Shown here in pieces: positions 1 to 64,000 of a stretch of 64,000 bases of DNA (position 1 is its first letter; each line of letters begins with the position of its first letter). The translations under genes and the position numbers were made by a program. The notes under the pieces were generated by a model. It had not been told where the DNA came from. It searched no databases and worked only from the letters and a program-made list of their open reading frames with translations. This DNA is from Pedobacter sp. ISL-64 (GTDB lineage: Bacteria; Bacteroidota; Bacteroidia; Sphingobacteriales; Sphingobacteriaceae). The DNA is taken from assembly GCF_018613605.1 (NCBI RefSeq), contig NZ_JAGGPU010000008.1, positions 186,001 through 250,000 on the forward strand. Direction: 5' to 3'.

Positions 1-538
1 TAACCTAAGGGTACTGAGCATTTCTGTTGATCAGAACGATCGCGAAAACATCGAATTGGTTCCGGTTAAAGCAAGCGCTGGTTATTTGAACGGTTTTTCT
101 GATCCTCAATATATTAGCGACCTACCGAAATTTCAACTTCCCTTAGCCGCATTAAGACAAGGTACCTTTAGGGCTTTTGAAATTATGGGCGATAGTATGT
201 TACCTGTTCAACCGGGCAGTGTGATTATTGGCGAATACCTGGATAACTGGAATGAAGTAAAAACCGGCGAAACGTACATCGTGATTAGTAAAAATGAAGG
301 TGTAGTATACAAAAGAGCAGGTAACCGTTTCAGAGAGAATAAAGATTTAAAGCTGATATCAGATAATAAGGTATATGATGCCTATACAATTGCTGCCGAC
401 GACATCCTGGAAATCTGGAAAGCCAAGGCATATATATCTACCTCATTACCAGAACCTGCACCAGATCCAACAATGGAAACTTTGACCCAGATGATGGCGC
501 AAATGCAGAAATCAATCTCTCAGTTAAATAAAAATTAA
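1..538 (+). CDS. LexA/S24-family transcriptional repressor, C-terminal part (5' end outside window)
   Basis: The reading frame is open from the first bases of the window, so the gene starts upstream and only about 178 codons are present. The visible part is an S24/LexA-type domain: the GDSM motif in FEIMGDSM (the serine nucleophile of this family) is followed by VKTGETYIVI and, further on, GVVYKRAG, which supplies the usual lysine. In Bacteroidota such domains normally follow an XRE helix-turn-helix, which would lie upstream of base 1. A TTG at 56 could be read as a start, but the frame continues upstream with family-like sequence, so I treat it as internal. The C-terminal tail is rich in Met and Gln (MMAQMQ), possibly a short helix. 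Role inferred: self-cleaving or ligand-sensing repressor. Confidence 0.75.
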   Translation, partial: NLRVLSISVDQNDRENIELVPVKASAGYLNGFSDPQYISDLPKFQLPLAALRQGTFRAFEIMGDSMLPVQPGSVIIGEYLDNWNEVKTGETYIVISKNEGVVYKRAGNRFRENKDLKLISDNKVYDAYTIAADDILEIWKAKAYISTSLPEPAPDPTMETLTQMMAQMQKSISQLNKN

Positions 539-617
539 CATTTTTTAACAAGGCCCGATTAAACCGTTTGCATTTTTATGTATCTATTGATTTAACAAAC
601 ACATAAAAAAACAGAAC

Positions 618-1070
618 ATGAAAAAGGCAATTTTAACAATAGCAATTGCAGTAATGGGATTAACCGCTGCATTTGCTCAAGACACTACAAAGAGAGTAAG
701 ACGGGCAATGCCTAAAATGACTGCCGAGCAAAGAGCAGAAAAGGTTACCGCCAGATTAGAGAAACAGCTAAGCTTAACCGCTGATCAAAAGACCAAAATT
801 TACGCCATTGAATTGGAAAACGCAAAGAAAATGGAGGCTTGGAGATCTGCTGATCAAGGCGATATGAAAGGCAAAATGAAAGAACGTAAAGCCGCTATTG
901 ACGAGCAAAAAGCTAAAATAGATGGCATTTTAACTGCTGAACAAAAAACCAAAATGGATGCTTTCCGCGCCGAAGCCAAAGAAAAGGGTGAGAAAATGAG
1001 AAAAGGAATGGGTGGAAGAGGTAAAAAAGACAAAGCACCCGTAGTTTCTAATCCTCCTGCACAAGGATAA
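618..1070 (+). CDS. Secreted Spy/CpxP-like protein (DUF4890 type)
   Basis: The 150-residue product begins with a signal peptide (about residues 1-20, ending in FAQ). The mature part is highly charged and helical, with two LTxxQ repeats (LSLTADQKTKI near 52 and LTAEQKTKM near 105) as in Spy/CpxP-like periplasmic proteins and the Bacteroidota DUF4890 family. The tail is Lys/Gly-rich (KGMGGRGKK) and ends in a Pro-containing segment. The LTxxQ motif in Spy and CpxP marks a chaperone-like envelope-stress fold. Here the exact role is unknown. It is a single gene followed directly by a hairpin terminator, so it is probably monocistronic. Confidence 0.7.
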   Translation: MKKAILTIAIAVMGLTAAFAQDTTKRVRRAMPKMTAEQRAEKVTARLEKQLSLTADQKTKIYAIELENAKKMEAWRSADQGDMKGKMKERKAAIDEQKAKIDGILTAEQKTKMDAFRAEAKEKGEKMRKGMGGRGKKDKAPVVSNPPAQG

Positions 1071-1101
1071 ATAGTTCAAACATTAATTAATTATATTTTT
1101 G

Positions 1102-1133
1102 AAAGCGTTCCGATTATTCGGGGCGCTTTTTTT
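1102..1133 (+). terminator. Rho-independent terminator after the Spy-like gene
   Basis: The arms AAAGCGTTCCG and CGGGGCGCTTT pair (with G-T wobbles) around a short ATTATT loop and run into a T tract. It separates the Spy-like gene from bioF, whose ATG is only 12 bases further on, so bioF must have a promoter overlapping this region or rely on readthrough. Confidence 0.75.
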
Positions 1134-1144
1134 ACTTTTGAACG

Positions 1145-2266
1145 ATGAGCAAAATTGAACAGTTTCTTAACGGTAAACTTCAGGAACGAAAAGATAACCT
1201 TTCGATCAGGAATTTATCGACGAACATCCCTCCTTTTGATTTTTGTTCTAATGATTATTTAGGTTTTGCCAGATCCGATGAATTAAAAAAACAGATTGAC
1301 GATACCATAACCACACGCTCCAATTACCTGAACGGAGCTGGAGGTTCGCGACTGTTAAGCGGAAATACCGCGTTTACTGAAGAAACCGAGCAGTTTATTG
1401 CCGATTTTCACCTGGCCGAAAGTGGATTGATCTTTAATTCCGGTTATGATGCCAATGTAGGGCTATTATCAAGCATCCCGCAGCGCGGCGACACCATTAT
1501 TACTGACGAATTGATTCACGCCAGCATTATAGATGGCTGCAGGTTAAGCCACGCTACGCGTTATAAATTCCTTCATAACGATATAAACGATCTTGAAACC
1601 AAACTGAAACTGGCAAAAGGAAACATATTTGTAGTGGCAGAAAGCGTTTATTCTATGGATGGAGATATTGCACCATTAATAGAGCTATCTAACCTTTGTG
1701 AGCGCTACCAGGCCAACCTGATTGTAGATGAAGCTCATGCTACGGGAGTTTTTGGTGCAAGGGGCAGCGGATTGATCAACCAGCTTAACCTGACCAGTAA
1801 AGTATTTGCACGAATTGTAACCTTTGGAAAAGCCTTAGGCGTACACGGAGCCATTATTTTAGGAAGTAAAAACTTACGCCATTACCTTATTAATTTTGCA
1901 AGATCGTTCATTTACACCACAGCTGCTCCCATTCATAATATAGTTGCGGTTAGATCGGCATACCAACACTTAAATAAAATTGATCATCAGCTGATTCATC
2001 AAAAAATTGCATTGTTTAGAAATATGTTAAAAGAGCAAAACATTAGTGCACTTGATAGCGAAAGTACTATTCAGGGTATTTTGTTTTCACCAAATGAAGC
2101 AACTAAACTGGCCGCTACGGCACTGCAAAGCAAAGGTTTTGATGTACGGGCAATATTAAGCCCAACAGTAGCTTTGGGCAAAGAAAGGCTCAGAATCTGT
2201 CTTCACAACTTTAATACCGACGAGGAAATTATTTCGTTGGTTAACCACCTTAAAGAATTGAATTAA
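1145..2266 (+). CDS. bioF: 8-amino-7-oxononanoate synthase
   Basis: BioF is the PLP enzyme that condenses pimeloyl-ACP/CoA with L-alanine in biotin synthesis. The 373-residue protein has the alpha-oxoamine synthase pattern: CSNDYLGFA near 34-42, GAGGSRLLSGN near 65, the PLP-contacting VDEAHATG (Asp195, His198) and the Schiff-base lysine Lys229 in TFGKALG. Length fits the family (about 370-390). The stop codon TAA is immediately followed by the ATG of bioD, so the two are translationally adjacent. It could in principle be a related 2-amino-3-ketobutyrate CoA ligase, but the bioD neighbour makes BioF much more likely. Confidence 0.9.
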   Translation: MSKIEQFLNGKLQERKDNLSIRNLSTNIPPFDFCSNDYLGFARSDELKKQIDDTITTRSNYLNGAGGSRLLSGNTAFTEETEQFIADFHLAESGLIFNSGYDANVGLLSSIPQRGDTIITDELIHASIIDGCRLSHATRYKFLHNDINDLETKLKLAKGNIFVVAESVYSMDGDIAPLIELSNLCERYQANLIVDEAHATGVFGARGSGLINQLNLTSKVFARIVTFGKALGVHGAIILGSKNLRHYLINFARSFIYTTAAPIHNIVAVRSAYQHLNKIDHQLIHQKIALFRNMLKEQNISALDSESTIQGILFSPNEATKLAATALQSKGFDVRAILSPTVALGKERLRICLHNFNTDEEIISLVNHLKELN

Positions 2267-2875
2267 ATGGCTAAATATTTTATCACAGGCATTGGAACAG
2301 GTATCGGAAAAACATTAATCAGTGCCATTTTAACCGAAAAACTAAAAGCCGATTATTGGAAACCGATCCAATCGGGAGATTTAGATACTAGCGATAGCAT
2401 AACATTAGGTAGTTTAATAAGCAATACGCAAACCGTTATCCACCCGGAAAGCTACAGACTAACACAACCCCTATCACCGCATTTATCAGCGAGATTAGAT
2501 GGCATTGACATTGATCTGAACAAAATCAATATGCCTTTAACGGAGAACAATCTGATTATTGAAGGCGCTGGGGGTTTAATGGTACCCTTAAACGAAAAAG
2601 AGCTGATTATCGACCTGATCAAAAAGTTGAATATTGAAGTGATACTGGTTTCACAAAATTATTTAGGAAGTATTAACCACACACTTTTATCTGTCAATCT
2701 GCTTAAACAATATAAAATTCCAATTAAAGGCATCATTTTTAATGGCGATGAGAATGTGGAAACGGAAAGATATATCCAGCAATATACCAAAATAAAAAAG
2801 CTGGGCAATGTACCTAGCTTCAGCGATATCGATAAAGAAAAAGTGCTGACTGCCGGCCAGGACCTTTTTATTTAA
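2267..2875 (+). CDS. bioD: ATP-dependent dethiobiotin synthetase
   Basis: BioD closes the ureido ring of dethiobiotin from 7,8-diaminopelargonate, CO2 and ATP. The 202-residue protein starts with the P-loop GIGTGIGKT (Lys15, Thr16), then WKPIQSG (Lys32, substrate/CO2 site) and EGAGGLMVPL, all characteristic of the family. The ATG directly abuts the bioF stop, implying co-translation. bioA and bioB are not next to it in this window, so the biotin genes are split. It is slightly shorter than E. coli BioD (about 225 residues), mainly at the C terminus. Confidence 0.9.
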   Translation: MAKYFITGIGTGIGKTLISAILTEKLKADYWKPIQSGDLDTSDSITLGSLISNTQTVIHPESYRLTQPLSPHLSARLDGIDIDLNKINMPLTENNLIIEGAGGLMVPLNEKELIIDLIKKLNIEVILVSQNYLGSINHTLLSVNLLKQYKIPIKGIIFNGDENVETERYIQQYTKIKKLGNVPSFSDIDKEKVLTAGQDLFI

Positions 2876-2898
2876 CAAATTCCAAAAGCCAGTTATAG

Positions 2899-3212
2899 TG
2901 TGTTTTTTTTGGAAAGCAGTTGTCGTACTGCATTTAAAGTTTAGTCCTGTCTTCTGCTTGTAGTCCCGATTTGAACGAAATCGGAAGCTACCGCGTCAAC
3001 CAGGTTTAGGACTGTAGCGCTTCTGCAACTATTACTGGTTTAATAGCATAATACAGAGTTTTATTTATTTCTTGAATCTCCACCTCAAATAGTAGTATTG
3101 GCACTGCCACCTAAACCCGATCAAAGCGGGATGCTCCCGATTTTTCCATCGGAGCAGAAGCGAGAGCGGGATTGCTGTTAACTAATGCCTCCATCCCTGC
3201 TTTCCAAACACA
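2899..3212. repeat. About 310-bp gap element framed by inverted repeats
   Basis: The 377-base gap between bioD and the SGNH hydrolase gene holds no convincing gene. Near its ends lie TGTGTTT(TTTTT)GGAAAGCAG (2899-2919) and CTGCTTTCCAAACACA (3197-3212), exact reverse complements of each other apart from five extra Ts. Inside are a perfect hairpin near 2963-2981 (arms CCGATTT/AAATCGG) and the structured repeat described separately at 3109-3190. Such framing suggests a discrete repeat unit or MITE-like insertion, but no direct target duplication was seen. Confidence 0.45.
3109..3190 (+). ncRNA. Structured repeat resembling Bacteroidota Flavo-1-type elements, copy 1
   Basis: The segment starts CTAAACCCGAT, contains a hairpin (GCTCCCGAT paired with ATCGGAGC, one bulge) and closes with AGCGGGATTGCTG. 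Its order of conserved blocks matches a second element at 45921-46003, although the central hairpins differ in sequence. From memory this layout (a CCTGAT-like block, a variable hairpin, then a GGATAGCAGGA-like block) resembles the Flavo-1 RNA motif of Bacteroidota. I cannot run a covariance search, so family membership is inference. Function is unknown. Confidence 0.4.
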
Positions 3213-3253
3213 TGGCCATCTAACAAGGCAGCAAACCACTATCGCCATAAAAA

Positions 3254-3949
3254 TTATCGATCAGCTAAGTAACCAGACTTTTTAAGAAATTCTGCCCAAA
3301 CCTGGTATCCTGCCGGAATAAGGTGTAAACCATCTTTGGTAAGTTCTGCCCTTAAATGTTTGTCCTGATCGGTAAAATTTGGATATAAGTCAATAACTGT
3401 TACATTTTTATCTGCAAATTTTCTGATTTCATCATTTAACCAAAGAATATGTTCGTCTTTGCCATAATGGTTTTTAAATTTTTCGAAAGCACTGTTCACT
3501 GGCAATAGCGTATTGAAATAGATGTGTGTTTTCTTAGAACCTTTTCTGATTCTGGCAATCATTGTTTTATAATTTCTTAAGATCACACTATCTGGAACAT
3601 TCCGGGAGATATCATTTATACCAATCAGGATAAAAACCTTTGTCGGTTTGCCATCAATTACATCTTGTAAACGCTCTAAAACACCAAAAGTAATATCGCC
3701 TGAAATCCCCCTGTTTTTTGCCTGTGGCAGATCTAAAAGTTTAGCCCAATCCGTGCCAGCTGTAATGCTGTTACCCAAAAAGACAAAATCTGTTTTAGAT
3801 TTTGGATCGGCTTTAAACTTAGCCACCAACTCAACATATTTCCCAGGACGGTAAGTACTGTCCCATTTTACTACCTGAGCCGTAGCTGCTGTAAAACTCA
3901 ACGTAACTACAACAACGGTTACCAATAACTTGTTAAAAAGTGCTTTCAT
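3254..3949 (-). CDS. Secreted SGNH/GDSL-family hydrolase
   Basis: The 231-residue protein has a signal peptide (about 1-24, ending in TAQ) and the four SGNH blocks: FLGNSIT with Ser61, GISGD with Gly84, LIGIND with Asn112, and DGLHL with Asp206 and His209. It should be a periplasmic or surface esterase/lipase-like enzyme. The family includes acetylxylan esterases, platelet-activating-factor acetylhydrolase-like enzymes and lysophospholipases, and the sequence does not say which. It is the last gene of a minus-strand run that follows the SusC/SusD pair, 26 bases after the glycerophosphodiesterase gene, suggesting joint use on lipid-derived or ester substrates. Confidence 0.85.
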   Translation of the reverse strand: MKALFNKLLVTVVVVTLSFTAATAQVVKWDSTYRPGKYVELVAKFKADPKSKTDFVFLGNSITAGTDWAKLLDLPQAKNRGISGDITFGVLERLQDVIDGKPTKVFILIGINDISRNVPDSVILRNYKTMIARIRKGSKKTHIYFNTLLPVNSAFEKFKNHYGKDEHILWLNDEIRKFADKNVTVIDLYPNFTDQDKHLRAELTKDGLHLIPAGYQVWAEFLKKSGYLADR

Positions 3950-3976
3950 ATTATACTTTTATAAAGGCCTAAAATA

Positions 3977-4876
3977 CTATTTTGCCTGAACTAAAATATC
4001 CGGATAATCAGAAATAATACCATCAACATTTAAGGCTTTTAATTTCTGAATATCGGCTAAGGTATTGGCAGTCCAGGGAATGATTTTTACACCATCAGCA
4101 TGTGCTTTTTTAACCAATTCTTCATTCACCATTTGCCAAACCGGACTTAAAATAAAGGGCTTATAACCTAAATCGGCAATATTTTCTTCATATGTTTTTT
4201 TATTGGCAACCAAAAAAGAGGTTTTTATTTTAGGATACTTTTCGTGAATAATCTGGATTGTCCTTTTATCAAAAGATTGGATTACTACAAAATCAGCGAT
4301 TTTTTTCTTTAAAATTACATCCATTAAAAGTTTAACAAACTCTTCGGGTTTAGGGTTGGTAATCCCATCTTCTTTTTCGTTACATTTAGTTTCTATGTTA
4401 TAAAAAAACTGCTTGCGCTTATTTGCCTTAATATCGTGCTGAACCGCATCTATTAGGTCAGAAAGTAATGGAAGATATGTTTTTTCTTTTTTCTGCTGAG
4501 GAAATTGCTCATAATACCTGGTACCCAGATTAAACTGTTTAATTTCAGCGTAGTTCATTCCAAAAATCGGATATTTTTTGGCATCAGTTACAGGAATATC
4601 TTTTCCGTCTGGCGTAAGCATAAATGCCGGGCTTAGGTAATCATCGTGGGTTATTACTACTTTACGATCTTTAGAAATATGGGTATCCATTTCCAAAGTA
4701 GTAATTCCTTCTATTTTCATGGCGTTTAACATCGCTGGAATGGTATTTTCGGGCATAAGTCCTCTTCCACCACGATGTGCTTCTGCGCTAAATACCGGAA
4801 ATTTAACTTCCTGGCTAAATGATTTAACTGCAAATGCAGACAAGAAAATAAAAATTGCTGTTGTATTAAGTTTCAT
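3977..4876 (-). CDS. Secreted glycerophosphodiester phosphodiesterase
   Basis: The start at 4876 gives a clean signal peptide (MKLNTTAIFIFLSAF..., cleavage near residue 21); upstream in-frame codons are not peptide-like. Family motifs are complete: EAHRGGRG with His34, PENT with Glu43, LEMDTH with Glu62 and Asp64, and THDD with His77. The C terminus holds VKIIPWTANT and GIISDYPD, as in GlpQ/UgpQ-type enzymes. It should hydrolyse glycerophosphodiesters (phospholipid head groups) to glycerol 3-phosphate and an alcohol in the periplasm. Calcium or another divalent metal is usual. It sits between a metallophosphoesterase and an SGNH hydrolase, all on the minus strand downstream of SusC/SusD. Confidence 0.88.
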   Translation of the reverse strand: MKLNTTAIFIFLSAFAVKSFSQEVKFPVFSAEAHRGGRGLMPENTIPAMLNAMKIEGITTLEMDTHISKDRKVVITHDDYLSPAFMLTPDGKDIPVTDAKKYPIFGMNYAEIKQFNLGTRYYEQFPQQKKEKTYLPLLSDLIDAVQHDIKANKRKQFFYNIETKCNEKEDGITNPKPEEFVKLLMDVILKKKIADFVVIQSFDKRTIQIIHEKYPKIKTSFLVANKKTYEENIADLGYKPFILSPVWQMVNEELVKKAHADGVKIIPWTANTLADIQKLKALNVDGIISDYPDILVQAK

Positions 4877-4900
4877 ATTTAGAAGGGATTTTATAGTGGC

Positions 4901-4984
4901 GTCAGCTGTTACCATCTGACACTATTAATCTATAATTGGTTTAGCTTTTAAAATTAATAATCTGTCAGATGTTACCATCTGACA
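4901..4984. repeat. Two related hairpins between phosphodiesterase genes
   Basis: TGTCAGATG-TTAC-CATCTGACA at 4963-4984 is a perfect 9-bp stem with a 4-base loop. A second, nearly identical unit, GTCAGCTG-TTAC-CATCTGAC, lies at 4901-4920 with one arm mismatch. Both are in the gap upstream of the glycerophosphodiesterase start on the minus strand. They could be terminator-like, mRNA-stabilising, or REP-like repeats. No T tract follows on the minus strand. Confidence 0.6.
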
Positions 4985-5021
4985 GCACAGGATCCGACAG
5001 CACGGAACAGATATAAGGATG

Positions 5022-6431
5022 TTAAGCATTAATTTCCGCCTCAAATTTTTCTCCGAAGCGGTCGGTGGCCACAACCTTTACTTTTTTAACCGATGGTTCA
5101 AAATGTGCCAAGAACAAGTGATCGGTTGAGCGGGGCTCTACAAATGGCCTCGGATTTGGTAGCTTATCGCCTTTATACAACTTTACTGCCAATGGATCAT
5201 AACCATCTTGTTGTGCCAATACACCCATTGGTTTTCCATCCAAAAAATATTCAACTTTCCATTCGGGGTCATAATTCCAAACATTGGCAATTAATCTTTT
5301 TTGATTGGTTAAGGTATCAACATAAATATCAAGCTGCTCTTTACGGTCTCTCCCGGTCGATTTGTAATACCATTTTAAATTGGTTCCATCTACTTCATAA
5401 ACGCCATAACCACGCGGCGTGCCATCTTCGCAGATCGGGCCCGTCCACCAGCCACCACAAACGGTACCATGGTTATGTTCGTAAATGCCGTTCTTGATTA
5501 CATTTTTATTAAAATGTGTATGTCCCGACATGATATGAACGTTTTTGAAATCTTTTAATACGGCATAAAAATCATTGTTATTTTTAACAGCATTATGTAC
5601 AGGAATATGCAGGCAGATAATCAGTAATGCATCTTTAGGTACTAGTTGAAGATCTTTGGCCAGCCATTCCAACTGCGTTGGGGTGATGTACCCGTCGTAA
5701 GTTCTTTCTACCCCCAAATAACGTACATCATCTAAAACCACGTAATGAGCCTTACCCCTGTTAAAAGAGTAATAAGTTGGGCCATAATGTGCTTGAAAAG
5801 TCCGGTCAGAGGTATCATCACCTCCTTGCCTGTAATCCTGATCATGATTTCCTAATGCCTGAAAAAATGGGATCCCGATTTTGGCAATAGCCTCATCGTA
5901 TACAGGAAAAAGATCAAAATTATCCCAAACTAAATCACCTACACCGATTCCATGAACGGGTGTTTTCCCCATGCCTTTAACCACTTCTCTTGTATCAGGA
6001 ACTGAGGTTTCCATCATCTGCGCGACATCTTTTTTATTCTTCACCTGCGGATCTGCCCAAATGATAAAGTTGTGTTTGTTGTCGTTTTGTTTTAGTGGCT
6101 TAAGATCGAAATTTAATTTACCTGCGGTATCTGGTTTATAATAATGGCGGGCAATGCTACTTTCGGTTTTAAACTCGTAACCCGAAGGCGTGCTTATCCA
6201 AACAAAACGGGCCAGTTCGTGAAGTTTAATCTCATAGTTACCGCTTTTATCGGTTTGCACCACACTGTATCCATCAGAAATCACTACTCCTGAAACAGAT
6301 TTACCTTTGCTGGTTACCGTTCCGCTTACCAATCCATCAACAGCGAATAAGGAAGATGGAAAGGATTTTAAACTAACAAATAAGGTTGTGGTTAATAAGG
6401 TTGATTTTTGTATAAATGATCTTCTATTCAT
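5022..6431 (-). CDS. Secreted calcineurin-like metallophosphoesterase with N-terminal carboxypeptidase-regulatory-like domain
   Basis: The start at 6431 (MNRRSFIQKS) gives an RRSF twin-arginine-like export signal of about 30 residues; the longer frame has no signal-like start. Residues 33-110 resemble a carboxypeptidase-regulatory-like beta domain (VSGTVTSKGKSVSGVVISDG). The phosphoesterase core follows: ADPQ (Asp127; Gln where many relatives have His), GDLVWD (Asp166), GNHD (195-197 region), CLHIPVH and SGHTHF. A C-terminal beta domain typical of the calcineurin-like phosphoesterase C-terminal family completes about 469 residues. Two-metal phosphomonoesterase or phosphodiesterase activity is expected, substrate unknown. 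It follows the DUF5689 gene in the SusCD locus. Confidence 0.85.
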   Translation of the reverse strand: MNRRSFIQKSTLLTTTLFVSLKSFPSSLFAVDGLVSGTVTSKGKSVSGVVISDGYSVVQTDKSGNYEIKLHELARFVWISTPSGYEFKTESSIARHYYKPDTAGKLNFDLKPLKQNDNKHNFIIWADPQVKNKKDVAQMMETSVPDTREVVKGMGKTPVHGIGVGDLVWDNFDLFPVYDEAIAKIGIPFFQALGNHDQDYRQGGDDTSDRTFQAHYGPTYYSFNRGKAHYVVLDDVRYLGVERTYDGYITPTQLEWLAKDLQLVPKDALLIICLHIPVHNAVKNNNDFYAVLKDFKNVHIMSGHTHFNKNVIKNGIYEHNHGTVCGGWWTGPICEDGTPRGYGVYEVDGTNLKWYYKSTGRDRKEQLDIYVDTLTNQKRLIANVWNYDPEWKVEYFLDGKPMGVLAQQDGYDPLAVKLYKGDKLPNPRPFVEPRSTDHLFLAHFEPSVKKVKVVATDRFGEKFEAEINA

Positions 6432-6470
6432 GATTTTTAAGGATATTAAATCATAGGATTTAAATTCTTC

Positions 6471-6510
6471 AATATTAAGAAGGCCAGTTCTCACTAGCCC
6501 TCTTAATATT
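6471..6510. other. Intercistronic hairpin between DUF5689 and metallophosphoesterase genes
   Basis: AATATTAAGAAGGCC pairs with AGCCCTCTTAATATT around a short loop. A T run follows on the plus strand, but none follows on the minus strand where the genes lie. For the minus-strand operon it is therefore more likely a processing or stability element than a terminator. Confidence 0.5.
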
Positions 6511-6516
6511 TTTTAT

Positions 6517-8058
6517 TTAATTTACAAGGGATGTACCACCCTCAATAGCTGTTAATGGTGAAGTAACCGTTAAAGGAACATTGGTTAGTGATCTTCCATT
6601 TACCCATCTGCCAGATGTAGCGTCGTAAACTCCTCCCAACTTCACAAAACTGGTGGCAGCAGGGAAGGATAAACGAGTTGAGTTGGTTCCTGCGCCGTAA
6701 AACAACTGCAATCCACGGGTTGAAGGATTAAATGTGGTATAAAAATCGTTAATGGTAATTCTATAACCAACCTCTGGTGGGCCAGCCGAATAGAAGTTCC
6801 CGTTTGCTCCACCATAAAAAATCACATCTAACGGAGTTGAAGTTACTGTAACCGCTGTCCCCTCAAAAACTGCTATACCAGCAACATTACCACTATTAGC
6901 CAACAAGTTATCAGTTTTCGCACCAATACCATCAGCACCAACAGCTCCTGTAGCAACAGAATAATCTACACTTCTTATCCATTTGGCACTGCTAATATCT
7001 GTAGAAAGTACACTCGAAGAACCATTAATTCTTTTTGGTGTACCACCAACGTAAAAATATTGACCTTTGCTAACCGTTCCACTGGTAAGGTTAAACTTGT
7101 AGGTCCTTGCTCCTCCTGTATTCCATCCTTCGGTTGGAAATGTAGTAGCCCCGGCATTATTACTCGTATATACCGAAAATGGCGTGGTAGCAAAATTAAT
7201 ATCTCGTGTAGCAAGAAACTGGATATATTCATTATTAGCATCTCCTCCATTTGGATCAACAAGAAAGCCTGAAATTACTATTGGTGAAAGTTTAGGTAGT
7301 GGTACAAAAACAAAATCATTTTCCTCACGCATCCAAAGTTGGATTTGATTAACCCCATTTGTTGGAATGATAAATGGAATTCCTGTAAAGTTTCCAGTAG
7401 GCGACAATGCTCTTGAAGCAAAATTAGCTGTTGCTTCTGTATGAATGGTTGCTTTTCCGTATCCGTCGTTTATAGTTTTATCGCCACTGTAAGTAGCTCC
7501 AGCCACTATTTCTGGTTCGTAAATTGAATTAGCAATAGTAACAAGTGTACTTTCGAAAGTATTTGGTGCAGCTAACATTGCAGCTATATTAACTACTAGC
7601 ATTTTTGGTGTTTTACCACTCGCTATTTTAGTGATCGAGTTAAATGGAACACCTGTAATTTGTAAAATACCATTCACACGCTTTAAAGTTCCTCCTTCAA
7701 CTTTAACATGAATAGAATCGCCTGGAATAAATTTTGACGCGTCGGCACCAAGATTAAAAGCCATACCTCTTAATGAATCGATTCCATTACCTGCCAACCT
7801 ACTATTTTGCATAATTAATAAGCCTGTTGGAGAATTTCCCGATCTAAAATCTGATATGACAACACCTTTAACCAAAGTTGCACCAGCCATTAATTCTGAT
7901 GTAAGTTGTACGTCTCCGCCTTTATAAAGTTTTTTTAAATCGAAGTTGGCGATAAAAGAACTTGGCATAATTTTAATGTAATCATCTTCTCTCTTACATG
8001 CGGTAAAAATGCAAGCCGTTATTACTAGTAAAAGGGTATAATTTAATGTCTTTTTCAT
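6517..8058 (-). CDS. DUF5689-type surface lipoprotein of the SusCD locus
   Basis: Starting at 8058 gives MKKTLNYTLLL... with a lipobox ending at TAC, so the mature protein (total 513 residues) is lipid-anchored. The N-terminal half (ELMAGATLVKGVVISDFRSGN, LPDSIHVKV-like segments) has the look of DUF5689, a Bacteroidota family nearly always encoded next to SusC/SusD. The C-terminal half (PIVISGFLVDPNGGDANNEYIQFLATRDI) resembles a lamin-tail-like beta fold. It begins 10 bases after the susD stop. It probably helps bind the substrate at the cell surface. No catalytic motif was recognised. Confidence 0.72.
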   Translation of the reverse strand: MKKTLNYTLLLVITACIFTACKREDDYIKIMPSSFIANFDLKKLYKGGDVQLTSELMAGATLVKGVVISDFRSGNSPTGLLIMQNSRLAGNGIDSLRGMAFNLGADASKFIPGDSIHVKVEGGTLKRVNGILQITGVPFNSITKIASGKTPKMLVVNIAAMLAAPNTFESTLVTIANSIYEPEIVAGATYSGDKTINDGYGKATIHTEATANFASRALSPTGNFTGIPFIIPTNGVNQIQLWMREENDFVFVPLPKLSPIVISGFLVDPNGGDANNEYIQFLATRDINFATTPFSVYTSNNAGATTFPTEGWNTGGARTYKFNLTSGTVSKGQYFYVGGTPKRINGSSSVLSTDISSAKWIRSVDYSVATGAVGADGIGAKTDNLLANSGNVAGIAVFEGTAVTVTSTPLDVIFYGGANGNFYSAGPPEVGYRITINDFYTTFNPSTRGLQLFYGAGTNSTRLSFPAATSFVKLGGVYDATSGRWVNGRSLTNVPLTVTSPLTAIEGGTSLVN

Positions 8059-8068
8059 AAGCTGAATA

Positions 8069-9637
8069 TTAAGGTTTTTGCCACCAAACCAATGTATTGA
8101 TATCATCAGTGCCTTGAGAGGCTACTGCATTTTTGTAACTTGTTGGGTTTGTAGATTGCGTAATTAACGGATAATTTAATCTTGCTGGCATTCTGCCGCC
8201 ATTTTCTAAGCCATTACCCTTTGGTATAAATGGATGACCAGTTCTTCGATACTCGAACCACTGTTGAAAATCTACCAAAAACATTGCATAATATTTTTGC
8301 AAGTGGATCAATTCCATTTTACTTGCTGCACCTGCCGTTACATTATCTAAAGGAAGTGTGTTATCCCAATCGATATCTGCAGTAACTGCATAAGTTTTTA
8401 TTAATGGATCGTTTGGATTTGTAAATAAAGTAGGCAACCAATAATTAATCGCATCACCTATCCCTTTGTAATAATAGGTTTCGCCAGTTGTACTAATCCA
8501 TCCTTTCGCTGCTGCTTCTGCTAAAATAAAATCGACTTCAGCAGCATTCATAATAATACCAGTAAAAGCATCCGTCTGAAGTGTAATCCCATTAGTGACC
8601 TGAGCATCAGAATAAAAATATGCTTGTTTCACTACAGAACTACCAGCAGCGTAACCACTAGGAACACCAATGTACCCTCCAGGACCTTGCGCAATTCCCC
8701 AACGGCCAATATTGTTTCTTCCGTATTTTGTATCTATTCGTGGATCGGCCCATGTAGTAAGGTTATCCATAAAAAACTTCGTAATTGCTGGAGTTCTAAA
8801 ATCTACAGCACGAATACCCATAAAAGGTGATGAGTAAACTGCAGTGCTGCTGTTTGTACCGTTCCAAAGAATTTTAGCTGTTTGGCTATTGTCCTGAATA
8901 ATTGGGTATTTGGCTGGATTAGTATCAATCATTTCTTTGATCTTTGCTATTACCTGGGCACTTACCTCTGATTTTCCTGCGATGCGCATTAAAAGTCTTA
9001 AATATAAAGAATTGCCTAGTCTACGCCATTTAGTTACATCACCTTGGTATACTGGGTCGCCGGTTGGTATAATTGTAGCTCCCTCACTTAATAGTGTATT
9101 TGCTTCTTCTAACTTTTTAAATAAATCTAGATAGATATCTTTTTGTTTATCAAAAATTGGCTCCAAAACCCCATCCTTACCTTGGTTTGCTTGCGTGTAT
9201 GGCACATCACCGTAAACATCTGTAAGTAATTGAAATACCCAAGCTTCAGTGATTTTAGAAATTGCTTGATATGACTTATTTATAGAACCAGCCTGACTCG
9301 CAATAGTGCTGATGTTTCTTAAATTAGTTAGCTCAGGATACCACGCATTCCAGGTTTGATCTGCAACATTACGTCTTACATCATACCTAAATATTCTTCC
9401 CTCACCATCATTAATATCTACAGTAACCTGCATCAGCTCATTATTGAAACTACGATTTCTACTCATGTTGGCACTTAAAACATTTACCAATGCTGGCGCC
9501 AATAGTTGGTTTGCTGTTGTTGTGCTTTTTCCAATTGGATCTGTATTAACTTCATTAAAATTTTTCTTACAAGAAAAAAACGAAATGCTAATAACAAATA
9601 ATAATGTGTAACTGGATATGTTTTTAATATTTTTCAT
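8069..9637 (-). CDS. SusD/RagB-family nutrient-binding lipoprotein
   Basis: The 522-residue protein begins with a lipoprotein signal (SISFFSC, Cys23) and has the SusD-like pattern of the group often called SusD-like 2: FNEVNTDP near the N terminus, AWVFQLLTDVYGDVPYTQA near 130-150, RRLGNSLYLRLLMRIAG near 205, and a C-terminal QQWFEYRRTGHP segment. It forms the lid of the outer-membrane transporter encoded immediately upstream (gap 11 bases), capturing substrate and closing over SusC. The specificity cannot be read from sequence. Its downstream neighbours are phosphoesterases rather than glycosidases. Confidence 0.88.
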   Translation of the reverse strand: MKNIKNISSYTLLFVISISFFSCKKNFNEVNTDPIGKSTTTANQLLAPALVNVLSANMSRNRSFNNELMQVTVDINDGEGRIFRYDVRRNVADQTWNAWYPELTNLRNISTIASQAGSINKSYQAISKITEAWVFQLLTDVYGDVPYTQANQGKDGVLEPIFDKQKDIYLDLFKKLEEANTLLSEGATIIPTGDPVYQGDVTKWRRLGNSLYLRLLMRIAGKSEVSAQVIAKIKEMIDTNPAKYPIIQDNSQTAKILWNGTNSSTAVYSSPFMGIRAVDFRTPAITKFFMDNLTTWADPRIDTKYGRNNIGRWGIAQGPGGYIGVPSGYAAGSSVVKQAYFYSDAQVTNGITLQTDAFTGIIMNAAEVDFILAEAAAKGWISTTGETYYYKGIGDAINYWLPTLFTNPNDPLIKTYAVTADIDWDNTLPLDNVTAGAASKMELIHLQKYYAMFLVDFQQWFEYRRTGHPFIPKGNGLENGGRMPARLNYPLITQSTNPTSYKNAVASQGTDDINTLVWWQKP

Positions 9638-9648
9638 TTTCTTTTTAA

Positions 9649-12600
9649 TTAAAGACCTACAACTAAACGTACACCATAAGATCTGGTTGATGGCAATTGT
9701 CCGGTTTCAAAACCTTGTACAATGTCTGTTCCCGATAAGGTACCAAACTCAGGATCGAACGCCGGCCATGGTGACCAAATAAACAGGTTACGACCATACG
9801 CACCAAGGGTAAGCTTGGTGAAGCCAATTTTTCTAAGAAACATTGGTCCGAAAGAATAAGTGATGTTTGCCTCTCTAAACTTTAAATAATCGGTACGGAA
9901 AATACTTCCTTCTGCTTGATCAGATCCATATATTGAGGTATAGAAATTCTCTAGATTGGTAGCCACAATATCATTAGTACGATAGGTACCATCTGTGTTT
10001 TGCACCACTCCATCGCCAACCACACCATTATAACGACCTGGCAATGTTAAAGCCAATTTACCAAGCGCAGCCATCCTCGAGAATGTTAATGAATGTGCCA
10101 CGGCTCCCAACTGAGCATCGAACAATCCTGAAACGGTAAAACGATCGTAAGTTATTGTTGTACCAAAACTGAATCTAAATTTTGGCGTTGTGTTACCTAA
10201 GTAAATTAGATCTGTGCCGGTTTTTGCATTACCAGTTGTAGCGTCATATACAATTTGACCATCTGGAGAGCGAACAAATCCCCTACCATATAAATCGCCC
10301 ATACTACCTCCAACGTTGGCAACAATTTGTCCGCCACCTAGTGCTCCGGTTCTTAAAACAACCGAACTATCTGCTAATTCTATAATCTTGTTTCTATTTG
10401 CGGTAAACGTTCCATTAAGTTGCCATTTAAATTTCTTTGTTTGCAATAGTGTTCCGCTGATGGAAACCTCCAAACCTTTGTTTTGAACTTCGCCTACGTT
10501 AAATACAGCTACATTATAACCAGTAGCACGATCTACAATTCTACTTAAAATTTGATTTTTGGTATTGCCTGAGTACGCAGCGAAATCAAAGTTTAATCTA
10601 TTTTTAAATAATCGTAATTCTGTACCTAATTCAATTGTTGTAGTTTTTAATGGCTTTAAGTTTGGATTTGGCAAAATGCTTGGGTTAGTCATTGCGCTAT
10701 CCGGATAAATTCCGTTAGAGGCTAAACTGTAGTTATAAGCTGTGCGATATGGCGTAGTACCACCACTACCTACTTGAGAAATTGACGCTCGTAACTTAAA
10801 AAAGCTGATGAATTTTGGCATTTCCCAAAGATCTGATGGTACAAATGATGCACTTGCCGATGGATAAAAGAAGCCCACGTTATCCGTTCTAAATGGAGTT
10901 GCCAAAGTACTGTTCCAATCTTGGCGACCGGTAATATCTAAGTATAAATAATTTTTAAAGCTGAATGATAACAATGAATAAAAACTGTTAATTCTATACC
11001 TCGCTGTATCTGGTACTGATATTAAAGGATTTGCATTATTAGTCAAGCTATAAATCCCTGGAATAACTAATCCATCAGCTCTTAGTTCACCTTTTTTATA
11101 TTCATTACGCATTTGGCTACCACCCACTGTTGCATTCATTTGAATTGATGGCGAGATCTTTTTATTATATCTCAATAAGAAATCAGCATTAATCTCATAA
11201 GAATTAATATTTTGTTGACGATAAGATCCCTGAGCAAATTTATTACCTGCAGCATCATAAGGGCGTTGTGTATCGCGAACATCATGGTTATAATCTACCG
11301 ATCCGCGAACCAATAAACTCAACTCCTTAGTAAGTTTATAAGTAGCTTGTAAGCTTCCTAATAATCCATTTCTGCGTTGTTTATTAAGATATTGCTCTGA
11401 TATGGCATATGGACTTTCCGGATTCGTAGTGGTAATATTTACAAACTGTTCATTCACTCGTCCGTTAGCCCAGTAATCTTTATACCAATCTGTATTTACG
11501 TTTGGTTGCGCAAACATAAACCAATACATTAACGATTGATTACCGTATCCTGTAGCTGGTAGGTTATCGCTATGTCTATTATTATAAATGGCTTTAAATT
11601 GAATATTTAACTTTTTCGTCACATCAGAATTAGCAGAGTAAGACAACGAAGTACGCTCTAAGCCAGTGTTTGGAACAATCCATTCATTGTTACCATGCGA
11701 AGCCGAGAATCTCATCGCTACACCTTTGTACGTTCCGTCTAAACTCACTGCGTTTGAAGATTCAAAACCAGTTTGGAAAAATGCATCAACAGGGTTGCCG
11801 TATGCTACCCATGGCGTTCTGGTTGTTCCTCTTGTTTTAGTAGCTGGATCGTATTGAAAAAAGCTTGTTCCTTGATTAAATGGTGCTCCCCAACTTGCAC
11901 TCGTTGCGTTTGTACTCGCACCATCATCAGAAGCGCCGTAAGAGAAATAATTTACACCAAATTGGCCTTGCCCGAATTCACTTTGAATTTCAGGACTTTT
12001 GTTCACTTTCTCCCAGGTACTATTAGATGTAAAAGTGATTGATAGTTTTTTTCTTGATTTATTACCTGACTTGGTGGTAATGATGATTGCACCATTCGCA
12101 CCACGCTGACCGTAAAGTGCTGATGCACCTGGTCCTTTCAGTACGGTAACACTTTCAATATCATCGGGATTTAAATCGTTTAGTGCAGAACCAAAATCTG
12201 GTGGCATAATGTCTCCCGATGTTCCATAAACACCTCCAGATGAAGCTGCAGTTCTTCTCGTAGAACTACTTGCTACAACTCCGTCTATCACAATTAGCGC
12301 TTCGTTATCACCAGTAAGGTTATTTTCGCCACGAAGAATAATTTTATTTGAAGCCGCAGGTCCGCTGTTTCTTATCAAATTTAAACCTGCTACTTTTCCT
12401 GATAAGGCGTCCGTCCAGTTACTGGCTACTGCATTTGTAAATTCGTTACTATCAAGCTTGGTTGTTGCATAACCTAAGGCCTTTTCTTCACGTTTAATGC
12501 CCAAAGCCGTTACAACAACATCATTTAATGAGCTTGTGGAAGATTGTAACCTCACTACAGCATTATTATCATTGGTATTAAAAACCTTGGAAAGGGTTTT

Positions 12601-12960
12601 ATAGCCTACCATATTATATAAAACCGTTGCCCCCTTAGCAACAGTGATAGAATAATTTCCCTTCTCATTTGTTACGGCTAAAAACTTTTTATTCTTATCG
12701 GTTATGGTGGTCCCAATTAATGTTTGTCCATCCTCATCATCTAAAACCGTTCCCTTGATGACAACGTTCTGTACTGCCGTTTGTGCAAAACTGTAATTAA
12801 TGCAAATAAGTTGTATTACGGCTGCGAACACCAAAACGCTAAAGCGTTTTAGCTTTCCTTTAAAAAAAGGTTTACTTTCTTTGTGATTGTCGGGATTGCT
12901 TCTCTTTACATGCAGAACGCACTCATACCACGAAATCTGTTGAGTAAAATTTTTGATCAT
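9649..12960 (-). CDS. SusC/RagA-family TonB-linked outer membrane transporter
   Basis: The 1103-residue protein has an unusually long N-terminal leader (about 60 residues, hydrophobic FSVLVFAAVIQLICINYSFAQ, cleavage near residue 60). Next come a carboxypeptidase-regulatory-like domain (VIKGTVLDDEDGQTLIGTT), a TonB-box-like stretch LNDVVVTALGIKREEKALGYA, a plug with LSGKVAGLNLIR and SVTVLKGPGASALYGQRGANG, and a long beta-barrel ending with VRLVVGL. These are the standard SusC marks. It imports an oligomeric nutrient with TonB energy, paired with SusD. It heads the minus-strand operon to 3254. No sigma/anti-sigma pair is adjacent, so regulation is not evident from context. A later start within the first 35 residues is possible. 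Confidence 0.92.
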   Translation of the reverse strand: MIKNFTQQISWYECVLHVKRSNPDNHKESKPFFKGKLKRFSVLVFAAVIQLICINYSFAQTAVQNVVIKGTVLDDEDGQTLIGTTITDKNKKFLAVTNEKGNYSITVAKGATVLYNMVGYKTLSKVFNTNDNNAVVRLQSSTSSLNDVVVTALGIKREEKALGYATTKLDSNEFTNAVASNWTDALSGKVAGLNLIRNSGPAASNKIILRGENNLTGDNEALIVIDGVVASSSTRRTAASSGGVYGTSGDIMPPDFGSALNDLNPDDIESVTVLKGPGASALYGQRGANGAIIITTKSGNKSRKKLSITFTSNSTWEKVNKSPEIQSEFGQGQFGVNYFSYGASDDGASTNATSASWGAPFNQGTSFFQYDPATKTRGTTRTPWVAYGNPVDAFFQTGFESSNAVSLDGTYKGVAMRFSASHGNNEWIVPNTGLERTSLSYSANSDVTKKLNIQFKAIYNNRHSDNLPATGYGNQSLMYWFMFAQPNVNTDWYKDYWANGRVNEQFVNITTTNPESPYAISEQYLNKQRRNGLLGSLQATYKLTKELSLLVRGSVDYNHDVRDTQRPYDAAGNKFAQGSYRQQNINSYEINADFLLRYNKKISPSIQMNATVGGSQMRNEYKKGELRADGLVIPGIYSLTNNANPLISVPDTARYRINSFYSLLSFSFKNYLYLDITGRQDWNSTLATPFRTDNVGFFYPSASASFVPSDLWEMPKFISFFKLRASISQVGSGGTTPYRTAYNYSLASNGIYPDSAMTNPSILPNPNLKPLKTTTIELGTELRLFKNRLNFDFAAYSGNTKNQILSRIVDRATGYNVAVFNVGEVQNKGLEVSISGTLLQTKKFKWQLNGTFTANRNKIIELADSSVVLRTGALGGGQIVANVGGSMGDLYGRGFVRSPDGQIVYDATTGNAKTGTDLIYLGNTTPKFRFSFGTTITYDRFTVSGLFDAQLGAVAHSLTFSRMAALGKLALTLPGRYNGVVGDGVVQNTDGTYRTNDIVATNLENFYTSIYGSDQAEGSIFRTDYLKFREANITYSFGPMFLRKIGFTKLTLGAYGRNLFIWSPWPAFDPEFGTLSGTDIVQGFETGQLPSTRSYGVRLVVGL

Positions 12961-13462
12961 AATTATTATAGTATATCCGGTTAGTAATAGGGTTCATATG
13001 TGCGATTTATTTTGTCCGGATTTGCGGGCAAAGTAAGCCTGTTTATGTTAAAAATATATTAAGCAAGTATTAACGTATTAAAGACAACTCTAATAAGTTG
13101 CGATTTATTTTATTTAACTTACTATATATTTCGTTATATAAAATTATAAAAACAAATCGAAACTAAAAACAATAAAATCAATCAATACGAAATATTTCTT
13201 AATTGAATGTTTAAAAAGACAGGAATATGGATGATTGTAAAAGAAGTAGATTAATCAATTATACAGCTAAATCACAAATAAGTGACTTATCCTTAATTAG
13301 CAAAGGAATAAGGAGCCGAAAAGCAAAAGAATATTAACACAACGATATCTCGTAATAATTTTATTACAAACCCAACTATGCTAAAAAACAGAGAGCAACA
13401 AAACGAAACACTGTCTTGTAACATTTATATGCAAATCAAATTCGAAAGATAAAGAAACACGA
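12961..13462. other. AT-rich gap without recognisable gene
   Basis: About 500 bases between the susC start and the end of the membrane hydroxylase gene. It is very AT-rich. The promoter of the susC operon must lie here, but I found no clear TAnnTTTG box on the minus strand near the start. One weak imperfect stem (CTTATCC with GGAATAAG, near 13290-13310) was seen. No ORF, tRNA or terminator was convincing. Confidence 0.6.
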
Positions 13463-14683
13463 TTAACCTAGCTTTATATACTTAAATACATGTTTCATGT
13501 AAAGTTTACGTAAAGAGAATGTCCGCTCAAGCACAATCAAAATAATCACAGGGATAATTAAAAATTCCAGCAGACTAAAAGTGTAGAAAAAGAAGCCAAA
13601 AATCAATATCAGCCTGAAACATTCCAAATAATAAATCCACCTTCTCTGCTCTAAAAGGGCTCCGATATTGATTAATGTAACCAAGCTAAAGATAAGTATT
13701 GCACCCTTATTGAATGGTGTTAAAGCACTATAAAATAAAGTAGCGCCTGTAAGCATTGCAACTACCCCGATCAGCTGCATATTTAAATAGGTTTTAAACT
13801 TGGGCTTAGCATGGTTCTGTTTTTTATGCTGAAAGTAACGTTCTTCTAAAATTGGCCGGATGTTTTGATCCATCAACGCTGGACTCCCGAATACGGCATT
13901 CCATTTAGCCTTAAATCCATTTGCACGCCTATATGCCTCTCCTATTTCCAGATAATAATGAAAATGCTGCCATAGGAAACTATAACTTTTAATAGGATGT
14001 GTTAACCCATACTTCGGTGCTTCTTCTTCCGCCTGGAAAGTACCAAATAGTTTATCCCAGAAAACAAAAACGTCACCATAGTTTTTATCCAGGTATTTCT
14101 CGTCAGAAGCATGATGAACACCATGTAAAGAGGGCGTGATGAATATATGTTCCAGCCAGCCCAGCTTACCGATTAATTGTGTATGCGTAAAAAATGAATA
14201 AGCTCCATGAGCTAAAAGTATGGTAATAATCATATTGGGATGAAAACCAATTAATGGTAATATACACCAAAACACATTGCGGAAAATGGCTTGAATGGTC
14301 GTAATCCTCGCAGCCGCGGATAAATTAAACTCTTCGCTCTGGTGATGAACGATATGTGCAGCCCACAAAAAATTAATTTCATGGCCTAGCCTATGGTACC
14401 AGTACCAAACAAGATCTGTCGACAAAAGCAATAATATCCACACATACCACTTTGTAGAAATATCAAAAATTGCATAATTTAAATACACCCAATCGTACAC
14501 CTGATAAAAACTCGCCGCAATAAATAAGTTCAATAACCTTTCGGCAATACCTACACTAAAATTTGCAACCGTACTTTCATATTTAAATATTTTCGCTTTT
14601 TTTTGGTGCCGGGCGATTCTAAACTCAATAAATACAAAAATAAAAAATGCTGGAATAGCAAATGCAAGGTAGTTTACCGTCAT
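13463..14683 (-). CDS. Sterol desaturase/fatty acid hydroxylase-family membrane protein
   Basis: The 406-residue protein has several membrane segments and the eight-histidine di-iron pattern of the family: HRLGH (His97, His101), HIVHH (His110, 113, 114) and HGVHH (His187, 190, 191). The spacing and the NLSAAARITTIQ segment resemble alkylglycerol monooxygenase/TMEM195-like members, which hydroxylate lipid chains, but bacterial substrates are largely undefined. Three or four extra hydrophobic segments occupy residues 290-395, beyond the catalytic core. It is a single gene in the gap between the SusCD operon and the polyphosphate/pentose phosphate genes. A TAAGTTTG box sits about 30 bases upstream. 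Confidence 0.85.
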   Translation of the reverse strand: MTVNYLAFAIPAFFIFVFIEFRIARHQKKAKIFKYESTVANFSVGIAERLLNLFIAASFYQVYDWVYLNYAIFDISTKWYVWILLLLSTDLVWYWYHRLGHEINFLWAAHIVHHQSEEFNLSAAARITTIQAIFRNVFWCILPLIGFHPNMIITILLAHGAYSFFTHTQLIGKLGWLEHIFITPSLHGVHHASDEKYLDKNYGDVFVFWDKLFGTFQAEEEAPKYGLTHPIKSYSFLWQHFHYYLEIGEAYRRANGFKAKWNAVFGSPALMDQNIRPILEERYFQHKKQNHAKPKFKTYLNMQLIGVVAMLTGATLFYSALTPFNKGAILIFSLVTLINIGALLEQRRWIYYLECFRLILIFGFFFYTFSLLEFLIIPVIILIVLERTFSLRKLYMKHVFKYIKLG

Positions 14684-14714
14684 AACTTTTGTGGTCTTTT
14701 TTAGTTTAACGGAA

Positions 14715-14722
14715 CAAACTTA
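14715..14722 (-). promoter_or_regulatory. Putative Bacteroidota -7 box of the hydroxylase gene
   Basis: TAAGTTTG on the minus strand fits TAnnTTTG and lies about 32 bases before the ATG at 14683. No matching TTTG -33 box was found at the expected spacing. Confidence 0.3.
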
Positions 14723-14846
14723 AATATATTCCATTAAATACATAGATTTTATAGAATATATTATTACACCTAAATTACTCCGATCTTCATTTAATGTTTG
14801 TTGTTTTAATTTATTTGTAGAACTTCGAAATTATAAATACACAATT

Positions 14847-15602
14847 ATGGCTACGGATAAAAAAGCTGAAAACAACAATATATTATCTATTGATATAGGC
14901 GGTACAAGCATTAAAACGGTTCTCTTGGATGAAAGTGGAAATATGCTTACCGAATATTTAAAAAGCAAAACACCGCCAGAAGCTACTCCAAAGGATATTG
15001 TTTCTGGAATTATAGAGTTGATTAAGCCTTTTCCTGTTAGCTACAACCGCGTGTCGATCGGTTTTCCAGGTTATGTTAAAAACGGAATTGTTAAAACCGC
15101 CCCTAACCTGGCAAAAAACAAATGGGCAGATGTTGATCTCGCTCAGCGTGTTGCTAACGAGTTAGGTAAATCGGTACGTTTGGTAAATGATGCCGATCAA
15201 CAAGGCTTAGGTGTGGTTGAGGGCAAAGGCTTTGAAATTGTTTTCACAGTAGGTACAGGTTTTGGAACAGCTTTATTATTCGATGGAGAATTACTACCGC
15301 ATTTAGAACTTGCCCATTTCCCGATCAGCAAGGAAGAAGACTATGACGATTATATCGGAAATAAGGCTTTTGAAAAAATTGGATCTGAGCGCTGGAATAA
15401 AAGGCTCAAAAAAGTAATCGAAATCTATAAAACGGTTTTCAATTATGATACCTTATATATTGGTGGTGGCAATTCTAAACAAATAGACTTTAAACTGGAA
15501 AGCAATATTAAAATTGTAACCAACAGAGACGGGATTAAAGGTGGTGCTAAACTCTGGAAACTGGCCGACAAGTACAACATCTTTACAGTTGAGCCTAAAT
15601 AA
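14847..15602 (+). CDS. ppgK: ROK-family kinase, probable polyphosphate glucokinase
   Basis: The 251-residue protein carries the ROK phosphate site LSIDIGGTSIKT (residues 14-25), then GFPGYVKNG, LVNDADQQGLG (catalytic Asp in NDAD), and the GTGFGTALLFDG loop followed by LELAHFP. The C-terminal YDDYIGNKAFEKIGSERWNKR resembles polyphosphate glucokinases (EC 2.7.1.63), which phosphorylate glucose with polyphosphate (or ATP). The absence of the usual ROK Cys-zinc cluster and the short length agree. It is followed after 88 bases by gnd, zwf and pgl, while ppk1-ppx are nearby on the other strand. That supports a polyphosphate-to-glucose-6-phosphate role, but an ATP glucokinase is not excluded. Confidence 0.68.
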   Translation: MATDKKAENNNILSIDIGGTSIKTVLLDESGNMLTEYLKSKTPPEATPKDIVSGIIELIKPFPVSYNRVSIGFPGYVKNGIVKTAPNLAKNKWADVDLAQRVANELGKSVRLVNDADQQGLGVVEGKGFEIVFTVGTGFGTALLFDGELLPHLELAHFPISKEEDYDDYIGNKAFEKIGSERWNKRLKKVIEIYKTVFNYDTLYIGGGNSKQIDFKLESNIKIVTNRDGIKGGAKLWKLADKYNIFTVEPK

Positions 15603-15660
15603 TAATAATCTTTATTACAATCTTTTAACAACAATAGCTGCAATATTAATTTGTAAATCC

Positions 15661-15668
15661 TAATTTTG
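15661..15668 (+). promoter_or_regulatory. Putative -7 box upstream of gnd
   Basis: TAATTTTG matches TAnnTTTG exactly and lies 22 bases before the gnd ATG, giving a plausible short leader. A clear TTTG -33 box at 19-21 bases spacing is missing. Confidence 0.35.
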
Positions 15669-15690
15669 GGTGCATTATAAAAAATAAAAA

Positions 15691-17106
15691 ATGGCAAATA
15701 ACGATTCGAAAAAATATAAATTGGGAATGATCGGTTTAGGCACAATGGGCCGGAACTTATTATTAAACATGGCTGATAAAGGCTTCTCCGTAACAGGTTA
15801 CGATAAAGACAGAAAAATGATCTCGAAACTTGAAGAAGAAGGCAAGAAACACAACTTAGAAGGATTTGATGATATTGAAAGCTTTATTTCTAGCTTACAA
15901 ACACCACGTACATTAATCCTATTAGTACCAGCCGGACCAATTGTAGATAGCGTTATTGCAGAACTAAAACCACTTTTAAGCAAGGGCGATATTATTATCG
16001 ATAGTGGAAACTCACATTTTACCGATACCAATCGCCGTGTTGACGAATTGGAAAAAGATGGTTTACATTTCTTCGGAATGGGTATTTCTGGTGGTGAAGA
16101 AGGTGCACGTTTTGGTCCGAGTATGATGCCAGGTGGCGATAAACAAGCTTATAACGTAGTTAAAGATGTTTTTGATGCAGTAGCTGCAAAAGTTGGAACC
16201 GATCCATGCGTAACCTATATTGGCCCTGGTGCTTCTGGCCACTTTGTTAAAATGGTACATAATGGAATCGAATATGCCATTATGGAGCTTATTGCTGAGG
16301 TTTATGGCATTCTTAAAAATGGCTTAGGCTATTCAAACGATGATATATATAAGGTTTTCAAAAAATGGAACGAAGGTAGATTGCAATCATTCTTATTAGA
16401 AATTACTGCCGAAATTTTTCTTTTTAAAGATACGGAAACACAAAACGATCTTTTAGATCAGATTAAAGATGAAGCACGCTCAAAAGGCACCGGAAAATGG
16501 ACTTCGGAGGTTTCAATGGAACTTCAATTACCTGTACCAACCATTAACGAAGCTGTTTCTAACCGTGATTTATCTAAATTCAAAAAACTAAGGGTTTCTT
16601 TAGAGGAGGCTTTTGGCAAAAAAGACACCAAAATTGCTGTTACTATTGATGAACTGGAAGATGCATTTTACTTCTCTATGATCAGTGCTTATGCACAGGG
16701 TATGCATTTACTGGTTCAGGCTTCAAAAGAATACCAATACGATTTACAGTTACAGGAAATTGCTAAAATCTGGCGCGGTGGCTGTATCATCAGGGCTAAA
16801 TTTTTAGAAGATATTTATCAGGCTTACGATAAAAACAACGCTTTAGAACATTTATTTGGCGATGCCGGTATCCAGAATATTATCAAAGGTACTTTATCTG
16901 GTACACGCAAAACAATTAGTGCATGTATCAATTCCGGTTTGGGTATCCCTGCATTTGCGTCTACCCTAACCTATTTCGATACCATTACCACAGCTAGAAT
17001 GCCTTCTAACTTAATCCAGGCACAAAGAGATTTCTTTGGAGCACACACCTTCGAGCGTATCGATAAAGATGGTGTTTTCCATGCTGATTGGAATAAATTA
17101 TCATAA
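15691..17106 (+). CDS. gnd: 6-phosphogluconate dehydrogenase, decarboxylating
   Basis: The enzyme oxidises 6-phosphogluconate to ribulose 5-phosphate and CO2, making NADPH. The 471-residue product shows the Rossmann motif GLGTMGRN (16-23), the substrate loop ISGGEEGARFGPSMMPGG, and the catalytic GPGASGHFVKMVHNGIEY (Lys in HFVKMVHN). C-terminal sequence (SGTRKTISACINSGLGIPAF, RDFFGAHTFERID) is canonical. Length matches the standard dimeric form. It is 29 bases from zwf, so the two are probably co-transcribed with pgl behind them. The three genes encode the whole oxidative pentose phosphate pathway in reverse biochemical order. Confidence 0.95.
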   Translation: MANNDSKKYKLGMIGLGTMGRNLLLNMADKGFSVTGYDKDRKMISKLEEEGKKHNLEGFDDIESFISSLQTPRTLILLVPAGPIVDSVIAELKPLLSKGDIIIDSGNSHFTDTNRRVDELEKDGLHFFGMGISGGEEGARFGPSMMPGGDKQAYNVVKDVFDAVAAKVGTDPCVTYIGPGASGHFVKMVHNGIEYAIMELIAEVYGILKNGLGYSNDDIYKVFKKWNEGRLQSFLLEITAEIFLFKDTETQNDLLDQIKDEARSKGTGKWTSEVSMELQLPVPTINEAVSNRDLSKFKKLRVSLEEAFGKKDTKIAVTIDELEDAFYFSMISAYAQGMHLLVQASKEYQYDLQLQEIAKIWRGGCIIRAKFLEDIYQAYDKNNALEHLFGDAGIQNIIKGTLSGTRKTISACINSGLGIPAFASTLTYFDTITTARMPSNLIQAQRDFFGAHTFERIDKDGVFHADWNKLS

Positions 17107-17135
17107 CCTATTAGATTCACGAACAAGAACATAAA

Positions 17136-18650
17136 ATGAAAACCAAAACCGCATTAAACCCTACCATTTTTGTAATATTTGGTGGAACAGGTGATTTAAA
17201 CAAAAGAAAATTAGCACCTGCCCTATATAATTTATTTATTGAGGGTTACATGCCAGATAAATTTGCCATTATTGGTACCGGTAGAACCGAATTTACCGAC
17301 GATAGCTACAAAGCTGCTTTAGAAGATGCTGTAAACCAGTTTTCTCGCAGCGGAAAAGTAAAAAAAGAGAAATGGGACGATTTTGCAAAGACGATGAGTT
17401 ACTGTCCTACCGATTTTGCCCAGCCAAAAACTTTCGAAAACCTTAAAGCAACTGTAGAAAAATATCAAAAAGAATTTGGAGTCGGAACACAGGTAATTTT
17501 CTATCTGGCAGTTGCACCTAATTTCTTCCCGATTATTGCTGAATGTTTGCAGAAATATAAACTTACGCAAGATGAAGACAATAGCCGTATCGTTATCGAA
17601 AAACCTTTCGGCCATGATTTAGAATCAGCAAAAGAGCTGAATACATTATTGAGCACCATTTTTACCGAAAAGCAAATCTATCGCATCGATCATTATTTGG
17701 GTAAAGAAACCGTACAAAACATGATGGCTTTCCGTTTTGCCAATGCATTGTTCGAGCCGTTATGGAACAGATCTTATATTGATCACGTTCAAATTTCGGT
17801 AACCGAGCAGTTAGGCGTGGGCGATCGTGGAGGTTATTACGAAGGTTCTGGTGCTTTAAGAGATATGATTCAGAATCACCTGTTGCAATTGCTTTGTTTG
17901 GTTGGAATGGAAGCGCCAATTAATTTCGATGCCGATGAAATCAGGAACCGTAAGGTGGAGGTTTTAAGAGCAATGCGTCCTTTTTCTGCTGAAGATATCC
18001 GTTTTCATACTGTTCGGGGTCAATATAGTAAAGGTTGGGTTGAAGGTAAGGAAGTTCCTGGATACCGTCAGGAAAAAGGTGTTGATGCACATTCTAATAC
18101 CGAAACTTTTGCTGCTGTTAAATTCCATATCGATAACTGGAGATGGCAAGGTATTCCTTTCTATTTAAGAACTGGAAAACGCTTAAACCAAACTTCATCT
18201 TTAATTACCATTCAATTTAGAGATGTTCCGCATCAGATTTTCTCATCAGGTGTAACCGAAAACTGGCAACAAAACAGGTTAGTAATCAGCATACAGCCAG
18301 AAATGAGTATCCGTATGCAGGTACAGGCCAAAAGACCTGGATTGGATATGGTATTGAATCCTGTTGATATGGTTTTCGATTATAAAGGAACTTACGAGGG
18401 TGATACCCCTGAGGCTTACGAAACCTTATTATTGGATGCAATGATGGGTGACCAAACCTTGTTTATGCGCGGCGATCAGGTAGAAACGGCATGGGAACTG
18501 GTCATGCCGATTTTAAATACTTGGGAAAGCAAAAAATCAATCAACTTCCCTAACTACCCTGCCGATAGCTGGGGACCAGAAGAAGCTGAAGCACTTATTG
18601 CAAGAGATGGTTTCCACTGGTTTAACCTGCCATTGAAGAATAAGGAATAA
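17136..18650 (+). CDS. zwf: Glucose-6-phosphate 1-dehydrogenase
   Basis: Zwf oxidises glucose 6-phosphate to 6-phosphoglucono-delta-lactone with NADP or NAD. The 504-residue protein has the nucleotide-binding start FGGTGDLNKRKLAPALYNL, the conserved IEKPFGHDLESAKELN, and the active-site signature RIDHYLGKE (catalytic His and Lys). Further family blocks are RDMIQNHLLQLLCL and RTGKRL. It lies between gnd and pgl, each in the same orientation. Together with the glucokinase gene upstream this is a complete glucose-to-ribulose-5-phosphate set. The GTG(D)L dinucleotide site alone does not decide cofactor preference. Confidence 0.95.
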   Translation: MKTKTALNPTIFVIFGGTGDLNKRKLAPALYNLFIEGYMPDKFAIIGTGRTEFTDDSYKAALEDAVNQFSRSGKVKKEKWDDFAKTMSYCPTDFAQPKTFENLKATVEKYQKEFGVGTQVIFYLAVAPNFFPIIAECLQKYKLTQDEDNSRIVIEKPFGHDLESAKELNTLLSTIFTEKQIYRIDHYLGKETVQNMMAFRFANALFEPLWNRSYIDHVQISVTEQLGVGDRGGYYEGSGALRDMIQNHLLQLLCLVGMEAPINFDADEIRNRKVEVLRAMRPFSAEDIRFHTVRGQYSKGWVEGKEVPGYRQEKGVDAHSNTETFAAVKFHIDNWRWQGIPFYLRTGKRLNQTSSLITIQFRDVPHQIFSSGVTENWQQNRLVISIQPEMSIRMQVQAKRPGLDMVLNPVDMVFDYKGTYEGDTPEAYETLLLDAMMGDQTLFMRGDQVETAWELVMPILNTWESKKSINFPNYPADSWGPEEAEALIARDGFHWFNLPLKNKE

Positions 18651-18664
18651 ATTTTTACTCAGGT

Positions 18665-18728
18665 CGTCACCCTGAATTTATTTCAGGGTCTTGTTCGAGA
18701 TAGATGCTGAAATAAATTCAGCATGACG
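18665..18728. repeat. Dispersed palindromic repeat, copy A (between zwf and pgl)
   Basis: The unit runs from CGTCACCCTGAATTTATTTC to TGAAATAAATTCAGCATGACG. The arms are reverse complements with a few mismatches, so RNA from either strand can fold. It belongs to the same class as 19836-19949 and 47290-47355. It contains an ATG in frame with pgl (18723), but homology of pgl begins after it. Confidence 0.8.
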
Positions 18729-18746
18729 GCCCTTATTAGTTACAAA

Positions 18747-19472
18747 ATGAATCTACTCATATACAAAACATTAGAAGAACTGAATCAGGATCTGGCAGAT
18801 TATGTAATTAAAATTGCAGAAATGTCTATCGAAGAAAACGACCGTTTCAATTTCGTACTTACAGGCGGTAGTTCTCCTAAAGCACTTTACCATTTTCTTG
18901 CTACCGAAGGGCAGCACAGAATTGATTGGGAAAAAGTATATTTTTTCTTTGGCGATGAGCGTAATGTTCCTGCCAGCGACGATAACTACAACGGACTAAT
19001 GGCAAAAAAAACCATTTTAGATCCACTAGGTATTGCAGCAGACCATATTTTTTACGTTGATACCACTTTGGCTCCAGAAAAAGCAGCTATCGAATATAAA
19101 AAAGCAATCGATAAACACTTTAACGGTGAAGATCTAATTTTCGATTTAATCCTTTTGGGTATGGGCGATGATGCACATACGGCTTCGATTTTCCCACACA
19201 CCACTTTGGTTAAAGATGAAGAAGTAAATGTGGCTTCAGTTTATGTAGAGAAATTGGATACGTACCGCATCAGTTTTACAGCACCGTTAATCAACAAAGC
19301 CGATAATGTAGCATTTTTGGTTTTTGGGGAGAATAAAGCCGAAGCTTTAAAACATGTTATTGGCGATGAGCAAAAAGATGTTGCAACTTACCCTTCACAG
19401 TTAATTGATCCGATTGATGGAAAATTAACCTGGTTTACCGATGAGGCTGCAACAAAATTACTAGAAGATTAA
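18747..19472 (+). CDS. pgl: 6-phosphogluconolactonase (DevB/SOL family)
   Basis: Pgl hydrolyses 6-phosphogluconolactone, the step between Zwf and Gnd. I start at 18747 (MNLLIYKTLEEL) because the upstream ATG at 18723 falls inside a dispersed repeat and adds eight non-conserved residues. The 241-residue protein has VLTGGSSPKALYHFL, WEKVYFFFGDERNVP and LGMGDDAHTASIFPHT, all hallmarks of the glucosamine-6-phosphate isomerase/6PGL fold. GDER and the PH of FPHT are in the active site. It follows zwf after a repeat-containing 96-base gap and is 5 bases from the next small gene. Confidence 0.92.
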   Translation: MNLLIYKTLEELNQDLADYVIKIAEMSIEENDRFNFVLTGGSSPKALYHFLATEGQHRIDWEKVYFFFGDERNVPASDDNYNGLMAKKTILDPLGIAADHIFYVDTTLAPEKAAIEYKKAIDKHFNGEDLIFDLILLGMGDDAHTASIFPHTTLVKDEEVNVASVYVEKLDTYRISFTAPLINKADNVAFLVFGENKAEALKHVIGDEQKDVATYPSQLIDPIDGKLTWFTDEAATKLLED

Positions 19473-19477
19473 AGATA

Positions 19478-19846
19478 ATGATGTCTGAAGAAAAACATTT
19501 GTCAGACTTTTTAAACGGAAAAACGGAATATACCCTAGGGTTATTCCGTTTTTTTATTGAGCAATTAGCTGAACTCGGAGAAATTAATCTGCGGACTACA
19601 AAATCCATGATTGCAATCGAATCAAAAACAGGATTTGCATATATTACGCAATTGGGTAAAAACTTTATTCATGTGATTATTCCTTTCAATCAACCGTATG
19701 AAAACAATCTGTGCTTCACTAAAATTGCACAGGTGCCAGGAACGAATCAATTTAATCATCATTTGAGGATCTTCTTTAAAGAAGACGTCAATGATGAAGT
19801 GAAAAGCTTTTTAAGGATGGCGATGAAACGAAATACGTCACCCTGA
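19478..19846 (+). CDS. DUF5655-like small protein
   Basis: The 122-residue protein is soluble, with no signal peptide. FLNGKTEYTLGLFRFFIEQLAELGEINLRTTKSMIAIESKTGFAYITQLGKNFIHVIIPF resembles the DUF5655 family (small proteins of unknown function). It begins 5 bases after the pgl stop, so it is the last member of the pentose phosphate run; either of two adjacent ATGs (19478, 19481) could be used. Its last three codons (Thr-Ser-Pro) and its TGA stop are formed by the first bases of a dispersed palindromic repeat (19836-19949). The natural C terminus may therefore have been altered by repeat insertion. Confidence 0.6.
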   Translation: MMSEEKHLSDFLNGKTEYTLGLFRFFIEQLAELGEINLRTTKSMIAIESKTGFAYITQLGKNFIHVIIPFNQPYENNLCFTKIAQVPGTNQFNHHLRIFFKEDVNDEVKSFLRMAMKRNTSP

Positions 19847-19949
19847 ACTTGTTTCAGGGTCTATAATGTACTGTGGTAATTTTCAAGGTAAAAGATCCTG
19901 AAACAAGTTCAGGATTTTGATAGATTTCTCCGCTTCGGTCGAAATGACG
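19836..19949. repeat. Dispersed palindromic repeat, copy B (overlaps the 3' end of the DUF5655-like gene)
   Basis: The unit starts CGTCACCCTGAACTTGTTTC and ends GGTCGAAATGACG. An inner copy AGATCCTGAAACAAGTTCAGGA is the reverse complement of the left part. It lies between convergent genes (DUF5655-like and ppx) and could act as a bidirectional stop for transcription. Confidence 0.8.
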
Positions 19950-19964
19950 ATCAAGTAGCTTAAT

Positions 19965-20846
19965 TTAATCCAATTTCTCCTCAATCAACAACTTAATAAT
20001 CCCATCGGCCATACCCACTTTAGGTACATAAATCTGTTTTATACCAGTCCATTTCATTAAGGTTAAATAAATCTCACAAGCCGGGATAATTACGTCTGCA
20101 CGATCGGGATTTAAGCCCAGCGTATTAATTCTTTCTTTTAATGAATAACTGATTAACTTGTTGTACATCGAATTTAACTTCTGCAAAGACAAAGGCGCAT
20201 TTTCTTTTTCATCCGACATGCGGAACAATTTATTGATATTACCACCAGTACCTATACCTGCCAAATGTTTATAGGCTTTTGTATGCTCTTTTACCCAATC
20301 TTTCATTTCTTCCCAGGTTTCTTCCTTATCCTGGTTATCGAGCATCCTGATTGTACCAATATTGAAGGATCTTGATGCTTCTGGAGCACCTTTTACAAAA
20401 ACTGACAGTTCGGTACTACCCCCACCCACATCAATATATAGGTAATTTTTATTTTCGTCTAACTCTTCTTCAATGTGGTTAGCGTAAATAATATTTGCTT
20501 CCCGCTGCCCCTCAATAATCTCTAAAGTAACGTCTGCTTCCTTTTTAATCAGCTTAACAATATCTTCTCCATTACGGGCCTCACGCATGGCAGATGTTGC
20601 ACAGGCTAAATATTCCGAAACATGATAAACATCCATCAGATTTTTAAAAGCAGTCATGGTTTTTACCAGATCTGCAGATTTTTTTTCCGAAATATATTGA
20701 TCTAAGAATGCGTCATCTCCCAACCGGAGCGGTACACGTATTAGGGTGTTCTTTTTGTACTTATATTTTCCGTCTTGTTTGCTAATATCAGCAATGAGTA
20801 ATCTCACCGCATTCGAACCGATATCTATAGCTGCGTATCTTAACAT
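19965..20846 (-). CDS. ppx: Ppx/GppA exopolyphosphatase-family phosphatase
   Basis: The 293-residue protein has the actin-like ATPase motifs of the Ppx/GppA family: AAIDIGSNAVRLLIAD (phosphate 1), ATSAMREARNG, LEIIEGQREANIIY with the catalytic Glu, and YIDVGGGSTELSVF (phosphate 2). It is the short, roughly 300-residue form without the C-terminal HD domain, common in Bacteroidota. Its ATG overlaps the ppk1 stop codon by one base (TAATG), so translation is coupled. It degrades polyphosphate or pppGpp; the ppk1 partner favours polyphosphate. Confidence 0.9.
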   Translation of the reverse strand: MLRYAAIDIGSNAVRLLIADISKQDGKYKYKKNTLIRVPLRLGDDAFLDQYISEKKSADLVKTMTAFKNLMDVYHVSEYLACATSAMREARNGEDIVKLIKKEADVTLEIIEGQREANIIYANHIEEELDENKNYLYIDVGGGSTELSVFVKGAPEASRSFNIGTIRMLDNQDKEETWEEMKDWVKEHTKAYKHLAGIGTGGNINKLFRMSDEKENAPLSLQKLNSMYNKLISYSLKERINTLGLNPDRADVIIPACEIYLTLMKWTGIKQIYVPKVGMADGIIKLLIEEKLD

Positions 20847-22906
20847 TATGATTGATGCTTGGTTTTTAAATAGTTGTAGATGTCTACCTGCGCCCTTATC
20901 TTTTTACTTAATCTGTTTTTATGGTATTTATTATTGTTCGAAGCATTAATCTGCCTCGATTTGGTATTATCCTGCAGTTGCAGATCGATGATATCCTGTA
21001 TCTCCTGCTTCACATCATGATCCAGGACTGGAAAACCTACTTCTACGCGATGTTCGAAATTCCTGCTCATTAAATCTGCCGATGACAAATACATATCGTT
21101 TTTACCATTATTACCAAAAATATAAACCCTGGCATGCTCCAAAAACTTATCGATAATACTGATGGCGGTAATATTTTCACTAAAGCCTTTCACACCTGGT
21201 ACCAAACAGCAGATACCACGGATAATCAGCTGAACTTTAACCCCAGCATTGCTCGCATCGTAAAGTTTGGCAATAATTCCTTCATCCGCTAAACTATTTA
21301 CCTTTAACATGATGTAAGCAAGTTTACCCTGTTTAGCATTCCTGATTTCGCGGTTAATAAAATTGACCAGTTTCGAACGGCTCTCCAGCGGCGAAACAAT
21401 CAGGTGTTTAAATCCCTTCGTTACGGTACGTTTGCTCAACGCATCAAAAAGTTTTACCAGATCGTTGGTAATCTCTTTCTTTGCGGTGAAAATACTATGG
21501 TCGCAGTATAAACCTGCGGTTTTCTCATTAAAGTTGCCTGTAGCCAAATTTGCATAATAAACAGGCTTATCTTTTTCGATCCGTTTAACCAGACAAATTT
21601 TAGAGTGTACTTTATAATCGGTTAAACCGTAATTTACTTTAACCCCTTCTTCCATTAAACGGCTGGTCCAAAAAATATTGGCCTGCTCATCAAAGCGGGC
21701 TTTAAGCTCCAATACAACAGAAACAGCTTTACCATTTTTAGCGGCGTTGATTAAGGCATTGATTACTTTTGAATTTTCGGCTAACCGATATAAGGTAATC
21801 TGTATTTCAGTTACTTTGGGATCAATGGCGGCTTCACGCAAGAACAAAATAATATAATCGTACGATTGGTAGGGTAAATTTACCAAATAATCGCGCTGGG
21901 CAACTTTATTGAACATACTTTGGGTTCTGTGCAAGTCGTGAACCTTCAGTGGCACATTGGGCGCGTATTCCAATTCCTTTTTACCGACATTTGGAAAGGA
22001 GATAAAATCGCCGAATTTATGATACCGGTTACCTGGAATTAGACTTTCTGCCTCGAGTTTAAGTTTATTCACCAAAACAGTAAGCATACTTAAAGGCATC
22101 GCCGAATCATAAAGCAAACGCATTGGTTTCCCTTTTTTACGTTTTTCTAAACTGCTTTTTAAATCTTCGATAAATTTATCATTAATATTTTTATCAATAT
22201 CTAATTCGGCATCCCGTGTTAACTGGATTGAATAAGCCTCTAAATTATCGTAAGTAAAAACATAAAATATATCATCTAAACAATACCTGATAATGTCTTC
22301 GGCAAGAATAATAAACTTTAAATCGTTTGTTTCTGGCAGTGCCAAAAACCGCGGTAAATTGGGTGGGATTTCAATCAGGGCATATTTCTCCCTAACTTTT
22401 GTATCCTTTTTCGAAAGTTTAACAAAAAAGTAAAGATAGCGGTCTTTCAGTTCTGGAAAAGGTTTATCCATATCCAGCATAATGGGAACCAGGTTAGATA
22501 AAATCTTATCCCTGAAATGATTTTTAACAAATTCTCCCCTGCTTACATTCAGTTGGGTATCGTTTAAGATAAAAATCCTGTTTTGAGCAAGTTCGTTTAT
22601 TAGGGTAGCCTGAAAAAGCTGGTCGAATTTTCTTTCTTGTTTTACAACGATGTTTTTAATCTCATTCAGAATTTTCTTTGGATTAAATCCCAAAAGTGCT
22701 TTGGCCTTATCGTTCAGATTGGTTAGCCGGGTCATGGTGGCCACTCGCACACGGTAAAATTCCTCTAAATTTGAAGAAAATATAGATAGAAATTTAATCC
22801 GTTCAATCAGCGGAACCGTTTCATCGGCAGCTTCTTGCAGTACACGTTCGTTAAAGTAAAGCCAACTGATTTCGCGGTTTAAAAAAGGGATCTTCTTATT
22901 GCTCAT
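20846..22906 (-). CDS. ppk1: Polyphosphate kinase 1
   Basis: PPK1 reversibly makes polyphosphate from ATP. The 686-residue protein begins with FLNREISWLYFNERVLQEA, the conserved N-terminal block. It carries two phospholipase-D-like catalytic domains, with the autophosphorylated His434 in YKVHSKICLV and the ATP-contact block ATGNFNEKTAGLYCDH. Length matches the family. It is co-translated with ppx. The opposite-strand neighbours are glucokinase-like and pentose phosphate genes. A strong hairpin terminator for the upstream gene sits only 3 bases before its start codon (22909-22941). Confidence 0.95.
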   Translation of the reverse strand: MSNKKIPFLNREISWLYFNERVLQEAADETVPLIERIKFLSIFSSNLEEFYRVRVATMTRLTNLNDKAKALLGFNPKKILNEIKNIVVKQERKFDQLFQATLINELAQNRIFILNDTQLNVSRGEFVKNHFRDKILSNLVPIMLDMDKPFPELKDRYLYFFVKLSKKDTKVREKYALIEIPPNLPRFLALPETNDLKFIILAEDIIRYCLDDIFYVFTYDNLEAYSIQLTRDAELDIDKNINDKFIEDLKSSLEKRKKGKPMRLLYDSAMPLSMLTVLVNKLKLEAESLIPGNRYHKFGDFISFPNVGKKELEYAPNVPLKVHDLHRTQSMFNKVAQRDYLVNLPYQSYDYIILFLREAAIDPKVTEIQITLYRLAENSKVINALINAAKNGKAVSVVLELKARFDEQANIFWTSRLMEEGVKVNYGLTDYKVHSKICLVKRIEKDKPVYYANLATGNFNEKTAGLYCDHSIFTAKKEITNDLVKLFDALSKRTVTKGFKHLIVSPLESRSKLVNFINREIRNAKQGKLAYIMLKVNSLADEGIIAKLYDASNAGVKVQLIIRGICCLVPGVKGFSENITAISIIDKFLEHARVYIFGNNGKNDMYLSSADLMSRNFEHRVEVGFPVLDHDVKQEIQDIIDLQLQDNTKSRQINASNNNKYHKNRLSKKIRAQVDIYNYLKTKHQS

Positions 22907-22908
22907 TT

Positions 22909-22941
22909 AAAAAAATAAAAAATCCCTGCCAAAACAGGGAT
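22909..22941 (-). terminator. Terminator of the H1-like gene, abutting the ppk1 start
   Basis: On the minus strand ATCCCTG-TTTTGG-CAGGGAT is followed by TTTTTTATTTTTTT, which ends just before the ppk1 ATG at 22906. It should end transcripts of the H1-like gene. Since ppk1 begins 3 bases later, either ppk1 transcripts start inside this short gap or they pass through the hairpin, allowing attenuation-like control. Confidence 0.7.
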
Positions 22942-23001
22942 GCTCAAAACTGCACATTAATTTGTTAAATTGATGTTAATTCATTTACACGTTAACGTTA
23001 A

Positions 23002-23009
23002 CAAATTTA
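23002..23009 (-). promoter_or_regulatory. Possible -7 box for ppk1
   Basis: TAAATTTG on the minus strand matches TAnnTTTG and overlaps the stop codon of the H1-like gene, about 95 bases before ppk1. If real, the ppk1 leader would contain the hairpin at 22909-22941. No -33 box was seen. Confidence 0.25.
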
Positions 23010-23636
23010 TTTTTTAGTAGGTGTTTTCGTCACATTCTTAACCACTGGCGTAGCTTTAGCAACTGTTTTTTTAACAGCTGTTGCAGCCTTTGCTGGAGTC
23101 GCAGTCGGAGTTACTGCCTTTTTAATTGCTGTAGCAGCGTTTGCTGGTGCTTTAACCACCGTACTTGCCGCCTTTTTAGCAACTGTTGTGGCTTCCTTTA
23201 CCACTTCTTTTGCTTCTGCAACTGGTTTTGCCAGTACTTTTTCTGCTTTTTCTTCTGTTTCTATAGCTGCTACTTTAATGCTTTGTACTACTGGTTTAGC
23301 CTTTGCAATAGCTTTTTTAACCACTTTTTGAGCAGATTTTTCAGACTTACTTACAGCTTTGGCAACTGGTTTCTTCGCTGCTTTTGCCTTCTCTTTTGAT
23401 GCATGTAATAAATCATCAATTTTTTGTCCTACATCAGCCTTTACGATGGTAAATTTCTTGGTTAATTTTTTAGCCACCCGTTTACTAGCCTTACCCACCT
23501 CCGCACTGATTTCCGATACATCATGACCTAAACTTTTGATCACATCTAAGAACTTATCGGTGATCGATTGCTCTAACTGTTTCTTCACTTCTTTTTTGGT
23601 GATCTTTTTTTGAGACTTCGGCTTAGTGGTTTTCAT
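23007..23636 (-). CDS. Histone H1-like Lys/Ala-rich protein
   Basis: The 209-residue protein is extremely rich in Lys, Ala, Val, Thr and Pro. Residues 1-90 are a conserved-looking helical region (SITDKFLDVIKSLGHDVSEISAEVGKASKRVAKKL). Residues 90-209 are low-complexity KAA/KPV/AVKK repeats ending in KTPTKK, like H1, AlgP or phasin-like tails. It probably binds DNA or polyanions. Being upstream of ppk1, a role with polyphosphate is conceivable but only inferred. It has its own terminator. A phasin-like role is the main alternative. Confidence 0.65.
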   Translation of the reverse strand: MKTTKPKSQKKITKKEVKKQLEQSITDKFLDVIKSLGHDVSEISAEVGKASKRVAKKLTKKFTIVKADVGQKIDDLLHASKEKAKAAKKPVAKAVSKSEKSAQKVVKKAIAKAKPVVQSIKVAAIETEEKAEKVLAKPVAEAKEVVKEATTVAKKAASTVVKAPANAATAIKKAVTPTATPAKAATAVKKTVAKATPVVKNVTKTPTKK

Positions 23637-23712
23637 ATTATTTTTCGTTTTTTTGTGAGGATGGATTAATTTCTATTAAATCTACTTATTTTTTTACTTT
23701 AAAGCTAAAACC

Positions 23713-24204
23713 ATGCCTTCTTTTGATATTGTAAGTAAAGTTGACGCGCAGACACTCGATAACGCGATTAACAATGCTAAAAAAGAAATTCTTAACCGAT
23801 TCGACTTTAACGGATCAAAAAGCACCATCGATCTGGATAAAAAAACCAATGTGGTAACCATTGTTACTGAAGATGATATGCGATTAAAAGCCATCGAAGG
23901 TTCGATTATCTCGAGGATGATGAAACAGAATTTAGATCCGCAAAGTTTAGATTTTGGCGATGAGCACCAAGCTTCTGGTAATATGATCAGAAAAGAAATT
24001 AGTATTAAAGAGGGTTTAGATAAAGAAGCGGCCAAAAAAGTTGTGGCAAAGATCAAAGCCAGTGGATTAAAAGTTCAGCCTGCTATTATGGATGATCAGG
24101 TGCGCGTAACCGCAAAAAAAATCGACGATCTCCAAGCGGTAATGAATCTTTGTAGAAATGAAGATTTTGGTCAGCCGTTACAGTTTATTAATATGCGCAA
24201 TTAG
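23713..24204 (+). CDS. YajQ-family nucleotide-binding protein
   Basis: The 163-residue protein is full length for the YajQ/UPF0234 family, with the typical start MPSFDIVSKVD, then NAINNAKKEILNRFDFNGSKSTI and KVVAKIKASGLKVQPAIMDDQVRVTAKKIDDLQAV. It has two ferredoxin-like halves. Family members bind RNA or nucleotides, and some (in Xanthomonas) bind cyclic di-GMP. Which applies here is not visible. The gene is single, divergent from the H1-like gene. Confidence 0.9.
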   Translation: MPSFDIVSKVDAQTLDNAINNAKKEILNRFDFNGSKSTIDLDKKTNVVTIVTEDDMRLKAIEGSIISRMMKQNLDPQSLDFGDEHQASGNMIRKEISIKEGLDKEAAKKVVAKIKASGLKVQPAIMDDQVRVTAKKIDDLQAVMNLCRNEDFGQPLQFINMRN

Positions 24205-24276
24205 TAAGGTTAACGGTCTAAACTGGTTAAGATTACTTCTATCAGTTAAACAATTAACCGATTAACCATTCAACTC

Positions 24277-24723
24277 ATGGAAATCAGCGAAAACGGTTTT
24301 ATACTTTCCGATAAAAAAGAACTTTTAGATATAGAAGCCATACATCATTATTTAAGTGTAGAATCCTATTGGGCAAAAGGCATCCCTTTTGATACCGTTA
24401 AACGTTCTATTGAAAACTCGCTTTGTTTTGGCATTTACAAAGGAACAGAACAGGTAGGTTTCGCCCGTTGGGTAACCGATAAAGCTACTTTTGCATGGCT
24501 TTGCGATGTGTACGTGAAAGAAAGTTACCGTGGTTTGGGCTTATCAAAAAAGATGATGTCGTTTATGATCTTCCACCCCGATTTACAGGGCTTGAGGCGT
24601 TACCAATTGGCGACTTTAGATGCACATGGCCTATATGAACAATTTGGTTTTTCGCCAATTAAAAATCCAGAAAGCCAAATGGGCATCGTTATTCAAAACG
24701 TATATAGTAAGGCATTAGAATAG
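24277..24723 (+). CDS. GNAT-family N-acetyltransferase
   Basis: The 148-residue protein has the acetyl-CoA binding segment VYVKESYRGLGLSKKMMSFMI (the R/Q-x-x-G-x-G/A-type loop YRGLGLS) and the later ALYEQFGF-like block LYEQFGFSPI. The WARW-like GFARWVTDKATFAWLCDVYV segment is typical of a Bacteroidota acetyltransferase group. Substrate unknown. It is a single gene downstream of yajQ, with a GTTAA-rich degenerate gap between them. Confidence 0.85.
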   Translation: MEISENGFILSDKKELLDIEAIHHYLSVESYWAKGIPFDTVKRSIENSLCFGIYKGTEQVGFARWVTDKATFAWLCDVYVKESYRGLGLSKKMMSFMIFHPDLQGLRRYQLATLDAHGLYEQFGFSPIKNPESQMGIVIQNVYSKALE

Positions 24724-24781
24724 ATATAAAACCTTTTTTCAACTCTCTTGTTTTTCATACACATCAAAACATAGAGAAAAC

Positions 24782-25378
24782 ATGAAAAAGATATTTTTAT
24801 TATCCACTGCTTTTGCCCTGGCACTTTCATTTCAGGCTTGTCAAACTGCAGACAAGAAATCGGCAACCACAAAAGACAGTGTTGCTGGCGATACCAATAT
24901 GGTAAATGGCAACCATGCTACAGGAGCTGAAAGTACAGAATCGGGTGTTGATGAAGCGGGTGCAACTTTTTTAAGAAAAGCAGCAATTGGAGGTATCATG
25001 GAAGTTGAAGCCGCTAAGATTGCGCAGAAAAATGCAAAAAGTGCTGAAGTGAAAGATTTCGCCGCTAAAATGTTGACTGATCACACAAAAGCCAATACAG
25101 AGCTGAAAGCTTTGGCTGTAAACAAAAAAGTAATCACCCCTGATGCATTGCCGGCCGAAGATCAGATTCATTTGGATGAAATGAAGAAAATGACAGGTAC
25201 AGCTTTTGATAAACATTATATGGTTATGATGGTTACTGATCATGAAAAAACAGTAGCCTTATTTAAACTGGGGATGCAAAACCGCGATCAGGCAATTAAA
25301 AGCTGGGCGGGTAACACTTTAAGTGTAATCGAATCACATGATGAAATGGCTAAAAAAATCGTTACCAACATGAAATAA
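24782..25378 (+). CDS. DUF4142 lipoprotein
   Basis: The 198-residue protein has a lipoprotein signal (LSFQAC, Cys20) followed by a DUF4142 domain: FLRKAAIGGIMEVEAAKIAQKNAKSAEVKDFAAKMLTDHTKANTEL, and a second histidine-rich part HYMVMMVTDHEKTVALF. The four-helix, ferritin-like DUF4142 fold is common in Bacteroidota envelopes with no settled function. A paralogue lies at 53381-54064 on the minus strand. It is followed by a clear terminator. Confidence 0.85.
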   Translation: MKKIFLLSTAFALALSFQACQTADKKSATTKDSVAGDTNMVNGNHATGAESTESGVDEAGATFLRKAAIGGIMEVEAAKIAQKNAKSAEVKDFAAKMLTDHTKANTELKALAVNKKVITPDALPAEDQIHLDEMKKMTGTAFDKHYMVMMVTDHEKTVALFKLGMQNRDQAIKSWAGNTLSVIESHDEMAKKIVTNMK

Positions 25379-25406
25379 ACAGAGGCGAATTTTGCTTTAA
25401 AGACCA

Positions 25407-25438
25407 AAATCCTGAATAATGAATTTCAGGATTTTTTT
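25407..25438 (+). terminator. Terminator after the DUF4142 lipoprotein gene
   Basis: AAATCCTGAA pairs with TTCAGGATTT around a short AT loop, followed by a T run. Confidence 0.8.
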
Positions 25439-25534
25439 CGTTACCAAAATGTGTCAAAAACATCATTTTTAATACAATTTCTTCCAATAAAAAAATTAAA
25501 ATTAACTTCCGCCGTTTAATACAAAAATACATAA

Positions 25535-27148
25535 ATGAATAAGAGTAGAATTTTTAGCGCGCTGTTAAGTGTTGCGCTTGTAAGTGCGGTACCAACTTTG
25601 GTCAATGCGCAAAAAGCCAATTGGCAAAATCTTGATCTTAAAAGTGATAGTACATTCGGAATCAGTACCGAAAAAGCATATAAAGAACTTTTAAAAGGTA
25701 AAAAATCTGTTAAGGTTATCGTAGCAGTTAATGATGGCGGCGTAGAAGCTACCCATGAAGACTTAAAACGAATCATGTGGGTAAATACCAAAGAGATAGC
25801 CGGCAATGGCAAGGACGATGATAAGAATGGTTATATCGATGATATAAATGGCTGGAACTTTATTGGCAGCCCTAAAGAGTCAGTAAACTTCGAAACCTTA
25901 GAATTAACCCGTTTGGTTCGTCGCGATCAGGCACGTTTTGCCAATACCACAGATGCAAATGTAGTAGAAAAAGATAAAAAGGATTTCGAAATTTTTAAAG
26001 CAGAAAGAGCCGACTTAGAAAAACAATTGGCAGAAGCCAGGGAAAATTTGGCAGGTATTACTGGTTTTAAAACAGCTTTAGATGCTGTGGTAAAGAAAAT
26101 CGGTAAAGAAAACCCAACCGTAGAAGATTTTAAAAACTTCAAACCTTCTACAGAGGTTGAAGGCAGGATCCAAAATATACTAAGCCAGCAATTAGAAAAA
26201 GGCAACTTCAAAGATTTTTACGAAGATCAGATTACAGAAGGATTTGATTATTATAGTCGCCAGGTTAATTACAACTTAAATCTTGATTATGATCCGCGCG
26301 CTATTGTTGGCGATGACCCGAACAATGTTAAGGAGAAATTTTATGGCAATAACGATGTTGCAGGTCCTGATGCGATGCACGGCACACACGTAGCCGGTAT
26401 CATTGCGGCTGATAGAACCAACAAACTTGGTATTTTAGGTGTAGCGGATAACGTTGCCATTATGGGTGTTCGTTGTACGCCAAATGGTGATGAAAGGGAT
26501 AAAGATGTTGCTAATGCTATTCGTTACGCTGTTGATAACGGTGCAAAAGTAATCAACATGAGTTTTGGCAAGGCTTATAGCTGGGACAAAGCCATCGTTA
26601 ATGAGGCTATGAAATATGCGGTATCTAAAGATGTATTGATCGTTCAGGCGGCGGGTAACGAAAACAAAAATATCGATGTAGAAAATAATTTCCCTAACCA
26701 CAAAGATTTAGATGAGAAAACTATTGCATCGTGGATTACCGTTGGTGCTTCAGGCCCTAAAGATGATGAAACACTAAAAGCCAGTTTCTCTAATTTCGGC
26801 AAAACCCAGGTAGATGTTTTTGCTCCAGGCGTTCAGATTTATTCTACTGTACCGGGTTCTAAATACAAAAATTTAGACGGAACCAGTATGGCCTCTCCTG
26901 TTGTAGCTGGATTAGCAGGATTAATCCGCTCTTATTATCCAAAATTAACTGCAGCGCAGGTAAAAGAAATCATTGTTAAATCGGTTACCAAAGTTAACCA
27001 TAATGTAACGTATGCTAAAGGCGAAGAACCTGGTGCAGAAAAAGTTTCTATCCCATTCTCTGATCTTTGTATCAGTGGCGGAATTGTTAATACTTACAAT
27101 GCATTAAAGCTAGCGGCAACTTACTCAGGTAAAGCAGTTGCGAAATAA
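25535..27148 (+). CDS. Secreted subtilisin-like (S8) serine protease
   Basis: The 537-residue protein has a signal peptide (cleavage near 25, VNAQ). The catalytic triad is Asp67 (VAVNDGGV, where most relatives have DSGV), His282 in MHGTHVAGI, and Ser451 in GTSMASPVVAGL. An insert of about 200 residues between the Asp and His motifs carries a coiled-coil-like charged segment (EIFKAERADLEKQLAEARENL). Oxyanion-hole region VQAAGNEN is present. It is a periplasmic or exported protease in a single-gene context, without a C-terminal sorting domain. Confidence 0.9.
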   Translation: MNKSRIFSALLSVALVSAVPTLVNAQKANWQNLDLKSDSTFGISTEKAYKELLKGKKSVKVIVAVNDGGVEATHEDLKRIMWVNTKEIAGNGKDDDKNGYIDDINGWNFIGSPKESVNFETLELTRLVRRDQARFANTTDANVVEKDKKDFEIFKAERADLEKQLAEARENLAGITGFKTALDAVVKKIGKENPTVEDFKNFKPSTEVEGRIQNILSQQLEKGNFKDFYEDQITEGFDYYSRQVNYNLNLDYDPRAIVGDDPNNVKEKFYGNNDVAGPDAMHGTHVAGIIAADRTNKLGILGVADNVAIMGVRCTPNGDERDKDVANAIRYAVDNGAKVINMSFGKAYSWDKAIVNEAMKYAVSKDVLIVQAAGNENKNIDVENNFPNHKDLDEKTIASWITVGASGPKDDETLKASFSNFGKTQVDVFAPGVQIYSTVPGSKYKNLDGTSMASPVVAGLAGLIRSYYPKLTAAQVKEIIVKSVTKVNHNVTYAKGEEPGAEKVSIPFSDLCISGGIVNTYNALKLAATYSGKAVAK

Positions 27149-27239
27149 TTTTTCTGTTTGTCATTCTGAGGGATAATTTATTGTATAAAATCAATATTAA
27201 TACAATAGAATTTAAAGGGAATAAATCTCCTCAGATTAT

Positions 27240-27335
27240 CGTCATTGCGAGAAGGCTTTTTCAGCCGACGAAGTAATCTTTATCGCAGAATCCCTAGCAT
27301 GAAAGATTGCTTCGTCGTTCCTCCTCGCAATGACG
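27240..27335. repeat. Dispersed palindromic repeat, copy C
   Basis: The ends CGTCATTGCGAG and CTCGCAATGACG are perfect reverse complements. Inner arms around CGAAGTAATCTTT and AAAGATTGCTTCG also pair. The bases just after it (TTTTGGATTCTGTCAATGGTAG) closely match those after copy E near 38705-38726, so the mobile or copied unit may be longer than the palindrome. Confidence 0.85.
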
Positions 27336-27384
27336 ACTTTTTTTTTGGATTCTGTCAATGGTAGCGAAGTCGAAGAATCTTCAT

Positions 27385-27422
27385 AAAAAATGCGTCCTGA
27401 TGTAAATCGGGACGCATTTTTT
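27385..27422. terminator. Probable bidirectional terminator
   Basis: AAAAAATGCGTCC pairs with GGGACGCATTTTTT across an 11-base loop, with A and T runs on both sides. It sits between the convergent protease gene and the molybdenum hydroxylase operon. Confidence 0.7.
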
Positions 27423-27435
27423 GTTTAGGATAATT

Positions 27436-27514
27436 AGAGAAGTCAAGTTTTTGGACTGTCCCCAGAAGTTTGGACGCTTTATGGGGGCAGTGCATTTTAA
27501 AACTTGACTTCTCT
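27436..27514. repeat. 79-bp inverted-repeat element resembling an IS end
   Basis: AGAGAAGTCAAGTTTT (27436-27451) and AAAACTTGACTTCTCT (27499-27514) are perfect 16-bp reverse complements. Inside, ACTGTCCCC and GGGGGCAGT also pair with one wobble. The inner text GGACTGTCCCCAGAAGTTTG resembles terminal repeats of IS3-type elements (from memory). There is no transposase. It may be a MITE or a solo IS-end remnant. Confidence 0.6.
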
Positions 27515-27531
27515 GGATTTGAACGAAATAC

Positions 27532-29655
27532 CTAAGCCAGTATCTTATCGGGCGTTATCGGCAATGTCCTGATCCTCTTTCCAGTAGCATTAAAAACAGC
27601 ATTGGCTACAGCGGCAGAAAAACCGATCAATGCAATTTCACCCATTCCTTTTGCACCCATTGGATTAATGTAAGGATCGGGTTTATTGATAAAGTTAACA
27701 TCAATCTCTGGTACATCGGCATTTACCGGAACATGGTAATCGGCAAAATTATTATTGATATATCTTCCATAACGGTGGTCGATAATAGATTCTTCGGTTA
27801 AAGCCATACCAATACCGCCAACAGCACCACCGAGCATCTGGCTTCGGGCCGTTTTTGGACTTACAATGGTACCGGAATCGCCTACAGAAACGATTTTACT
27901 CACTTTTACTACACCAGTAAGCGCATGAACCTTTACCTGCACAAAGTGAATGGAAAACGAATACATAGAGTAATTATCCCTTTCCTTTCCCCCTTGACTT
28001 TCTTTGGTTACTTCTATTTGCGGAAGATTATTCTTTTTTAAAACATCAACAAAATTAGCCGTTGCATCCATATTCGAATTTGCAGCCAGTTCTGCGATGG
28101 CTGATTTTAACGCTACGCAAACATCATTCACTGCAGAGCCTACTGTAGATAATGTTGCCGAACCACCTTGGCTAGGTGCTGGTGGCAAAGAAGAATCACC
28201 CAATTCGAATGTAATTTTATTTACAGGGATCTTCATCAGTTTATTAGCGATTAAAGTCATGCCAGTTCCTGTTCCCGGGCCGATATCGCTGGTTGCACTT
28301 TGCAAAAGCAGTGATCCATCAGCCTTTAAAATACCCTTAACACTTGCTTTACCTCTATTGGCGTTAAAAACCCCAACACTTACGCCATAACCTGTTTGCC
28401 ATGGTCCTTCAGTCAAACTGCCAGGTTTATTTTTCCGGTTGCTCCACCCTATTTTTTCTGCGCCGATTTTATAGGCTTCTTTAATGTTTTTGCTCGAAAA
28501 GGGTTTGTTTTTCTGTTGATCGGTTTCAGGATCATTTTTGATTCTGAAATCCAATGGGTCCATATCAAGGGCATGTGCCATTTCATCAATTGCACTTTCC
28601 AGGGCAAAAGCTCCTGTAGCCTCTCCTGGACCACGCATCCATATTGGAACGCCAAGATCTACGGGAACAATGGCATAAGCCGTATTTACGTTATCGCATT
28701 GATACATAAACTTCGCCATGTTTACCACGCCTTCGGTAAAGTTCTCGTAAGTAGAAGTTTCGCCATAAGCCCTGTGTGTAATCCCCGTTAATTTACCATC
28801 TTTATTTGCGCCCAAACCAATGGTTTGTATAGCTGCCGGCCGATTACCGACCATGGTAAACATCTGCATCCTGGTAATCACCACTTTTACAGGTTTACCA
28901 ATATGTTTAGAGGCCATTACCGTTGCGATTTCTAATGGCCATGTGCGTAAAGCCATTCCAAAACCACCGCCAACAAACTCCGAATTTACCTGAATATTCT
29001 CCATTGGAATTTTAAAAACATTTGCAATGGTACCCTGAGTAGCTTTTACACCTTGTGTTTTGGCATAAACGGTAAGCTGGTTATTTGGCCTCCAATCGGC
29101 GATAATTCCGTGCAGTTCCATCGGGTTATGCGTTTCGATAGGCAGGAAATATCTTTCTTCGAGCTTCACCTCTGCTGTTTTATAAGCGTTTTCTATGCCA
29201 CGTTTATAGTCGGCCTGACCTTGAAGTTTCTTTGCTTTAGGATCTTTTAAAGCTTTTTCAAAATCGGTGTTAAAATCCTCTTTAGCATAAGTTGCTTTAA
29301 CCAATGAAGCCGCATAAGTTGCCCTTTCGAAGGTATTGGCCACTACAATTGCGATTGGCTGTCCATTGTAGAAAATTTTGTCGGTATAAAAAATTTTCAT
29401 CTGTGAACCGCCTTCCTGCTCGTACGCAGCTGCCGATGGCTTATTTAAATGCGAAATCACAGCGATTACACCTGGTGCTTTTTCAGCCGCCTTGGTATCG
29501 AGCGCTGTAATTTTTCCTTTGGTAATGGTACTGGTTACCAAAACACCATAGGTTAAACCCGGCAGTTCGTATTCCGCAAAATATTTAGCTTGCCCCGTAA
29601 CTTTTAAAATTCCATCTACGCGGTCGTTGTCGTCTTTTAAAATTCTCTTTTCCAT
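27532..29655 (-). CDS. Molybdopterin-binding subunit of a PaoABC-like aldehyde/xanthine oxidoreductase
   Basis: The 707-residue protein is the large catalytic subunit of a xanthine dehydrogenase-family molybdenum hydroxylase. It opens with DRVDGILKVTGQAKYFAEY, has the Moco loops GGGFGMALRTWPLE, RGPGEATGAFALESAIDEMA and GGSATLSTVGSAV, and ends with GAKGMGEIAL holding the catalytic base Glu673. Size and sequence style match E. coli PaoC (aldehyde oxidoreductase) rather than true xanthine dehydrogenase. No export signal of its own is seen, as in PaoC, which travels with the Tat signal of PaoA. The FAD gene is 2 bases upstream. Confidence 0.88.
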   Translation of the reverse strand: MEKRILKDDNDRVDGILKVTGQAKYFAEYELPGLTYGVLVTSTITKGKITALDTKAAEKAPGVIAVISHLNKPSAAAYEQEGGSQMKIFYTDKIFYNGQPIAIVVANTFERATYAASLVKATYAKEDFNTDFEKALKDPKAKKLQGQADYKRGIENAYKTAEVKLEERYFLPIETHNPMELHGIIADWRPNNQLTVYAKTQGVKATQGTIANVFKIPMENIQVNSEFVGGGFGMALRTWPLEIATVMASKHIGKPVKVVITRMQMFTMVGNRPAAIQTIGLGANKDGKLTGITHRAYGETSTYENFTEGVVNMAKFMYQCDNVNTAYAIVPVDLGVPIWMRGPGEATGAFALESAIDEMAHALDMDPLDFRIKNDPETDQQKNKPFSSKNIKEAYKIGAEKIGWSNRKNKPGSLTEGPWQTGYGVSVGVFNANRGKASVKGILKADGSLLLQSATSDIGPGTGTGMTLIANKLMKIPVNKITFELGDSSLPPAPSQGGSATLSTVGSAVNDVCVALKSAIAELAANSNMDATANFVDVLKKNNLPQIEVTKESQGGKERDNYSMYSFSIHFVQVKVHALTGVVKVSKIVSVGDSGTIVSPKTARSQMLGGAVGGIGMALTEESIIDHRYGRYINNNFADYHVPVNADVPEIDVNFINKPDPYINPMGAKGMGEIALIGFSAAVANAVFNATGKRIRTLPITPDKILA

Positions 29656-29657
29656 AA

Positions 29658-30641
29658 CTAAGCTTTAGATTTTGCAAGATTCAACGCCTCGATTATTGTA
29701 TTGGGTGCCAGTTTAAGTTTAAAGTCATTTCCTCCAAAACCTTTTGCATCCTTCATGGCCAACTGGGCTGCCTGTTCAAAATTCGATAAGGTGGCTTCTT
29801 TTCCTTTTAAGAAATTTTCGGATGCCGTTAAACGCCAGGGTTTATGCGCTACTCCACCCATTGCTAAACGAATATCGGTAATTTTATTATTGCTGAGCTC
29901 AAATGCTACAGCTACAGAAACGAGTGCAAAAGCATAAGAAGCCCGGTCCCTAACTTTAAGATAATGATAGTTTTTGGCAAGGTTATTCACCGGAATTTCC
30001 AAACGGATAATCATTTCGTCTGCTTTTAAGTTATTGTCTAACTGCGGAGTATCTCCTGCCAGGCGATGAAAATCTTTAAATGACAGTTTACGTTCTCCTT
30101 TAGCATTGGCCACCACCACTTCAGCATCCAAAGCCGTTAATGCTACACACATATCGCTTGGATGAACGGCAATACATTTCTCTGAAGTCCCGAAAATAGC
30201 ATGCATGCGGTTAAAACCTTCCATGGCACCACAGCCTGTACCGGGTTGGCGTTTATTACAAGGCATTTCGGTGTCGTAAAAATAACCACAACGAGTACGC
30301 TGCATCATATTACCACCAACAGTAGCTACGTTTCTCAGTTGGGCAGATGCGCCCGCTTGTAAAGCCCAGGAAAGTAATGGTAGTTTCTCTTTGATCAAGG
30401 CATGATCTGCAACTGCAGAATTAGAAGCCAAAGCACCAATATGGATTTTATTTCCAATCAGCTCGATCTGTTTTAATGGAACATGGTTGATATCGATGAG
30501 TTTTTCGGGCGCCGTAACGCCTCTTTTCATCAGATCGATCAGGTTTGTTCCACCCGCCAAAAATTTGGCGTTTTTATCTTTTACCAATAAAGCAATTGCT
30601 GATTTTGCCGTGGTTGTTCTTAAATATTGAAAATTGATCAT
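29658..30641 (-). CDS. FAD-binding subunit of the PaoABC-like oxidoreductase
   Basis: The 327-residue protein has the FAD motifs KFLAGGTNLIDLMKRG (27-41) and ATVGGNMMQ (106-114) of the CO-dehydrogenase/xanthine-dehydrogenase flavoprotein family. A cysteine-rich insert follows, with Cys118, Cys128, Cys137 and Cys156. Known PaoB proteins carry an additional [4Fe-4S] cluster in such an insert, which separates them from ordinary xanthine dehydrogenase subunits. It overlaps the iron-sulfur gene by four bases (ATGA type), so the three genes form one translationally coupled operon. Confidence 0.88.
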   Translation of the reverse strand: MINFQYLRTTTAKSAIALLVKDKNAKFLAGGTNLIDLMKRGVTAPEKLIDINHVPLKQIELIGNKIHIGALASNSAVADHALIKEKLPLLSWALQAGASAQLRNVATVGGNMMQRTRCGYFYDTEMPCNKRQPGTGCGAMEGFNRMHAIFGTSEKCIAVHPSDMCVALTALDAEVVVANAKGERKLSFKDFHRLAGDTPQLDNNLKADEMIIRLEIPVNNLAKNYHYLKVRDRASYAFALVSVAVAFELSNNKITDIRLAMGGVAHKPWRLTASENFLKGKEATLSNFEQAAQLAMKDAKGFGGNDFKLKLAPNTIIEALNLAKSKA

Positions 30642-31261
30642 ACCGTTTCACCTCCTTCCTTAACCTCAATAATTGCATCAACTATATTAGGATAAGCACC
30701 GCATCTACAGATATTTCCACTCATATATTCACTTATTTCTGCTCTCGAACCCGTATGCCCTTCGCGTACACAGGCCACGGCCGACATAATCTGTCCCGGC
30801 GTACAATAGCCACATTGAAAACCATCATGCTTGATAAATGCAGCCTGCATAGGATGCAAAGTATCGCCATTGGCCAAACCTTCAATCGTGGTAATTTTCT
30901 TTCCCTCATTCATCACAGCTAAACTGAGGCATGAATTTACCCTTTGTCCATCAACATGAACGGTACAAGCACCACACTGGCCATGGTCGCATCCTTTTTT
31001 AGTCCCTGTTAGGTGTAATTCTTCGCGCAAATAATCTAAAAGCGTTACCCTGGGCTCAACCGTAGTTTGATAGGCTTTATTATTTACCGTAAGTTTTAAT
31101 GGGATTTTCTCAAAAAGTTGAGCGAAACGTTCATCGGCATTGCTTTCTGCTGCTTTAACCGCAACGCCAGGCGTTAGTGCAATGGCTGTAATTACCGAAC
31201 TTTTTTTGAGGAAATCGCGCCTGCTATCACCCTGATTTGGTTTCTGATCGGAAGATTTCAT
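30638..31261 (-). CDS. Tat-exported [2Fe-2S] subunit of the PaoABC-like oxidoreductase
   Basis: The 207-residue protein starts with a twin-arginine signal (SRRDFLKKSSVITAIAL, residues 13-29). It carries both [2Fe-2S] motifs of the family: Cys91, 96, 99, 111 (plant-ferredoxin type, CDHGQCGACT) and Cys150, 153, 185, 187 (GYCTPGQ and CRCGAYPNI). It is the first gene of the operon and carries the export signal for the complex, so the enzyme should be periplasmic. Expected role is oxidation of aldehydes to acids. Confidence 0.9.
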   Translation of the reverse strand: MKSSDQKPNQGDSRRDFLKKSSVITAIALTPGVAVKAAESNADERFAQLFEKIPLKLTVNNKAYQTTVEPRVTLLDYLREELHLTGTKKGCDHGQCGACTVHVDGQRVNSCLSLAVMNEGKKITTIEGLANGDTLHPMQAAFIKHDGFQCGYCTPGQIMSAVACVREGHTGSRAEISEYMSGNICRCGAYPNIVDAIIEVKEGGETV

Positions 31262-31434
31262 AATTGGATATTTAGATATTGGGATGTACTCCTAAGTTCG
31301 TAATTCTAAAGCACAGAATTTAGCAATTCAGAAATTTAGAATTATTCTATCGTTAATATTTTGCATAACTCATTAGAAATAAATCATTAACAAAATAATT
31401 TCCAAAATGTTCAACCAATTTATACTTTTATAAC

Positions 31435-32085
31435 ATGGACAACGTAAAACCACTTCCCGATTTATCAGCAGAAGAACAACGCGTTTTAGGCGCATTAATA
31501 GAAAAAAGCCGCACCACGCCCGATTATTACCCAATGACTTTGAACAGTTTAACTGCTGCATGCAACCAAAAAAGCTCAAGAAATCCGGTGGTAAATTACG
31601 ATGAGGAAACCATAACTTTAACGCTAAACCAACTAAAAATAAAAGGTTTAATCTCCACTGCTACAGGAGGATCGAGTCGCGCAACTAAATACAAACATAA
31701 TCTGGCCATTGTTTATCCTTTATTACCTTCGGAGCTGGCCATTATCTGCCTTTTACTTTTACGCGGACCATTAACGCCTGGTGAAATCAATAGCAATTCG
31801 GGAAGATTATATGAATTTGAAAGCATAGAAGAAGTCTTAGAACAGCTTCAGAAACTATCAGATGAAGAACCAGCATTTGTAAAACAACTGGCAAAAAAAA
31901 CTGGTCAAAAAGAGGCCCGTTTTGTTCATCTTTTAGGCGAACAGGCCGAAACTACTGTAGAACCTGAAACCGAAACAATAAGCACACCGCAATTCGATCC
32001 TACTGAATTGGAAAACAGAATAGAAAAACTAGAACTGGAAATTGAAGAATTGAAAGAACTGGTTAATTTATTAATGGACAAGTAG
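31435..32085 (+). CDS. YceH-family (DUF480) protein
   Basis: The 216-residue protein is full length for the YceH/UPF0502 family, with the conserved LSAEEQRVLGALIEKSRTTPDYYPMTLNSLTAACNQKSSRNPV block and a double winged-helix arrangement (about 10-95 and 100-160). Its C terminus is an acidic coiled coil (ENRIEKLELEIEELKELVNLL). Winged helices suggest DNA binding, but the family has no settled function. It is a single gene, divergent from the molybdenum operon. Confidence 0.88.
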   Translation: MDNVKPLPDLSAEEQRVLGALIEKSRTTPDYYPMTLNSLTAACNQKSSRNPVVNYDEETITLTLNQLKIKGLISTATGGSSRATKYKHNLAIVYPLLPSELAIICLLLLRGPLTPGEINSNSGRLYEFESIEEVLEQLQKLSDEEPAFVKQLAKKTGQKEARFVHLLGEQAETTVEPETETISTPQFDPTELENRIEKLELEIEELKELVNLLMDK

Positions 32086-32208
32086 GTTCACTGGTTCATT
32101 AGCCATTGGTTCATTGGTTTCTAACCCATTGGCATAACCCAAAGCGATTGTCGGTCTGAGCGAGACGCTAAGGCCAGTGCAGGTTATTGGCGTAGCTTTT
32201 CAGGCGGT

Positions 32209-32235
32209 CGTCATTCCCACGCAGGTGGGAATTTT
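32209..32235. repeat. Partial dispersed repeat, copy D
   Basis: CGTCATTCCCAC-GCAG-GTGGGAAT matches the left half of copy G at 49382 (CGTCATTCCCA...TGGGAAT), but the closing ATGACG half is missing. The surrounding 270-base gap also has a degenerate stretch built from TGGTTCATT near 32090-32130. Confidence 0.6.
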
Positions 32236-32297
32236 AAAGCTTACTGCATTACGATTCGCAATCAACCCGATAGCAGGAGCTCACAACGACACAAGAC

Positions 32298-32330
32298 AAA
32301 AAAAAAGTGTTTGGTGAGCCACCAAACACT
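32298..32330 (-). terminator. Terminator of the fabF operon
   Basis: On the minus strand AGTGTTTGGTG-GCT-CACCAAACACT is an 11-bp perfect stem followed by nine Ts. It lies 27 bases beyond the fabF stop. Confidence 0.9.
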
Positions 32331-32356
32331 AAATAAATAATCAAGTATGAACCTGA

Positions 32357-33607
32357 TTAAGCCTCATATTTTTTAAAAATAGTACTCGCGGTGTGACCAC
32401 CAAAACCAAATGTGTTATTTAAAACATAATTGATCTCCTTTTTAATACTTTCTCCCAACACAAAATTCAATCCTTTTGGAATGTTTTCGTCCAGATTTTT
32501 GGTATTAATAGTAGGTGGCACCACATTATCTCTGATCGATAAAACACTGATTACACTTTCTACCGCTCCCGCAGCACCAAGTAAATGACCTGTCATCGAT
32601 TTTGTTGCGCCAATTATAACTGGCAAACCATTAAACACAGTATTAATTGCCTGTAATTCACTTAAATCACCTAAACCAGTTGAAGTGGCGTGTGCATTAA
32701 TATAATCGATTTTATCAGCAGTAATTCCTGCATCTTTTAAAGCTTTTGTCATACCCAAAGCCGCACCAATCCCATCAGGAGGCGTTCCGGTTAGGTGGTA
32801 TGCATCAGCAGCCATTCCACCACCAATAATTTCGGCATAAATGTGGGCACCGCGTGCTAAAGCATGATCCAGATCTTCTAAAACCAATGCACCTGCACCT
32901 TCGCTCATTACAAAACCATCTCTATCGGCATCAAAGGGTTTAGAAGCCCCTTGTGGATCCTCGTTATTTTTAGATAAAGCCTGAGCGGCATTAAAGCCAC
33001 CTACAGATGACTTGGTTAACGCAGCTTCAGAACCACCGGCAATCATTACACTTGCTTTTCCTAAACGAATGGTATCAAAAGCATTGATAATGGCAGTATT
33101 AGATGATGCACAAGCAGATACGGTACAATAATTTGGTCCACGCAATTTATGACGGATGGAAATGGCTCCGGCGGCAATATCGACAATCATTTTTGGAATG
33201 AAATAAGGATTAAATCTTGGTGTCCCATCACCTGCATGAAATTCTTCCAACTGCGCTTCAAAAGTACCGATCCCGCCGTTTCCGGTTGCCCAGATTACGC
33301 CAACTTCAGCCAATTGATCATCGGTCATTGCAGTAAAATCTAACCCTGCATCCTTTATCGCCTGATCGCTCGATCCGATTGCATATTGGGTAAAAAGGTC
33401 ATACTTTTTAATTTCTTTTTTCTCCAGGTACTCTTCAGGATTAAAATCCTTTACCTCGCCCGCAAAACGGGTTTTGAATTTACTGGCATCAAATTTTGTA
33501 ATGGCACCAATGCCGCTTTTTCCGGCCAAGATCTGTTGCCAGAATTGCTCAACGGTATTACCAAGTGGCGTTATAGCACCTAAACCTGTTACTACTACTC
33601 TTTTCAT
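32357..33607 (-). CDS. fabF: Beta-ketoacyl-ACP synthase II paralogue
   Basis: FabF-type enzymes elongate acyl-ACP by condensation with malonyl-ACP. The 416-residue protein has the Cys-His-His triad: Cys166 in TVSACASS, His306 in NAHATST and His341 in MTGHLLGAAGA, and the C-terminal NNTFGFGGH. It lacks the acpP and rnc neighbours that usually flank the housekeeping Bacteroidota fabF, so it is probably a second copy. Only 11 bases separate it from the DUF2798 gene, placing it at the end of a TetR-linked operon (thioesterase, SDR, DUF2798, fabF). It may serve regulated lipid synthesis or specialised acyl chains. Confidence 0.9.
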   Translation of the reverse strand: MKRVVVTGLGAITPLGNTVEQFWQQILAGKSGIGAITKFDASKFKTRFAGEVKDFNPEEYLEKKEIKKYDLFTQYAIGSSDQAIKDAGLDFTAMTDDQLAEVGVIWATGNGGIGTFEAQLEEFHAGDGTPRFNPYFIPKMIVDIAAGAISIRHKLRGPNYCTVSACASSNTAIINAFDTIRLGKASVMIAGGSEAALTKSSVGGFNAAQALSKNNEDPQGASKPFDADRDGFVMSEGAGALVLEDLDHALARGAHIYAEIIGGGMAADAYHLTGTPPDGIGAALGMTKALKDAGITADKIDYINAHATSTGLGDLSELQAINTVFNGLPVIIGATKSMTGHLLGAAGAVESVISVLSIRDNVVPPTINTKNLDENIPKGLNFVLGESIKKEINYVLNNTFGFGGHTASTIFKKYEA

Positions 33608-33618
33608 TTTAATAATTT

Positions 33619-33837
33619 TTAGTCAATATTCTTGAATAAATAATCGACCAACGATTGTACCCTTGGAGCAATAATTAATATAGCAGGAATGGCTACGATA
33701 TAAGAAATGCCCCATGATTTCAACCAAACTGTAATAAAGGTCGATGTAAATCCAAGATTTACACTTATTGCTGCGAAAGTAACTATTCCTGTAGTGAAAA
33801 CCGCCATAATAGATGCAAAAGCTACCTTCTTTTTCAT
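33619..33837 (-). CDS. Small two-helix membrane protein (DUF2798-like)
   Basis: Starting at 33837 (MKKKVAFASIMAV) gives a 72-residue protein with two membrane segments (about 5-27 and 36-58) separated by a short loop ending in WLKSWGISYIVAIP, as in DUF2798 proteins. The longer frame start would overlap the upstream SDR gene and add a non-hydrophobic leader. Function unknown. It sits between the SDR gene (13-base gap) and fabF (11-base gap), so it is probably co-transcribed. Confidence 0.7.
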   Translation of the reverse strand: MKKKVAFASIMAVFTTGIVTFAAISVNLGFTSTFITVWLKSWGISYIVAIPAILIIAPRVQSLVDYLFKNID

Positions 33838-33850
33838 TCCAGTTACATGA

Positions 33851-34621
33851 TTAATTTTGAACAGAATCGATCCAGGCTTTTCTATTTGCATTCATCACAT
33901 TTAAAGCATCAACCGGCGATTGTCTGAACAACTCATAAATCTTTGCAGTATCACCTACCCTAATTTCAAACTCATCATTGGCTAAAGCCGCCAACAGATC
34001 ATCCGCAACAACCGATGGTTTAATGCCGTTATGACCGCCAATTTCTTTTGAGAATTCGGTATCCACCAGTGGCGGCATCAATTCGAAAACCTTAACAGAT
34101 GTTTCATCTAAACTCAATCTTAACGAAGTGCTGTAAGAATGTAATGCTGCTTTACTGGCCGCGTAAGTTGGCAAAGTAACTCCAGGAACATAAGCCACAA
34201 TAGATGAAACGTTTACGATAGCTGATTCGAACTGTGCTTTTAAAACAGGCAACAATTTTTGATTGATCCTGATAATCGATAAATAATTGGTCAGCATTTC
34301 ATCTTCTGCATTGGCAAAAGCATCCTGATTGGGATCAGCTAAATTGTATAGGATTGCTCTTCCTGCGTTGTTAATCACGATATTCAATTGAGGGAAATCA
34401 GCTTGGATGCGGGCTGCCAATTGATCTACATCCTCAGCCTTGCTTACATCAGAAAGAATGGTGGTTACATTTTGTAATGATGCAGCAGCCGCATCTAGCC
34501 GTTCCTGGTTTCTACCAGTAATAATTACATGATTATCTAAAGCAGTTAACTGTTTTGCAATTTCTAAACCGATACCAGCTGTTCCGCCGATCAATAAAAC
34601 GGTATTTTGTGAAGTTTTCAT
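33851..34621 (-). CDS. Short-chain dehydrogenase/reductase (DltE-like)
   Basis: The 256-residue protein shows the NAD(P) motif GGTAGIGLEIA (12-22), NNAG in VINNAGRAI, the catalytic Ser in NVSSIVAYVPG and YAASKAALHSYS (Tyr-x-x-x-Lys), then ELMPPLVDTEF. This style matches DltE-like oxidoreductases, whose substrate is unknown. It is the second gene after the operator-bearing thioesterase gene (13-base gap). Probable reduction or oxidation of an alcohol/ketone in the same pathway as its neighbours. Confidence 0.85.
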   Translation of the reverse strand: MKTSQNTVLLIGGTAGIGLEIAKQLTALDNHVIITGRNQERLDAAAASLQNVTTILSDVSKAEDVDQLAARIQADFPQLNIVINNAGRAILYNLADPNQDAFANAEDEMLTNYLSIIRINQKLLPVLKAQFESAIVNVSSIVAYVPGVTLPTYAASKAALHSYSTSLRLSLDETSVKVFELMPPLVDTEFSKEIGGHNGIKPSVVADDLLAALANDEFEIRVGDTAKIYELFRQSPVDALNVMNANRKAWIDSVQN

Positions 34622-34634
34622 TTTATATTTTTTT

Positions 34635-35120
34635 TTAAAATTTTAAGATTAAACAAGTGCTCACCGCGTGAGCATAAACGCTATTATTTTCATCAACTAA
34701 TTGCGCTTCTACCTGGGCGGTACGTCCACCAAGGTTGATTACCTTGCCTACGGTTTTTAGTTTCCCGGTTTGGATGGTAACAGCTTTCAGGAAATTTATC
34801 TTCAGTTCTAAAGTGGTATATCCTTTTCCCGCAGATAAAAGGGAATGGACCGAACAGCCCATAGCCGAATCTAAAATAGCAGTGATTACCCCGCCATGCA
34901 CAGTGCCGATTGGGTTGTAATGAAACTCCTGAGGTGTAAATTCGAAAACCACATTGCCCTTTTCGATCAGGCTTACACTAAAATCCAAGGTATGTAATAA
35001 TGGCGGCAGCGGAAATTTATGATCGCTCATGGCCTGCAGGTAATCAACACCATCCATCTGCATAGCTTCCTTCGCTCCTTTCATAGGGTCTTCCCAAGTT
35101 ATCATTCTGGTTCTTTTCAT
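34635..35120 (-). CDS. PaaI-family hotdog thioesterase
   Basis: The 161-residue protein has the hotdog-fold core HYNPIGTVHGGVITAILDSAMGCSVHS, in which the HGG segment and the Asp of ILDSAMG are characteristic of PaaI-like acyl-CoA thioesterases. YTTLELKINFLKAV follows, with the second beta-sheet half. It has no signal peptide. It is the first gene of a minus-strand operon ending in fabF. Its start codon lies just 7 bases from an inverted repeat identical to one before tetR, so it is probably repressed by that TetR protein. Confidence 0.85.
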   Translation of the reverse strand: MKRTRMITWEDPMKGAKEAMQMDGVDYLQAMSDHKFPLPPLLHTLDFSVSLIEKGNVVFEFTPQEFHYNPIGTVHGGVITAILDSAMGCSVHSLLSAGKGYTTLELKINFLKAVTIQTGKLKTVGKVINLGGRTAQVEAQLVDENNSVYAHAVSTCLILKF

Positions 35121-35126
35121 AATAAA

Positions 35127-35140
35127 ATACCAATCGGTAT
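35127..35140. promoter_or_regulatory. Putative TetR operator before the thioesterase operon
   Basis: ATACCAATCGGTAT (arms ATACC/GGTAT, core AATC) is identical to the core at 35774-35787 upstream of tetR. It lies between the tetR stop and the thioesterase start, overlapping where the ribosome site or promoter of the operon would be. Two identical palindromes around a tetR gene strongly suggest its binding site. Confidence 0.75.
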
Positions 35141-35158
35141 ATTTTAGTTTAAAATTTT

Positions 35159-35746
35159 TTAGCCGAGGCTATTGATATATTTTTTTAACGAATCCATAAT
35201 TAAATTCCAGTGTGCAGGTTTTGCGGTCAACCTCGAAATCATAATGCCACCTTCTATTATAGCAATAATTGTTAATGCAACCTGCTCTGGATTGTGATCT
35301 GCATTGATTTCTTTGGTAGAAATACCTGATTCAACCAGTTTAGCAATTTTATTTTTCCAGCCTAAAACTGCTTTCAAAACTTTTTCCCGCAATTCGGGAT
35401 GGGTATCATCAGCGTCAACTGCAGTATTTAAAACAGGGCAACCTCCTTCTGATACTGAACCATCGATAAATTTTTGGTAAATATTGATGTACACCAAAAG
35501 CTTATCCTTTACGCTGACTTGTTTGTTCATGTCAGCATCTATCCTTGATGAAACATTTTTCAGGTTATAATCAAAAGCCGCCAGCGCCACTTCATCCTTA
35601 TTGGCGAAGTTACCGTAAATACTGCCTTTGGTTAAACCCGTGGCAGCAGTAATATCATTTAAAGAAGTGCCTGCATAACCTTTCATATTAAAAATAGGTG
35701 CGGTTTTCTCTACAATGAAATTTCTTGTTTTTTCTGCCTTAGTCAT
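35159..35746 (-). CDS. TetR/AcrR-family transcriptional regulator
   Basis: The 195-residue protein has a typical N-terminal helix-turn-helix (FNMKGYAGTSLNDITAATGLTKGSIYGNFANKDEVALAAFDYN, residues 18-60) and a divergent C-terminal ligand domain resembling the TetR C-terminal domain in which GGCPVLNTAVDADDTHPELR recurs (LmrA/YxaF-like). It probably represses itself and the thioesterase-SDR-DUF2798-fabF operon through the paired palindromes at 35127 and 35774. The ligand is unknown; an acyl or lipophilic compound would fit the target genes. Confidence 0.9.
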   Translation of the reverse strand: MTKAEKTRNFIVEKTAPIFNMKGYAGTSLNDITAATGLTKGSIYGNFANKDEVALAAFDYNLKNVSSRIDADMNKQVSVKDKLLVYINIYQKFIDGSVSEGGCPVLNTAVDADDTHPELREKVLKAVLGWKNKIAKLVESGISTKEINADHNPEQVALTIIAIIEGGIMISRLTAKPAHWNLIMDSLKKYINSLG

Positions 35747-35773
35747 GTTCTTTTAAATTGACGATGCAAATAT

Positions 35774-35787
35774 ATACCAATCGGTAT
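35774..35787. promoter_or_regulatory. Putative TetR autoregulatory operator
   Basis: The core ATACCAATCGGTAT lies in an extended palindrome ATATACC-AATC-GGTATAT, 28 bases upstream of the tetR start, and recurs exactly at 35127-35140. The divergent araC gene starts at 35871, so this site could also influence that side. Confidence 0.75.
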
Positions 35788-35858
35788 ATTTAATGCAAAT
35801 ATTTTTATCACCGAAATCTCCTTTTAATTACAGCAATTCAATTTACGTTTGAATTTTG

Positions 35859-35866
35859 TAACTTTG
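35859..35866 (+). promoter_or_regulatory. TAnnTTTG-like box directly before the AraC gene
   Basis: TAACTTTG ends only 4 bases before the ATG at 35871. If it is a true -7 element, the transcript would be leaderless or nearly so. It may equally be chance. Confidence 0.25.
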
Positions 35867-35870
35867 ATTT

Positions 35871-36782
35871 ATGAACAAGCCGGAGACAATTGAAGATTTT
35901 TACCAGAACAAATTTAGTTTCTTACCAGACAACCTACAAAACGGCGTGGGGCACTTTAACGTTTTCAAGTTAGAAGATTGTTTAAGGGATGATCATAAGC
36001 CAATGAGTTATAATCGCAGGGATTATTACAAAATCTGCCTTACCCGCGGGCATAATGTTTACCATTATGCGGATAAAAGCATCGAAATCAATGGCACAGC
36101 TTTAATCTTCTTTAACCCACTTGTACCTTATACATGGGAACTGGCCAGTGGTAAACAAAGCGAGGTGACAGGCTATTTTTGTATTTTTACAGAAGCTTTT
36201 TTTACCGAAAAGATCCGCGGAAACATTGGGGATTTACCCATGTTCGTACCTGGCGGGAAACCGGCGTATATTTTAAATGAAAAACAAGATGCTCAAATAG
36301 AAAGCATTTTCGATAAAATGTTCGAGGAAATCAATACCGATTACATCTATAAATACGACCTGCTCAGAAACTATATTACTGAGATTACACACTTTGCGCT
36401 AAAAACACAGCCATCTGAAACGCTATTTAAACATACTGATGCCAATACAAGGATCACTTCTGTTTTTACGGAGTTATTAGAGCGTCAATTCCCCATCGAA
36501 ACGACTACGCAAAGGCTTACCATGCGCTCAGCCAAAGATTATGCTTCGCAGCTTTCGGTACATGTAAACCACTTAAACCGTGCAATTAAAGAAACCACTG
36601 GCAAAACCACCACACATTATATTACTGAGCGTTTATTAAGTGAAGCTAAAGCTTTACTCAAGCATACCGACTGGAATATATCAGAAATAGGCTATTGCCT
36701 TGGTTTTGAAGAGCCTACCCATTTTAATAACTTTTTTAAAAAACTAACTAACCACACCCCTACTTCTTACCGAATTGTTTGA
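35871..36782 (+). CDS. AraC-family transcriptional regulator
   Basis: The 303-residue protein has an N-terminal sensor region with a cupin-like segment (HNVYHYADKSIEINGTALIFFNPLVPYTWE) and a C-terminal double helix-turn-helix from about 205: YASQLSVHVNHLNRAIKETTGKTTTHYI and LLKHTDWNISEIGYCLGFEEPTHFNNFFKKLTNHTPTSYR, the AraC signature. It precedes two co-directional SDR genes, which are its likely targets. The spacing to the first SDR gene is 81 bases. Confidence 0.9.
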   Translation: MNKPETIEDFYQNKFSFLPDNLQNGVGHFNVFKLEDCLRDDHKPMSYNRRDYYKICLTRGHNVYHYADKSIEINGTALIFFNPLVPYTWELASGKQSEVTGYFCIFTEAFFTEKIRGNIGDLPMFVPGGKPAYILNEKQDAQIESIFDKMFEEINTDYIYKYDLLRNYITEITHFALKTQPSETLFKHTDANTRITSVFTELLERQFPIETTTQRLTMRSAKDYASQLSVHVNHLNRAIKETTGKTTTHYITERLLSEAKALLKHTDWNISEIGYCLGFEEPTHFNNFFKKLTNHTPTSYRIV

Positions 36783-36863
36783 ATTTCGTAATCATAAGTT
36801 TGATTAACGTAATAAAACGAATTCATTTGCACTGTAATTTTGTCTTAACAAAAAGAAAAAACT

Positions 36864-37706
36864 ATGGGCAAGAAAAAAGTTTGGTTTATTACCGGAGCTT
36901 CAAAGGGCTTAGGATTAAGTTTGGTTCATCAGTTGCTAAATGCTGGCCAATATGTTGCGGCCACATCAAGAAATATCAATGAACTTAAAAAAGCAGTAAA
37001 TAATGATAGCGGAAAATTCCTTCCTCTAGCCGTTAACCTGGCCGATGAGCAAAGCGTCGAGGATGCGATAAAGACGACTTTTACAAAATTCGAAAGAATC
37101 GATGTGGTCATCAATAACGCAGGTTACGGAATCGGAGGCAGTATTGAAGAGCTTAGCGATGCAGAAACACGCAACAGTTTTGATGTTAACGTTTTCGGAA
37201 CACTGAATGTCATCAGAAAAGCTTCACCTTATTTAAGGGCACAACGAGCCGGACATATCATCAACATTGCATCAATTGCAGGTATTGCAGGCGCAACAGG
37301 CTGGGCAGTATATGCTGCGGCAAAATCGGCTGTGATTGCATTGTCAGAAGTATCGGCGGAAGACCTAAAAGAATTTGGCATAAAAGTAACTGTTGTGGCT
37401 CCCGGCGCATTCAGAACCAGTTTTTTAACTACTGATTCGCTGATTTTGGCTGCCAATCCAATTGCAGAATACGAAGAAGTGCGGGCAATACACAGCAAAT
37501 ACCTAAAAATGGACGGTCAGCAGATCGGCGACCCCGAGAAAGCTGCTGCTGCAATGATCTCATTGGCAAGTATGCCTAATCCACCCCTTCATTTACTTTT
37601 AGGGAACGACGCTTTTCAAAGAGCAAACAACAAGGTAGAATCACTACAAAAGGAATTTAGAGATTGGAAAGCCATTACAATTTCAACAGATTTCGATGAA
37701 AATTAA
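36864..37706 (+). CDS. Short-chain dehydrogenase/reductase, tandem paralogue 1
   Basis: The 280-residue protein has the cofactor motif TGASKGLGLSLV (10-21), TSRN (NADP-type), NNAGYGIGG, the catalytic Ser in NIASIAG and YAAAKSAVIALSE, then VAPGAFRTSFL. It is a classical SDR with an extended C terminus (DAFQRANNKVESLQKEFRDWKAI). The next gene encodes a close relative with the same architecture and C terminus, so the pair arose by duplication. Substrate unknown; probably controlled by the AraC protein encoded upstream. Confidence 0.9.
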   Translation: MGKKKVWFITGASKGLGLSLVHQLLNAGQYVAATSRNINELKKAVNNDSGKFLPLAVNLADEQSVEDAIKTTFTKFERIDVVINNAGYGIGGSIEELSDAETRNSFDVNVFGTLNVIRKASPYLRAQRAGHIINIASIAGIAGATGWAVYAAAKSAVIALSEVSAEDLKEFGIKVTVVAPGAFRTSFLTTDSLILAANPIAEYEEVRAIHSKYLKMDGQQIGDPEKAAAAMISLASMPNPPLHLLLGNDAFQRANNKVESLQKEFRDWKAITISTDFDEN

Positions 37707-37725
37707 TTCAATAGACAAAAACATT

Positions 37726-38577
37726 ATGGAAAATCAAAAAGTATGGTTTGTAACAGGCGCATCAAAAGGCCTGGGACTTACATTAGTAAAAACATTATTA
37801 AGCAATGGCCTTAGCGTTGCCGCAACTTCAAGAAACCTGAACGATTTAATAAACGCAGTTGGTGAACACGGACACTTTTTACCACTAGCTGTTGATTTGA
37901 TCGACGAAAGCAGTGTAGAAGCGGCAATCAGCCAAACGATCAGCAAATTTGGTCAGGTTGATGTGGTGGTAAACAATGCAGGCTATGGCATGCTTGGTGC
38001 TTTAGAAGAATTGAGCGATAAAGAATCACGTCAAAATTTCGATGTGAACGTTTTTGGTTCGTTAAACGTCATCAGAAAAGTACTTCCTCAATTGCGAAAA
38101 CAACAATCAGGTCATATTTTCAATATTTCTTCAATCGGTGGCTTTTCAGGTAACTTCCCTGGTTTCGGAATATATTGCGCTACAAAATTTGCGGTGGTTG
38201 GTTTTACAGAATCGCTAGCGGCTGAAGTAAAATCGATGGGAATCAAAGCAACAATTGTAGAGCCGGGTTATTTCAGAACAGCATTCCTAACTGAAGGATC
38301 ATTAGCCGTACCGAATAAACCAATTGATGCCTACAAAGAGGTACGCGACTCGCAAGCGGCACATCAGAACGACATCAATAACCAACAGCCGGGTGATCCT
38401 GCCAAAGCAGTTGAGGTAATTATTGAAGCTTCGAAAAGTGAAAACCCACCGCTCCATTTATTCTTAGGGCCTGATGCTTATCAGGTAGCTGATGCAAAAA
38501 TTGCAGACGTACAAAGGGATATGGCCAATTGGAAATATCTGGCAACCGCCACTAATTTTGATGAGGTTGATGCGTAA
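37726..38577 (+). CDS. Short-chain dehydrogenase/reductase, tandem paralogue 2
   Basis: I start at 37726 (MENQKVWFVTGASKG) because it aligns with MGKKKVWFITGASKG of the preceding paralogue. The upstream ATG at 37696 would overlap that gene by 11 bases and add a non-conserved leader. The 283-residue protein has TGASKGLGLTLV, NNAGYGML, the Ser of NISSIGGFSG, YCATKFAVVGFTE and VEPGYFRTAFL. Its C terminus (DAYQVADAKIADVQRDMANWKYLATATNFDE) parallels the paralogue. It ends shortly before a dispersed repeat. Confidence 0.9.
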   Translation: MENQKVWFVTGASKGLGLTLVKTLLSNGLSVAATSRNLNDLINAVGEHGHFLPLAVDLIDESSVEAAISQTISKFGQVDVVVNNAGYGMLGALEELSDKESRQNFDVNVFGSLNVIRKVLPQLRKQQSGHIFNISSIGGFSGNFPGFGIYCATKFAVVGFTESLAAEVKSMGIKATIVEPGYFRTAFLTEGSLAVPNKPIDAYKEVRDSQAAHQNDINNQQPGDPAKAVEVIIEASKSENPPLHLFLGPDAYQVADAKIADVQRDMANWKYLATATNFDEVDA

Positions 38578-38590
38578 TATCTAGAGCAAT

Positions 38591-38696
38591 CGTCATTTCG
38601 AGCGGAGTGCAGCGAAGCCGAGAACCCGAAGGCTCTGCGAAGCAAAATCTGTCTGGATAGATCTCTCCATTTCACTGCGTTTCAGTCGAGATGACG
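38591..38696. repeat. Dispersed palindromic repeat, copy E
   Basis: It begins CGTCATTTCGAGCGGAGTGC and ends CAGTCGAGATGACG; the outermost 11 bases pair with one mismatch. Downstream bases TTTTGGAGTCTGTTAATGGTAG match those after copy C at 27342-27364 with two differences. It fills the gap between convergent SDR and ACR3 genes. Confidence 0.8.
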
Positions 38697-38828
38697 ATTT
38701 TTCTTTTGGAGTCTGTTAATGGTAGGTTGGTGAAAAACCGTTTTTTGATATATTAAAGGCAATCGACTCCGCTCAGTGTGACAGAAATGTTAGATAAGTA
38801 AATAATTGGATGAAATTTCAACAGGCTC

Positions 38829-39896
38829 TTACAACTCTTTGAAATACTTCTTCCTAAACCATTGCGCCAGGTTAACCAGTGCAATTAATGCGGGTACCTC
38901 AACCAACGGACCGATTACACCGGCAAATGCTTGCCCTGAATGAATACCGAATACACCTATAGCCACAGCGATGGCCAATTCAAAATTATTACCAGTTGCC
39001 GTAAATGCAATAGCGGTACTTTTGCCATAATCGGCTCCAAAATACCTGCCCGCAAAAAAACTGATCACAAACATGATCACAAAATAAATCACCAAGGGTA
39101 AAGCAATTCGCAGTACATCAAACGGAATCTGCACAATTAATTCTCCTTTCAAACTAAACATCACTACAATGGTAAATAACAAGGCAATTAAGGTTATAGG
39201 AGAAACCATCGGTACAAAAGTGGAATAAAACCATTCTTCGCCTTTCCACTTGATCAGTACTTTTTGACTTAAAATACCAAGCATAAACGGAACCCCAAGA
39301 TAAACTCCTACACTCTTTGCAATTTCTGCGATGGAAATTGATATAGAAAGACCTTTTAAACCAAAAAAGGGTGGTAAAACTGTAATAAAAAAATAGGCAA
39401 ACACACTGTAAAACAATACCTGAAAAATACTGTTCAGGGCAATTAAACCAGCGGCATACTCTCGGTTCCCATCGGCAAGCTCATTCCATACCACCACCAT
39501 CGCAATACACCTGGCAAGACCGATCATAATTAAGCCAACCATGTATTCGGGATAGTCATGTAAAAATGCAATGGCCAGGAAAAACATCAGAATCGGGCCG
39601 ATTATCCAGTTTAAAACGAGCGAAACACTCAATATTTTTACATTTTTAAATACTTCGCCTAAATTCTGGTATTTAACTTTTGCTAAAGGCGGATACATCA
39701 TCAGGATCAATCCGATGGCCAAAGGAATGTTTGTACTCCCGCTCGAAAATGAATTGGTCAAGACCGCTGATGATGGGAACAAAAAGCCTAAGCCCACCCC
39801 TAATAACATGGCTAAGAAAATCCACAGCGTTAAATAGCGATCTAAAAAGCTTAGGTGTTTTCTTTGAGCTGCCGGTGCACAAATATCTGCTGACAT
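38829..39896 (-). CDS. arsB: ACR3-family arsenite efflux permease
   Basis: The start at 39896 ([25 protein letters not shown]) leaves one base after the arsC stop; the longer frame would overlap arsC. The 355-residue protein has about ten membrane segments and the ACR3 signatures [18 protein letters not shown] and [21 protein letters not shown], including the essential cysteine of GLARC. It exports arsenite or antimonite. It ends the arsR-DUF6428-arsC-acr3 operon. Many annotators call ACR3 proteins arsB, although they are unrelated to E. coli ArsB. Confidence 0.92.
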
Positions 39897-39897
39897 A

Positions 39898-40317
39898 TTA
39901 GCCTTTAAAGTTTTCATTCACAAAATCTTCCATGTAACCCTTCACCAGATCTCTTGTTTTTCTAAATTCGGCCATGACTTCTTCATCGGTACCTACGGCT
40001 TTTGCAGGATCGGGAAAGTTATGGTGCAGTTTTATAGCCTGCGTTGGGAAATATGGACAGTTTTCTTTCGCATGATCGCAAACGGTAATCACATAATCGA
40101 AAGGCACATTAAAATATTCCTCAATATTATTTGAGGTTTGATTAGAAATATCAATTCCATCTTCGGCCATTACTTTTATCGCTCTTGGGTTAACGCCATG
40201 AACTTCGATACCAGCACTGTAGATTTTGGCTTTGTTTTGAGCAAAATGTTTCAAATAACCTTCTGCCAGTTGACTTCTGCAACTATTTCCGGTGCAAAGC
40301 ACCAATACATTTTTCAT
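39898..40317 (-). CDS. arsC: Arsenate reductase, low-molecular-weight phosphatase type
   Basis: Starting at 40317 gives [16 protein letters not shown] with the P-loop Cys8-X5-Arg14. The resolving cysteines Cys80 (ITVCDHAKE) and Cys87 (NCPYFP) give the three-cysteine relay of thioredoxin-coupled arsenate reductases. The 139-residue length fits. It reduces arsenate to arsenite for export by the ACR3 permease encoded one base downstream. The upstream DUF6428 gene ends 19 bases away. Confidence 0.93.
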
Positions 40318-40336
40318 TCCTATAAATTTTGAATCA

Positions 40337-40903
40337 TTAACAACATCCACTTCCTGGAGAACAATTATTTTGACTGGCTGCTAGATTAACCAATTCGACC
40401 TTTTGCTTTATCGGCTGAGCAGGTGCACAACATTCTTCGCCGGTTTCGGTGGTGCCACAGCTCCCGCCACGGTTAATCGCTTTACATTGGGTAGCATCGG
40501 GTGTAAGATCCAAAACCAGGTTTTCCCCATCAATTTTAAATTCACCTGGAAACATCTGCCTTGTATCGAACGCAGAATTGCCAAATTCAATTTTAACAAT
40601 TCCATTGGGGTTTAACGGCAGTTTGTTTTCTACCAGATTGATAATGGATAATGCTTTTTTCACCTGCATGGCCCTACCCGGTTCTTGTTCGGTAGGTTCC
40701 CATAACTGTACAATAATTTCGGTCCAGGCGTTCATTACCCCTCCACAATCTACTGAAACAATCGGCGCCTGTTTAATTTCGGTGATGTGATAATTGGCAT
40801 TTACCCACTTACCCGGAGCATATTGAAACTGTAATACCAATTCTGGATGTTGTTGAAGCTCAGCCTTAAAGCTGTTCCATTCAGTTGAAGATGTATTGAT
40901 CAT
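40337..40903 (-). CDS. DUF6428-like protein with Cys-rich tail, arsenic operon
   Basis: Starting at 40903 (MINTSSTEWNSFKAEL) gives 188 residues. Residues 1-140 look like DUF6428 (VLQFQYAPGKWVNANYHITEIKQAPIVSVDCGGVMNAWTEIIVQLWEP), a small family seen next to arsR/arsC in Bacteroidota. The C-terminal 60 residues contain CGTTETGEECC and end NNCSPGSGCC, so seven or more cysteines could bind a soft metal such as arsenite. That is inference. It lies between arsR and arsC. Confidence 0.75.
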   Translation of the reverse strand: MINTSSTEWNSFKAELQQHPELVLQFQYAPGKWVNANYHITEIKQAPIVSVDCGGVMNAWTEIIVQLWEPTEQEPGRAMQVKKALSIINLVENKLPLNPNGIVKIEFGNSAFDTRQMFPGEFKIDGENLVLDLTPDATQCKAINRGGSCGTTETGEECCAPAQPIKQKVELVNLAASQNNCSPGSGCC

Positions 40904-40940
40904 AATATTGCAATTTAACGATTGATTTAAGTAAAAAATT

Positions 40941-41270
40941 TTAACAGCAGTTTTGCTCGCCCTTATATGCAGCAAAGAAATCGCCCAGCTGTGTTTGTAA
41001 TAACTTCCAGGTTTTAGGTTCTATACAATAGCAAATACTCACCCCCTCGATAGTGCCTTGTATAATACCTGCATTTTTAAGCTCTTTTAAATGTTGAGAG
41101 ATGGTCGCCTGAGCTAAGCCGAGTTCTTCAACCAAATCACCACAGATACAGGTATTCGATTTAAGAATGCGCTGAAGAATCGCAATCCGTGCAGGATGAG
41201 CCATCGCTTTTAATAACGCTGCCATCTGATTCTGCGCTTCGGTGAAGATTTCTGTTTTGGTAAGTCCCAT
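40941..41270 (-). CDS. arsR: ArsR/SmtB-family metalloregulator
   Basis: Starting at 41270 (MGLTKTEIFTEAQNQ) gives 109 residues with the winged helix LKAMAHPARIAILQRIL and GLAQATISQHLKEL. A metal site is suggested by Cys41 and Cys43 in NTCICGDLVEEL at the usual ArsR position, and by the terminal Cys-Cys. It likely represses the arsenic operon and releases it on arsenite binding. A near-perfect palindrome lies just upstream of its start. It is the first gene of the operon. Confidence 0.92.
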   Translation of the reverse strand: MGLTKTEIFTEAQNQMAALLKAMAHPARIAILQRILKSNTCICGDLVEELGLAQATISQHLKELKNAGIIQGTIEGVSICYCIEPKTWKLLQTQLGDFFAAYKGEQNCC

Positions 41271-41277
41271 AATTTTA

Positions 41278-41295
41278 TATCGCAATATTACGATA
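41278..41295. promoter_or_regulatory. Putative ArsR operator
   Basis: TATCG-CAATATTA-CGATA is an 18-base palindrome with two central-flank mismatches, 8 bases upstream of the arsR start. The position and size fit an ArsR/SmtB site overlapping the promoter. Confidence 0.6.
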
Positions 41296-41411
41296 GATAA
41301 TTTAGTTATCAAAATTTATTTTTAAACCTACGGTAACGCACTACAGAATTTCTATAGATTCGATGATTTACTTAGTATATAAATATTTGTATTTTAAATA
41401 AAAATTAAATC

Positions 41412-41825
41412 ATGTGGAAATTTTATGCAATACTTTCCGCTTTGTTTGCTGCTGCAACGGCTATTTTAGCTAAAGTTGGACTCAAAGGCGTTAATGGCAA
41501 TATGGCAACGGCTATCAGAACGATAGTCATCCTGTTTATTGCCTGGGGCATTGTATTAGCAACCGGAGAAATTTCCCAGCTTAAAACATTGAGTAAAAAT
41601 AACCTAATATTTTTAGGTTTATCGGGATTGGCAACGGGCTTATCGTGGATTTTCTATTTTAAAGCGCTCGAAACGGGTAATGTTTCTAAAGTAGCCCCGA
41701 TTGATAAGTTAAGTGTAGCCATTGCAATGGGTTTGGCTTTTTTGATCTTAAAAGAACCGATTGAAACAAAAACATTAATTGGTGGAGGCTTAATTGTTGC
41801 AGGTAGTTTGGTGATATTACTTTAA
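41412..41825 (+). CDS. Small EamA-family membrane protein
   Basis: The 137-residue protein has about five hydrophobic segments and the single EamA (DMT) repeat: FYAILSALFAAATAILAKVGLKGVN, then GLATGLSWIFYFKALETGNVSKVAPIDKLSVAIAMGLAFLILKEP. It is half the size of ordinary ten-segment DMT transporters, so it probably dimerises. The substrate is unknown. It is divergent from arsR. Confidence 0.85.
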   Translation: MWKFYAILSALFAAATAILAKVGLKGVNGNMATAIRTIVILFIAWGIVLATGEISQLKTLSKNNLIFLGLSGLATGLSWIFYFKALETGNVSKVAPIDKLSVAIAMGLAFLILKEPIETKTLIGGGLIVAGSLVILL

Positions 41826-41862
41826 GCCATATTTCACGATGCATCATTTATTTATTCATTCA

Positions 41863-43269
41863 TTAGTTTTTTATGGGATACTTTAATTCAAAATTGGGTC
41901 CAGCTTCCTGATTTCCCTTAAGCCAGCCGTAGTATTCATTTAAAATGATACTGGATATTCCATCTGGTTCAGAAAAACCCCTTTGCGCAAAATAACTTTG
42001 TAACCTGGAACCGCCCCATAATCCCCAATTATTCCTGATCCACATACCCAATCCAAGATGTAAGCTCAATACATCGCTTCTTTCTTTAAAGTTTTTAATC
42101 ATCTCCCGGTCAATTGGTTTTAAAGTTTTATTTAACTGCAGAAAACAATCGTTAAGATTAACGGGAATATAAACATGATTAATAGAATCTAATGTTAGCC
42201 GCCTGGCACGTTCCTTCTTTTGCTCTTCTTTCTCTACCAAAAGTTCTTGTTTAGCCAGAGAATCAACAGGATTCCTAAAACCGCCCAAAAAGTATTTGAA
42301 ATATTGTTTTTCTGTTTTTTCAGACAAAAAACTGGCATCGAAAGTATTGGTTGTCATTATTGCCCTAATCTTATTTTCATCTATTTCTTTGGCACAGCTT
42401 AATGTGTCAATTTCAAAATTGCCGTTTTTTGTAAGGTAGCCCGCTAAAACTATCCGATATATTTTATAATTAAAAAAGTCTGTGGTGTTTATACCCACAT
42501 ACTTTAACCCGGTCTTATTTTCCATCTCAACTGCAAGTTTTTTTTGGTTTTTCTTGATCACAAAATCTGGAATGTATTTATAGGCATATTCGAAAAAATC
42601 GGTTTTTGGTATCTCGCGTTTTAGTCTTTTGAGCTTCTCATAAACAGATGCGAAAGGAACTTTTGATATAATCTCACGCTTTTTAAGATCGTATAACGTT
42701 ACCATCTTCTTTGTATCTACACAGTAAATAACATCATTATAATTAAGCACGTACTGCTCGTTTAAAAATTTTTCTTCATCGGTTGTGCCTTCGTTAAATA
42801 CGACAAGCTCTGGCTTACTTTTTTGATAATCGATTACCGTACGCGAATTATCGTAAAACAGATTGCATTTCTCTACATCGGAATTACAGCTCGAAAATTC
42901 CTTTGTAGTATAAGTTTCTGCCCTTTTTCCATCCTTATAGATAATAACATTCTTAAAACCATCATCACGATAAGTCGCATTTGCCAGATAAGCTATTGTA
43001 GAGCCATCATTCGAAATGGTTAAGAAATACTGGTCAAAAGTATATACATCAAATGAACGGTTGATCTCATACATTACTTTATTGCCCTTGTATATTATAG
43101 ATTTACCCCTGGTTGTTGGAAATTCATCATCGTATGAATAAGATTTAACCGAAAATTTTCCATTGGAAGAAAAAACTTCTGTGATTGGAACACGGGAGGT
43201 TGAGGACTGGCTAAAAGTAGGAATGCCGAGTAATAAAAGAAATGCGAATGTGAGCGTTATTTTTGTCAT
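41863..43269 (-). CDS. Secreted protein with C-terminal DUF6794-like domain
   Basis: The 468-residue protein has a signal peptide (cleavage near 20, TFSQ). Residues 20-200 read like a beta-rich propeller-type region (YLANATYRDDGFKNVIIYKDGKRAET). The C-terminal part, about 370-455, closely resembles the DUF6794 pattern: IPVNLNDCFLQLNKTL, LSLHLGLGMWIRNNWGLWGGSRLQSYF and SSIILNEYYGWLKG. A Lys/Glu-rich helix separates the two regions (EKEEQKKERARR). No function is known. Confidence 0.65.
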   Translation of the reverse strand: MTKITLTFAFLLLLGIPTFSQSSTSRVPITEVFSSNGKFSVKSYSYDDEFPTTRGKSIIYKGNKVMYEINRSFDVYTFDQYFLTISNDGSTIAYLANATYRDDGFKNVIIYKDGKRAETYTTKEFSSCNSDVEKCNLFYDNSRTVIDYQKSKPELVVFNEGTTDEEKFLNEQYVLNYNDVIYCVDTKKMVTLYDLKKREIISKVPFASVYEKLKRLKREIPKTDFFEYAYKYIPDFVIKKNQKKLAVEMENKTGLKYVGINTTDFFNYKIYRIVLAGYLTKNGNFEIDTLSCAKEIDENKIRAIMTTNTFDASFLSEKTEKQYFKYFLGGFRNPVDSLAKQELLVEKEEQKKERARRLTLDSINHVYIPVNLNDCFLQLNKTLKPIDREMIKNFKERSDVLSLHLGLGMWIRNNWGLWGGSRLQSYFAQRGFSEPDGISSIILNEYYGWLKGNQEAGPNFELKYPIKN

Positions 43270-43362
43270 ACTATTAAAATAAATAAAAATAGTTTATCGG
43301 TTAGAATATAGATGTTAAAAGATCTTAAATTCCACAGGTATTAAACATAGTTTTCATTTAAA

Positions 43363-43399
43363 ATAAAAAAACCGTTAACTAAAATTAGTCAACGGTTTA
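43363..43399 (-). terminator. Terminator of the GH92 gene
   Basis: On the minus strand AAACCGTTGACT and AGTTAACGGTTT pair around AATTTT and are followed by TTTTTTATTTT. Confidence 0.8.
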
Positions 43400-43420
43400 A
43401 TTTGTACAGGGACGAGAAAA

Positions 43421-45706
43421 TTATTTCTTAGGTTTTGCACTCATGTAAAAAGTAAGCTTTCCGCCGTTGGTGATATCGGCATGTTTAATTTTATGATCAG
43501 TAATTTCTTTGCCGTTCAATAAAACTTTCTCTACATAAACATTTTTATCGCTTTGCTTAATAGCCTCAACAGTAAATGTTTTACCGTTTTCTAAATTAAT
43601 TACCGCATTATTAACCAATGGACTACCTAATGAATATACATCAGAACCTGGTGATACCGGATAAAAACCTAACGAAGAGAACATATACCAGGCACTCATC
43701 TGTCCACAGTCGTCATTTCCACCCAAACCATCGGCTGTAGGTTTGTACTGCATGTTTAAGATGTGACGGATCTGCGCCTGAGTTTTCCATGGCTGATCGG
43801 TCCAGTTATAAAGGTAAGCGATATGGTGTGCAGGCTCATTACCATGCACATAACCACCAATAATACCTTCGCGGGTAATATCTTCAGTATGCGCAAAAAA
43901 TTCGTCAGGTAAGTGCATGGTAAACAAAGTATCTAAACGGGTTGCAAATTTCTTTTTGCCGCCCATCATTTCAATCAGTGAAGCCGGATCCTGCGGAACA
44001 AAAAAACTGTAGTTCCAGCTATTTCCTTCGATAAAACCTTGTCCTTCGGTATCTTTTGGATCGAATTGCTTTTTAAAAGAACCATCTGCCAATTTAGGGC
44101 GCATGAAACCAGAAGCACTATCGTAGTTGTTTTTCCAGTTGTTAGAACGTTTGATAAATTCGTCGTAAACATCCATACGGTTTAATTTCTTGGCCAGTTG
44201 CGCAATCGACCAGTCATCGTAAGAATATTCTAAGTTATTGGAAACCGAAATGCCCGATTTTTCTGCTGGGATATAACCTTTATCCATATAATAGCCAATT
44301 CCCTCGTAATCGCGGTGTTTTGCTGTTGCAATGCAGGCATCCAATGCTTTGTTCGCATCGCCATTGTAGGTGCCCTTAATAATCGCATCAGAAATTACAG
44401 AAACACTATGGTAACCACTCATGCACCAGTTATCATTGGCATAATGCGACCAAATCGGCAACATGTGCAAACTACTCTGATCGTAATGCGCCATCATCGA
44501 TTTCACCATATCATTACTGCGGCTTGGCTGCATAATATTAAAGAATGGATGTAAGGCCCGGTAAGTATCCCAAAGCGAGAATGTGGTGTAATTGGTAAAG
44601 CCTTCGGCTTTATGTATCCCCTGATCTAAACCTTTATACTCGCCATTAATATCGGTATAGGTTGTTGGATTGATAAAAGCATGATATAAAGCGGTGTAAA
44701 AATTGATTTTATTATCGTTAGAAGTTGTAACCTGTATTTTATTCAGTTCTTTATTCCAGGTAGCCTGTGCCTGAGCCTTCACTTTTTCGAAATCCCAGCC
44801 CGAAATTTCTGCACGCATATTTTGCAGAGCATTTTCCTGGCTAACGGGCGATAAAGCAAATTTAATTTTAATCTTCTCTCCTTCCTGGGTACCGAAGTCG
44901 AAGTACATTTTCAGTTTTTTGCCTGCAATTTCAGGAAAGTTCTGCTCTTGGTTAAACTTGCCCCAAAAGCCTCTATAAGCCTGTTTAGCATCATAGCTTT
45001 TACGTCCGTAGCTTTTAAAAGGTTTAGAAAAGCTCATCGCAAAATATACGGTTCTGGTTCTGGCCCATCCGTTGGTTTGGCGGTAACCGGTAATCAGGGT
45101 ATCGTTCACTACGCGAACGTAAGTCCACACCGTTTTTTCTTCGTAATTATAAATACCAGCCATCAGATCGAGAATAATGTGCGATTGATCCGATTTAGGA
45201 AAAGTATATTGATGCATCCCTACCCTCGTGGTCGAAGTTAATTCGGCGGTAATGTTATCATCATCTAATTTTACTTTGTAATAACCAGCCTCTGCAACTT
45301 CATTGGTATGCGAAAATGCCGAACGGTAACCACTTTTCGGATCTGATGCAGTACCAGGATTCAATTGTAATTTACCTTGTGTAGGCATAATGAGAAAATC
45401 ACCCAGATCGGAGTGACCAGTACCGCTAAAATGGGTATGGCTAAAGCCTGTAATGGTTTTATCTTCATATTTATAACCCGCACAGTATTTATATACATCG
45501 CCATTGTATTTTCCGTTTACTTCGTAAGATAAAGTATCCGTTTCGGGGCTTAGCTGTACCGAACCAAATGGGACTGTTGCGCCAGGATAGGTATGCCCCA
45601 TTTTAGATGTACCAATAATGGGCTTAACATACTGCACCAGATTCTGCTGTGCCGATGTAACCAGGGCCGATAGCAAAAGACAAGGCAGGATAATTTTTTT
45701 AATCAT
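43421..45706 (-). CDS. GH92 family exo-alpha-mannosidase
   Basis: The 761-residue secreted enzyme (signal cleavage near residue 20) has GH92 hallmarks: YVKPIIGTSKMGHTYPGATVPFGSVQLSP, GYKYEDKTITGFSHTHFSGTG, TYRALHPFFNIMQPSR, GNEPAHHIAYLYNWTDQPWKTQ and GNDDCGQMSAWYMFSSLGFYPVSPGS. GH92 enzymes are calcium-dependent inverting alpha-mannosidases, often alpha-1,2. They act on N-glycans or yeast mannan. It is a single gene with its own terminator and no SusCD partner, so it may be an isolated periplasmic glycan-trimming enzyme. Confidence 0.93.
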   Translation of the reverse strand: MIKKIILPCLLLSALVTSAQQNLVQYVKPIIGTSKMGHTYPGATVPFGSVQLSPETDTLSYEVNGKYNGDVYKYCAGYKYEDKTITGFSHTHFSGTGHSDLGDFLIMPTQGKLQLNPGTASDPKSGYRSAFSHTNEVAEAGYYKVKLDDDNITAELTSTTRVGMHQYTFPKSDQSHIILDLMAGIYNYEEKTVWTYVRVVNDTLITGYRQTNGWARTRTVYFAMSFSKPFKSYGRKSYDAKQAYRGFWGKFNQEQNFPEIAGKKLKMYFDFGTQEGEKIKIKFALSPVSQENALQNMRAEISGWDFEKVKAQAQATWNKELNKIQVTTSNDNKINFYTALYHAFINPTTYTDINGEYKGLDQGIHKAEGFTNYTTFSLWDTYRALHPFFNIMQPSRSNDMVKSMMAHYDQSSLHMLPIWSHYANDNWCMSGYHSVSVISDAIIKGTYNGDANKALDACIATAKHRDYEGIGYYMDKGYIPAEKSGISVSNNLEYSYDDWSIAQLAKKLNRMDVYDEFIKRSNNWKNNYDSASGFMRPKLADGSFKKQFDPKDTEGQGFIEGNSWNYSFFVPQDPASLIEMMGGKKKFATRLDTLFTMHLPDEFFAHTEDITREGIIGGYVHGNEPAHHIAYLYNWTDQPWKTQAQIRHILNMQYKPTADGLGGNDDCGQMSAWYMFSSLGFYPVSPGSDVYSLGSPLVNNAVINLENGKTFTVEAIKQSDKNVYVEKVLLNGKEITDHKIKHADITNGGKLTFYMSAKPKK

Positions 45707-45848
45707 ATCTTTTTAAAATTTAGCTTGTTTTATTGAAAATTCTAAGGTATTAATTTATCTTCAAATATGTATAAAACATATCACTAAAACGTTTAAGTAA
45801 AACAAAAAATACATTTTATAAGCTTGAAGATACAACTTATTGTGATTC

Positions 45849-45881
45849 AAACCTCGCAGGTTTTAAAAACCTGCGAGGTTT
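45849..45881. repeat. Long perfect palindrome in the GH92-mnmA gap
   Basis: AAACCTCGCAGGTTTT is followed directly by AAAAACCTGCGAGGTTT, a full hairpin of about 16 bp. Flanking gene orientation is divergent, so it is not placed to terminate either gene. It is likely a dispersed palindromic unit. Confidence 0.8.
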
Positions 45882-45920
45882 ATGCGTGTTCTTTTTTATT
45901 GTCAAAGACCACAGACTTTA

Positions 45921-46003
45921 TGATCTAAACCTGATAGAACGGAAAGCCCGGAGGTGAGGTACGAGCCGAGGACTTGAAGGGATAGCAGGACTGCTGATAG
46001 CCA
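45921..46003 (+). ncRNA. Structured repeat resembling Flavo-1-type elements, copy 2
   Basis: The segment has CTAAACCTGATAGAACGG, a variable GC-rich middle (AGCCCGG...GAGCCGAGG) and AGGGATAGCAGGACTGCTG. It shares block order with 3109-3190 (CTAAACCCGAT..., AGCGGGATTGCTG). The remainder of the 460-base gap holds the palindrome at 45849 and otherwise AT-rich sequence. Membership in the Flavo-1 RNA group is inference from memory of its conserved GGATAGCAGG block. Confidence 0.45.
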
Positions 46004-46143
46004 CTAACACCGGACCAGCCATTTTCAAAATATTAATGACACCTGAGTCACTTTAGCCCATCTAAGTAATAAGCAGAAGCAATTTAACAACCGCTTTTTA
46101 CAAGTAACTGACTTGCTTTAAATAATTTCAGCTAAATAAACCT

Positions 46144-46151
46144 TATTTTTG
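46144..46151 (+). promoter_or_regulatory. Putative -7 box of mnmA
   Basis: TATTTTTG matches TAnnTTTG and ends 17 bases before the mnmA ATG. No good -33 box is visible. Confidence 0.3.
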
Positions 46152-46168
46152 CATCCAATATTTTTAAG

Positions 46169-47260
46169 ATGAGTAAACACGGTAGAATTCTGGTTGCCAT
46201 GAGTGGCGGGGTTGATAGTTCGGTAGCGGCTGTAATGTTGCATGAGCAGGGTTATGAAGTTATTGGATTAACCATGAAGACCTGGGATTATGCTACTTCT
46301 GGTGGTAGCAGTAAAGAAACCGGCTGTTGCTCATTAGATAGTATCAACGATGCCCGTACACTTGCCGTAAACTATGGCTTTCCCCACTATATCCTTGATA
46401 TCAGGGATGAATTTGGCGATTATGTAATCGATAATTTTGTTGATGAATACCTTGCGGGACGAACTCCAAATCCATGTGTGCTATGCAATACGCATATTAA
46501 ATGGGAAGCACTTTTAAAACGTGCCAATAAACTCGATTGCGAATTTATCGCGACAGGGCATTATGCCAATATCCGCCAGCAAGACAGCGGCCGTTATGTA
46601 ATTTCAAAAGGAAAAGACGAAAACAAGGATCAATCTTATGTACTGTGGGGCGTTTCGCAAGAAAATCTTTCGCGTACTAAATTCCCTTTGGGCAGTTTTG
46701 CGAAATCTGAAATCAGACAAATGGCTTTAGATATGGGACAGGAAGAACTGGCAAAAAAATCGGAGAGTTACGAAATCTGTTTTGTTCCGGATAACGATTA
46801 CAGGGCTTTCCTAAAACATAAAGTAGAAGATTTAGAAGACAGAGTAGCTGGCGGAAATTTCATTTTAGGTAATGGAATGGTTGTTGGGCAACATAAAGGT
46901 TATCCTTTTTACACCATTGGCCAACGTAAAGGTTTAGGCGTTGCCTTTGGCGAGCCCATGTTTGTAACGCAGATCCTCCCAGAAAGCAATACTGTAGTTT
47001 TGGGTAAAGCTGATGAGCTTGAACGCCGCGAAGCCATGGTACGCAACATTAACCTGATAAAATATGCAAGCATTGAAGAACCAATGAATGATGTGATTAC
47101 CAAAATCCGCTACAAAGATGCGGGTATGTTAAGTACAATTGTTCAGGAAAAAGATAAAATGCGTGTGGTGTTCGATCATAATGTTTCAGCAATTGCACCA
47201 GGACAATCGGCGGTATTTTACGAAGGAAATGATTTATTGGGCGGAGGATTTTTAGTTTAA
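46169..47260 (+). CDS. mnmA: tRNA-specific 2-thiouridylase MnmA
   Basis: MnmA thiolates U34 of Lys, Glu and Gln tRNAs. The 363-residue protein has the PP-loop AMSGGVDSSVA (10-20), the catalytic Cys103 in PNPCVLCN, and the second catalytic Cys204 in YEICFVPD. YTIGQRKGLGVAFGEPMFV and a C-terminal AIAPGQSAVFYEGNDLLGGG are also canonical. Length fits. It is a single gene followed by a dispersed repeat and a strong terminator. Confidence 0.96.
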   Translation: MSKHGRILVAMSGGVDSSVAAVMLHEQGYEVIGLTMKTWDYATSGGSSKETGCCSLDSINDARTLAVNYGFPHYILDIRDEFGDYVIDNFVDEYLAGRTPNPCVLCNTHIKWEALLKRANKLDCEFIATGHYANIRQQDSGRYVISKGKDENKDQSYVLWGVSQENLSRTKFPLGSFAKSEIRQMALDMGQEELAKKSESYEICFVPDNDYRAFLKHKVEDLEDRVAGGNFILGNGMVVGQHKGYPFYTIGQRKGLGVAFGEPMFVTQILPESNTVVLGKADELERREAMVRNINLIKYASIEEPMNDVITKIRYKDAGMLSTIVQEKDKMRVVFDHNVSAIAPGQSAVFYEGNDLLGGGFLV

Positions 47261-47289
47261 TAGACTCCTATCCGTTATATACGAGCGAG

Positions 47290-47355
47290 CGTCATGCTGA
47301 ATTTATTTCAGGGTCTTACTAGCGAAATAGACCCTGAAATAAATTCAGGGTGACG
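47290..47355. repeat. Dispersed palindromic repeat, copy F
   Basis: The unit runs from CGTCATGCTGAATTTATTTC to TGAAATAAATTCAGGGTGACG. The arms are near-perfect reverse complements. It is the same class as copies A and B. Confidence 0.85.
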
Positions 47356-47366
47356 ACCACAAAAAC

Positions 47367-47401
47367 AAAAAACGAGATGCTATTTAGCATCTCGTTTTTT
47401 G
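47367..47401. terminator. Bidirectional terminator between mnmA and the next gene
   Basis: AAAAACGAGATGCT-ATTT-AGCATCTCGTTTTTT is a 14-bp perfect stem flanked by A and T runs, suited to both converging genes. Confidence 0.85.
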
Positions 47402-47447
47402 TTTAATCGTATTTTACAAATCCTTTAATAAACTGAGGATTGATCAA

Positions 47448-47762
47448 TTATTCATTTCCCTTAAAAACATTAATAGAGGCTGTTTTCCAGTGGATGTAAC
47501 CTAAATTACCGCAGGTTTGGGCTACAAAGTTTTCTACATCTTCAGGCACATCGTTAACAACTCGCCATCTTATTTTATATTTGGGATTATAACTTATATA
47601 TACCACTAAATCATCACTACGTTGCCCAATGGCATGTAAATGCTGCAAATGAATGTCCTGCAGATCTGCAGCAGCAATCCTCAGTCTTTCATTCATGATT
47701 TTACCTAATGAAAGATCTGGTCTAAAATCTGTTTCGAATATGGCTAAAACGGTAACGGTCAT
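47448..47762 (-). CDS. Hypothetical protein
   Basis: Starting at 47762 (MTVTVLAIFETDFRP) gives 104 residues; the longer frame adds a hydrophobic leader of nine residues that may be spurious. It is soluble and mixed alpha/beta in appearance. I recognise no family. The segment AQTCGNLGYIHWKTASINVFKG at the end is not a known motif to me. It converges on mnmA across a shared terminator. Orientation and spacing support a real gene, but it could still be a chance ORF. Confidence 0.45.
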   Translation of the reverse strand: MTVTVLAIFETDFRPDLSLGKIMNERLRIAAADLQDIHLQHLHAIGQRSDDLVVYISYNPKYKIRWRVVNDVPEDVENFVAQTCGNLGYIHWKTASINVFKGNE

Positions 47763-47884
47763 ATAAAAAATAAATATATCAGCAAACAAACCAAGCTAGA
47801 AGCTTTTTATTTAAAATCATCAATTAAATACAAGGAATTATCTTTATAATATGCCTTGTACCCTGCTTCTCCAAGAGCAAATCT

Positions 47885-47903
47885 ATACTAAAAAAATTAG
47901 TAT
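47885..47903. promoter_or_regulatory. Palindrome upstream of the response regulator gene
   Basis: ATACTAA-AAAAA-TTAGTAT is a 7-bp-arm inverted repeat about 155 bases before the receiver-protein ATG. A TATTTTTG -7-like box follows at 47911-47918. It could be an operator. Confidence 0.4.
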
Positions 47904-48056
47904 CAAAATTTATTTTTGTATTTTTTTTAGTCAACGCAAAAATTATAGAAACGCATGACATGTGCCACTAATAAGGTTAATAACTGTAACATTGTGTATA
48001 ACTATCTTAAACATCTGATAGCTAGGTTAGTTATCTATATAACAAAAGTAGAGCTT

Positions 48057-48419
48057 ATGAAAAAGTGCATCTATGTAGTTGAAGACAATCCGAATATTAG
48101 AGAAATCATCGAATTTCTATTAATTGAGGAACAATACGAGGTGAAGACCTGTCCAAACACCAATGATTTTTGGTTTCAGATGAGTAAACACCGTCCGGAT
48201 ATGGTGATTTTAGATATCATGTTACCTGATGGAAATGGGCTGGATATCTGCAACATGCTAAAGCGAAATATTAAAACACATGATATTCCGGTAATGATGA
48301 TGTCGGCCAATAACCACTTGAACGCCGTTAAAGCTAAATGTGATGCAGAAGATTTCATCAACAAACCATTCGATCTAAACGACTTTGCTAGTAGGGTAGA
48401 AAAGTATTTAGCGGCTTAG
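48057..48419 (+). CDS. Single-domain response regulator (receiver only)
   Basis: Starting at 48057 (MKKCIYVVEDNPN) gives a 120-residue CheY-like receiver; the longer frame upstream is Cys/Asn-rich and not conserved-looking. Acidic pocket Glu9/Asp10, phospho-acceptor Asp53 (VILDIMLPDGNG), Ser83 and Lys103 (NKPFD) are all present. There is no output domain and no histidine kinase gene next to it, so it is an orphan signalling protein acting through a partner. Confidence 0.9.
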   Translation: MKKCIYVVEDNPNIREIIEFLLIEEQYEVKTCPNTNDFWFQMSKHRPDMVILDIMLPDGNGLDICNMLKRNIKTHDIPVMMMSANNHLNAVKAKCDAEDFINKPFDLNDFASRVEKYLAA

Positions 48420-48600
48420 TTCAGTCGGGAGTTAATAGTCCTCAATCTTTAGTCGATTGAAACCTTCAATGGGTGACCATTAAGAACATTAAGTCTTAAA
48501 ATATCGCTAAAGTTTAGTCCAGAGTTGGTAGTTACCAGTCAGAGTAGATTAGGCACTATTAAGGACTAATGAACAAATGACTAGTGAACAAATGAACTAA
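48420..48600. other. Degenerate low-complexity gap
   Basis: The gap after the receiver gene contains imperfect near-repeats such as AATGAACAAATGA and AGTGAACAAATGA, and CATTAAG strings. It has no ORF of note. A similar TGACCATTAAGA string occurs near 57935. It looks like decaying repeat DNA. Confidence 0.4.
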
Positions 48601-48640
48601 AAAATCTACTGCAGTAAATCTGTTTACCGCAGTAGATTTT
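48601..48640. terminator. Terminator after azoR (bidirectional)
   Basis: AAAATCTACTGCAGTAAA and TTTACCGCAGTAGATTTT pair around TCTG, with A and T runs on both sides. The last bases touch the azoR stop codon. Confidence 0.85.
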
Positions 48641-48642
48641 TT

Positions 48643-49239
48643 TTAAATCGATATGCTTTCGATAGCTTTATCCAGTGCTACATCTTTCAGATTTGGCATA
48701 CTTAATCCTTCTGCCCTGATTGCCGTAACATCTACCATACCCATAAAACCCAATACCGATCTAAGATATGATTCAGTAAAATCGTAAGCTTTCATGGGGC
48801 CTTCCGAATATACACCGCCAGATGAAATGGCTAAATACAGCTTCTTGTTTTTCACTAAACCTTCAGGACCATTTTCAGAATAACTAAAAGTTTGGCCTGC
48901 ACGTGCAATGTGATCAATCCATGCTTTTAAAGTAGATGGGATACCGAAATTGTATAAAGGTGCACCAATTACGATCACATCAGCATTTTTAAGTTCGGCA
49001 ATAGCCTCGTTAGAATGTTTGATCGCTTCGGCAAATTCAGCTGTGTGATTTTCAAGCGGAGTAAAAAAAGAATTAATGTGTACTTCTTCCAGATGTGGGA
49101 ATGGGGTGTTCGTCAAATCATGTGTAATTAATGTACTATCAGGATTTGCAGCCTGTAATTTTTCAACAATCGCATTTCCCAATTTAATACTGAATGATGC
49201 TTCACCTCTCGGGCTTGATATAAGATGTAATATTTTCAT
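48643..49239 (-). CDS. azoR: FMN-dependent NADH-azoreductase
   Basis: Starting at 49239 (MKILHLISSPRGEASFS) gives 198 residues with the AzoR flavodoxin-like motifs: SPRG near the FMN phosphate, VIGAPLYNFGIPSTLKAWIDHIARAGQTF and AISSGGVYSEG. Length fits the AzoR family (about 200). It reduces azo compounds and quinones with NADH and likely protects against quinone stress. It is monocistronic, with palindromes at its promoter and a clear terminator. Confidence 0.93.
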   Translation of the reverse strand: MKILHLISSPRGEASFSIKLGNAIVEKLQAANPDSTLITHDLTNTPFPHLEEVHINSFFTPLENHTAEFAEAIKHSNEAIAELKNADVIVIGAPLYNFGIPSTLKAWIDHIARAGQTFSYSENGPEGLVKNKKLYLAISSGGVYSEGPMKAYDFTESYLRSVLGFMGMVDVTAIRAEGLSMPNLKDVALDKAIESISI

Positions 49240-49262
49240 TTTTTTTGCCTTTTTATGTCTGG

Positions 49263-49270
49263 CAAAATTA
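49263..49270 (-). promoter_or_regulatory. Putative -7 box of azoR
   Basis: TAATTTTG on the minus strand matches TAnnTTTG, 24 bases before the azoR ATG. It directly abuts the palindrome at 49273-49285. Confidence 0.4.
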
Positions 49271-49272
49271 TA

Positions 49273-49285
49273 GATACGAAGTATC
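49273..49285. promoter_or_regulatory. Putative operator at the azoR promoter
   Basis: GATAC-GAA-GTATC is a perfect 5-bp-arm palindrome two bases upstream of the -7-like box of azoR. Its position would let a bound repressor block transcription. An HxlR/MarR-type quinone sensor is a plausible but unproven partner. Confidence 0.5.
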
Positions 49286-49296
49286 AAAAAGCTACT

Positions 49297-49332
49297 ACTA
49301 TACCAGAGGATAGTGCTATCCTTTGGTATAGT
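49297..49332. repeat. 36-base near-perfect palindrome upstream of azoR
   Basis: ACTATACCAGAGGATAG-TG-CTATCCTTTGGTATAGT has 17-bp arms with a single mismatch. It lies about 58 bases before azoR, upstream of the smaller palindrome. It could be a second operator or a dispersed repeat. Confidence 0.6.
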
Positions 49333-49381
49333 TGCTATTCTTTCTTAATTAAAAAGGCAGTTACAATGATTTATTGAAATT

Positions 49382-49465
49382 CGTCATTCCCAACTTGATT
49401 GGGAATCTTAACGCATTAAGATGTGATTTATTTGCATTAGGATTCCCGCATGCGCGAGAATGACG
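49382..49465. repeat. Dispersed palindromic repeat, copy G
   Basis: It starts CGTCATTCCCAACTTGATTG and ends GCGAGAATGACG. Inner arms CTTAACGCATTAAG and GGGAATC/GGATTCCC-like stretches pair. It shares its left end with the partial copy D at 32209. It lies between azoR and the GH97 gene. Confidence 0.8.
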
Positions 49466-49482
49466 ATTCATTTGGAATTACA

Positions 49483-51432
49483 TTACTTAACCTGCTCAAT
49501 TACAGCAACAAAGCCACCGTCTTTTACCATATTGATATCGATCGTTTCTCCTGCTTTAATTGGTTTTACGATGCGTTTAAAATCCATTGCCTGAAAATCG
49601 GCATTGATGCCATCTTTGATCAGGGTGATCTGGTAGTTTGTGTTTGCTTTCAAGAAACTGGCTTCAACTTTCAGATCATGTTTTTGATCGTTGCCCATAG
49701 CGCCAATAAACCATTTTTTGCCTTTGCGTTTGGCCGTAACGATATATTCGCCAACACTTGCATCCAGGATTTTAGTTTCATCCCAGGTTACGGGAACGCT
49801 GGTAATAAACGAAGTGGTTTCGGGCTCTCTTAAATAGTTAAAAGGATTATCGGCCAGCATTTGAAAACCACTTTCAAAAACAATATACATGGCCAGCTGA
49901 TGCGCCCTGGTACCAATGCTCATGGTATTTACCCAGCTAGGTTTATAATCCTCTTTATGTGCCGAACGCATGGCCCCGGGCGTGTAATCCATCGGCCCCA
50001 CTGCATTACGTAAAAATGGAAGGAATAAGTTGTTGTTTGGCGTGGCCAAACCGCCTCCAATATTTTGTTCCATACCTATAACGCCTTCATAAGAGAGCAC
50101 ATTGGGATAAGCTACTTCCAAACCAGCTGGTTTAAATGCACCATGAAAATCGACCAATATGTGGTGTTTGGCGGCTTCTTTGGCTACACGGGTATAATAG
50201 TTCACCATCCATTGATCGCTCCTATCCATGAAATCGATTTTAACCCCTGCAATGCCCCATTTCTCCAGCGTTTCGAAAATATTGAAGTTATTTTCTACCG
50301 CCAGCCAGGTAAACCAAAGTACAATTTTTACATTTTTCTGTTTGCCATAAGCAATTAACTCTTGCAGGTTTATGGTTGGATTAGGCTCAAAAGGATTAAG
50401 CGTTGTTTTCGCCCATCCTTCATCCATAATGATGTATGGAATACCAAATTTCGAAGCAAAATCGATATAATATTTATAGGTATCCTGGTTATAACCCGAT
50501 TTAAAATCCACGCCATATACATAGGCATTATGCCACCACTCCCAGGTTACCTGGCCAGGTTTTATCCATTTGGTATCTTGTAACTGGTTAGGTGTACTTA
50601 ACTTATAAACCATTTCGTTAGCAGCCAATTGTGTATCCTTATCGGTAATGACCAAAAAACGCCATGGAAACGATCTTTTACCAGCTGTTTTTGCAATATA
50701 ATCGGCTTCTTTTAAAATTTTCTGACTTCTGTCTCCATCTTCTCCAAAAGCCAATGGCACCTTTGGAAAAATAGCATCAACAGTTTTATCATCTGTTGCT
50801 TTTACAAACAAACAAGGGTAATCGTATAGATCTGCTTCTGATAAAAGTGTTTTATATTTTCCTGTGTTGAACAATATTGGCAATACACTCATCTTCTCTT
50901 TATTCACTTTTCCCAGCTCGTTTTGGCGGTATAAAATCTCATACGAAGTTTTAAAACCGCCTGTTTCTAAATAAGCCGCTTTAACCGGATTATTAAAATT
51001 AAGGTGTACATCTTCGCTATTTATAATGATCGAGTCTTTTTTATTGGTAATAAATCGGTAAGCTATCCCATCGTTATAAGCTCGAAATTCTACACTAAAA
51101 TCGCCTTTAAAATCTAACCTTAACAAGTTATAATGATTAATCACTGTGGCATTTTTAAGCGGTACAACAGGATTTGAACTGGTGTTTATAGATGAAAATG
51201 TTTTTTTGATCAATTTTGCATGCTCACCAAGCTTTGCCTGAGCCAAATTTAACTGTAAATAGGAATCGGCTAATAAAGGATCACCATTGAATGTAACAGC
51301 GTAGCCAATTTTTTCTTTAATGGCTACCGATATTTTGATCCGCTTATCTGGAGATAGGATCTCTATAGGGGCGCTAAAGAGTTTTATTGTAAAAACCAGC
51401 ATTAAGGCGGCAAATGACAGATATTTTTTCAT
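49483..51432 (-). CDS. GH97 family glycoside hydrolase, probable retaining alpha-galactosidase
   Basis: The 649-residue secreted enzyme (signal near 1-20) has the GH97 layout: N-terminal beta-sandwich to about 280, TIM barrel with TWEWWHNAYVYG and IIMDEGWAKT, then C-terminal beta domain. The barrel motif GVKIDFMDRSDQ places Asp400 as the nucleophile. In GH97, Asp here marks the retaining subgroup, known for alpha-galactosidase (BtGH97b type), while the inverting SusB-type glucosidases use Glu bases. The substrate is therefore probably alpha-galactosides. It is 49 bases after the FAD-dependent oxidoreductase gene, so the two may form an operon. Confidence 0.88.
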   Translation of the reverse strand: MKKYLSFAALMLVFTIKLFSAPIEILSPDKRIKISVAIKEKIGYAVTFNGDPLLADSYLQLNLAQAKLGEHAKLIKKTFSSINTSSNPVVPLKNATVINHYNLLRLDFKGDFSVEFRAYNDGIAYRFITNKKDSIIINSEDVHLNFNNPVKAAYLETGGFKTSYEILYRQNELGKVNKEKMSVLPILFNTGKYKTLLSEADLYDYPCLFVKATDDKTVDAIFPKVPLAFGEDGDRSQKILKEADYIAKTAGKRSFPWRFLVITDKDTQLAANEMVYKLSTPNQLQDTKWIKPGQVTWEWWHNAYVYGVDFKSGYNQDTYKYYIDFASKFGIPYIIMDEGWAKTTLNPFEPNPTINLQELIAYGKQKNVKIVLWFTWLAVENNFNIFETLEKWGIAGVKIDFMDRSDQWMVNYYTRVAKEAAKHHILVDFHGAFKPAGLEVAYPNVLSYEGVIGMEQNIGGGLATPNNNLFLPFLRNAVGPMDYTPGAMRSAHKEDYKPSWVNTMSIGTRAHQLAMYIVFESGFQMLADNPFNYLREPETTSFITSVPVTWDETKILDASVGEYIVTAKRKGKKWFIGAMGNDQKHDLKVEASFLKANTNYQITLIKDGINADFQAMDFKRIVKPIKAGETIDINMVKDGGFVAVIEQVK

Positions 51433-51481
51433 TTTAAAGTTTGTTTGTTTAATAAAAATTTTTGGTTATTGCATTTTAAGG

Positions 51482-53293
51482 CTAATAAATCGTTTTAGTC
51501 TCTAAAGTTAAACACTGCTTTTGATTTAACAACAAGTTTTTTAATTCATTGTAGTTTACATCCTGAATATTGATTTTATGATCGATAGCCAAGGATGCGG
51601 CAGTGGCAGCTGATTCACCCAGAATCATAAATACAGGCTCCATGCGTACAGATCCGTACGCAATATGAGATGATGACAAACAAACAGGAACCAATAAATT
51701 TTTGCATTCGGTTTTCCTGGGTACGATGGCCTGATAGGAGATACTGTAAGGTTTCGGTGCTTTAACGCCGATATCACCCTCATTTTGCACATAACCTTCG
51801 GGCGTAACATAACGTTGCACATTATGAGAATCTAAGGCGTAAGAGCCCATCCCTACCGGATTTGGTACTTCTTTTTTGCCGAGAACTTCATGCTCGGTCA
51901 TCACAAAATCTCCAATCATTCTCCTCGCCTCCCGTACATAAAGCTGATATGGCCAGTTTCCATTATCCTTAAATTCATCTTTCGCCAAACCCCATTTTTT
52001 AACCTGCTGCTGAATTTTTTCGGGCATCCTTGGATCGTTGGCCATGAAGTACATTAATCCTTTTTGATAATTTTCGTGAGCTTTAATAATTTCTTTCCGC
52101 TTTGTGTAGTCTGCTTCAGGATAGGCATAATTCATTCCAATAAAATCGGTACTAAATGGTCCGTGGTTATTGGTATCTGTTTTATGGTTCGGAATAGGAT
52201 CGTATTTATTAAAAAGCTCGTTCCAACCGGTATTAAACACCCTTAACAGCAATTCGTAATCCATTGCATTGTAGCGGTCTGGTTTTGGAAACTCTATTTT
52301 GTTTTCGACTTTATTGGTCAGGCACATCCTATAACAATACGCCTGAAGTTTATGGTCTGCCGTTCCGTTCGGTCCAGGTTGATCAGTAGAAATACCCGTC
52401 AACAAGCCGCTTTTTTTATCTCCTGGAATTTTATAGGGATCGATATTATTTTTAAAATAATGCGCATGCTGAAAAACCAAGGCCTGTACCCCATTCCACT
52501 GTTCGTTATAGATATGGTTTGCTTCCCTGCCCACATGGTAACTTACTTTAGCTGCAGCCATTAAATCGCCTTCATAAGTTGCATCGATATACGTTTTTGC
52601 GCTAAAAATTTTGCCAGATAAGGTTTTGATACTGACAATCTTACCATCTTTCATTTTTACACCCTGTTTTCGCTCCAACCATTCATCGCGGTAAATTTTT
52701 AATTTATTTTCTTTAACAAAATCTTCCATAACCTGCTCAGCAACATGAGGTTCAAAAATCCACATGGTACGGTCCGTTCCATCAATAGCAGGTGTGCCTT
52801 GTCCTTTGTTACCATATTCTTCTTTTTTCTGCCATTTCCAGGTACCAGCTTGCTGGTAATATTGATAAACCTTTTGATAAAATGTTCTGGCGAGGCCACC
52901 AATTACGGATTTGTCTCCCGTATCGGTAAAGCCCAGTCCTGAAGATGACAAACCACCGAGATGGCGGTCGGGTGAAACTACAATAACGCTTTTACCCATT
53001 TTGGTAGCTTGTACGGCTGCAATTATACCGGCTGATGTCCCACCATAAATTACAATATCTGCCTGATGGTGTTCCGCTCTTGGCTTAGCACAAACCGTAA
53101 AAAAGATTGAGCTCAAGGCTAAAAAGCATATTAAAATTTTCCTAGTTGGTATGAGGATTGTCTGCAAAGAAAACCTACAGCGTTTACTATAAATTTCTGC
53201 ATATTGGGTTTTACTTTCTTGTTTTGAAAGGACGAAAAATCCTAAATCTGAAAAATGTTTTATTGAAAACATATATTGGCGAGGTTTAAACAA
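51482..53293 (-). CDS. Secreted FAD-dependent oxidoreductase
   Basis: The 603-residue protein has the dinucleotide motif ADIVIYGGTSAGIIAAVQATKMGKSVIVVSP near 78-108 and the FAD-family block LGGLSSSGLGFTDTG. The C-terminal part (VGMGSYALDSHNVQRYV, VRMEPVFMILGESAATAASLAID) is typical of the Bacteroidota glycan-locus FAD-dependent oxidoreductases (PF12831-like). A hydrophobic segment (ILICFLALSSIFFTVCA) is preceded by an unusually long N-terminal stretch. An ATG at 53272 (MFSIKHF) is an alternative start. It precedes the GH97 gene on the same strand and may oxidise a sugar released there. Confidence 0.82.
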   Translation of the reverse strand: MFKPRQYMFSIKHFSDLGFFVLSKQESKTQYAEIYSKRCRFSLQTILIPTRKILICFLALSSIFFTVCAKPRAEHHQADIVIYGGTSAGIIAAVQATKMGKSVIVVSPDRHLGGLSSSGLGFTDTGDKSVIGGLARTFYQKVYQYYQQAGTWKWQKKEEYGNKGQGTPAIDGTDRTMWIFEPHVAEQVMEDFVKENKLKIYRDEWLERKQGVKMKDGKIVSIKTLSGKIFSAKTYIDATYEGDLMAAAKVSYHVGREANHIYNEQWNGVQALVFQHAHYFKNNIDPYKIPGDKKSGLLTGISTDQPGPNGTADHKLQAYCYRMCLTNKVENKIEFPKPDRYNAMDYELLLRVFNTGWNELFNKYDPIPNHKTDTNNHGPFSTDFIGMNYAYPEADYTKRKEIIKAHENYQKGLMYFMANDPRMPEKIQQQVKKWGLAKDEFKDNGNWPYQLYVREARRMIGDFVMTEHEVLGKKEVPNPVGMGSYALDSHNVQRYVTPEGYVQNEGDIGVKAPKPYSISYQAIVPRKTECKNLLVPVCLSSSHIAYGSVRMEPVFMILGESAATAASLAIDHKINIQDVNYNELKNLLLNQKQCLTLETKTIY

Positions 53294-53380
53294 ATATATT
53301 AATTATTTAAACTTACAAATCCAATAAATCGTTTTAGAAGAACATAAAAGCAAGGTTACTATGCTAAATAACTTAAGCTA

Positions 53381-54064
53381 TTATTTAGCCAGGGCTTGAA
53401 TCTGTTTTAAATGTTTTTTCAATACTGGTAAATATTTATTGGCATATGCTTTAACCTCAAGATCAGCAGACCGTGATGCTTTTTCAAATAAAGAAACCGC
53501 TTTTTGATGATCGGTAACCATCATCCCGACATAAGCTTTATCAAATGAAGCCCCGTTTAAATTATTTAATTTTTCAATCGCATTGGTCACGTCAGCTTCA
53601 GTAGCACCATTCGCGGTTTTTTTCACCAGGCCAGTATTACCTGCCTCACCTCCGGCATTTTTGGTTCGCGAAGTGTCTTTCATGTTTTCAGGTGATGAAT
53701 CTACCCTGCCATCTGGTCGTAGTTCACCTTCCGGCCTACTCATTGGCAAATTTACTTTCTTAAGTTTCGCCAACGACCTTAATTCTTCATTGGCCTTGGT
53801 ATGATCATCAACCATCATCTGGCCAAATGCCTTTATCTTTTGATCTGTTGCTTTCTCTGCAGCAAGTTTCCCGGTCGATACTTCTTTCATTCCGGCAATA
53901 GCCGCCTGTTGCAAAAATTGCGCGGTGGTTAAACTATCTTGTTGATTAGTATAATCAAATGATCCTGCATAATGCCAGTCTGCTTTTGCAACAGCATTAA
54001 ATGAAGTAGCTGAAATAATCATTCCCACTACTGCTATTTTCCTGGTATTGAAATGGTTTTTCAT
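53381..54064 (-). CDS. DUF4142-family secreted protein
   Basis: The 227-residue protein has a signal sequence (about 1-27, ending near VAKA, no lipobox cysteine). The DUF4142 domain is split by a polar insert: FLQQAAIAGMKEVSTGKLAAEKATDQKIKAFGQMMVDDHTKANEEL, then an insert of about 60 residues rich in Ser, Gly and Asp, then AYVGMMVTDHQKAVSLFEKASRSADLEVKAYANKYLPVLKKH. It is a paralogue of the lipoprotein at 24782. Function unknown. Confidence 0.85.
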   Translation of the reverse strand: MKNHFNTRKIAVVGMIISATSFNAVAKADWHYAGSFDYTNQQDSLTTAQFLQQAAIAGMKEVSTGKLAAEKATDQKIKAFGQMMVDDHTKANEELRSLAKLKKVNLPMSRPEGELRPDGRVDSSPENMKDTSRTKNAGGEAGNTGLVKKTANGATEADVTNAIEKLNNLNGASFDKAYVGMMVTDHQKAVSLFEKASRSADLEVKAYANKYLPVLKKHLKQIQALAK

Positions 54065-54231
54065 GGTTAAGTAATTAAGGTAAATGCATTAATAAAACCC
54101 CGTTAACATTTAAAAAGTTTGAGCAAATCATATCCTCTTTTAAAAACCTTACAACACCAGTGGTTTAAGATTTTAAATTTTCTTCAAACTTAATCTGATC
54201 TGAGTCTGTTTTGTTATAAAAGACTTTTACT

Positions 54232-54546
54232 ATGGAAAATCTAGAAAACAATCAACCTGAAGAAGAAATTCAGAATATCGAACAGTTTCAGATCAACCGT
54301 TCGGAGGGAAATGCAGCCGATGGTCACGCCGCTCCTGAGCCAACCGAAGATGACGCATATACGGAGGATGAAGTTCCATTTGCGGATGGAGAAGGAACAC
54401 AATTAAATGAAGAAATCAAAGGTCCGGAAGACGAAGAAGATGAGGATGACGATGAAGCAGAAACGGATGACTATAACGAATCTGATATAGAAGAACTGAA
54501 TAAAGATCCGAATGCATACGATGATGAAGACAGCGAAATGTTATAA
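54232..54546 (+). CDS. Very acidic small protein
   Basis: The 104-residue protein is dominated by Glu and Asp (for example EDEEDEDDDEAETDDYNESDIEELN) with no hydrophobic core, signal peptide or recognisable domain. It is probably disordered. It has its own terminator. A real gene is supported by the acidic composition and separate transcription unit. Possible roles are binding of cations or basic proteins, but this is a guess. Confidence 0.6.
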   Translation: MENLENNQPEEEIQNIEQFQINRSEGNAADGHAAPEPTEDDAYTEDEVPFADGEGTQLNEEIKGPEDEEDEDDDEAETDDYNESDIEELNKDPNAYDDEDSEML

Positions 54547-54570
54547 GCCAATTTATTTCCGTTATAAAAG

Positions 54571-54600
54571 ATGCCAGGTTAGTAATTATCTGGCATTTTT
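54571..54600 (+). terminator. Terminator after the acidic protein gene
   Basis: ATGCCAG and CTGGCAT pair across a 12-base loop and are followed by Ts; it ends at the stop of the convergent channel gene. Confidence 0.75.
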
Positions 54601-55423
54601 ATTTAAACAAAGAAGAGCCACAATATTTGCAAAACAAGGCATCGTTATCATGCCCTTCTCTACTACAGCTCGGACAAGATTCAGGTAATTCTTTTTTCTG
54701 TCTGGCCGCAACAGCAATATCGTGGGTAATGATCCCCGTGGGTACAGCAATAATGGCGTAACCGATCAGCATCACTACAGAGGCCACAAACTTACCCAGT
54801 GGCGTGATGGGCGAAATATCGCCATAACCAACGGTTGTAATGGTTACAATGGCCCAATAAATACTTTCGGGGATATTCGAAAATCCATTTTCGCGCTTTT
54901 CTACCAAATACATAATAGAACCAAGAATTATGGTGATGGTTAAAACGGTTAGCAGGAATATGCTAATTTTCCTCACACTATTTTTCAGTGCCTGGGTTAA
55001 AAAATTAATCTCTGTTAAAAAATGTCCGAGTTTGAATATCCTGAAAACACGAAGTAACCTTAGTGCCCTAAAAACCAGTAAAGATTGTGCACCAGTAAAA
55101 AAGATACTCAAATAAGACGGTAACAATGCAATCAAATCGATAATACCTAATGGACTGATCACATAACTGATCGGCTTTCTGATACTCACCAATCTTAAAA
55201 TGTATTCGACTGTGAAAAGTGCAGCAAAAATCCATTCCATAATATTAAACAGTTTGCCGTATTGCCGATGGATACCAATAACGCTATCGAGCATTACCAC
55301 AATGATACTCGAAAATATGGCAATCAATAAACCAACATCAAATGCTTTACCTGCAGGTGTATTCGATTCGTAAATAACTTCATGAAGCTTAAAACGCCAA
55401 TCTTTAGGTGGATCTGATGCCAT
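54599..55423 (-). CDS. Voltage-gated potassium channel-like protein with C-terminal zinc ribbon
   Basis: The 274-residue protein has six membrane segments. S4 contains the arginine ladder RALRLLRVFRIFKL (119-132). The pore has the K+ filter TTVGYGD (196-202) followed by the inner helix. The C-terminal tail carries a four-cysteine zinc ribbon: Cys250, Cys253, Cys265, Cys268 (CPSC and CKYC). It is a KvAP-type six-helix channel. The zinc ribbon as a cytosolic tail suggests a redox- or metal-sensing gate, which is inference. It converges on the acidic protein gene. Confidence 0.9.
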   Translation of the reverse strand: MASDPPKDWRFKLHEVIYESNTPAGKAFDVGLLIAIFSSIIVVMLDSVIGIHRQYGKLFNIMEWIFAALFTVEYILRLVSIRKPISYVISPLGIIDLIALLPSYLSIFFTGAQSLLVFRALRLLRVFRIFKLGHFLTEINFLTQALKNSVRKISIFLLTVLTITIILGSIMYLVEKRENGFSNIPESIYWAIVTITTVGYGDISPITPLGKFVASVVMLIGYAIIAVPTGIITHDIAVAARQKKELPESCPSCSREGHDNDALFCKYCGSSLFK

Positions 55424-55457
55424 GAAAATGTTTTAAATATGATTAAAGGTAAAGAAA

Positions 55458-56309
55458 TTAACCGTTTACCACTTCTCCACCATTTACATGGATTACCTGT
55501 CCAGTGATAAATGAAGCATCGTCTGAAGCCAGGAATACATAAGATGGGCCGAGTTCTGAGGGTTGCCCTGCCCTTTCCATGGCTGTTTCAGATCCGAAAG
55601 ATTTAATCTTTTTCTGATCAAAGGTAGATACGATGAGCGGCGTCCATACTGGGCCCGGTGCTACCGCATTTACACGAATACCCGTTTTCGCTAAATTTGT
55701 AGCGAGCGAACGTGTAAAAGAAGTTATTGCGCCTTTTGTTGAAGAGTAATCGATCAGATTTGGTGAAGAACGATAAGCCGTTACTGAGGTGGTATTGATA
55801 ATGGTATCGCCTGCCTGAAAATATTCCAATACCTCGTGCGCAAAGTAAAAATAGCCAAATATGTTAGTACGGAAGGTATCTTCCAACTGTTTATCGTCGA
55901 TCTTTTTTGGGTCTTTCTGCGGAACCTGCATGCCTGCATTATTTACCAAAATATTTATCTTTCCAAACTTTTTAACAGTTGTTTTTACTGCTTTTCTACA
56001 AAATGAAGGCTTTTTAACATCTCCTTTAATCAATAAACAATTTTTACCCTCAGCTTCAACCATTTTCTGGGTTTCTTTTGCATCAACATCCTCATCCAAA
56101 TAAACAATAGCTACGTTGGCACCTTCTCTTGCAAAATGAACTGCTACCGAACGACCAATGCCACTATCTCCGCCGGTAATCAGGGCAACCTTATCATTCA
56201 GTTTTCCTGCTCCCTTATAGTTTGCTTTAATTACTTCAGGTCTTGGATCCATCTTCGCCTCTATCCCTGGTTGTTTGTTCTGTTTGGCAGGTATTTTTTG
56301 AGTTTCCAT
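55458..56309 (-). CDS. SDR-family oxidoreductase (YhdG/YghA-like)
   Basis: I start at 56309 (METQKIPAKQNKQPG); a GTG at 56336 would add nine residues. The 283-residue protein has a long N-terminal arm rich in Pro/Lys before TGGDSGIGRSVA. It then has NNAGMQVPQ, the Ser of NTTSVTAYRSS, YSSTKGAITSFTRSLA and VAPGPVWTPL, and ends with GQVIHVNGGEVVNG. The N-terminal arm and KEDIT-like layout fit the YghA/YhdG SDR group, often linked to stress tolerance. Substrate unknown. The neighbouring K+ channel gene is co-directional, with a 34-base gap. Confidence 0.85.
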   Translation of the reverse strand: METQKIPAKQNKQPGIEAKMDPRPEVIKANYKGAGKLNDKVALITGGDSGIGRSVAVHFAREGANVAIVYLDEDVDAKETQKMVEAEGKNCLLIKGDVKKPSFCRKAVKTTVKKFGKINILVNNAGMQVPQKDPKKIDDKQLEDTFRTNIFGYFYFAHEVLEYFQAGDTIINTTSVTAYRSSPNLIDYSSTKGAITSFTRSLATNLAKTGIRVNAVAPGPVWTPLIVSTFDQKKIKSFGSETAMERAGQPSELGPSYVFLASDDASFITGQVIHVNGGEVVNG

Positions 56310-56503
56310 CGTTTCTTTTGTCAAATTAAGTTTCACAACACTGCCAATTAAACAAGAGTAGCATCTTCAAAGTTTTAAGAAACTCAACCTTCTCCATTAA
56401 GATTTAAACCAATTTAACTTAATATTTTGCTCATATTCCATTATTTTGAAAGGATATACCTCAGTAAATTAGCCCATTAAATGCTAACCAAAAGAAACCG
56501 AAA

Positions 56504-57853
56504 ATGAGAAAAACAATTTTATCAGCTTTGTTCATACTGGGCTTAACCTTATCTGGCTTTGCTCAAAAACGATTAGGCAATGAAACTGCTGCCCAAAAAA
56601 CCAAAAGAATGGAATGGTGGACCGATGCACGCTTCGGCATGTTTATCCACTGGGGCCTATATGCATTACCAGCCCGTCATGAGTGGGTTAAAAGCAATGA
56701 ACACATTACCAATGAAAACTATCAGCAATACTTCGATCAGTTTAATCCTGATTTATTTAACCCTAAAAAATGGGCCAGAGAAGCTAAAGAAGCAGGCATG
56801 AAATATGCCGTGTTAACCACCAAACACCATGAAGGTTTTACTTTATTTGATAGTAAATTTACTGATTATAAGGCAACCAACACACAAGCCAAAAGAGATT
56901 TGGTTAAAGAATTTGTTGAGGCTTTCCGTGCCGAGGGCATAAAAGTAGGCTTTTATTATTCGCTGATTGATTGGCATCATCCTGATTTTCCTGTTGATAG
57001 GTACCATCCTTTAAGGCCAGATAAAGACCATGAGGATCAATATGCGGTATTAAATAAAAACAGGGATATGGCCAAATACCGCAAGTACCTATACGATCAG
57101 GTAACTGAGTTACTTACTAAATACGGCAAAATCGACATTCTTTGGGCAGATTTCTCTTATCCGGGTAAAAATGGTAAAGGTCGTGATGATTGGGGTTCGG
57201 TAGCATTACTTAAGCAGATTAGAAAACTGCAACCGCAAATTATTGTAGATAACCGCTTGGATCTTAATGATTACGAAGATGGTACAGATTTCGAAACACC
57301 TGAACAGGTTAGTCCGAAGGAATTAGAAAAATACCGCGGCAAAGTTTGGGAAACCTGCCAAACCTTTTCAGGCTCGTGGGGATATCACCGTGATGAAAAC
57401 ACCTGGAAAAGCAACAGGAAGTTATTAGATCTTTTGATAACTTCAGTAGCCAATGGAGGAAATTTATTGTTAAATGTTGGGCCCACTGCGCGTGGTGAGT
57501 TTGATAGCAGAGCAAACGTTGCTTTAGATAGCCTAGGCCTTTGGATGCACGCCAATTCGAAATCTATTTATCATTGTACTTTCGCCCCAACCGAATTTAA
57601 AGCACCCGAAGGAGTAAAACTCACTTACAATAACGACACCAAAAAACTGTATGTGCATTTGTTCGAATATCCTAATACAGGCTACATTACGCTGGATGGA
57701 TATAAAGACAAGGCGAAATACGCGCAGTTTTTACATGACAACTCTGAAATACAGATTGATGCTCAAAAATCGACCGGGAATACCTTGGTGTTAAAACTAC
57801 CAAAGAAAAAGCCCGATTTCGAAATCCCGGTAATCGAATTGACCTTAAATTAA
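56504..57853 (+). CDS. GH29 alpha-L-fucosidase
   Basis: The 449-residue secreted protein (signal ends near 20, GFAQ) has the GH29 family blocks RMEWWTDARFGMFIHWGLYALPA, AREAKEAGMKYAVLTTKHHEGF, VGFYYSLIDWHHPDF, and DILWADFSYP with nucleophile Asp216. ANGGNLLLNVGPTARGE is also diagnostic. It removes alpha-L-fucose from glycans with retention. It is monocistronic with a clear terminator, and no SusCD pair is adjacent. Confidence 0.93.
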   Translation: MRKTILSALFILGLTLSGFAQKRLGNETAAQKTKRMEWWTDARFGMFIHWGLYALPARHEWVKSNEHITNENYQQYFDQFNPDLFNPKKWAREAKEAGMKYAVLTTKHHEGFTLFDSKFTDYKATNTQAKRDLVKEFVEAFRAEGIKVGFYYSLIDWHHPDFPVDRYHPLRPDKDHEDQYAVLNKNRDMAKYRKYLYDQVTELLTKYGKIDILWADFSYPGKNGKGRDDWGSVALLKQIRKLQPQIIVDNRLDLNDYEDGTDFETPEQVSPKELEKYRGKVWETCQTFSGSWGYHRDENTWKSNRKLLDLLITSVANGGNLLLNVGPTARGEFDSRANVALDSLGLWMHANSKSIYHCTFAPTEFKAPEGVKLTYNNDTKKLYVHLFEYPNTGYITLDGYKDKAKYAQFLHDNSEIQIDAQKSTGNTLVLKLPKKKPDFEIPVIELTLN

Positions 57854-57873
57854 TCTACCCATATTATTTATTG

Positions 57874-57904
57874 GCCTGCAAGTTAAACCTTGCGGGCTTT
57901 TTTA
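57874..57904 (+). terminator. Terminator of the fucosidase gene
   Basis: GCCTGCAAG-TTAAAC-CTTGCGGGC with seven following Ts, ending the GH29 transcript. Confidence 0.9.
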
Positions 57905-58046
57905 TTGATAACATTTAGACAGTTAATCTATTTGGCTGACCATTAAGATTTAAGGGAGTTAAGATTTTAGTTATCGCGTATACAATCAACCGTAAATTTA
58001 TAAACTATTAACCAACGTAGTAATGATCAATTACGAATGAACCGTT

Positions 58047-58811
58047 CTACGCTGATAAAAGTTCTCCCTGATTTAAGTTCGCATAAGCTTTAGCCTGCAC
58101 CACATTACCTATAATAATAATAGCAGGATAAGTTAAGCCTGCCTGTTCAGCAGATTCCTGTAAATTTTGAACTGAACATACCACTTGTTTTTGATTGGGC
58201 AAGGTAGCATGCTGAATAACAGCCGCAGGCATATCACCTAAGCCCGCATCACAATAAGCTTTAGAGATTTCGCCAACTTTTTTCATACCCATATATATAA
58301 CAACTGTAGCGGAACTTTTCATGGCACATTTTAAATCGTTGGTTAAACTTCCGTCCTTCTTGGTTCCGGTAAGGATCCAAACACTTTCACTAATGCCACG
58401 GTGTGTTAAAGGAACATCAATAAAGCCTGCGCCCTGCATACTACTTATACCTGGAATGTAATGACATTTGATGCCCCTAGCCTCCGCATAAATCAATTCT
58501 TCGAAGCCTCTGCCAAAAATAAAAGGATCTCCACCTTTTAAACGCACCACTACTTGATAATTTTGGGCATTTTCGACAATTAATTCATTTATTTTCTCTT
58601 GTGGGGTGTATTTCCCATAAGGTTGCTTGCCAACATAGACCATTTTGCAATTTTTCGGCGCAATTTCTAGCAATTTCTCATTACTTAAGTTATCATACAG
58701 AATAACTTCTGCTCTTTTTAGCACATTAAAAGCTTTCATAGTGATCAATTCAGGATCTCCAGGACCTCCACCCATTATAAAAAGTCCAAAATCGTTAGTT
58801 TTTTGATTCAT
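58047..58811 (-). CDS. cobA: Uroporphyrinogen-III C-methyltransferase (siroheme synthesis)
   Basis: The enzyme uses two SAM molecules to make precorrin-2, precursor of siroheme. The 254-residue protein has the GGGPGDPELIT glycine-rich start (15-25), VVVRLKGGDPFIFGRG, YIPGISSMQGAGFIDVPLTHRGISESVWILTGT and PAAVIQHATLPNQKQVVC, all canonical. Siroheme is needed by nitrite reductase NirB, encoded divergently next door. It is a single-function methyltransferase without the CysG dehydrogenase/chelatase part, so those steps must be encoded elsewhere. Confidence 0.93.
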   Translation of the reverse strand: MNQKTNDFGLFIMGGGPGDPELITMKAFNVLKRAEVILYDNLSNEKLLEIAPKNCKMVYVGKQPYGKYTPQEKINELIVENAQNYQVVVRLKGGDPFIFGRGFEELIYAEARGIKCHYIPGISSMQGAGFIDVPLTHRGISESVWILTGTKKDGSLTNDLKCAMKSSATVVIYMGMKKVGEISKAYCDAGLGDMPAAVIQHATLPNQKQVVCSVQNLQESAEQAGLTYPAIIIIGNVVQAKAYANLNQGELLSA

Positions 58812-58877
58812 AATTTTAATGATTTAACTATTTAAACATAAAAGTGATGAAAATTTATTAAAAAATTAAATTTTTTA

Positions 58878-58889
58878 TGATAAAAATCA
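58878..58889. promoter_or_regulatory. CRP/FNR-like box in the cobA-nirB divergent gap
   Basis: TGAT-AAAA-ATCA is a perfect CRP/FNR-superfamily-style palindrome. It is about 50 bases upstream of the expected nirB transcription start and 67 bases from the cobA start, so one regulator could act on both divergent promoters. Confidence 0.45.
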
Positions 58890-58920
58890 CACAACAACAA
58901 CTTTTAATTGAATTTTAACC

Positions 58921-58928
58921 TATATTTG
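58921..58928 (+). promoter_or_regulatory. Putative -7 box of nirB
   Basis: TATATTTG matches TAnnTTTG exactly. Its distance to the nirB ATG implies a leader of roughly 130 bases. A -33 TTTG is not found at the expected position. Confidence 0.35.
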
Positions 58929-59062
58929 AATATCAAAAATCATATAAATATTAAAATATGAATTTTTGAATCGATTATTATCAACAAAACACAATAAAAA
59001 AAATAATTCGAAACAAAAAACAACCAACAGAAACCAACAAACACAAAATACCTTTAAGATTT

Positions 59063-61576
59063 ATGAAAGAACCACAAATAATCGTAATAGGAAATGGAAT
59101 GGTGGGATATAAATTCTGCGAAAAGCTAAGATCAAAAACCTCTTCTTTTAATCTTATCGTTTTTGGCGAAGAACCCCGCAGAGCTTATGACCGTGTTCAT
59201 TTAAGTGAATATTTTAACGGAAAAACTGCTGATGATCTTTCTCTTTCTACTGAAAACTGGTATCAAGAGCAAAATATTACCCTTTTCTTAAATAATCCAA
59301 TCGTTAAAATAGATCGCGAGCTTCAAAAAGTTTACACAGCCAGTGGCCTCGATTATCATTACGATATTCTTGTTTTTGCAACTGGCTCGGGGGCTTTCGT
59401 TCCCAATATCCCCGGTATCGAGAAAGAAGGTGTTTTTGTTTACCGTACCATTGAAGATCTTGACCTGATTAGCGGTTATGCCAAAAAGGCCAAAACAGCT
59501 TCGGTTATCGGTGGTGGTTTACTGGGATTGGAAGCTGCTAAAGCATTAATAGATCTGGGCATCGAAAAAACAAGCATTATCGAATTTGCACCGCGCTTAA
59601 TGCCAAGACAAATTGATGCTGCAGGTAGCGATATGCTTAAATCTAAACTTGCAGATCTTGGTTTACAAATCCACTTAAATAAAAACACGACAAGTATTGA
59701 AGGCGATGGCCGTATTACCGCATTAAAGTTTAGCGATGATACTGCTTTAGATGTAGATATGCTTGTCATCTCTGCTGGCATAAAACCACGTGATGAACTG
59801 GCAAAGGCATGTGGTATCGAGGTTGGTCCACGCGGTGGAATTGTTGTGGATCAAAAAATGCAGACCAATGATCCGGCTATTTTTGCCATTGGCGAATGCG
59901 CTTTATACGATGGAATGATTTATGGATTAATCGCTCCTGGTTATGAAATGGCCGAGGTGTTGGCTGCAAACCTTTGCGAAGGTGAAAAAACCTTTACAGG
60001 GTTTGATATGAGTACTAAACTGAAACTGATCGGTATCGATGTGGCCAGTTTTGGCGATAATTTTATTACCGAACCCGATTGCCGCACCATCATCTTCGAA
60101 AACAAACACAAAGGCGTTTATAAAAGAATAAATGTTAGTAATGACGGGCAATACCTTTTAGGAGGTATATTAATTGGAGATGCAACAGCTTACAACCTGC
60201 TGTTGCAGACCTCTAATAACCGCGTTGTATTACCCGAAAATCCTGAAGAACTGATATTGGGAACGCGCGGCGGAAGTGAATCTGCAGGTGGAGCCGGAAT
60301 TACAGGTTTACCAGACAGCGCATTAATCTGTAGCTGTGAGGGCGTTAGTAAAGGTGATATCTGCGCTGCAGTTGCTGATGGCTCTTGCGAAAACATTGAT
60401 GACTTAAAAAAATGCACCAAAGCAGGCACAGGCTGTGGTGGATGCTTGCCAATGGTTAAAGACTTGATGACTTATACCTTAAAATCGCAAGGTAAGTATA
60501 TCAAAAATGTAATTTGCGAACACTTTAACTATAGCCGACAAGAACTTTTTGACCTTATTCATATCCACGAACTAAAAAGTTACGATGCAGTATTAGATGC
60601 TTTAGGTAAAAATGACGGCTGTGAAGTATGTAAACCATTAGTATCGTCATTACTTGCCAGCCTGTGGAATGAAATGATTCTTAAAAAAGGAAATGATGTG
60701 GCTCAAGATAGCAACGACCGTTTTCTGGCCAACATACAAAAAGGTGGCTCATACTCAGTGGTACCACGGGTTCCGGGTGGCGAAATTACACCCGATAAAT
60801 TGATAGTAATTGGCGAAGTAGCTAAAAAATATAACCTCTACACCAAAATTACCGGAGGTCAGCGTATTGATATGTTCGGTGCACACCTTAACGATCTTCC
60901 TATTATCTGGGAGGAATTAATCGCTGCAGGTTTTGAAAGCGGACATGCTTACGGAAAAGGCTTAAGAACGGTTAAAAGCTGCGTAGGGAGTACCTGGTGC
61001 AGATTTGGCTTGCATGACAGTGTAAGTTTCGCCATCCGGATCGAAGAAAGGTACAGGGGTATCCGTGCACCGCACAAGTTTAAATCAGCTGTAAGTGGCT
61101 GTATCAGAGAATGTGCAGAAGCACAGAGCAAAGACTTCGGCATTATTGCTACTGAAAAAGGCTGGAACTTATATGTATGTGGTAATGGAGGTAGCAAACC
61201 TCAACATGCCCTTTTACTGGCAACAGACTTAGATAGCGAAACCTGCATTAAATACATTGATAGATTTTTGATGTTTTACATCCGCACTGCCGATCCCCTT
61301 ACCAGAACAGCAACCTGGCTGAACAAAATGGAAGGTGGAATAGATTACCTACGGAATGTAATCATTAACGATAGTTTAGGAATGGCCGCCCAGTGGGAAA
61401 ATGAAATTGAAAACTTAATTGCCTCTTACAAATGCGAATGGAAAGAAGCTGTAGAAAATCCTGCGATCAGAAAACGCTTCTCTCATTTTGTAAATGCACC
61501 AGAAGACAAAGATCCAACTATAGAATTTGTTGAGATGCGCGGACAAAAAAGAACCGCCGAATGGAAAACAGTTTAA
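59063..61576 (+). CDS. nirB: Assimilatory nitrite reductase [NAD(P)H], large subunit
   Basis: NirB reduces nitrite to ammonia with six electrons. The 837-residue protein has an N-terminal FAD/NAD(P) disulfide-reductase-like part (IVIGNGMVGYKF at 5, ASVIGGGLLGLEAAKAL near 150). Two BFD-like [2Fe-2S] regions follow (ICSCEGVSKGDI and CTKAGTGCGGCLP; the second near 500-535 with CEVCKP), then the siroheme/[4Fe-4S] domain. Its ligands are Cys640 and Cys646 (SCVGSTWC) with Cys680 and Cys684 (GCIRECAEA). Length matches NirB (about 840). nirD follows after 37 bases; cobA for siroheme is divergent upstream. Confidence 0.96.
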   Translation: MKEPQIIVIGNGMVGYKFCEKLRSKTSSFNLIVFGEEPRRAYDRVHLSEYFNGKTADDLSLSTENWYQEQNITLFLNNPIVKIDRELQKVYTASGLDYHYDILVFATGSGAFVPNIPGIEKEGVFVYRTIEDLDLISGYAKKAKTASVIGGGLLGLEAAKALIDLGIEKTSIIEFAPRLMPRQIDAAGSDMLKSKLADLGLQIHLNKNTTSIEGDGRITALKFSDDTALDVDMLVISAGIKPRDELAKACGIEVGPRGGIVVDQKMQTNDPAIFAIGECALYDGMIYGLIAPGYEMAEVLAANLCEGEKTFTGFDMSTKLKLIGIDVASFGDNFITEPDCRTIIFENKHKGVYKRINVSNDGQYLLGGILIGDATAYNLLLQTSNNRVVLPENPEELILGTRGGSESAGGAGITGLPDSALICSCEGVSKGDICAAVADGSCENIDDLKKCTKAGTGCGGCLPMVKDLMTYTLKSQGKYIKNVICEHFNYSRQELFDLIHIHELKSYDAVLDALGKNDGCEVCKPLVSSLLASLWNEMILKKGNDVAQDSNDRFLANIQKGGSYSVVPRVPGGEITPDKLIVIGEVAKKYNLYTKITGGQRIDMFGAHLNDLPIIWEELIAAGFESGHAYGKGLRTVKSCVGSTWCRFGLHDSVSFAIRIEERYRGIRAPHKFKSAVSGCIRECAEAQSKDFGIIATEKGWNLYVCGNGGSKPQHALLLATDLDSETCIKYIDRFLMFYIRTADPLTRTATWLNKMEGGIDYLRNVIINDSLGMAAQWENEIENLIASYKCEWKEAVENPAIRKRFSHFVNAPEDKDPTIEFVEMRGQKRTAEWKTV

Positions 61577-61613
61577 TAAATAATCTTTACAAACCTTATA
61601 AAACCCAAAAATT

Positions 61614-61961
61614 ATGAATGAACAATCAAATTGGCTAGCAGCCTGCCGAGTCGAGGATGCCATTGAGAACGGTGGCGTTTGCGTAAAACATGGTGAAGAT
61701 CAGATTGCACTTTTCTATTTCACCAGAAGAAATGAGTGGTACGCCACACAAAATGAGTGCCCGCATAAAAAACAGATGGCATTAAGCCGTGGAATGATTG
61801 GATCTACTACCGATGAACCTAAGGTAGCCTGCCCTTTCCACAAAAAAACATTCTCATTGAGCACTGGCGAATGTTTAAGCGGTGATGAATGCGCAATAAA
61901 AACCTATCCTGTAAAGATAGAAAACGGAACCGTTTACATTGGTACAACACCAAAATCTTAA
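61614..61961 (+). CDS. nirD: Nitrite reductase small subunit with Rieske ligands
   Basis: The 115-residue protein is a NirD/Rieske-fold small subunit that assists NirB. It keeps the full Rieske set: Cys49-X-His51 in ECPHK and Cys73-X2-His76 in ACPFHKK, followed by FSLSTGECLSG. Many NirD proteins, such as that of E. coli, lack such ligands, so this one may bind a [2Fe-2S] cluster. It starts 37 bases after nirB, in one operon. Confidence 0.92.
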   Translation: MNEQSNWLAACRVEDAIENGGVCVKHGEDQIALFYFTRRNEWYATQNECPHKKQMALSRGMIGSTTDEPKVACPFHKKTFSLSTGECLSGDECAIKTYPVKIENGTVYIGTTPKS

Positions 61962-62012
61962 CCTGACCCAGTAAGATTAACTATATTCGGTATAAACTTA
62001 AACCAAACAAAC

Positions 62013-62408
62013 ATGAAAATTCAAAATTATGCAGCAGTATCATGCTGCCTTGCACTTACCTTGTTCTTTTTTTCGGCCAAATCGCAAACAAAAGCTGTTC
62101 TTTTTGACGGCACTTTAGTTGCCGGATATGTAGATGGCGGTGCATTTCTCAATTGCGCTGGACCGGGCATTAAATTCAGCAAAAAGCCCTATAGTGTATT
62201 ATTAGGTCTGTTACCTACTTTAAGAATTAAAGAAGACAAAGTGGCATCGGGCGCTCCAAAAAACAAATTACTTACACCTAGCCTGGGTTTTGGCTTAACA
62301 GCTGCATTTCGGCATGTAGCTTTACAACTCCCTTTATACTACAACCCTAAAACCGCAGTCAAAAATGGCGAATGGAACGTTGGCGTAGGCTTAGGCTATA
62401 AATTCTAA
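62013..62408 (+). CDS. Small secreted, barrel-like protein of the nitrate locus
   Basis: The 131-residue protein has a signal peptide (cleavage near 24, SAKSQ). The mature part alternates hydrophobic and polar residues (KAVLFDGTLVAGYVDGGAFLNCAGPGIKF, PSLGFGLTAAFRHVALQLPLYY) and ends in Phe (GVGLGYKF), like a small outer-membrane beta-barrel. I do not recognise a named family. Placed between nirD and the nitrate transporter gene, it may form an outer-membrane pore or accessory for nitrate entry, which is inference. Confidence 0.65.
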   Translation: MKIQNYAAVSCCLALTLFFFSAKSQTKAVLFDGTLVAGYVDGGAFLNCAGPGIKFSKKPYSVLLGLLPTLRIKEDKVASGAPKNKLLTPSLGFGLTAAFRHVALQLPLYYNPKTAVKNGEWNVGVGLGYKF

Positions 62409-62446
62409 AAGAACCCATTTATTTATTTACGCTTAAACAGATCGTT

Positions 62447-63814
62447 ATGACACTAAACTCCATTACTAAACCGCTAGATAAATTAAATATATTTTCGTTC
62501 AAAGGTGTTCAGATGAAAACCTTTCACATCACCTGGCTAACTTTCTTCTTTTGTTTTTTCGCCTGGTTCGGCATGGCCCCCTTAATGAAAATTGCAAGAG
62601 AGCAATTACACCTTACCAAAGATCAGGTTGGCAATATTCAGATTGCTTCAGTATCAGCTACCATTATTGCCCGTTTACTGATCGGACGGCTAATTGATAA
62701 ATTTGGCCCCAAGCTTATTTACACCTGGCTTTTGGTACTGTGTGCCATTCCGGTACTGTTAATCGGAACCAGCCATTCTTATACTTCATTTTTGCTTTTC
62801 CGCCTGGCGATTGGCGTAATCGGCGCTTCATTTGTAATTACCCAATTCCACACCTCCATTATGTTTGCTTCGAACATTAAAGGAACCGCAAATGCAACTG
62901 CAGGTGGCTTCGGTAATGCAGGTGGTGGTGCTGCCAATTTATTTATGCCTTTAATCGCATCTGGCATTACTGCTCTGGGCTTTTGTAGCACTGAAGACAG
63001 CTGGCGTTATGCTATGATTTTCCCTGGTGTAATGCTTTTAGTATGTGCTTTTTTATATCACCGTTATACTTTAGATACCCCACAGGGAGATTTTAAGGAT
63101 TTAAAAGATGAAAACATAAAAAGCACCAAAAACACATTTTTAATCGCCGCAAAAGATTACCGCACCTGGATTTTAACCATTGCCTACGCTGCCTGTTTTG
63201 GTGTAGAAATAACGGTTGACAACTTTGCGCCGATCTTTTTTACAGATTCATTCGGCGCAACAATCGCCATAGCCGGAATGGTTGCAGGTATTTTTGGCTG
63301 GATCAATGTTTTTGCCAGACCATTGGGTGGAATTGTTGCTGATAAAATTGGTAAAACCTGGGGATTTGATGGCAAAACACTTTTACTTGCGCTATTGCTT
63401 CTGATAGAAGGAATCGGCCTGATCTGGTTCGCAAAATCGGGCAATATTGGAATGGCTATTTTTATGATGTTCGTTTTCGGTCTAAGTTTAAAAATGGCCA
63501 ACGGAGCAACTTACAGCCTTGTTCCTTTCATTAATCCACTTGCAGTTGGTAGTGTAGCAGGTATTGTAGGTGCCGGCGGAAATATCGGCGCTATGCTTAT
63601 TGCATTTATGTTTAAAGCCAAAGCTGGTCATGCTACTAAAAATGTAATCGAAAATGGGCATTCTATTCAAAAAGATCTGATCGATTATACCAGTGCATTT
63701 ACCTTTCTAGGCTTTATCATTCTGGGAATTGGCATTGCTGTATTTATTTTCAGAACCATTATGGCACAGAAAAGAGCAGAGATAGAAGATCTTGTACTTA
63801 CACCGAGCAAATAG
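62447..63814 (+). CDS. NarK/NasA-type nitrate/nitrite transporter (MFS)
   Basis: The 455-residue protein has 12 membrane segments and the nitrate-nitrite-porter motifs: GGFGNAGGGAANLFMPLI near residue 160 and GAGGNIGAMLIAF near 380. The MFS loop ARLLIGRLIDKFGPKL (near 70) is also present. The single 12-helix form fits the NasA/NarK assimilation type. It lies downstream of the small secreted protein and directly before the nitrate reductase gene. It imports nitrate or exports nitrite. Confidence 0.93.
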   Translation: MTLNSITKPLDKLNIFSFKGVQMKTFHITWLTFFFCFFAWFGMAPLMKIAREQLHLTKDQVGNIQIASVSATIIARLLIGRLIDKFGPKLIYTWLLVLCAIPVLLIGTSHSYTSFLLFRLAIGVIGASFVITQFHTSIMFASNIKGTANATAGGFGNAGGGAANLFMPLIASGITALGFCSTEDSWRYAMIFPGVMLLVCAFLYHRYTLDTPQGDFKDLKDENIKSTKNTFLIAAKDYRTWILTIAYAACFGVEITVDNFAPIFFTDSFGATIAIAGMVAGIFGWINVFARPLGGIVADKIGKTWGFDGKTLLLALLLLIEGIGLIWFAKSGNIGMAIFMMFVFGLSLKMANGATYSLVPFINPLAVGSVAGIVGAGGNIGAMLIAFMFKAKAGHATKNVIENGHSIQKDLIDYTSAFTFLGFIILGIGIAVFIFRTIMAQKRAEIEDLVLTPSK

Positions 63815-63856
63815 TCATACCAAAAGTAAAAATCTACCTACAATACCGTTGATCAT

Positions 63857-64000
63857 TTGAAAGAAGAAAAGAATATATCGCTAAATAATACAACAACATG
63901 CTGCTATTGCGGAGTGGGCTGTGGTATTGTGGTAAATAAAGATATCCATGAGCGGATAACAGTTGAAGGAGACAAAAACCACCCTGTAAACAAAGGCATG
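63857..64000 (+). CDS. Assimilatory nitrate reductase, catalytic subunit (5' end only)
   Basis: Only 48 codons are inside the window. The frame opens with a TTG start (no in-frame ATG or GTG upstream before a stop at 63827) and reads KEEKNISLNNTTTCCYCGVGCGIVV, the [4Fe-4S] motif Cys-X2-Cys-X3-Cys of Mo-bis-MGD reductases. Following the nitrate transporter, this is most likely NasA/NasC-type nitrate reductase. A formate dehydrogenase would share the motif, so context decides. Confidence 0.75.
   Translation, partial: MKEEKNISLNNTTTCCYCGVGCGIVVNKDIHERITVEGDKNHPVNKGM

Follow-up and report, generated by a model that had tools for sequence, protein, structure and literature searches.

A SusC/SusD locus with phosphoesterases and an exchangeable receptor cassette, probably linked to glycerol phosphate

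We analyzed a locus on the minus strand (3254-12960) of the window, i.e. the whole 64,000-nucleotide stretch of DNA presented above, in which a SusC/SusD pair is accompanied by phosphoesterases. Its best explanation, which comparative genomics makes reasonably probable, is a locus for uptake and breakdown of glycerol-phosphate diesters, whose receptor cassette has been swapped while the enzymes were kept. SusCD systems are usually taken as glycan importers, and phosphate-related ones are known from Flavobacterium. The tie to glycerol-3-phosphate would offer a concrete substrate and an annotation rule for similar loci, and a cassette swap within a stable enzyme locus would mean that uptake is decoupled from catalysis. 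Phosphate-induced SusCD systems with phosphodiesterases have been reported already (PMC8115612). Here, comparison across genomes connects a widespread type of SusCD with the glycerol-3-phosphate pathway, and no prior description of this locus was recognized in the titles and abstract starts of the open-licence PubMed Central literature.

Gene content of the locus and features of the encoded proteins

The order susC-susD-DUF5689 followed by three enzyme genes on the minus strand, as described in the earlier note, was recovered with all ORFs in place and matched to their families. The SusC/RagA TonB-dependent outer-membrane transporter (9649-12960) matches TIGR04056 (541.9 bits, cut-off 368.25), TIGR04057, CarbopepD_reg_2, Plug, and TonB_dep_Rec_b-barrel. 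It is followed by a SusD-like_2 surface lipoprotein (8069-9637; PF12771, 1.1e-101), whose best match among solved SusD homologues is 3ejn (1.1e-35), and by a DUF5689 lipoprotein proposed to be a surface ligand binder (6517-8058; PF18942, 3e-18). The ORF of the latter spans 6517-8106, and the previously chosen start at 8058 (MKK..., then a lipobox-like Cys) is preferred. Next come a Tat-type metallophosphoesterase (MPE, 5022-6431) of MetallophosN-Metallophos-MetallophosC architecture (PF16370, PF16371, and PF00149; 1.2e-46 for MetallophosC, 1.6e-22 for MetallophosN, and 1e-05 for Metallophos), a glycerophosphodiester phosphodiesterase (GDPD, 3977-4876; PF03009, 1.9e-35), and an SGNH/GDSL hydrolase (3254-3949; PF13472, Lipase_GDSL_2, 6.1e-28). 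The likely starts of MPE (6431) and GDPD (4876) lie within longer ORFs (5022-6494 and 3977-4915, respectively).

No glycoside hydrolase or lyase family was matched by the seven proteins scanned in 3254-14683, nor by the ORFs on either side (618-2875 and 14847-15602), in agreement with the earlier description. The locus has adjacent susC and susD genes as in a PUL, but no carbohydrate-active enzyme was found among the proteins scanned in 618-15602; a SusCD-like pair co-localized with phosphoesterases instead of CAZymes is the arrangement of a PUS. The region between genes upstream of susC (12961-13462, minus strand), presumed to hold the promoter, carries no regulator gene. No ORF of ≥100 aa is listed between SusC and a fatty-acid hydroxylase (13463-14683), and thus no sigma/anti-sigma pair is located there. 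The lack of such a pair, also claimed earlier, is true of the window but not of the locus type, as FecR and ECF sigma genes lie on the same strand near MPE in 26 and 23, respectively, of the best 80 of at least 462 named loci.

Export signals, previously attributed to all three enzymes, were judged by eye. MPE has a Tat-like start (MNRRSF), in which R3 and F6 are invariant and R4 nearly so among 36 aligned sequences (one relative outside this alignment starts with MNRKSF), and TatC is encoded in this genome. The DPQ, GD, GNHD, HIP, and GHTH motifs of MPE are present, with D127 and Q129 invariant in the 36 sequences. GpdQ-type enzymes have DxH as their first motif; MPE has DPQ instead, and its activity may therefore differ from that of GpdQ. 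A search of solved structures with the MPE sequence gave no match at 0.001. In the AlphaFold model (mean pLDDT 87.4), the catalytic domain is predicted to have the fold of GpdQ-like class III phosphodiesterases, with a tie between Rv0805, a cyclic-nucleotide phosphodiesterase (Z 23.4), and GpdQ of Enterobacter aerogenes (Z 22.9, with an rmsd of 2.9 across 221 residues); the latter shares 16% identity with MPE, which has the additional MetallophosN and MetallophosC domains.

GDPD contains the catalytic motifs HRG, PENT, EMD, and HD and matches the solved structures 3ch0 (1e-56) and 5t91 (5.1e-18); as an apparently exported GDPD with catalytic motifs, it has what would be expected for Glp utilization. 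SGNH contains the motifs GNS, SGD, GIND, and DGLH, and its best solved match is 6njc, labelled 'Sialate O-acetylesterase | Lysophospholipase L1' (1.4e-41). Judged by this match, SGNH appears to be kin to sialate O-acetylesterase as well as to lysophospholipase, so phospholipid is not favoured. Similarity to a sugar O-acetylesterase would also suit an ordinary glycan PUL in which the phosphoesterases trim phosphorylated sugars, e.g. phosphomannans, and glycan loci are the best-known home of SusCD. Nevertheless, the absence of glycoside hydrolases both among the proteins scanned here and among the nine recurring neighbour proteins scanned makes this the least probable of the readings considered.

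The DUF5689 sequence gave a sole, insignificant match to solved structures (E 0.55). Its AlphaFold model (mean pLDDT 88.2) contains a region predicted to be an OB fold (about residues 152-255), with modest fold matches. OB folds of the kind predicted here are known in nucleic-acid-backbone binders. A second OB fold is perhaps present ahead of these residues, and the C-terminal part of the model resembles DUF4876/lamin tail. We also considered DNA or oligonucleotide uptake, in which DUF5689 would bind nucleic acid, SusCD import it, and the phosphoesterases trim it. The model matches OB-fold nucleic-acid binders, and a DUF5689 protein of Riemerella anatipestifer has been reported as essential for natural transformation; its gene shares an operon with that of a predicted outer-membrane protein, and SusC/RagA insertions lowered transformation in the screen described there (PMC8459023). 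Against this, the best fold match reaches only Z 10.6 over 88 residues, Foldseek TM-scores are low, OB folds accept many ligands, GDPD and glp genes would be of no use for nucleic acid, and none of the nine neighbour proteins scanned was named a nuclease, although a PLD-like one found in four loci shows weak matches to nuclease models. Uptake of nucleic acid is thus very unlikely in our view.

Conserved neighbourhood and glycerol-3-phosphate genes in relatives

Among 28 fetched same-genus loci (one per genome), SusC, SusD, and DUF5689 adjoin MPE in 26; counted singly, MPE is accompanied by SusC in 26, SusD in 26, DUF5689 in 27, GDPD in 22, and SGNH in 21. A flanking gene is shared with the window in just 15 of the 28, so in the remaining loci the cluster itself has been kept at a different place. 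In the best 80 of at least 462 named relatives (raw counts with relatedness ignored, at least six of these loci being on the same contigs as loci of the same-genus set), the same-strand genes upstream of MPE include SusC in 69 cases and SusD in 72; a lower bound for the chance expectation is about 4% with 57 SusC per genome. SusC beside MPE spans 17 named genera and four named orders in this set. When the 80 loci were split, after inspection, into the 41 with the closest MPE and 39 others, GDPD was present in 38/41 close versus 8/39 distant loci and SGNH in 30/41 versus 0/39. These counts answer both the call of the earlier note for a conservation search and its concern that relatives might lack the phosphoesterase neighbours, and they indicate that the association between SusCD and phosphoesterases is not accidental.

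Some neighbours are less constant. A functional tie to the upstream fatty-acid hydroxylase was dropped, as this gene, present in 19/108 loci, is part of the Pedobacter neighbourhood, and the syntenic locus L044 lacks it. In locus L050, MPE adjoins the hydroxylase directly without the cassette, which is not taken as proof of loss because that genome is 78% complete and in 760 contigs.

At least one of glpT, glpD, glpK, or glpF was detected on either strand of the fetched stretch in 22/41 close versus 1/39 distant loci. For example, the order in a Sediminibacterium locus is DeoR (reverse)-GlpD-GlpT-SusC-SusD-DUF5689-MPE-GDPD-SGNH-GlpK-GlpF. Scores of such proteins include 660.1 bits for a GlpT (L043) with TIGR00712 (cut-off 632.55; the stricter NF008433, at 748, was not reached), 753 for a GlpK (L106) with TIGR01311 (cut-off 590.35), and 300.6 for a GlpD-like protein (L055), under the cut-off of 360. 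In 36 same-genus genomes, eight GlpT genes were identified, every one inside this locus type. Several observations weigh against a glycerol-phosphate reading. GlpT was not found in 28 of the 36 genomes. A class-wide draw yielded GlpT in 8/295 genomes; the GDPD of this locus adjoins it in two of the eight, one of which also has MPE and SGNH, whereas five of the remaining six show just a weak match to GDPD, and SusC is seen within the 1.5 kb flanks in none of them. The locus in the window itself contains no glp genes, and a search of this genome for GlpT gave no hit at the thresholds applied. DeoR, GlpD-like, GlpK, and MIP channel genes lie together in this genome (C40), apart from the locus; the GlpK exceeds its cut-off (TIGR01311, 749 bits versus 590.35), and the GlpD-like protein has glycerol-3-phosphate dehydrogenase as its best match (297.7 bits, cut-off 360).

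Candidate substrate and proposed route

Support for a SusCD system that handles phosphodiesters instead of sugars comes from the conserved gene set and from the glpT, glpD, glpK, and MIP/glpF genes present in relatives. Judging from these conserved neighbours, import of glycerophosphodiesters or glycerol-3-phosphate rather than sugar is most likely. The phosphodiester idea of the earlier note is therefore retained, with glycerol phosphate as the best fit; of the substrates it listed, phospholipid head groups and glycerol-phosphate polymers are not separated by this evidence. In the proposed route, SusD and DUF5689 would capture the substrate on the cell surface for TonB-powered import through SusC. 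Periplasmic MPE and GDPD would then cut phosphodiester bonds to give glycerol-3-phosphate, or glycerol and Pi if MPE also takes off phosphate, and ester-linked acyl or acetyl groups may be stripped by SGNH. For related loci, we propose that glycerol-3-phosphate moves inward via GlpT and is oxidized by GlpD. In this genome, since GlpT was not found, dephosphorylation would be expected, followed by entry of glycerol through the MIP channel and its processing by GlpK and the GlpD-like protein. In Escherichia coli, the GDPD enzyme GlpQ feeds glycerol-3-phosphate to GlpT and GlpD, which is the same flow as proposed for the related loci; that system has no SusCD, DUF5689, MetallophosN/C enzyme, or SGNH, and this genome differs from it in that no GlpT was found and the GlpD-like gene is unlinked.

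A polymer-specific form of this reading seems unlikely to us. DUF5689 would be a surface receptor for glycerol-phosphate polymers (e.g. Gram-positive teichoic acids), SusCD would import oligomers, MPE (endo) and GDPD (exo) would form a teichoicase pair, and cassette swaps would track polymer decorations or evade SusC-using phages. PhoD and GlpQ of Bacillus subtilis are teichoicases and likewise bring together a metallophosphoesterase and a GDPD. GDPD here matches 5t91 and the MPE model aligns with PhoD (2yeq, Z 18.2), but both enzymes fit others better (3ch0; Rv0805 and GpdQ).

Somewhat less improbable, though still doubtful, is phosphate scavenging of the PUS type, in which varied organic phosphodiesters (head groups, nucleotides) would be imported under starvation, with Pi wanted and carbon incidental. 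PUSI of Flavobacterium johnsoniae, as reported, resembles this locus in having a SusCD-like pair by two exported phosphodiesterases, one of them pf00149, without CAZymes, and it is induced by Pi depletion only (PMC8115612). Moreover, GlpT-less loci, including this one, have an incomplete glycerol-3-phosphate route. On the other hand, PUSI has an ECF sigma factor and a pf16670 enzyme, whereas this locus has DUF5689, GDPD, and SGNH, and PusD1 belongs to pf07980/pf14322 (PMC8115612) and the SusD here to PF12771. The glpT/glpD/glpK/glpF and DeoR-family genes by close relatives also point to glycerol phosphate as carbon.

A search for Pho boxes, suggested earlier as a check on phosphate limitation, did not support that link: two matches with three mismatches were found in the window versus 3.92 expected, none upstream of susC, which is a weak argument against phosphate scavenging as the consensus is of E. 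coli type and may not be that of Bacteroidota. The DeoR-family gene, located near the locus in 18/41 close relatives, would suit metabolite control and is a weak hint of it; the protein scanned had AgaR as its top model, below cut-off, and not GlpR. SusCD near GDPD also occurs in the gut bacterium Bacteroides thetaiotaomicron, where BT4724-25 (TonB receptor, RagB/SusD) lie near BT4727 (GDPD); the source entry for BT4724-27 is a line of an iron-response table that names neither MPE nor DUF5689 (PMC10434189).

Exchange of the receptor cassette

Compared with the nearest relative, the enzymes and flanks are 93-100% identical and the susC-susD-DUF5689 cassette 53-72%. DNA identity drops from ~92% to ~56-64% near 6400 and recovers over ~12600-14000, which, along with tree conflict, places the exchangeable cassette at 6432-12960 (minus strand). 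Across 171 pairs from 19 loci, identities were correlated within the enzyme group (MPE-GDPD, 0.90) and within the receptor group (SusC-SusD, 0.91; DUF5689 with SusC or SusD, 0.75-0.80), versus 0.18-0.25 between the groups; the corresponding rank correlations were 0.81, 0.83, 0.51-0.54, and 0.03-0.22. In AU tests, three MPE groupings were rejected for SusD, SusC, and DUF5689 (p ≤1.6e-4), and MPE rejected the grouping of the window with L044. A shared history of receptor cassette and enzymes is rejected by these tests, and the comparisons indicate that susC, susD, and DUF5689 have travelled together as a cassette from one species to another, with the enzymes retained.

As a control for fast evolution, 30 SusC of this genome were compared with 30 of the nearest relative (30 of the 56 scored per genome, so that partners may be missed): 17 were 94-99% identical, none fell at 80-94%, two were at 63 and 71%, and 11 were below 60%. 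With 17 of 30 at 94-99%, the focal SusC (72%, in a syntenic place) is unusual, not unique. Two single SusC were also followed in 12 other genomes. The first was found at 89-99% in five (one match being partial), with nothing above 40% in seven; the second, which is not clean support, was found at 86-89% in two, 63-65% in two, and at most 52% in eight. Thus, SusC turnover is common in the genus.

Gene content and conservation of the locus

The minus-strand gene set claimed by the earlier note was recovered by ORF listing and family scans. Six genes lie at 3254-12960 of the window: SusC, SusD (SusD-like_2) and DUF5689, which form a cassette at 6432..12960, together with a metallophosphoesterase of MetallophosN-Metallophos-MetallophosC architecture (MPE), a glycerophosphodiester phosphodiesterase (GDPD) and an SGNH/GDSL hydrolase (SGNH), the export signals of their products being judged by eye. 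One flank carries genes reading as bioF and bioD (Pfam Aminotran_1_2 and AAA_26), and the other a fatty-acid hydroxylase, a ROK-family gene and a gene reading as gnd. Elsewhere in the window, GH92, GH97, FAD-oxidoreductase and alpha-L-fucosidase genes are found at 43421-45706, 49483-53293 and 56504-57853; on reading the ORF listing, no SusC/SusD pair was apparent beside any of them.

MPE matches were detected at 1e-20 in 32 genomes out of 59, and 30 of the 32 belong to the window's genus; among the 36 genomes sampled from this genus (the window's own included), six had no match and one had a fragment only. A total of 37 stretches were fetched, and 28 were counted, one per genome; the remaining nine were set aside because their MPE copies were distant or broken or because they came from a different genus. 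The association of SusCD with phosphoesterase genes, which the earlier note had proposed to check in other Bacteroidota, is widely conserved in these loci: MPE is accompanied by SusC and SusD in 26 each, DUF5689 in 27, GDPD in 22 and SGNH in 21. The two loci without SusC are L037, whose stretch begins at a contig end, and L050, which lacks the cassette. At least one flanking gene of the window is kept in 15 of the 28 loci, and the cluster is sited elsewhere in the others. In L050 (G021:C122), MPE, GDPD and SGNH occur together and MPE directly adjoins the fatty-acid hydroxylase, which is possibly due to cassette loss or an assembly fault.

The association also extends to named relatives, among which the closest MPE belongs to Pedobacter. 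Among the best 80 of 462 such records, at least six of which lie on the same contigs as loci among the 28, 69 and 72 loci have SusC and SusD, respectively, upstream of MPE on its own strand, and DUF5689, GDPD and SGNH are present nearby on that strand in 53, 46 and 30. As with the other locus counts given here, these numbers are uncorrected for relatedness; some loci stop at contig ends, and distant family members can be missed because the profiles were built from Pedobacter loci. By chance, a same-strand SusC would be expected within 10 kb upstream at about 4% of places, given 57 SusC genes in 6.5 Mb (a lower bound, since only 56 of 165 candidates were scored). As a small contrast, no SusC-like ORF was seen when the ORFs of the three other GDPD regions in the window's genome were read. 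One locus of Pedobacter layout, with an MPE 62% identical, is labeled 'Flavobacteriaceae bacterium PS02338' (L092), a label that may reflect misclassification.

Separate histories of cassette and enzymes

Sequence comparison indicates that the locus is composed of two evolutionary units, {SusC, SusD, DUF5689} and {MPE, GDPD}. Between the window and L036, the locus of the nearest relative (G020), identity is 95-100% for bioF, SGNH, GDPD, MPE, ROK and gnd, with the hydroxylase at 93%, versus 72% for SusC, 61% for SusD and 53% for DUF5689; at the DNA level, identity drops near 6400 and rises again between about 12600 and 14000. Compared with the more distant L044, MPE (81%) and GDPD (76%) are less similar, but DUF5689 and SusD reach 84% and 89%. 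When 19 loci were compared in 171 pairs, the identities gave Pearson correlations of 0.75-0.91 inside the cassette and 0.90 for MPE-GDPD, versus 0.18-0.25 between the groups, and the corresponding rank correlations are 0.51-0.83, 0.81 and 0.03-0.22.

Gene trees of 25 loci are in conflict. In AU tests, SusD, SusC and DUF5689 each reject the MPE clades of 10 and 8 loci and the pairing of the window with L036, and MPE rejects the window with L044, L036+L040 and L036+L040+L047; these p-values are indicative because the trees were quick (LG+G4), the tested groups were named after the trees had been seen, and support for the window with L036 in the MPE tree is only 52. Since SusC is preceded at this position by an ECF sigma factor and FecR in three loci sharing the window's flanks (L039, L041 and L042), the exchanged piece can include regulators.

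As a control, 30 SusC proteins of the window's genome were compared with 30 from G020, and 17 of them have a counterpart there at 94-99% identity. Two others, L170 (G000:C10:61418-64351) and L154 (G000:C42:337804-340917), share only 71% and 63% identity with the best-matching G020 proteins, and judging from these values may belong to further exchanged cassettes.

Glycerol phosphate genes near the locus

Unlabeled neighboring ORFs of 108 loci were clustered, and one representative of each recurring group was scanned. GlpT (TIGR00712) and GlpK (TIGR01311) scored above their cut-offs, as did a MIP channel, termed GlpF here (TIGR00861), which reached no glycerol-specific model; a GlpD-like enzyme (DAO + DAO_C) fell below its cut-off (300.6 bits vs 360). 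The DeoR-family regulator is not shown to be GlpR, because its best model, AgaR, was under its cut-off (248.4 vs 260). ECF sigma, FecR and a PLD-like protein also recurred. The last (PLDc_2, scanned in L098) lies between SusD/DUF5689 and MPE in L098, L099 and L101 (Pontibacter, Rufibacter), and would suit phospholipid breakdown.

When the 80 named loci were divided by MPE identity into 41 close (52% or more) and 39 distant (48% or less), at least one glp gene was present in the stretch in 22 of the former vs one of the latter, GDPD in 38 vs 8 and SGNH in 30 vs none; Fisher's test on the glp count gives 1.7e-07, with related loci and a post hoc division. The 22 glp-bearing loci span orders including Sphingobacteriales, Chitinophagales and Cytophagales. 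Among the 36 same-genus genomes, all eight GlpT genes are within about 3 kb of MPE, and GlpD is within about 12 kb of MPE in 7/8 of the GlpT-bearing genomes vs 2/28 of the others.

A search for GlpT in the window's genome found none; its contig C40 groups a DeoR gene, GlpK (749 bits, above cut-off), a MIP channel (TIGR00861, 177.9, above cut-off) and a GlpD-like gene (297.7 bits, below the 360 cut-off). Class-wide, GlpT is rare (8/295 genomes drawn). This locus's GDPD type adjoins two of these eight genes, one of them also with MPE and SGNH; five have a weak GDPD match beside them and one has none, and no SusC occurs within the 1.5 kb flanks of the eight. At L205:3055-7103, a phospholipase C (Phosphoesterase + PLipase_C_C) adjoins a protein in which GDPD and GH16 domains are fused.

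Known systems and predicted structures

SusCD loci with phosphoesterases are a known kind, since phosphate utilization systems PUSI and PUSII of Flavobacterium johnsoniae have been published: according to that report, these SusCD clusters with phosphoesterases are induced by Pi depletion, and lipid head groups and nucleic acids are named by its authors as likely targets of PUSI (PMC8115612). Neither 'glycerol' nor 'teichoic' appears in its main text (PMC8115612). Sequence comparison adds to this the link to glycerol phosphate, the combination of DUF5689, MPE, GDPD and SGNH, and the exchange of the cassette; searches of open-licence PubMed Central texts yielded no prior paper on any of them.

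The predicted MPE model (mean pLDDT 87.4) fits Rv0805 (Z 23.4) and GpdQ (Z 22.9) equally well. The protein has the motifs usual for metallophosphoesterases, except that the first one is DPQ. The solved structure closest to GDPD is 3ch0 (1e-56), with 5t91, B. subtilis GlpQ, at 5.1e-18; those closest to SGNH are 6njc and 7pzg. The DUF5689 model (mean pLDDT 88.2) matches OB-fold proteins by Foldseek (best E 1.4e-05, TM-scores 0.14-0.29). In a separate structural comparison, the OB-fold match reaches Z 10.6 across 88 residues at about 152-255, and the C-terminal part matches BT_1938 (4q1z, DUF4876; Z 9.2 over 187 residues). These predicted fold matches are modest, and a common fold shows no function. 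In Riemerella, a DUF5689 protein whose gene shares an operon with that of a predicted outer-membrane protein is reported to be required for transformation (PMC8459023).
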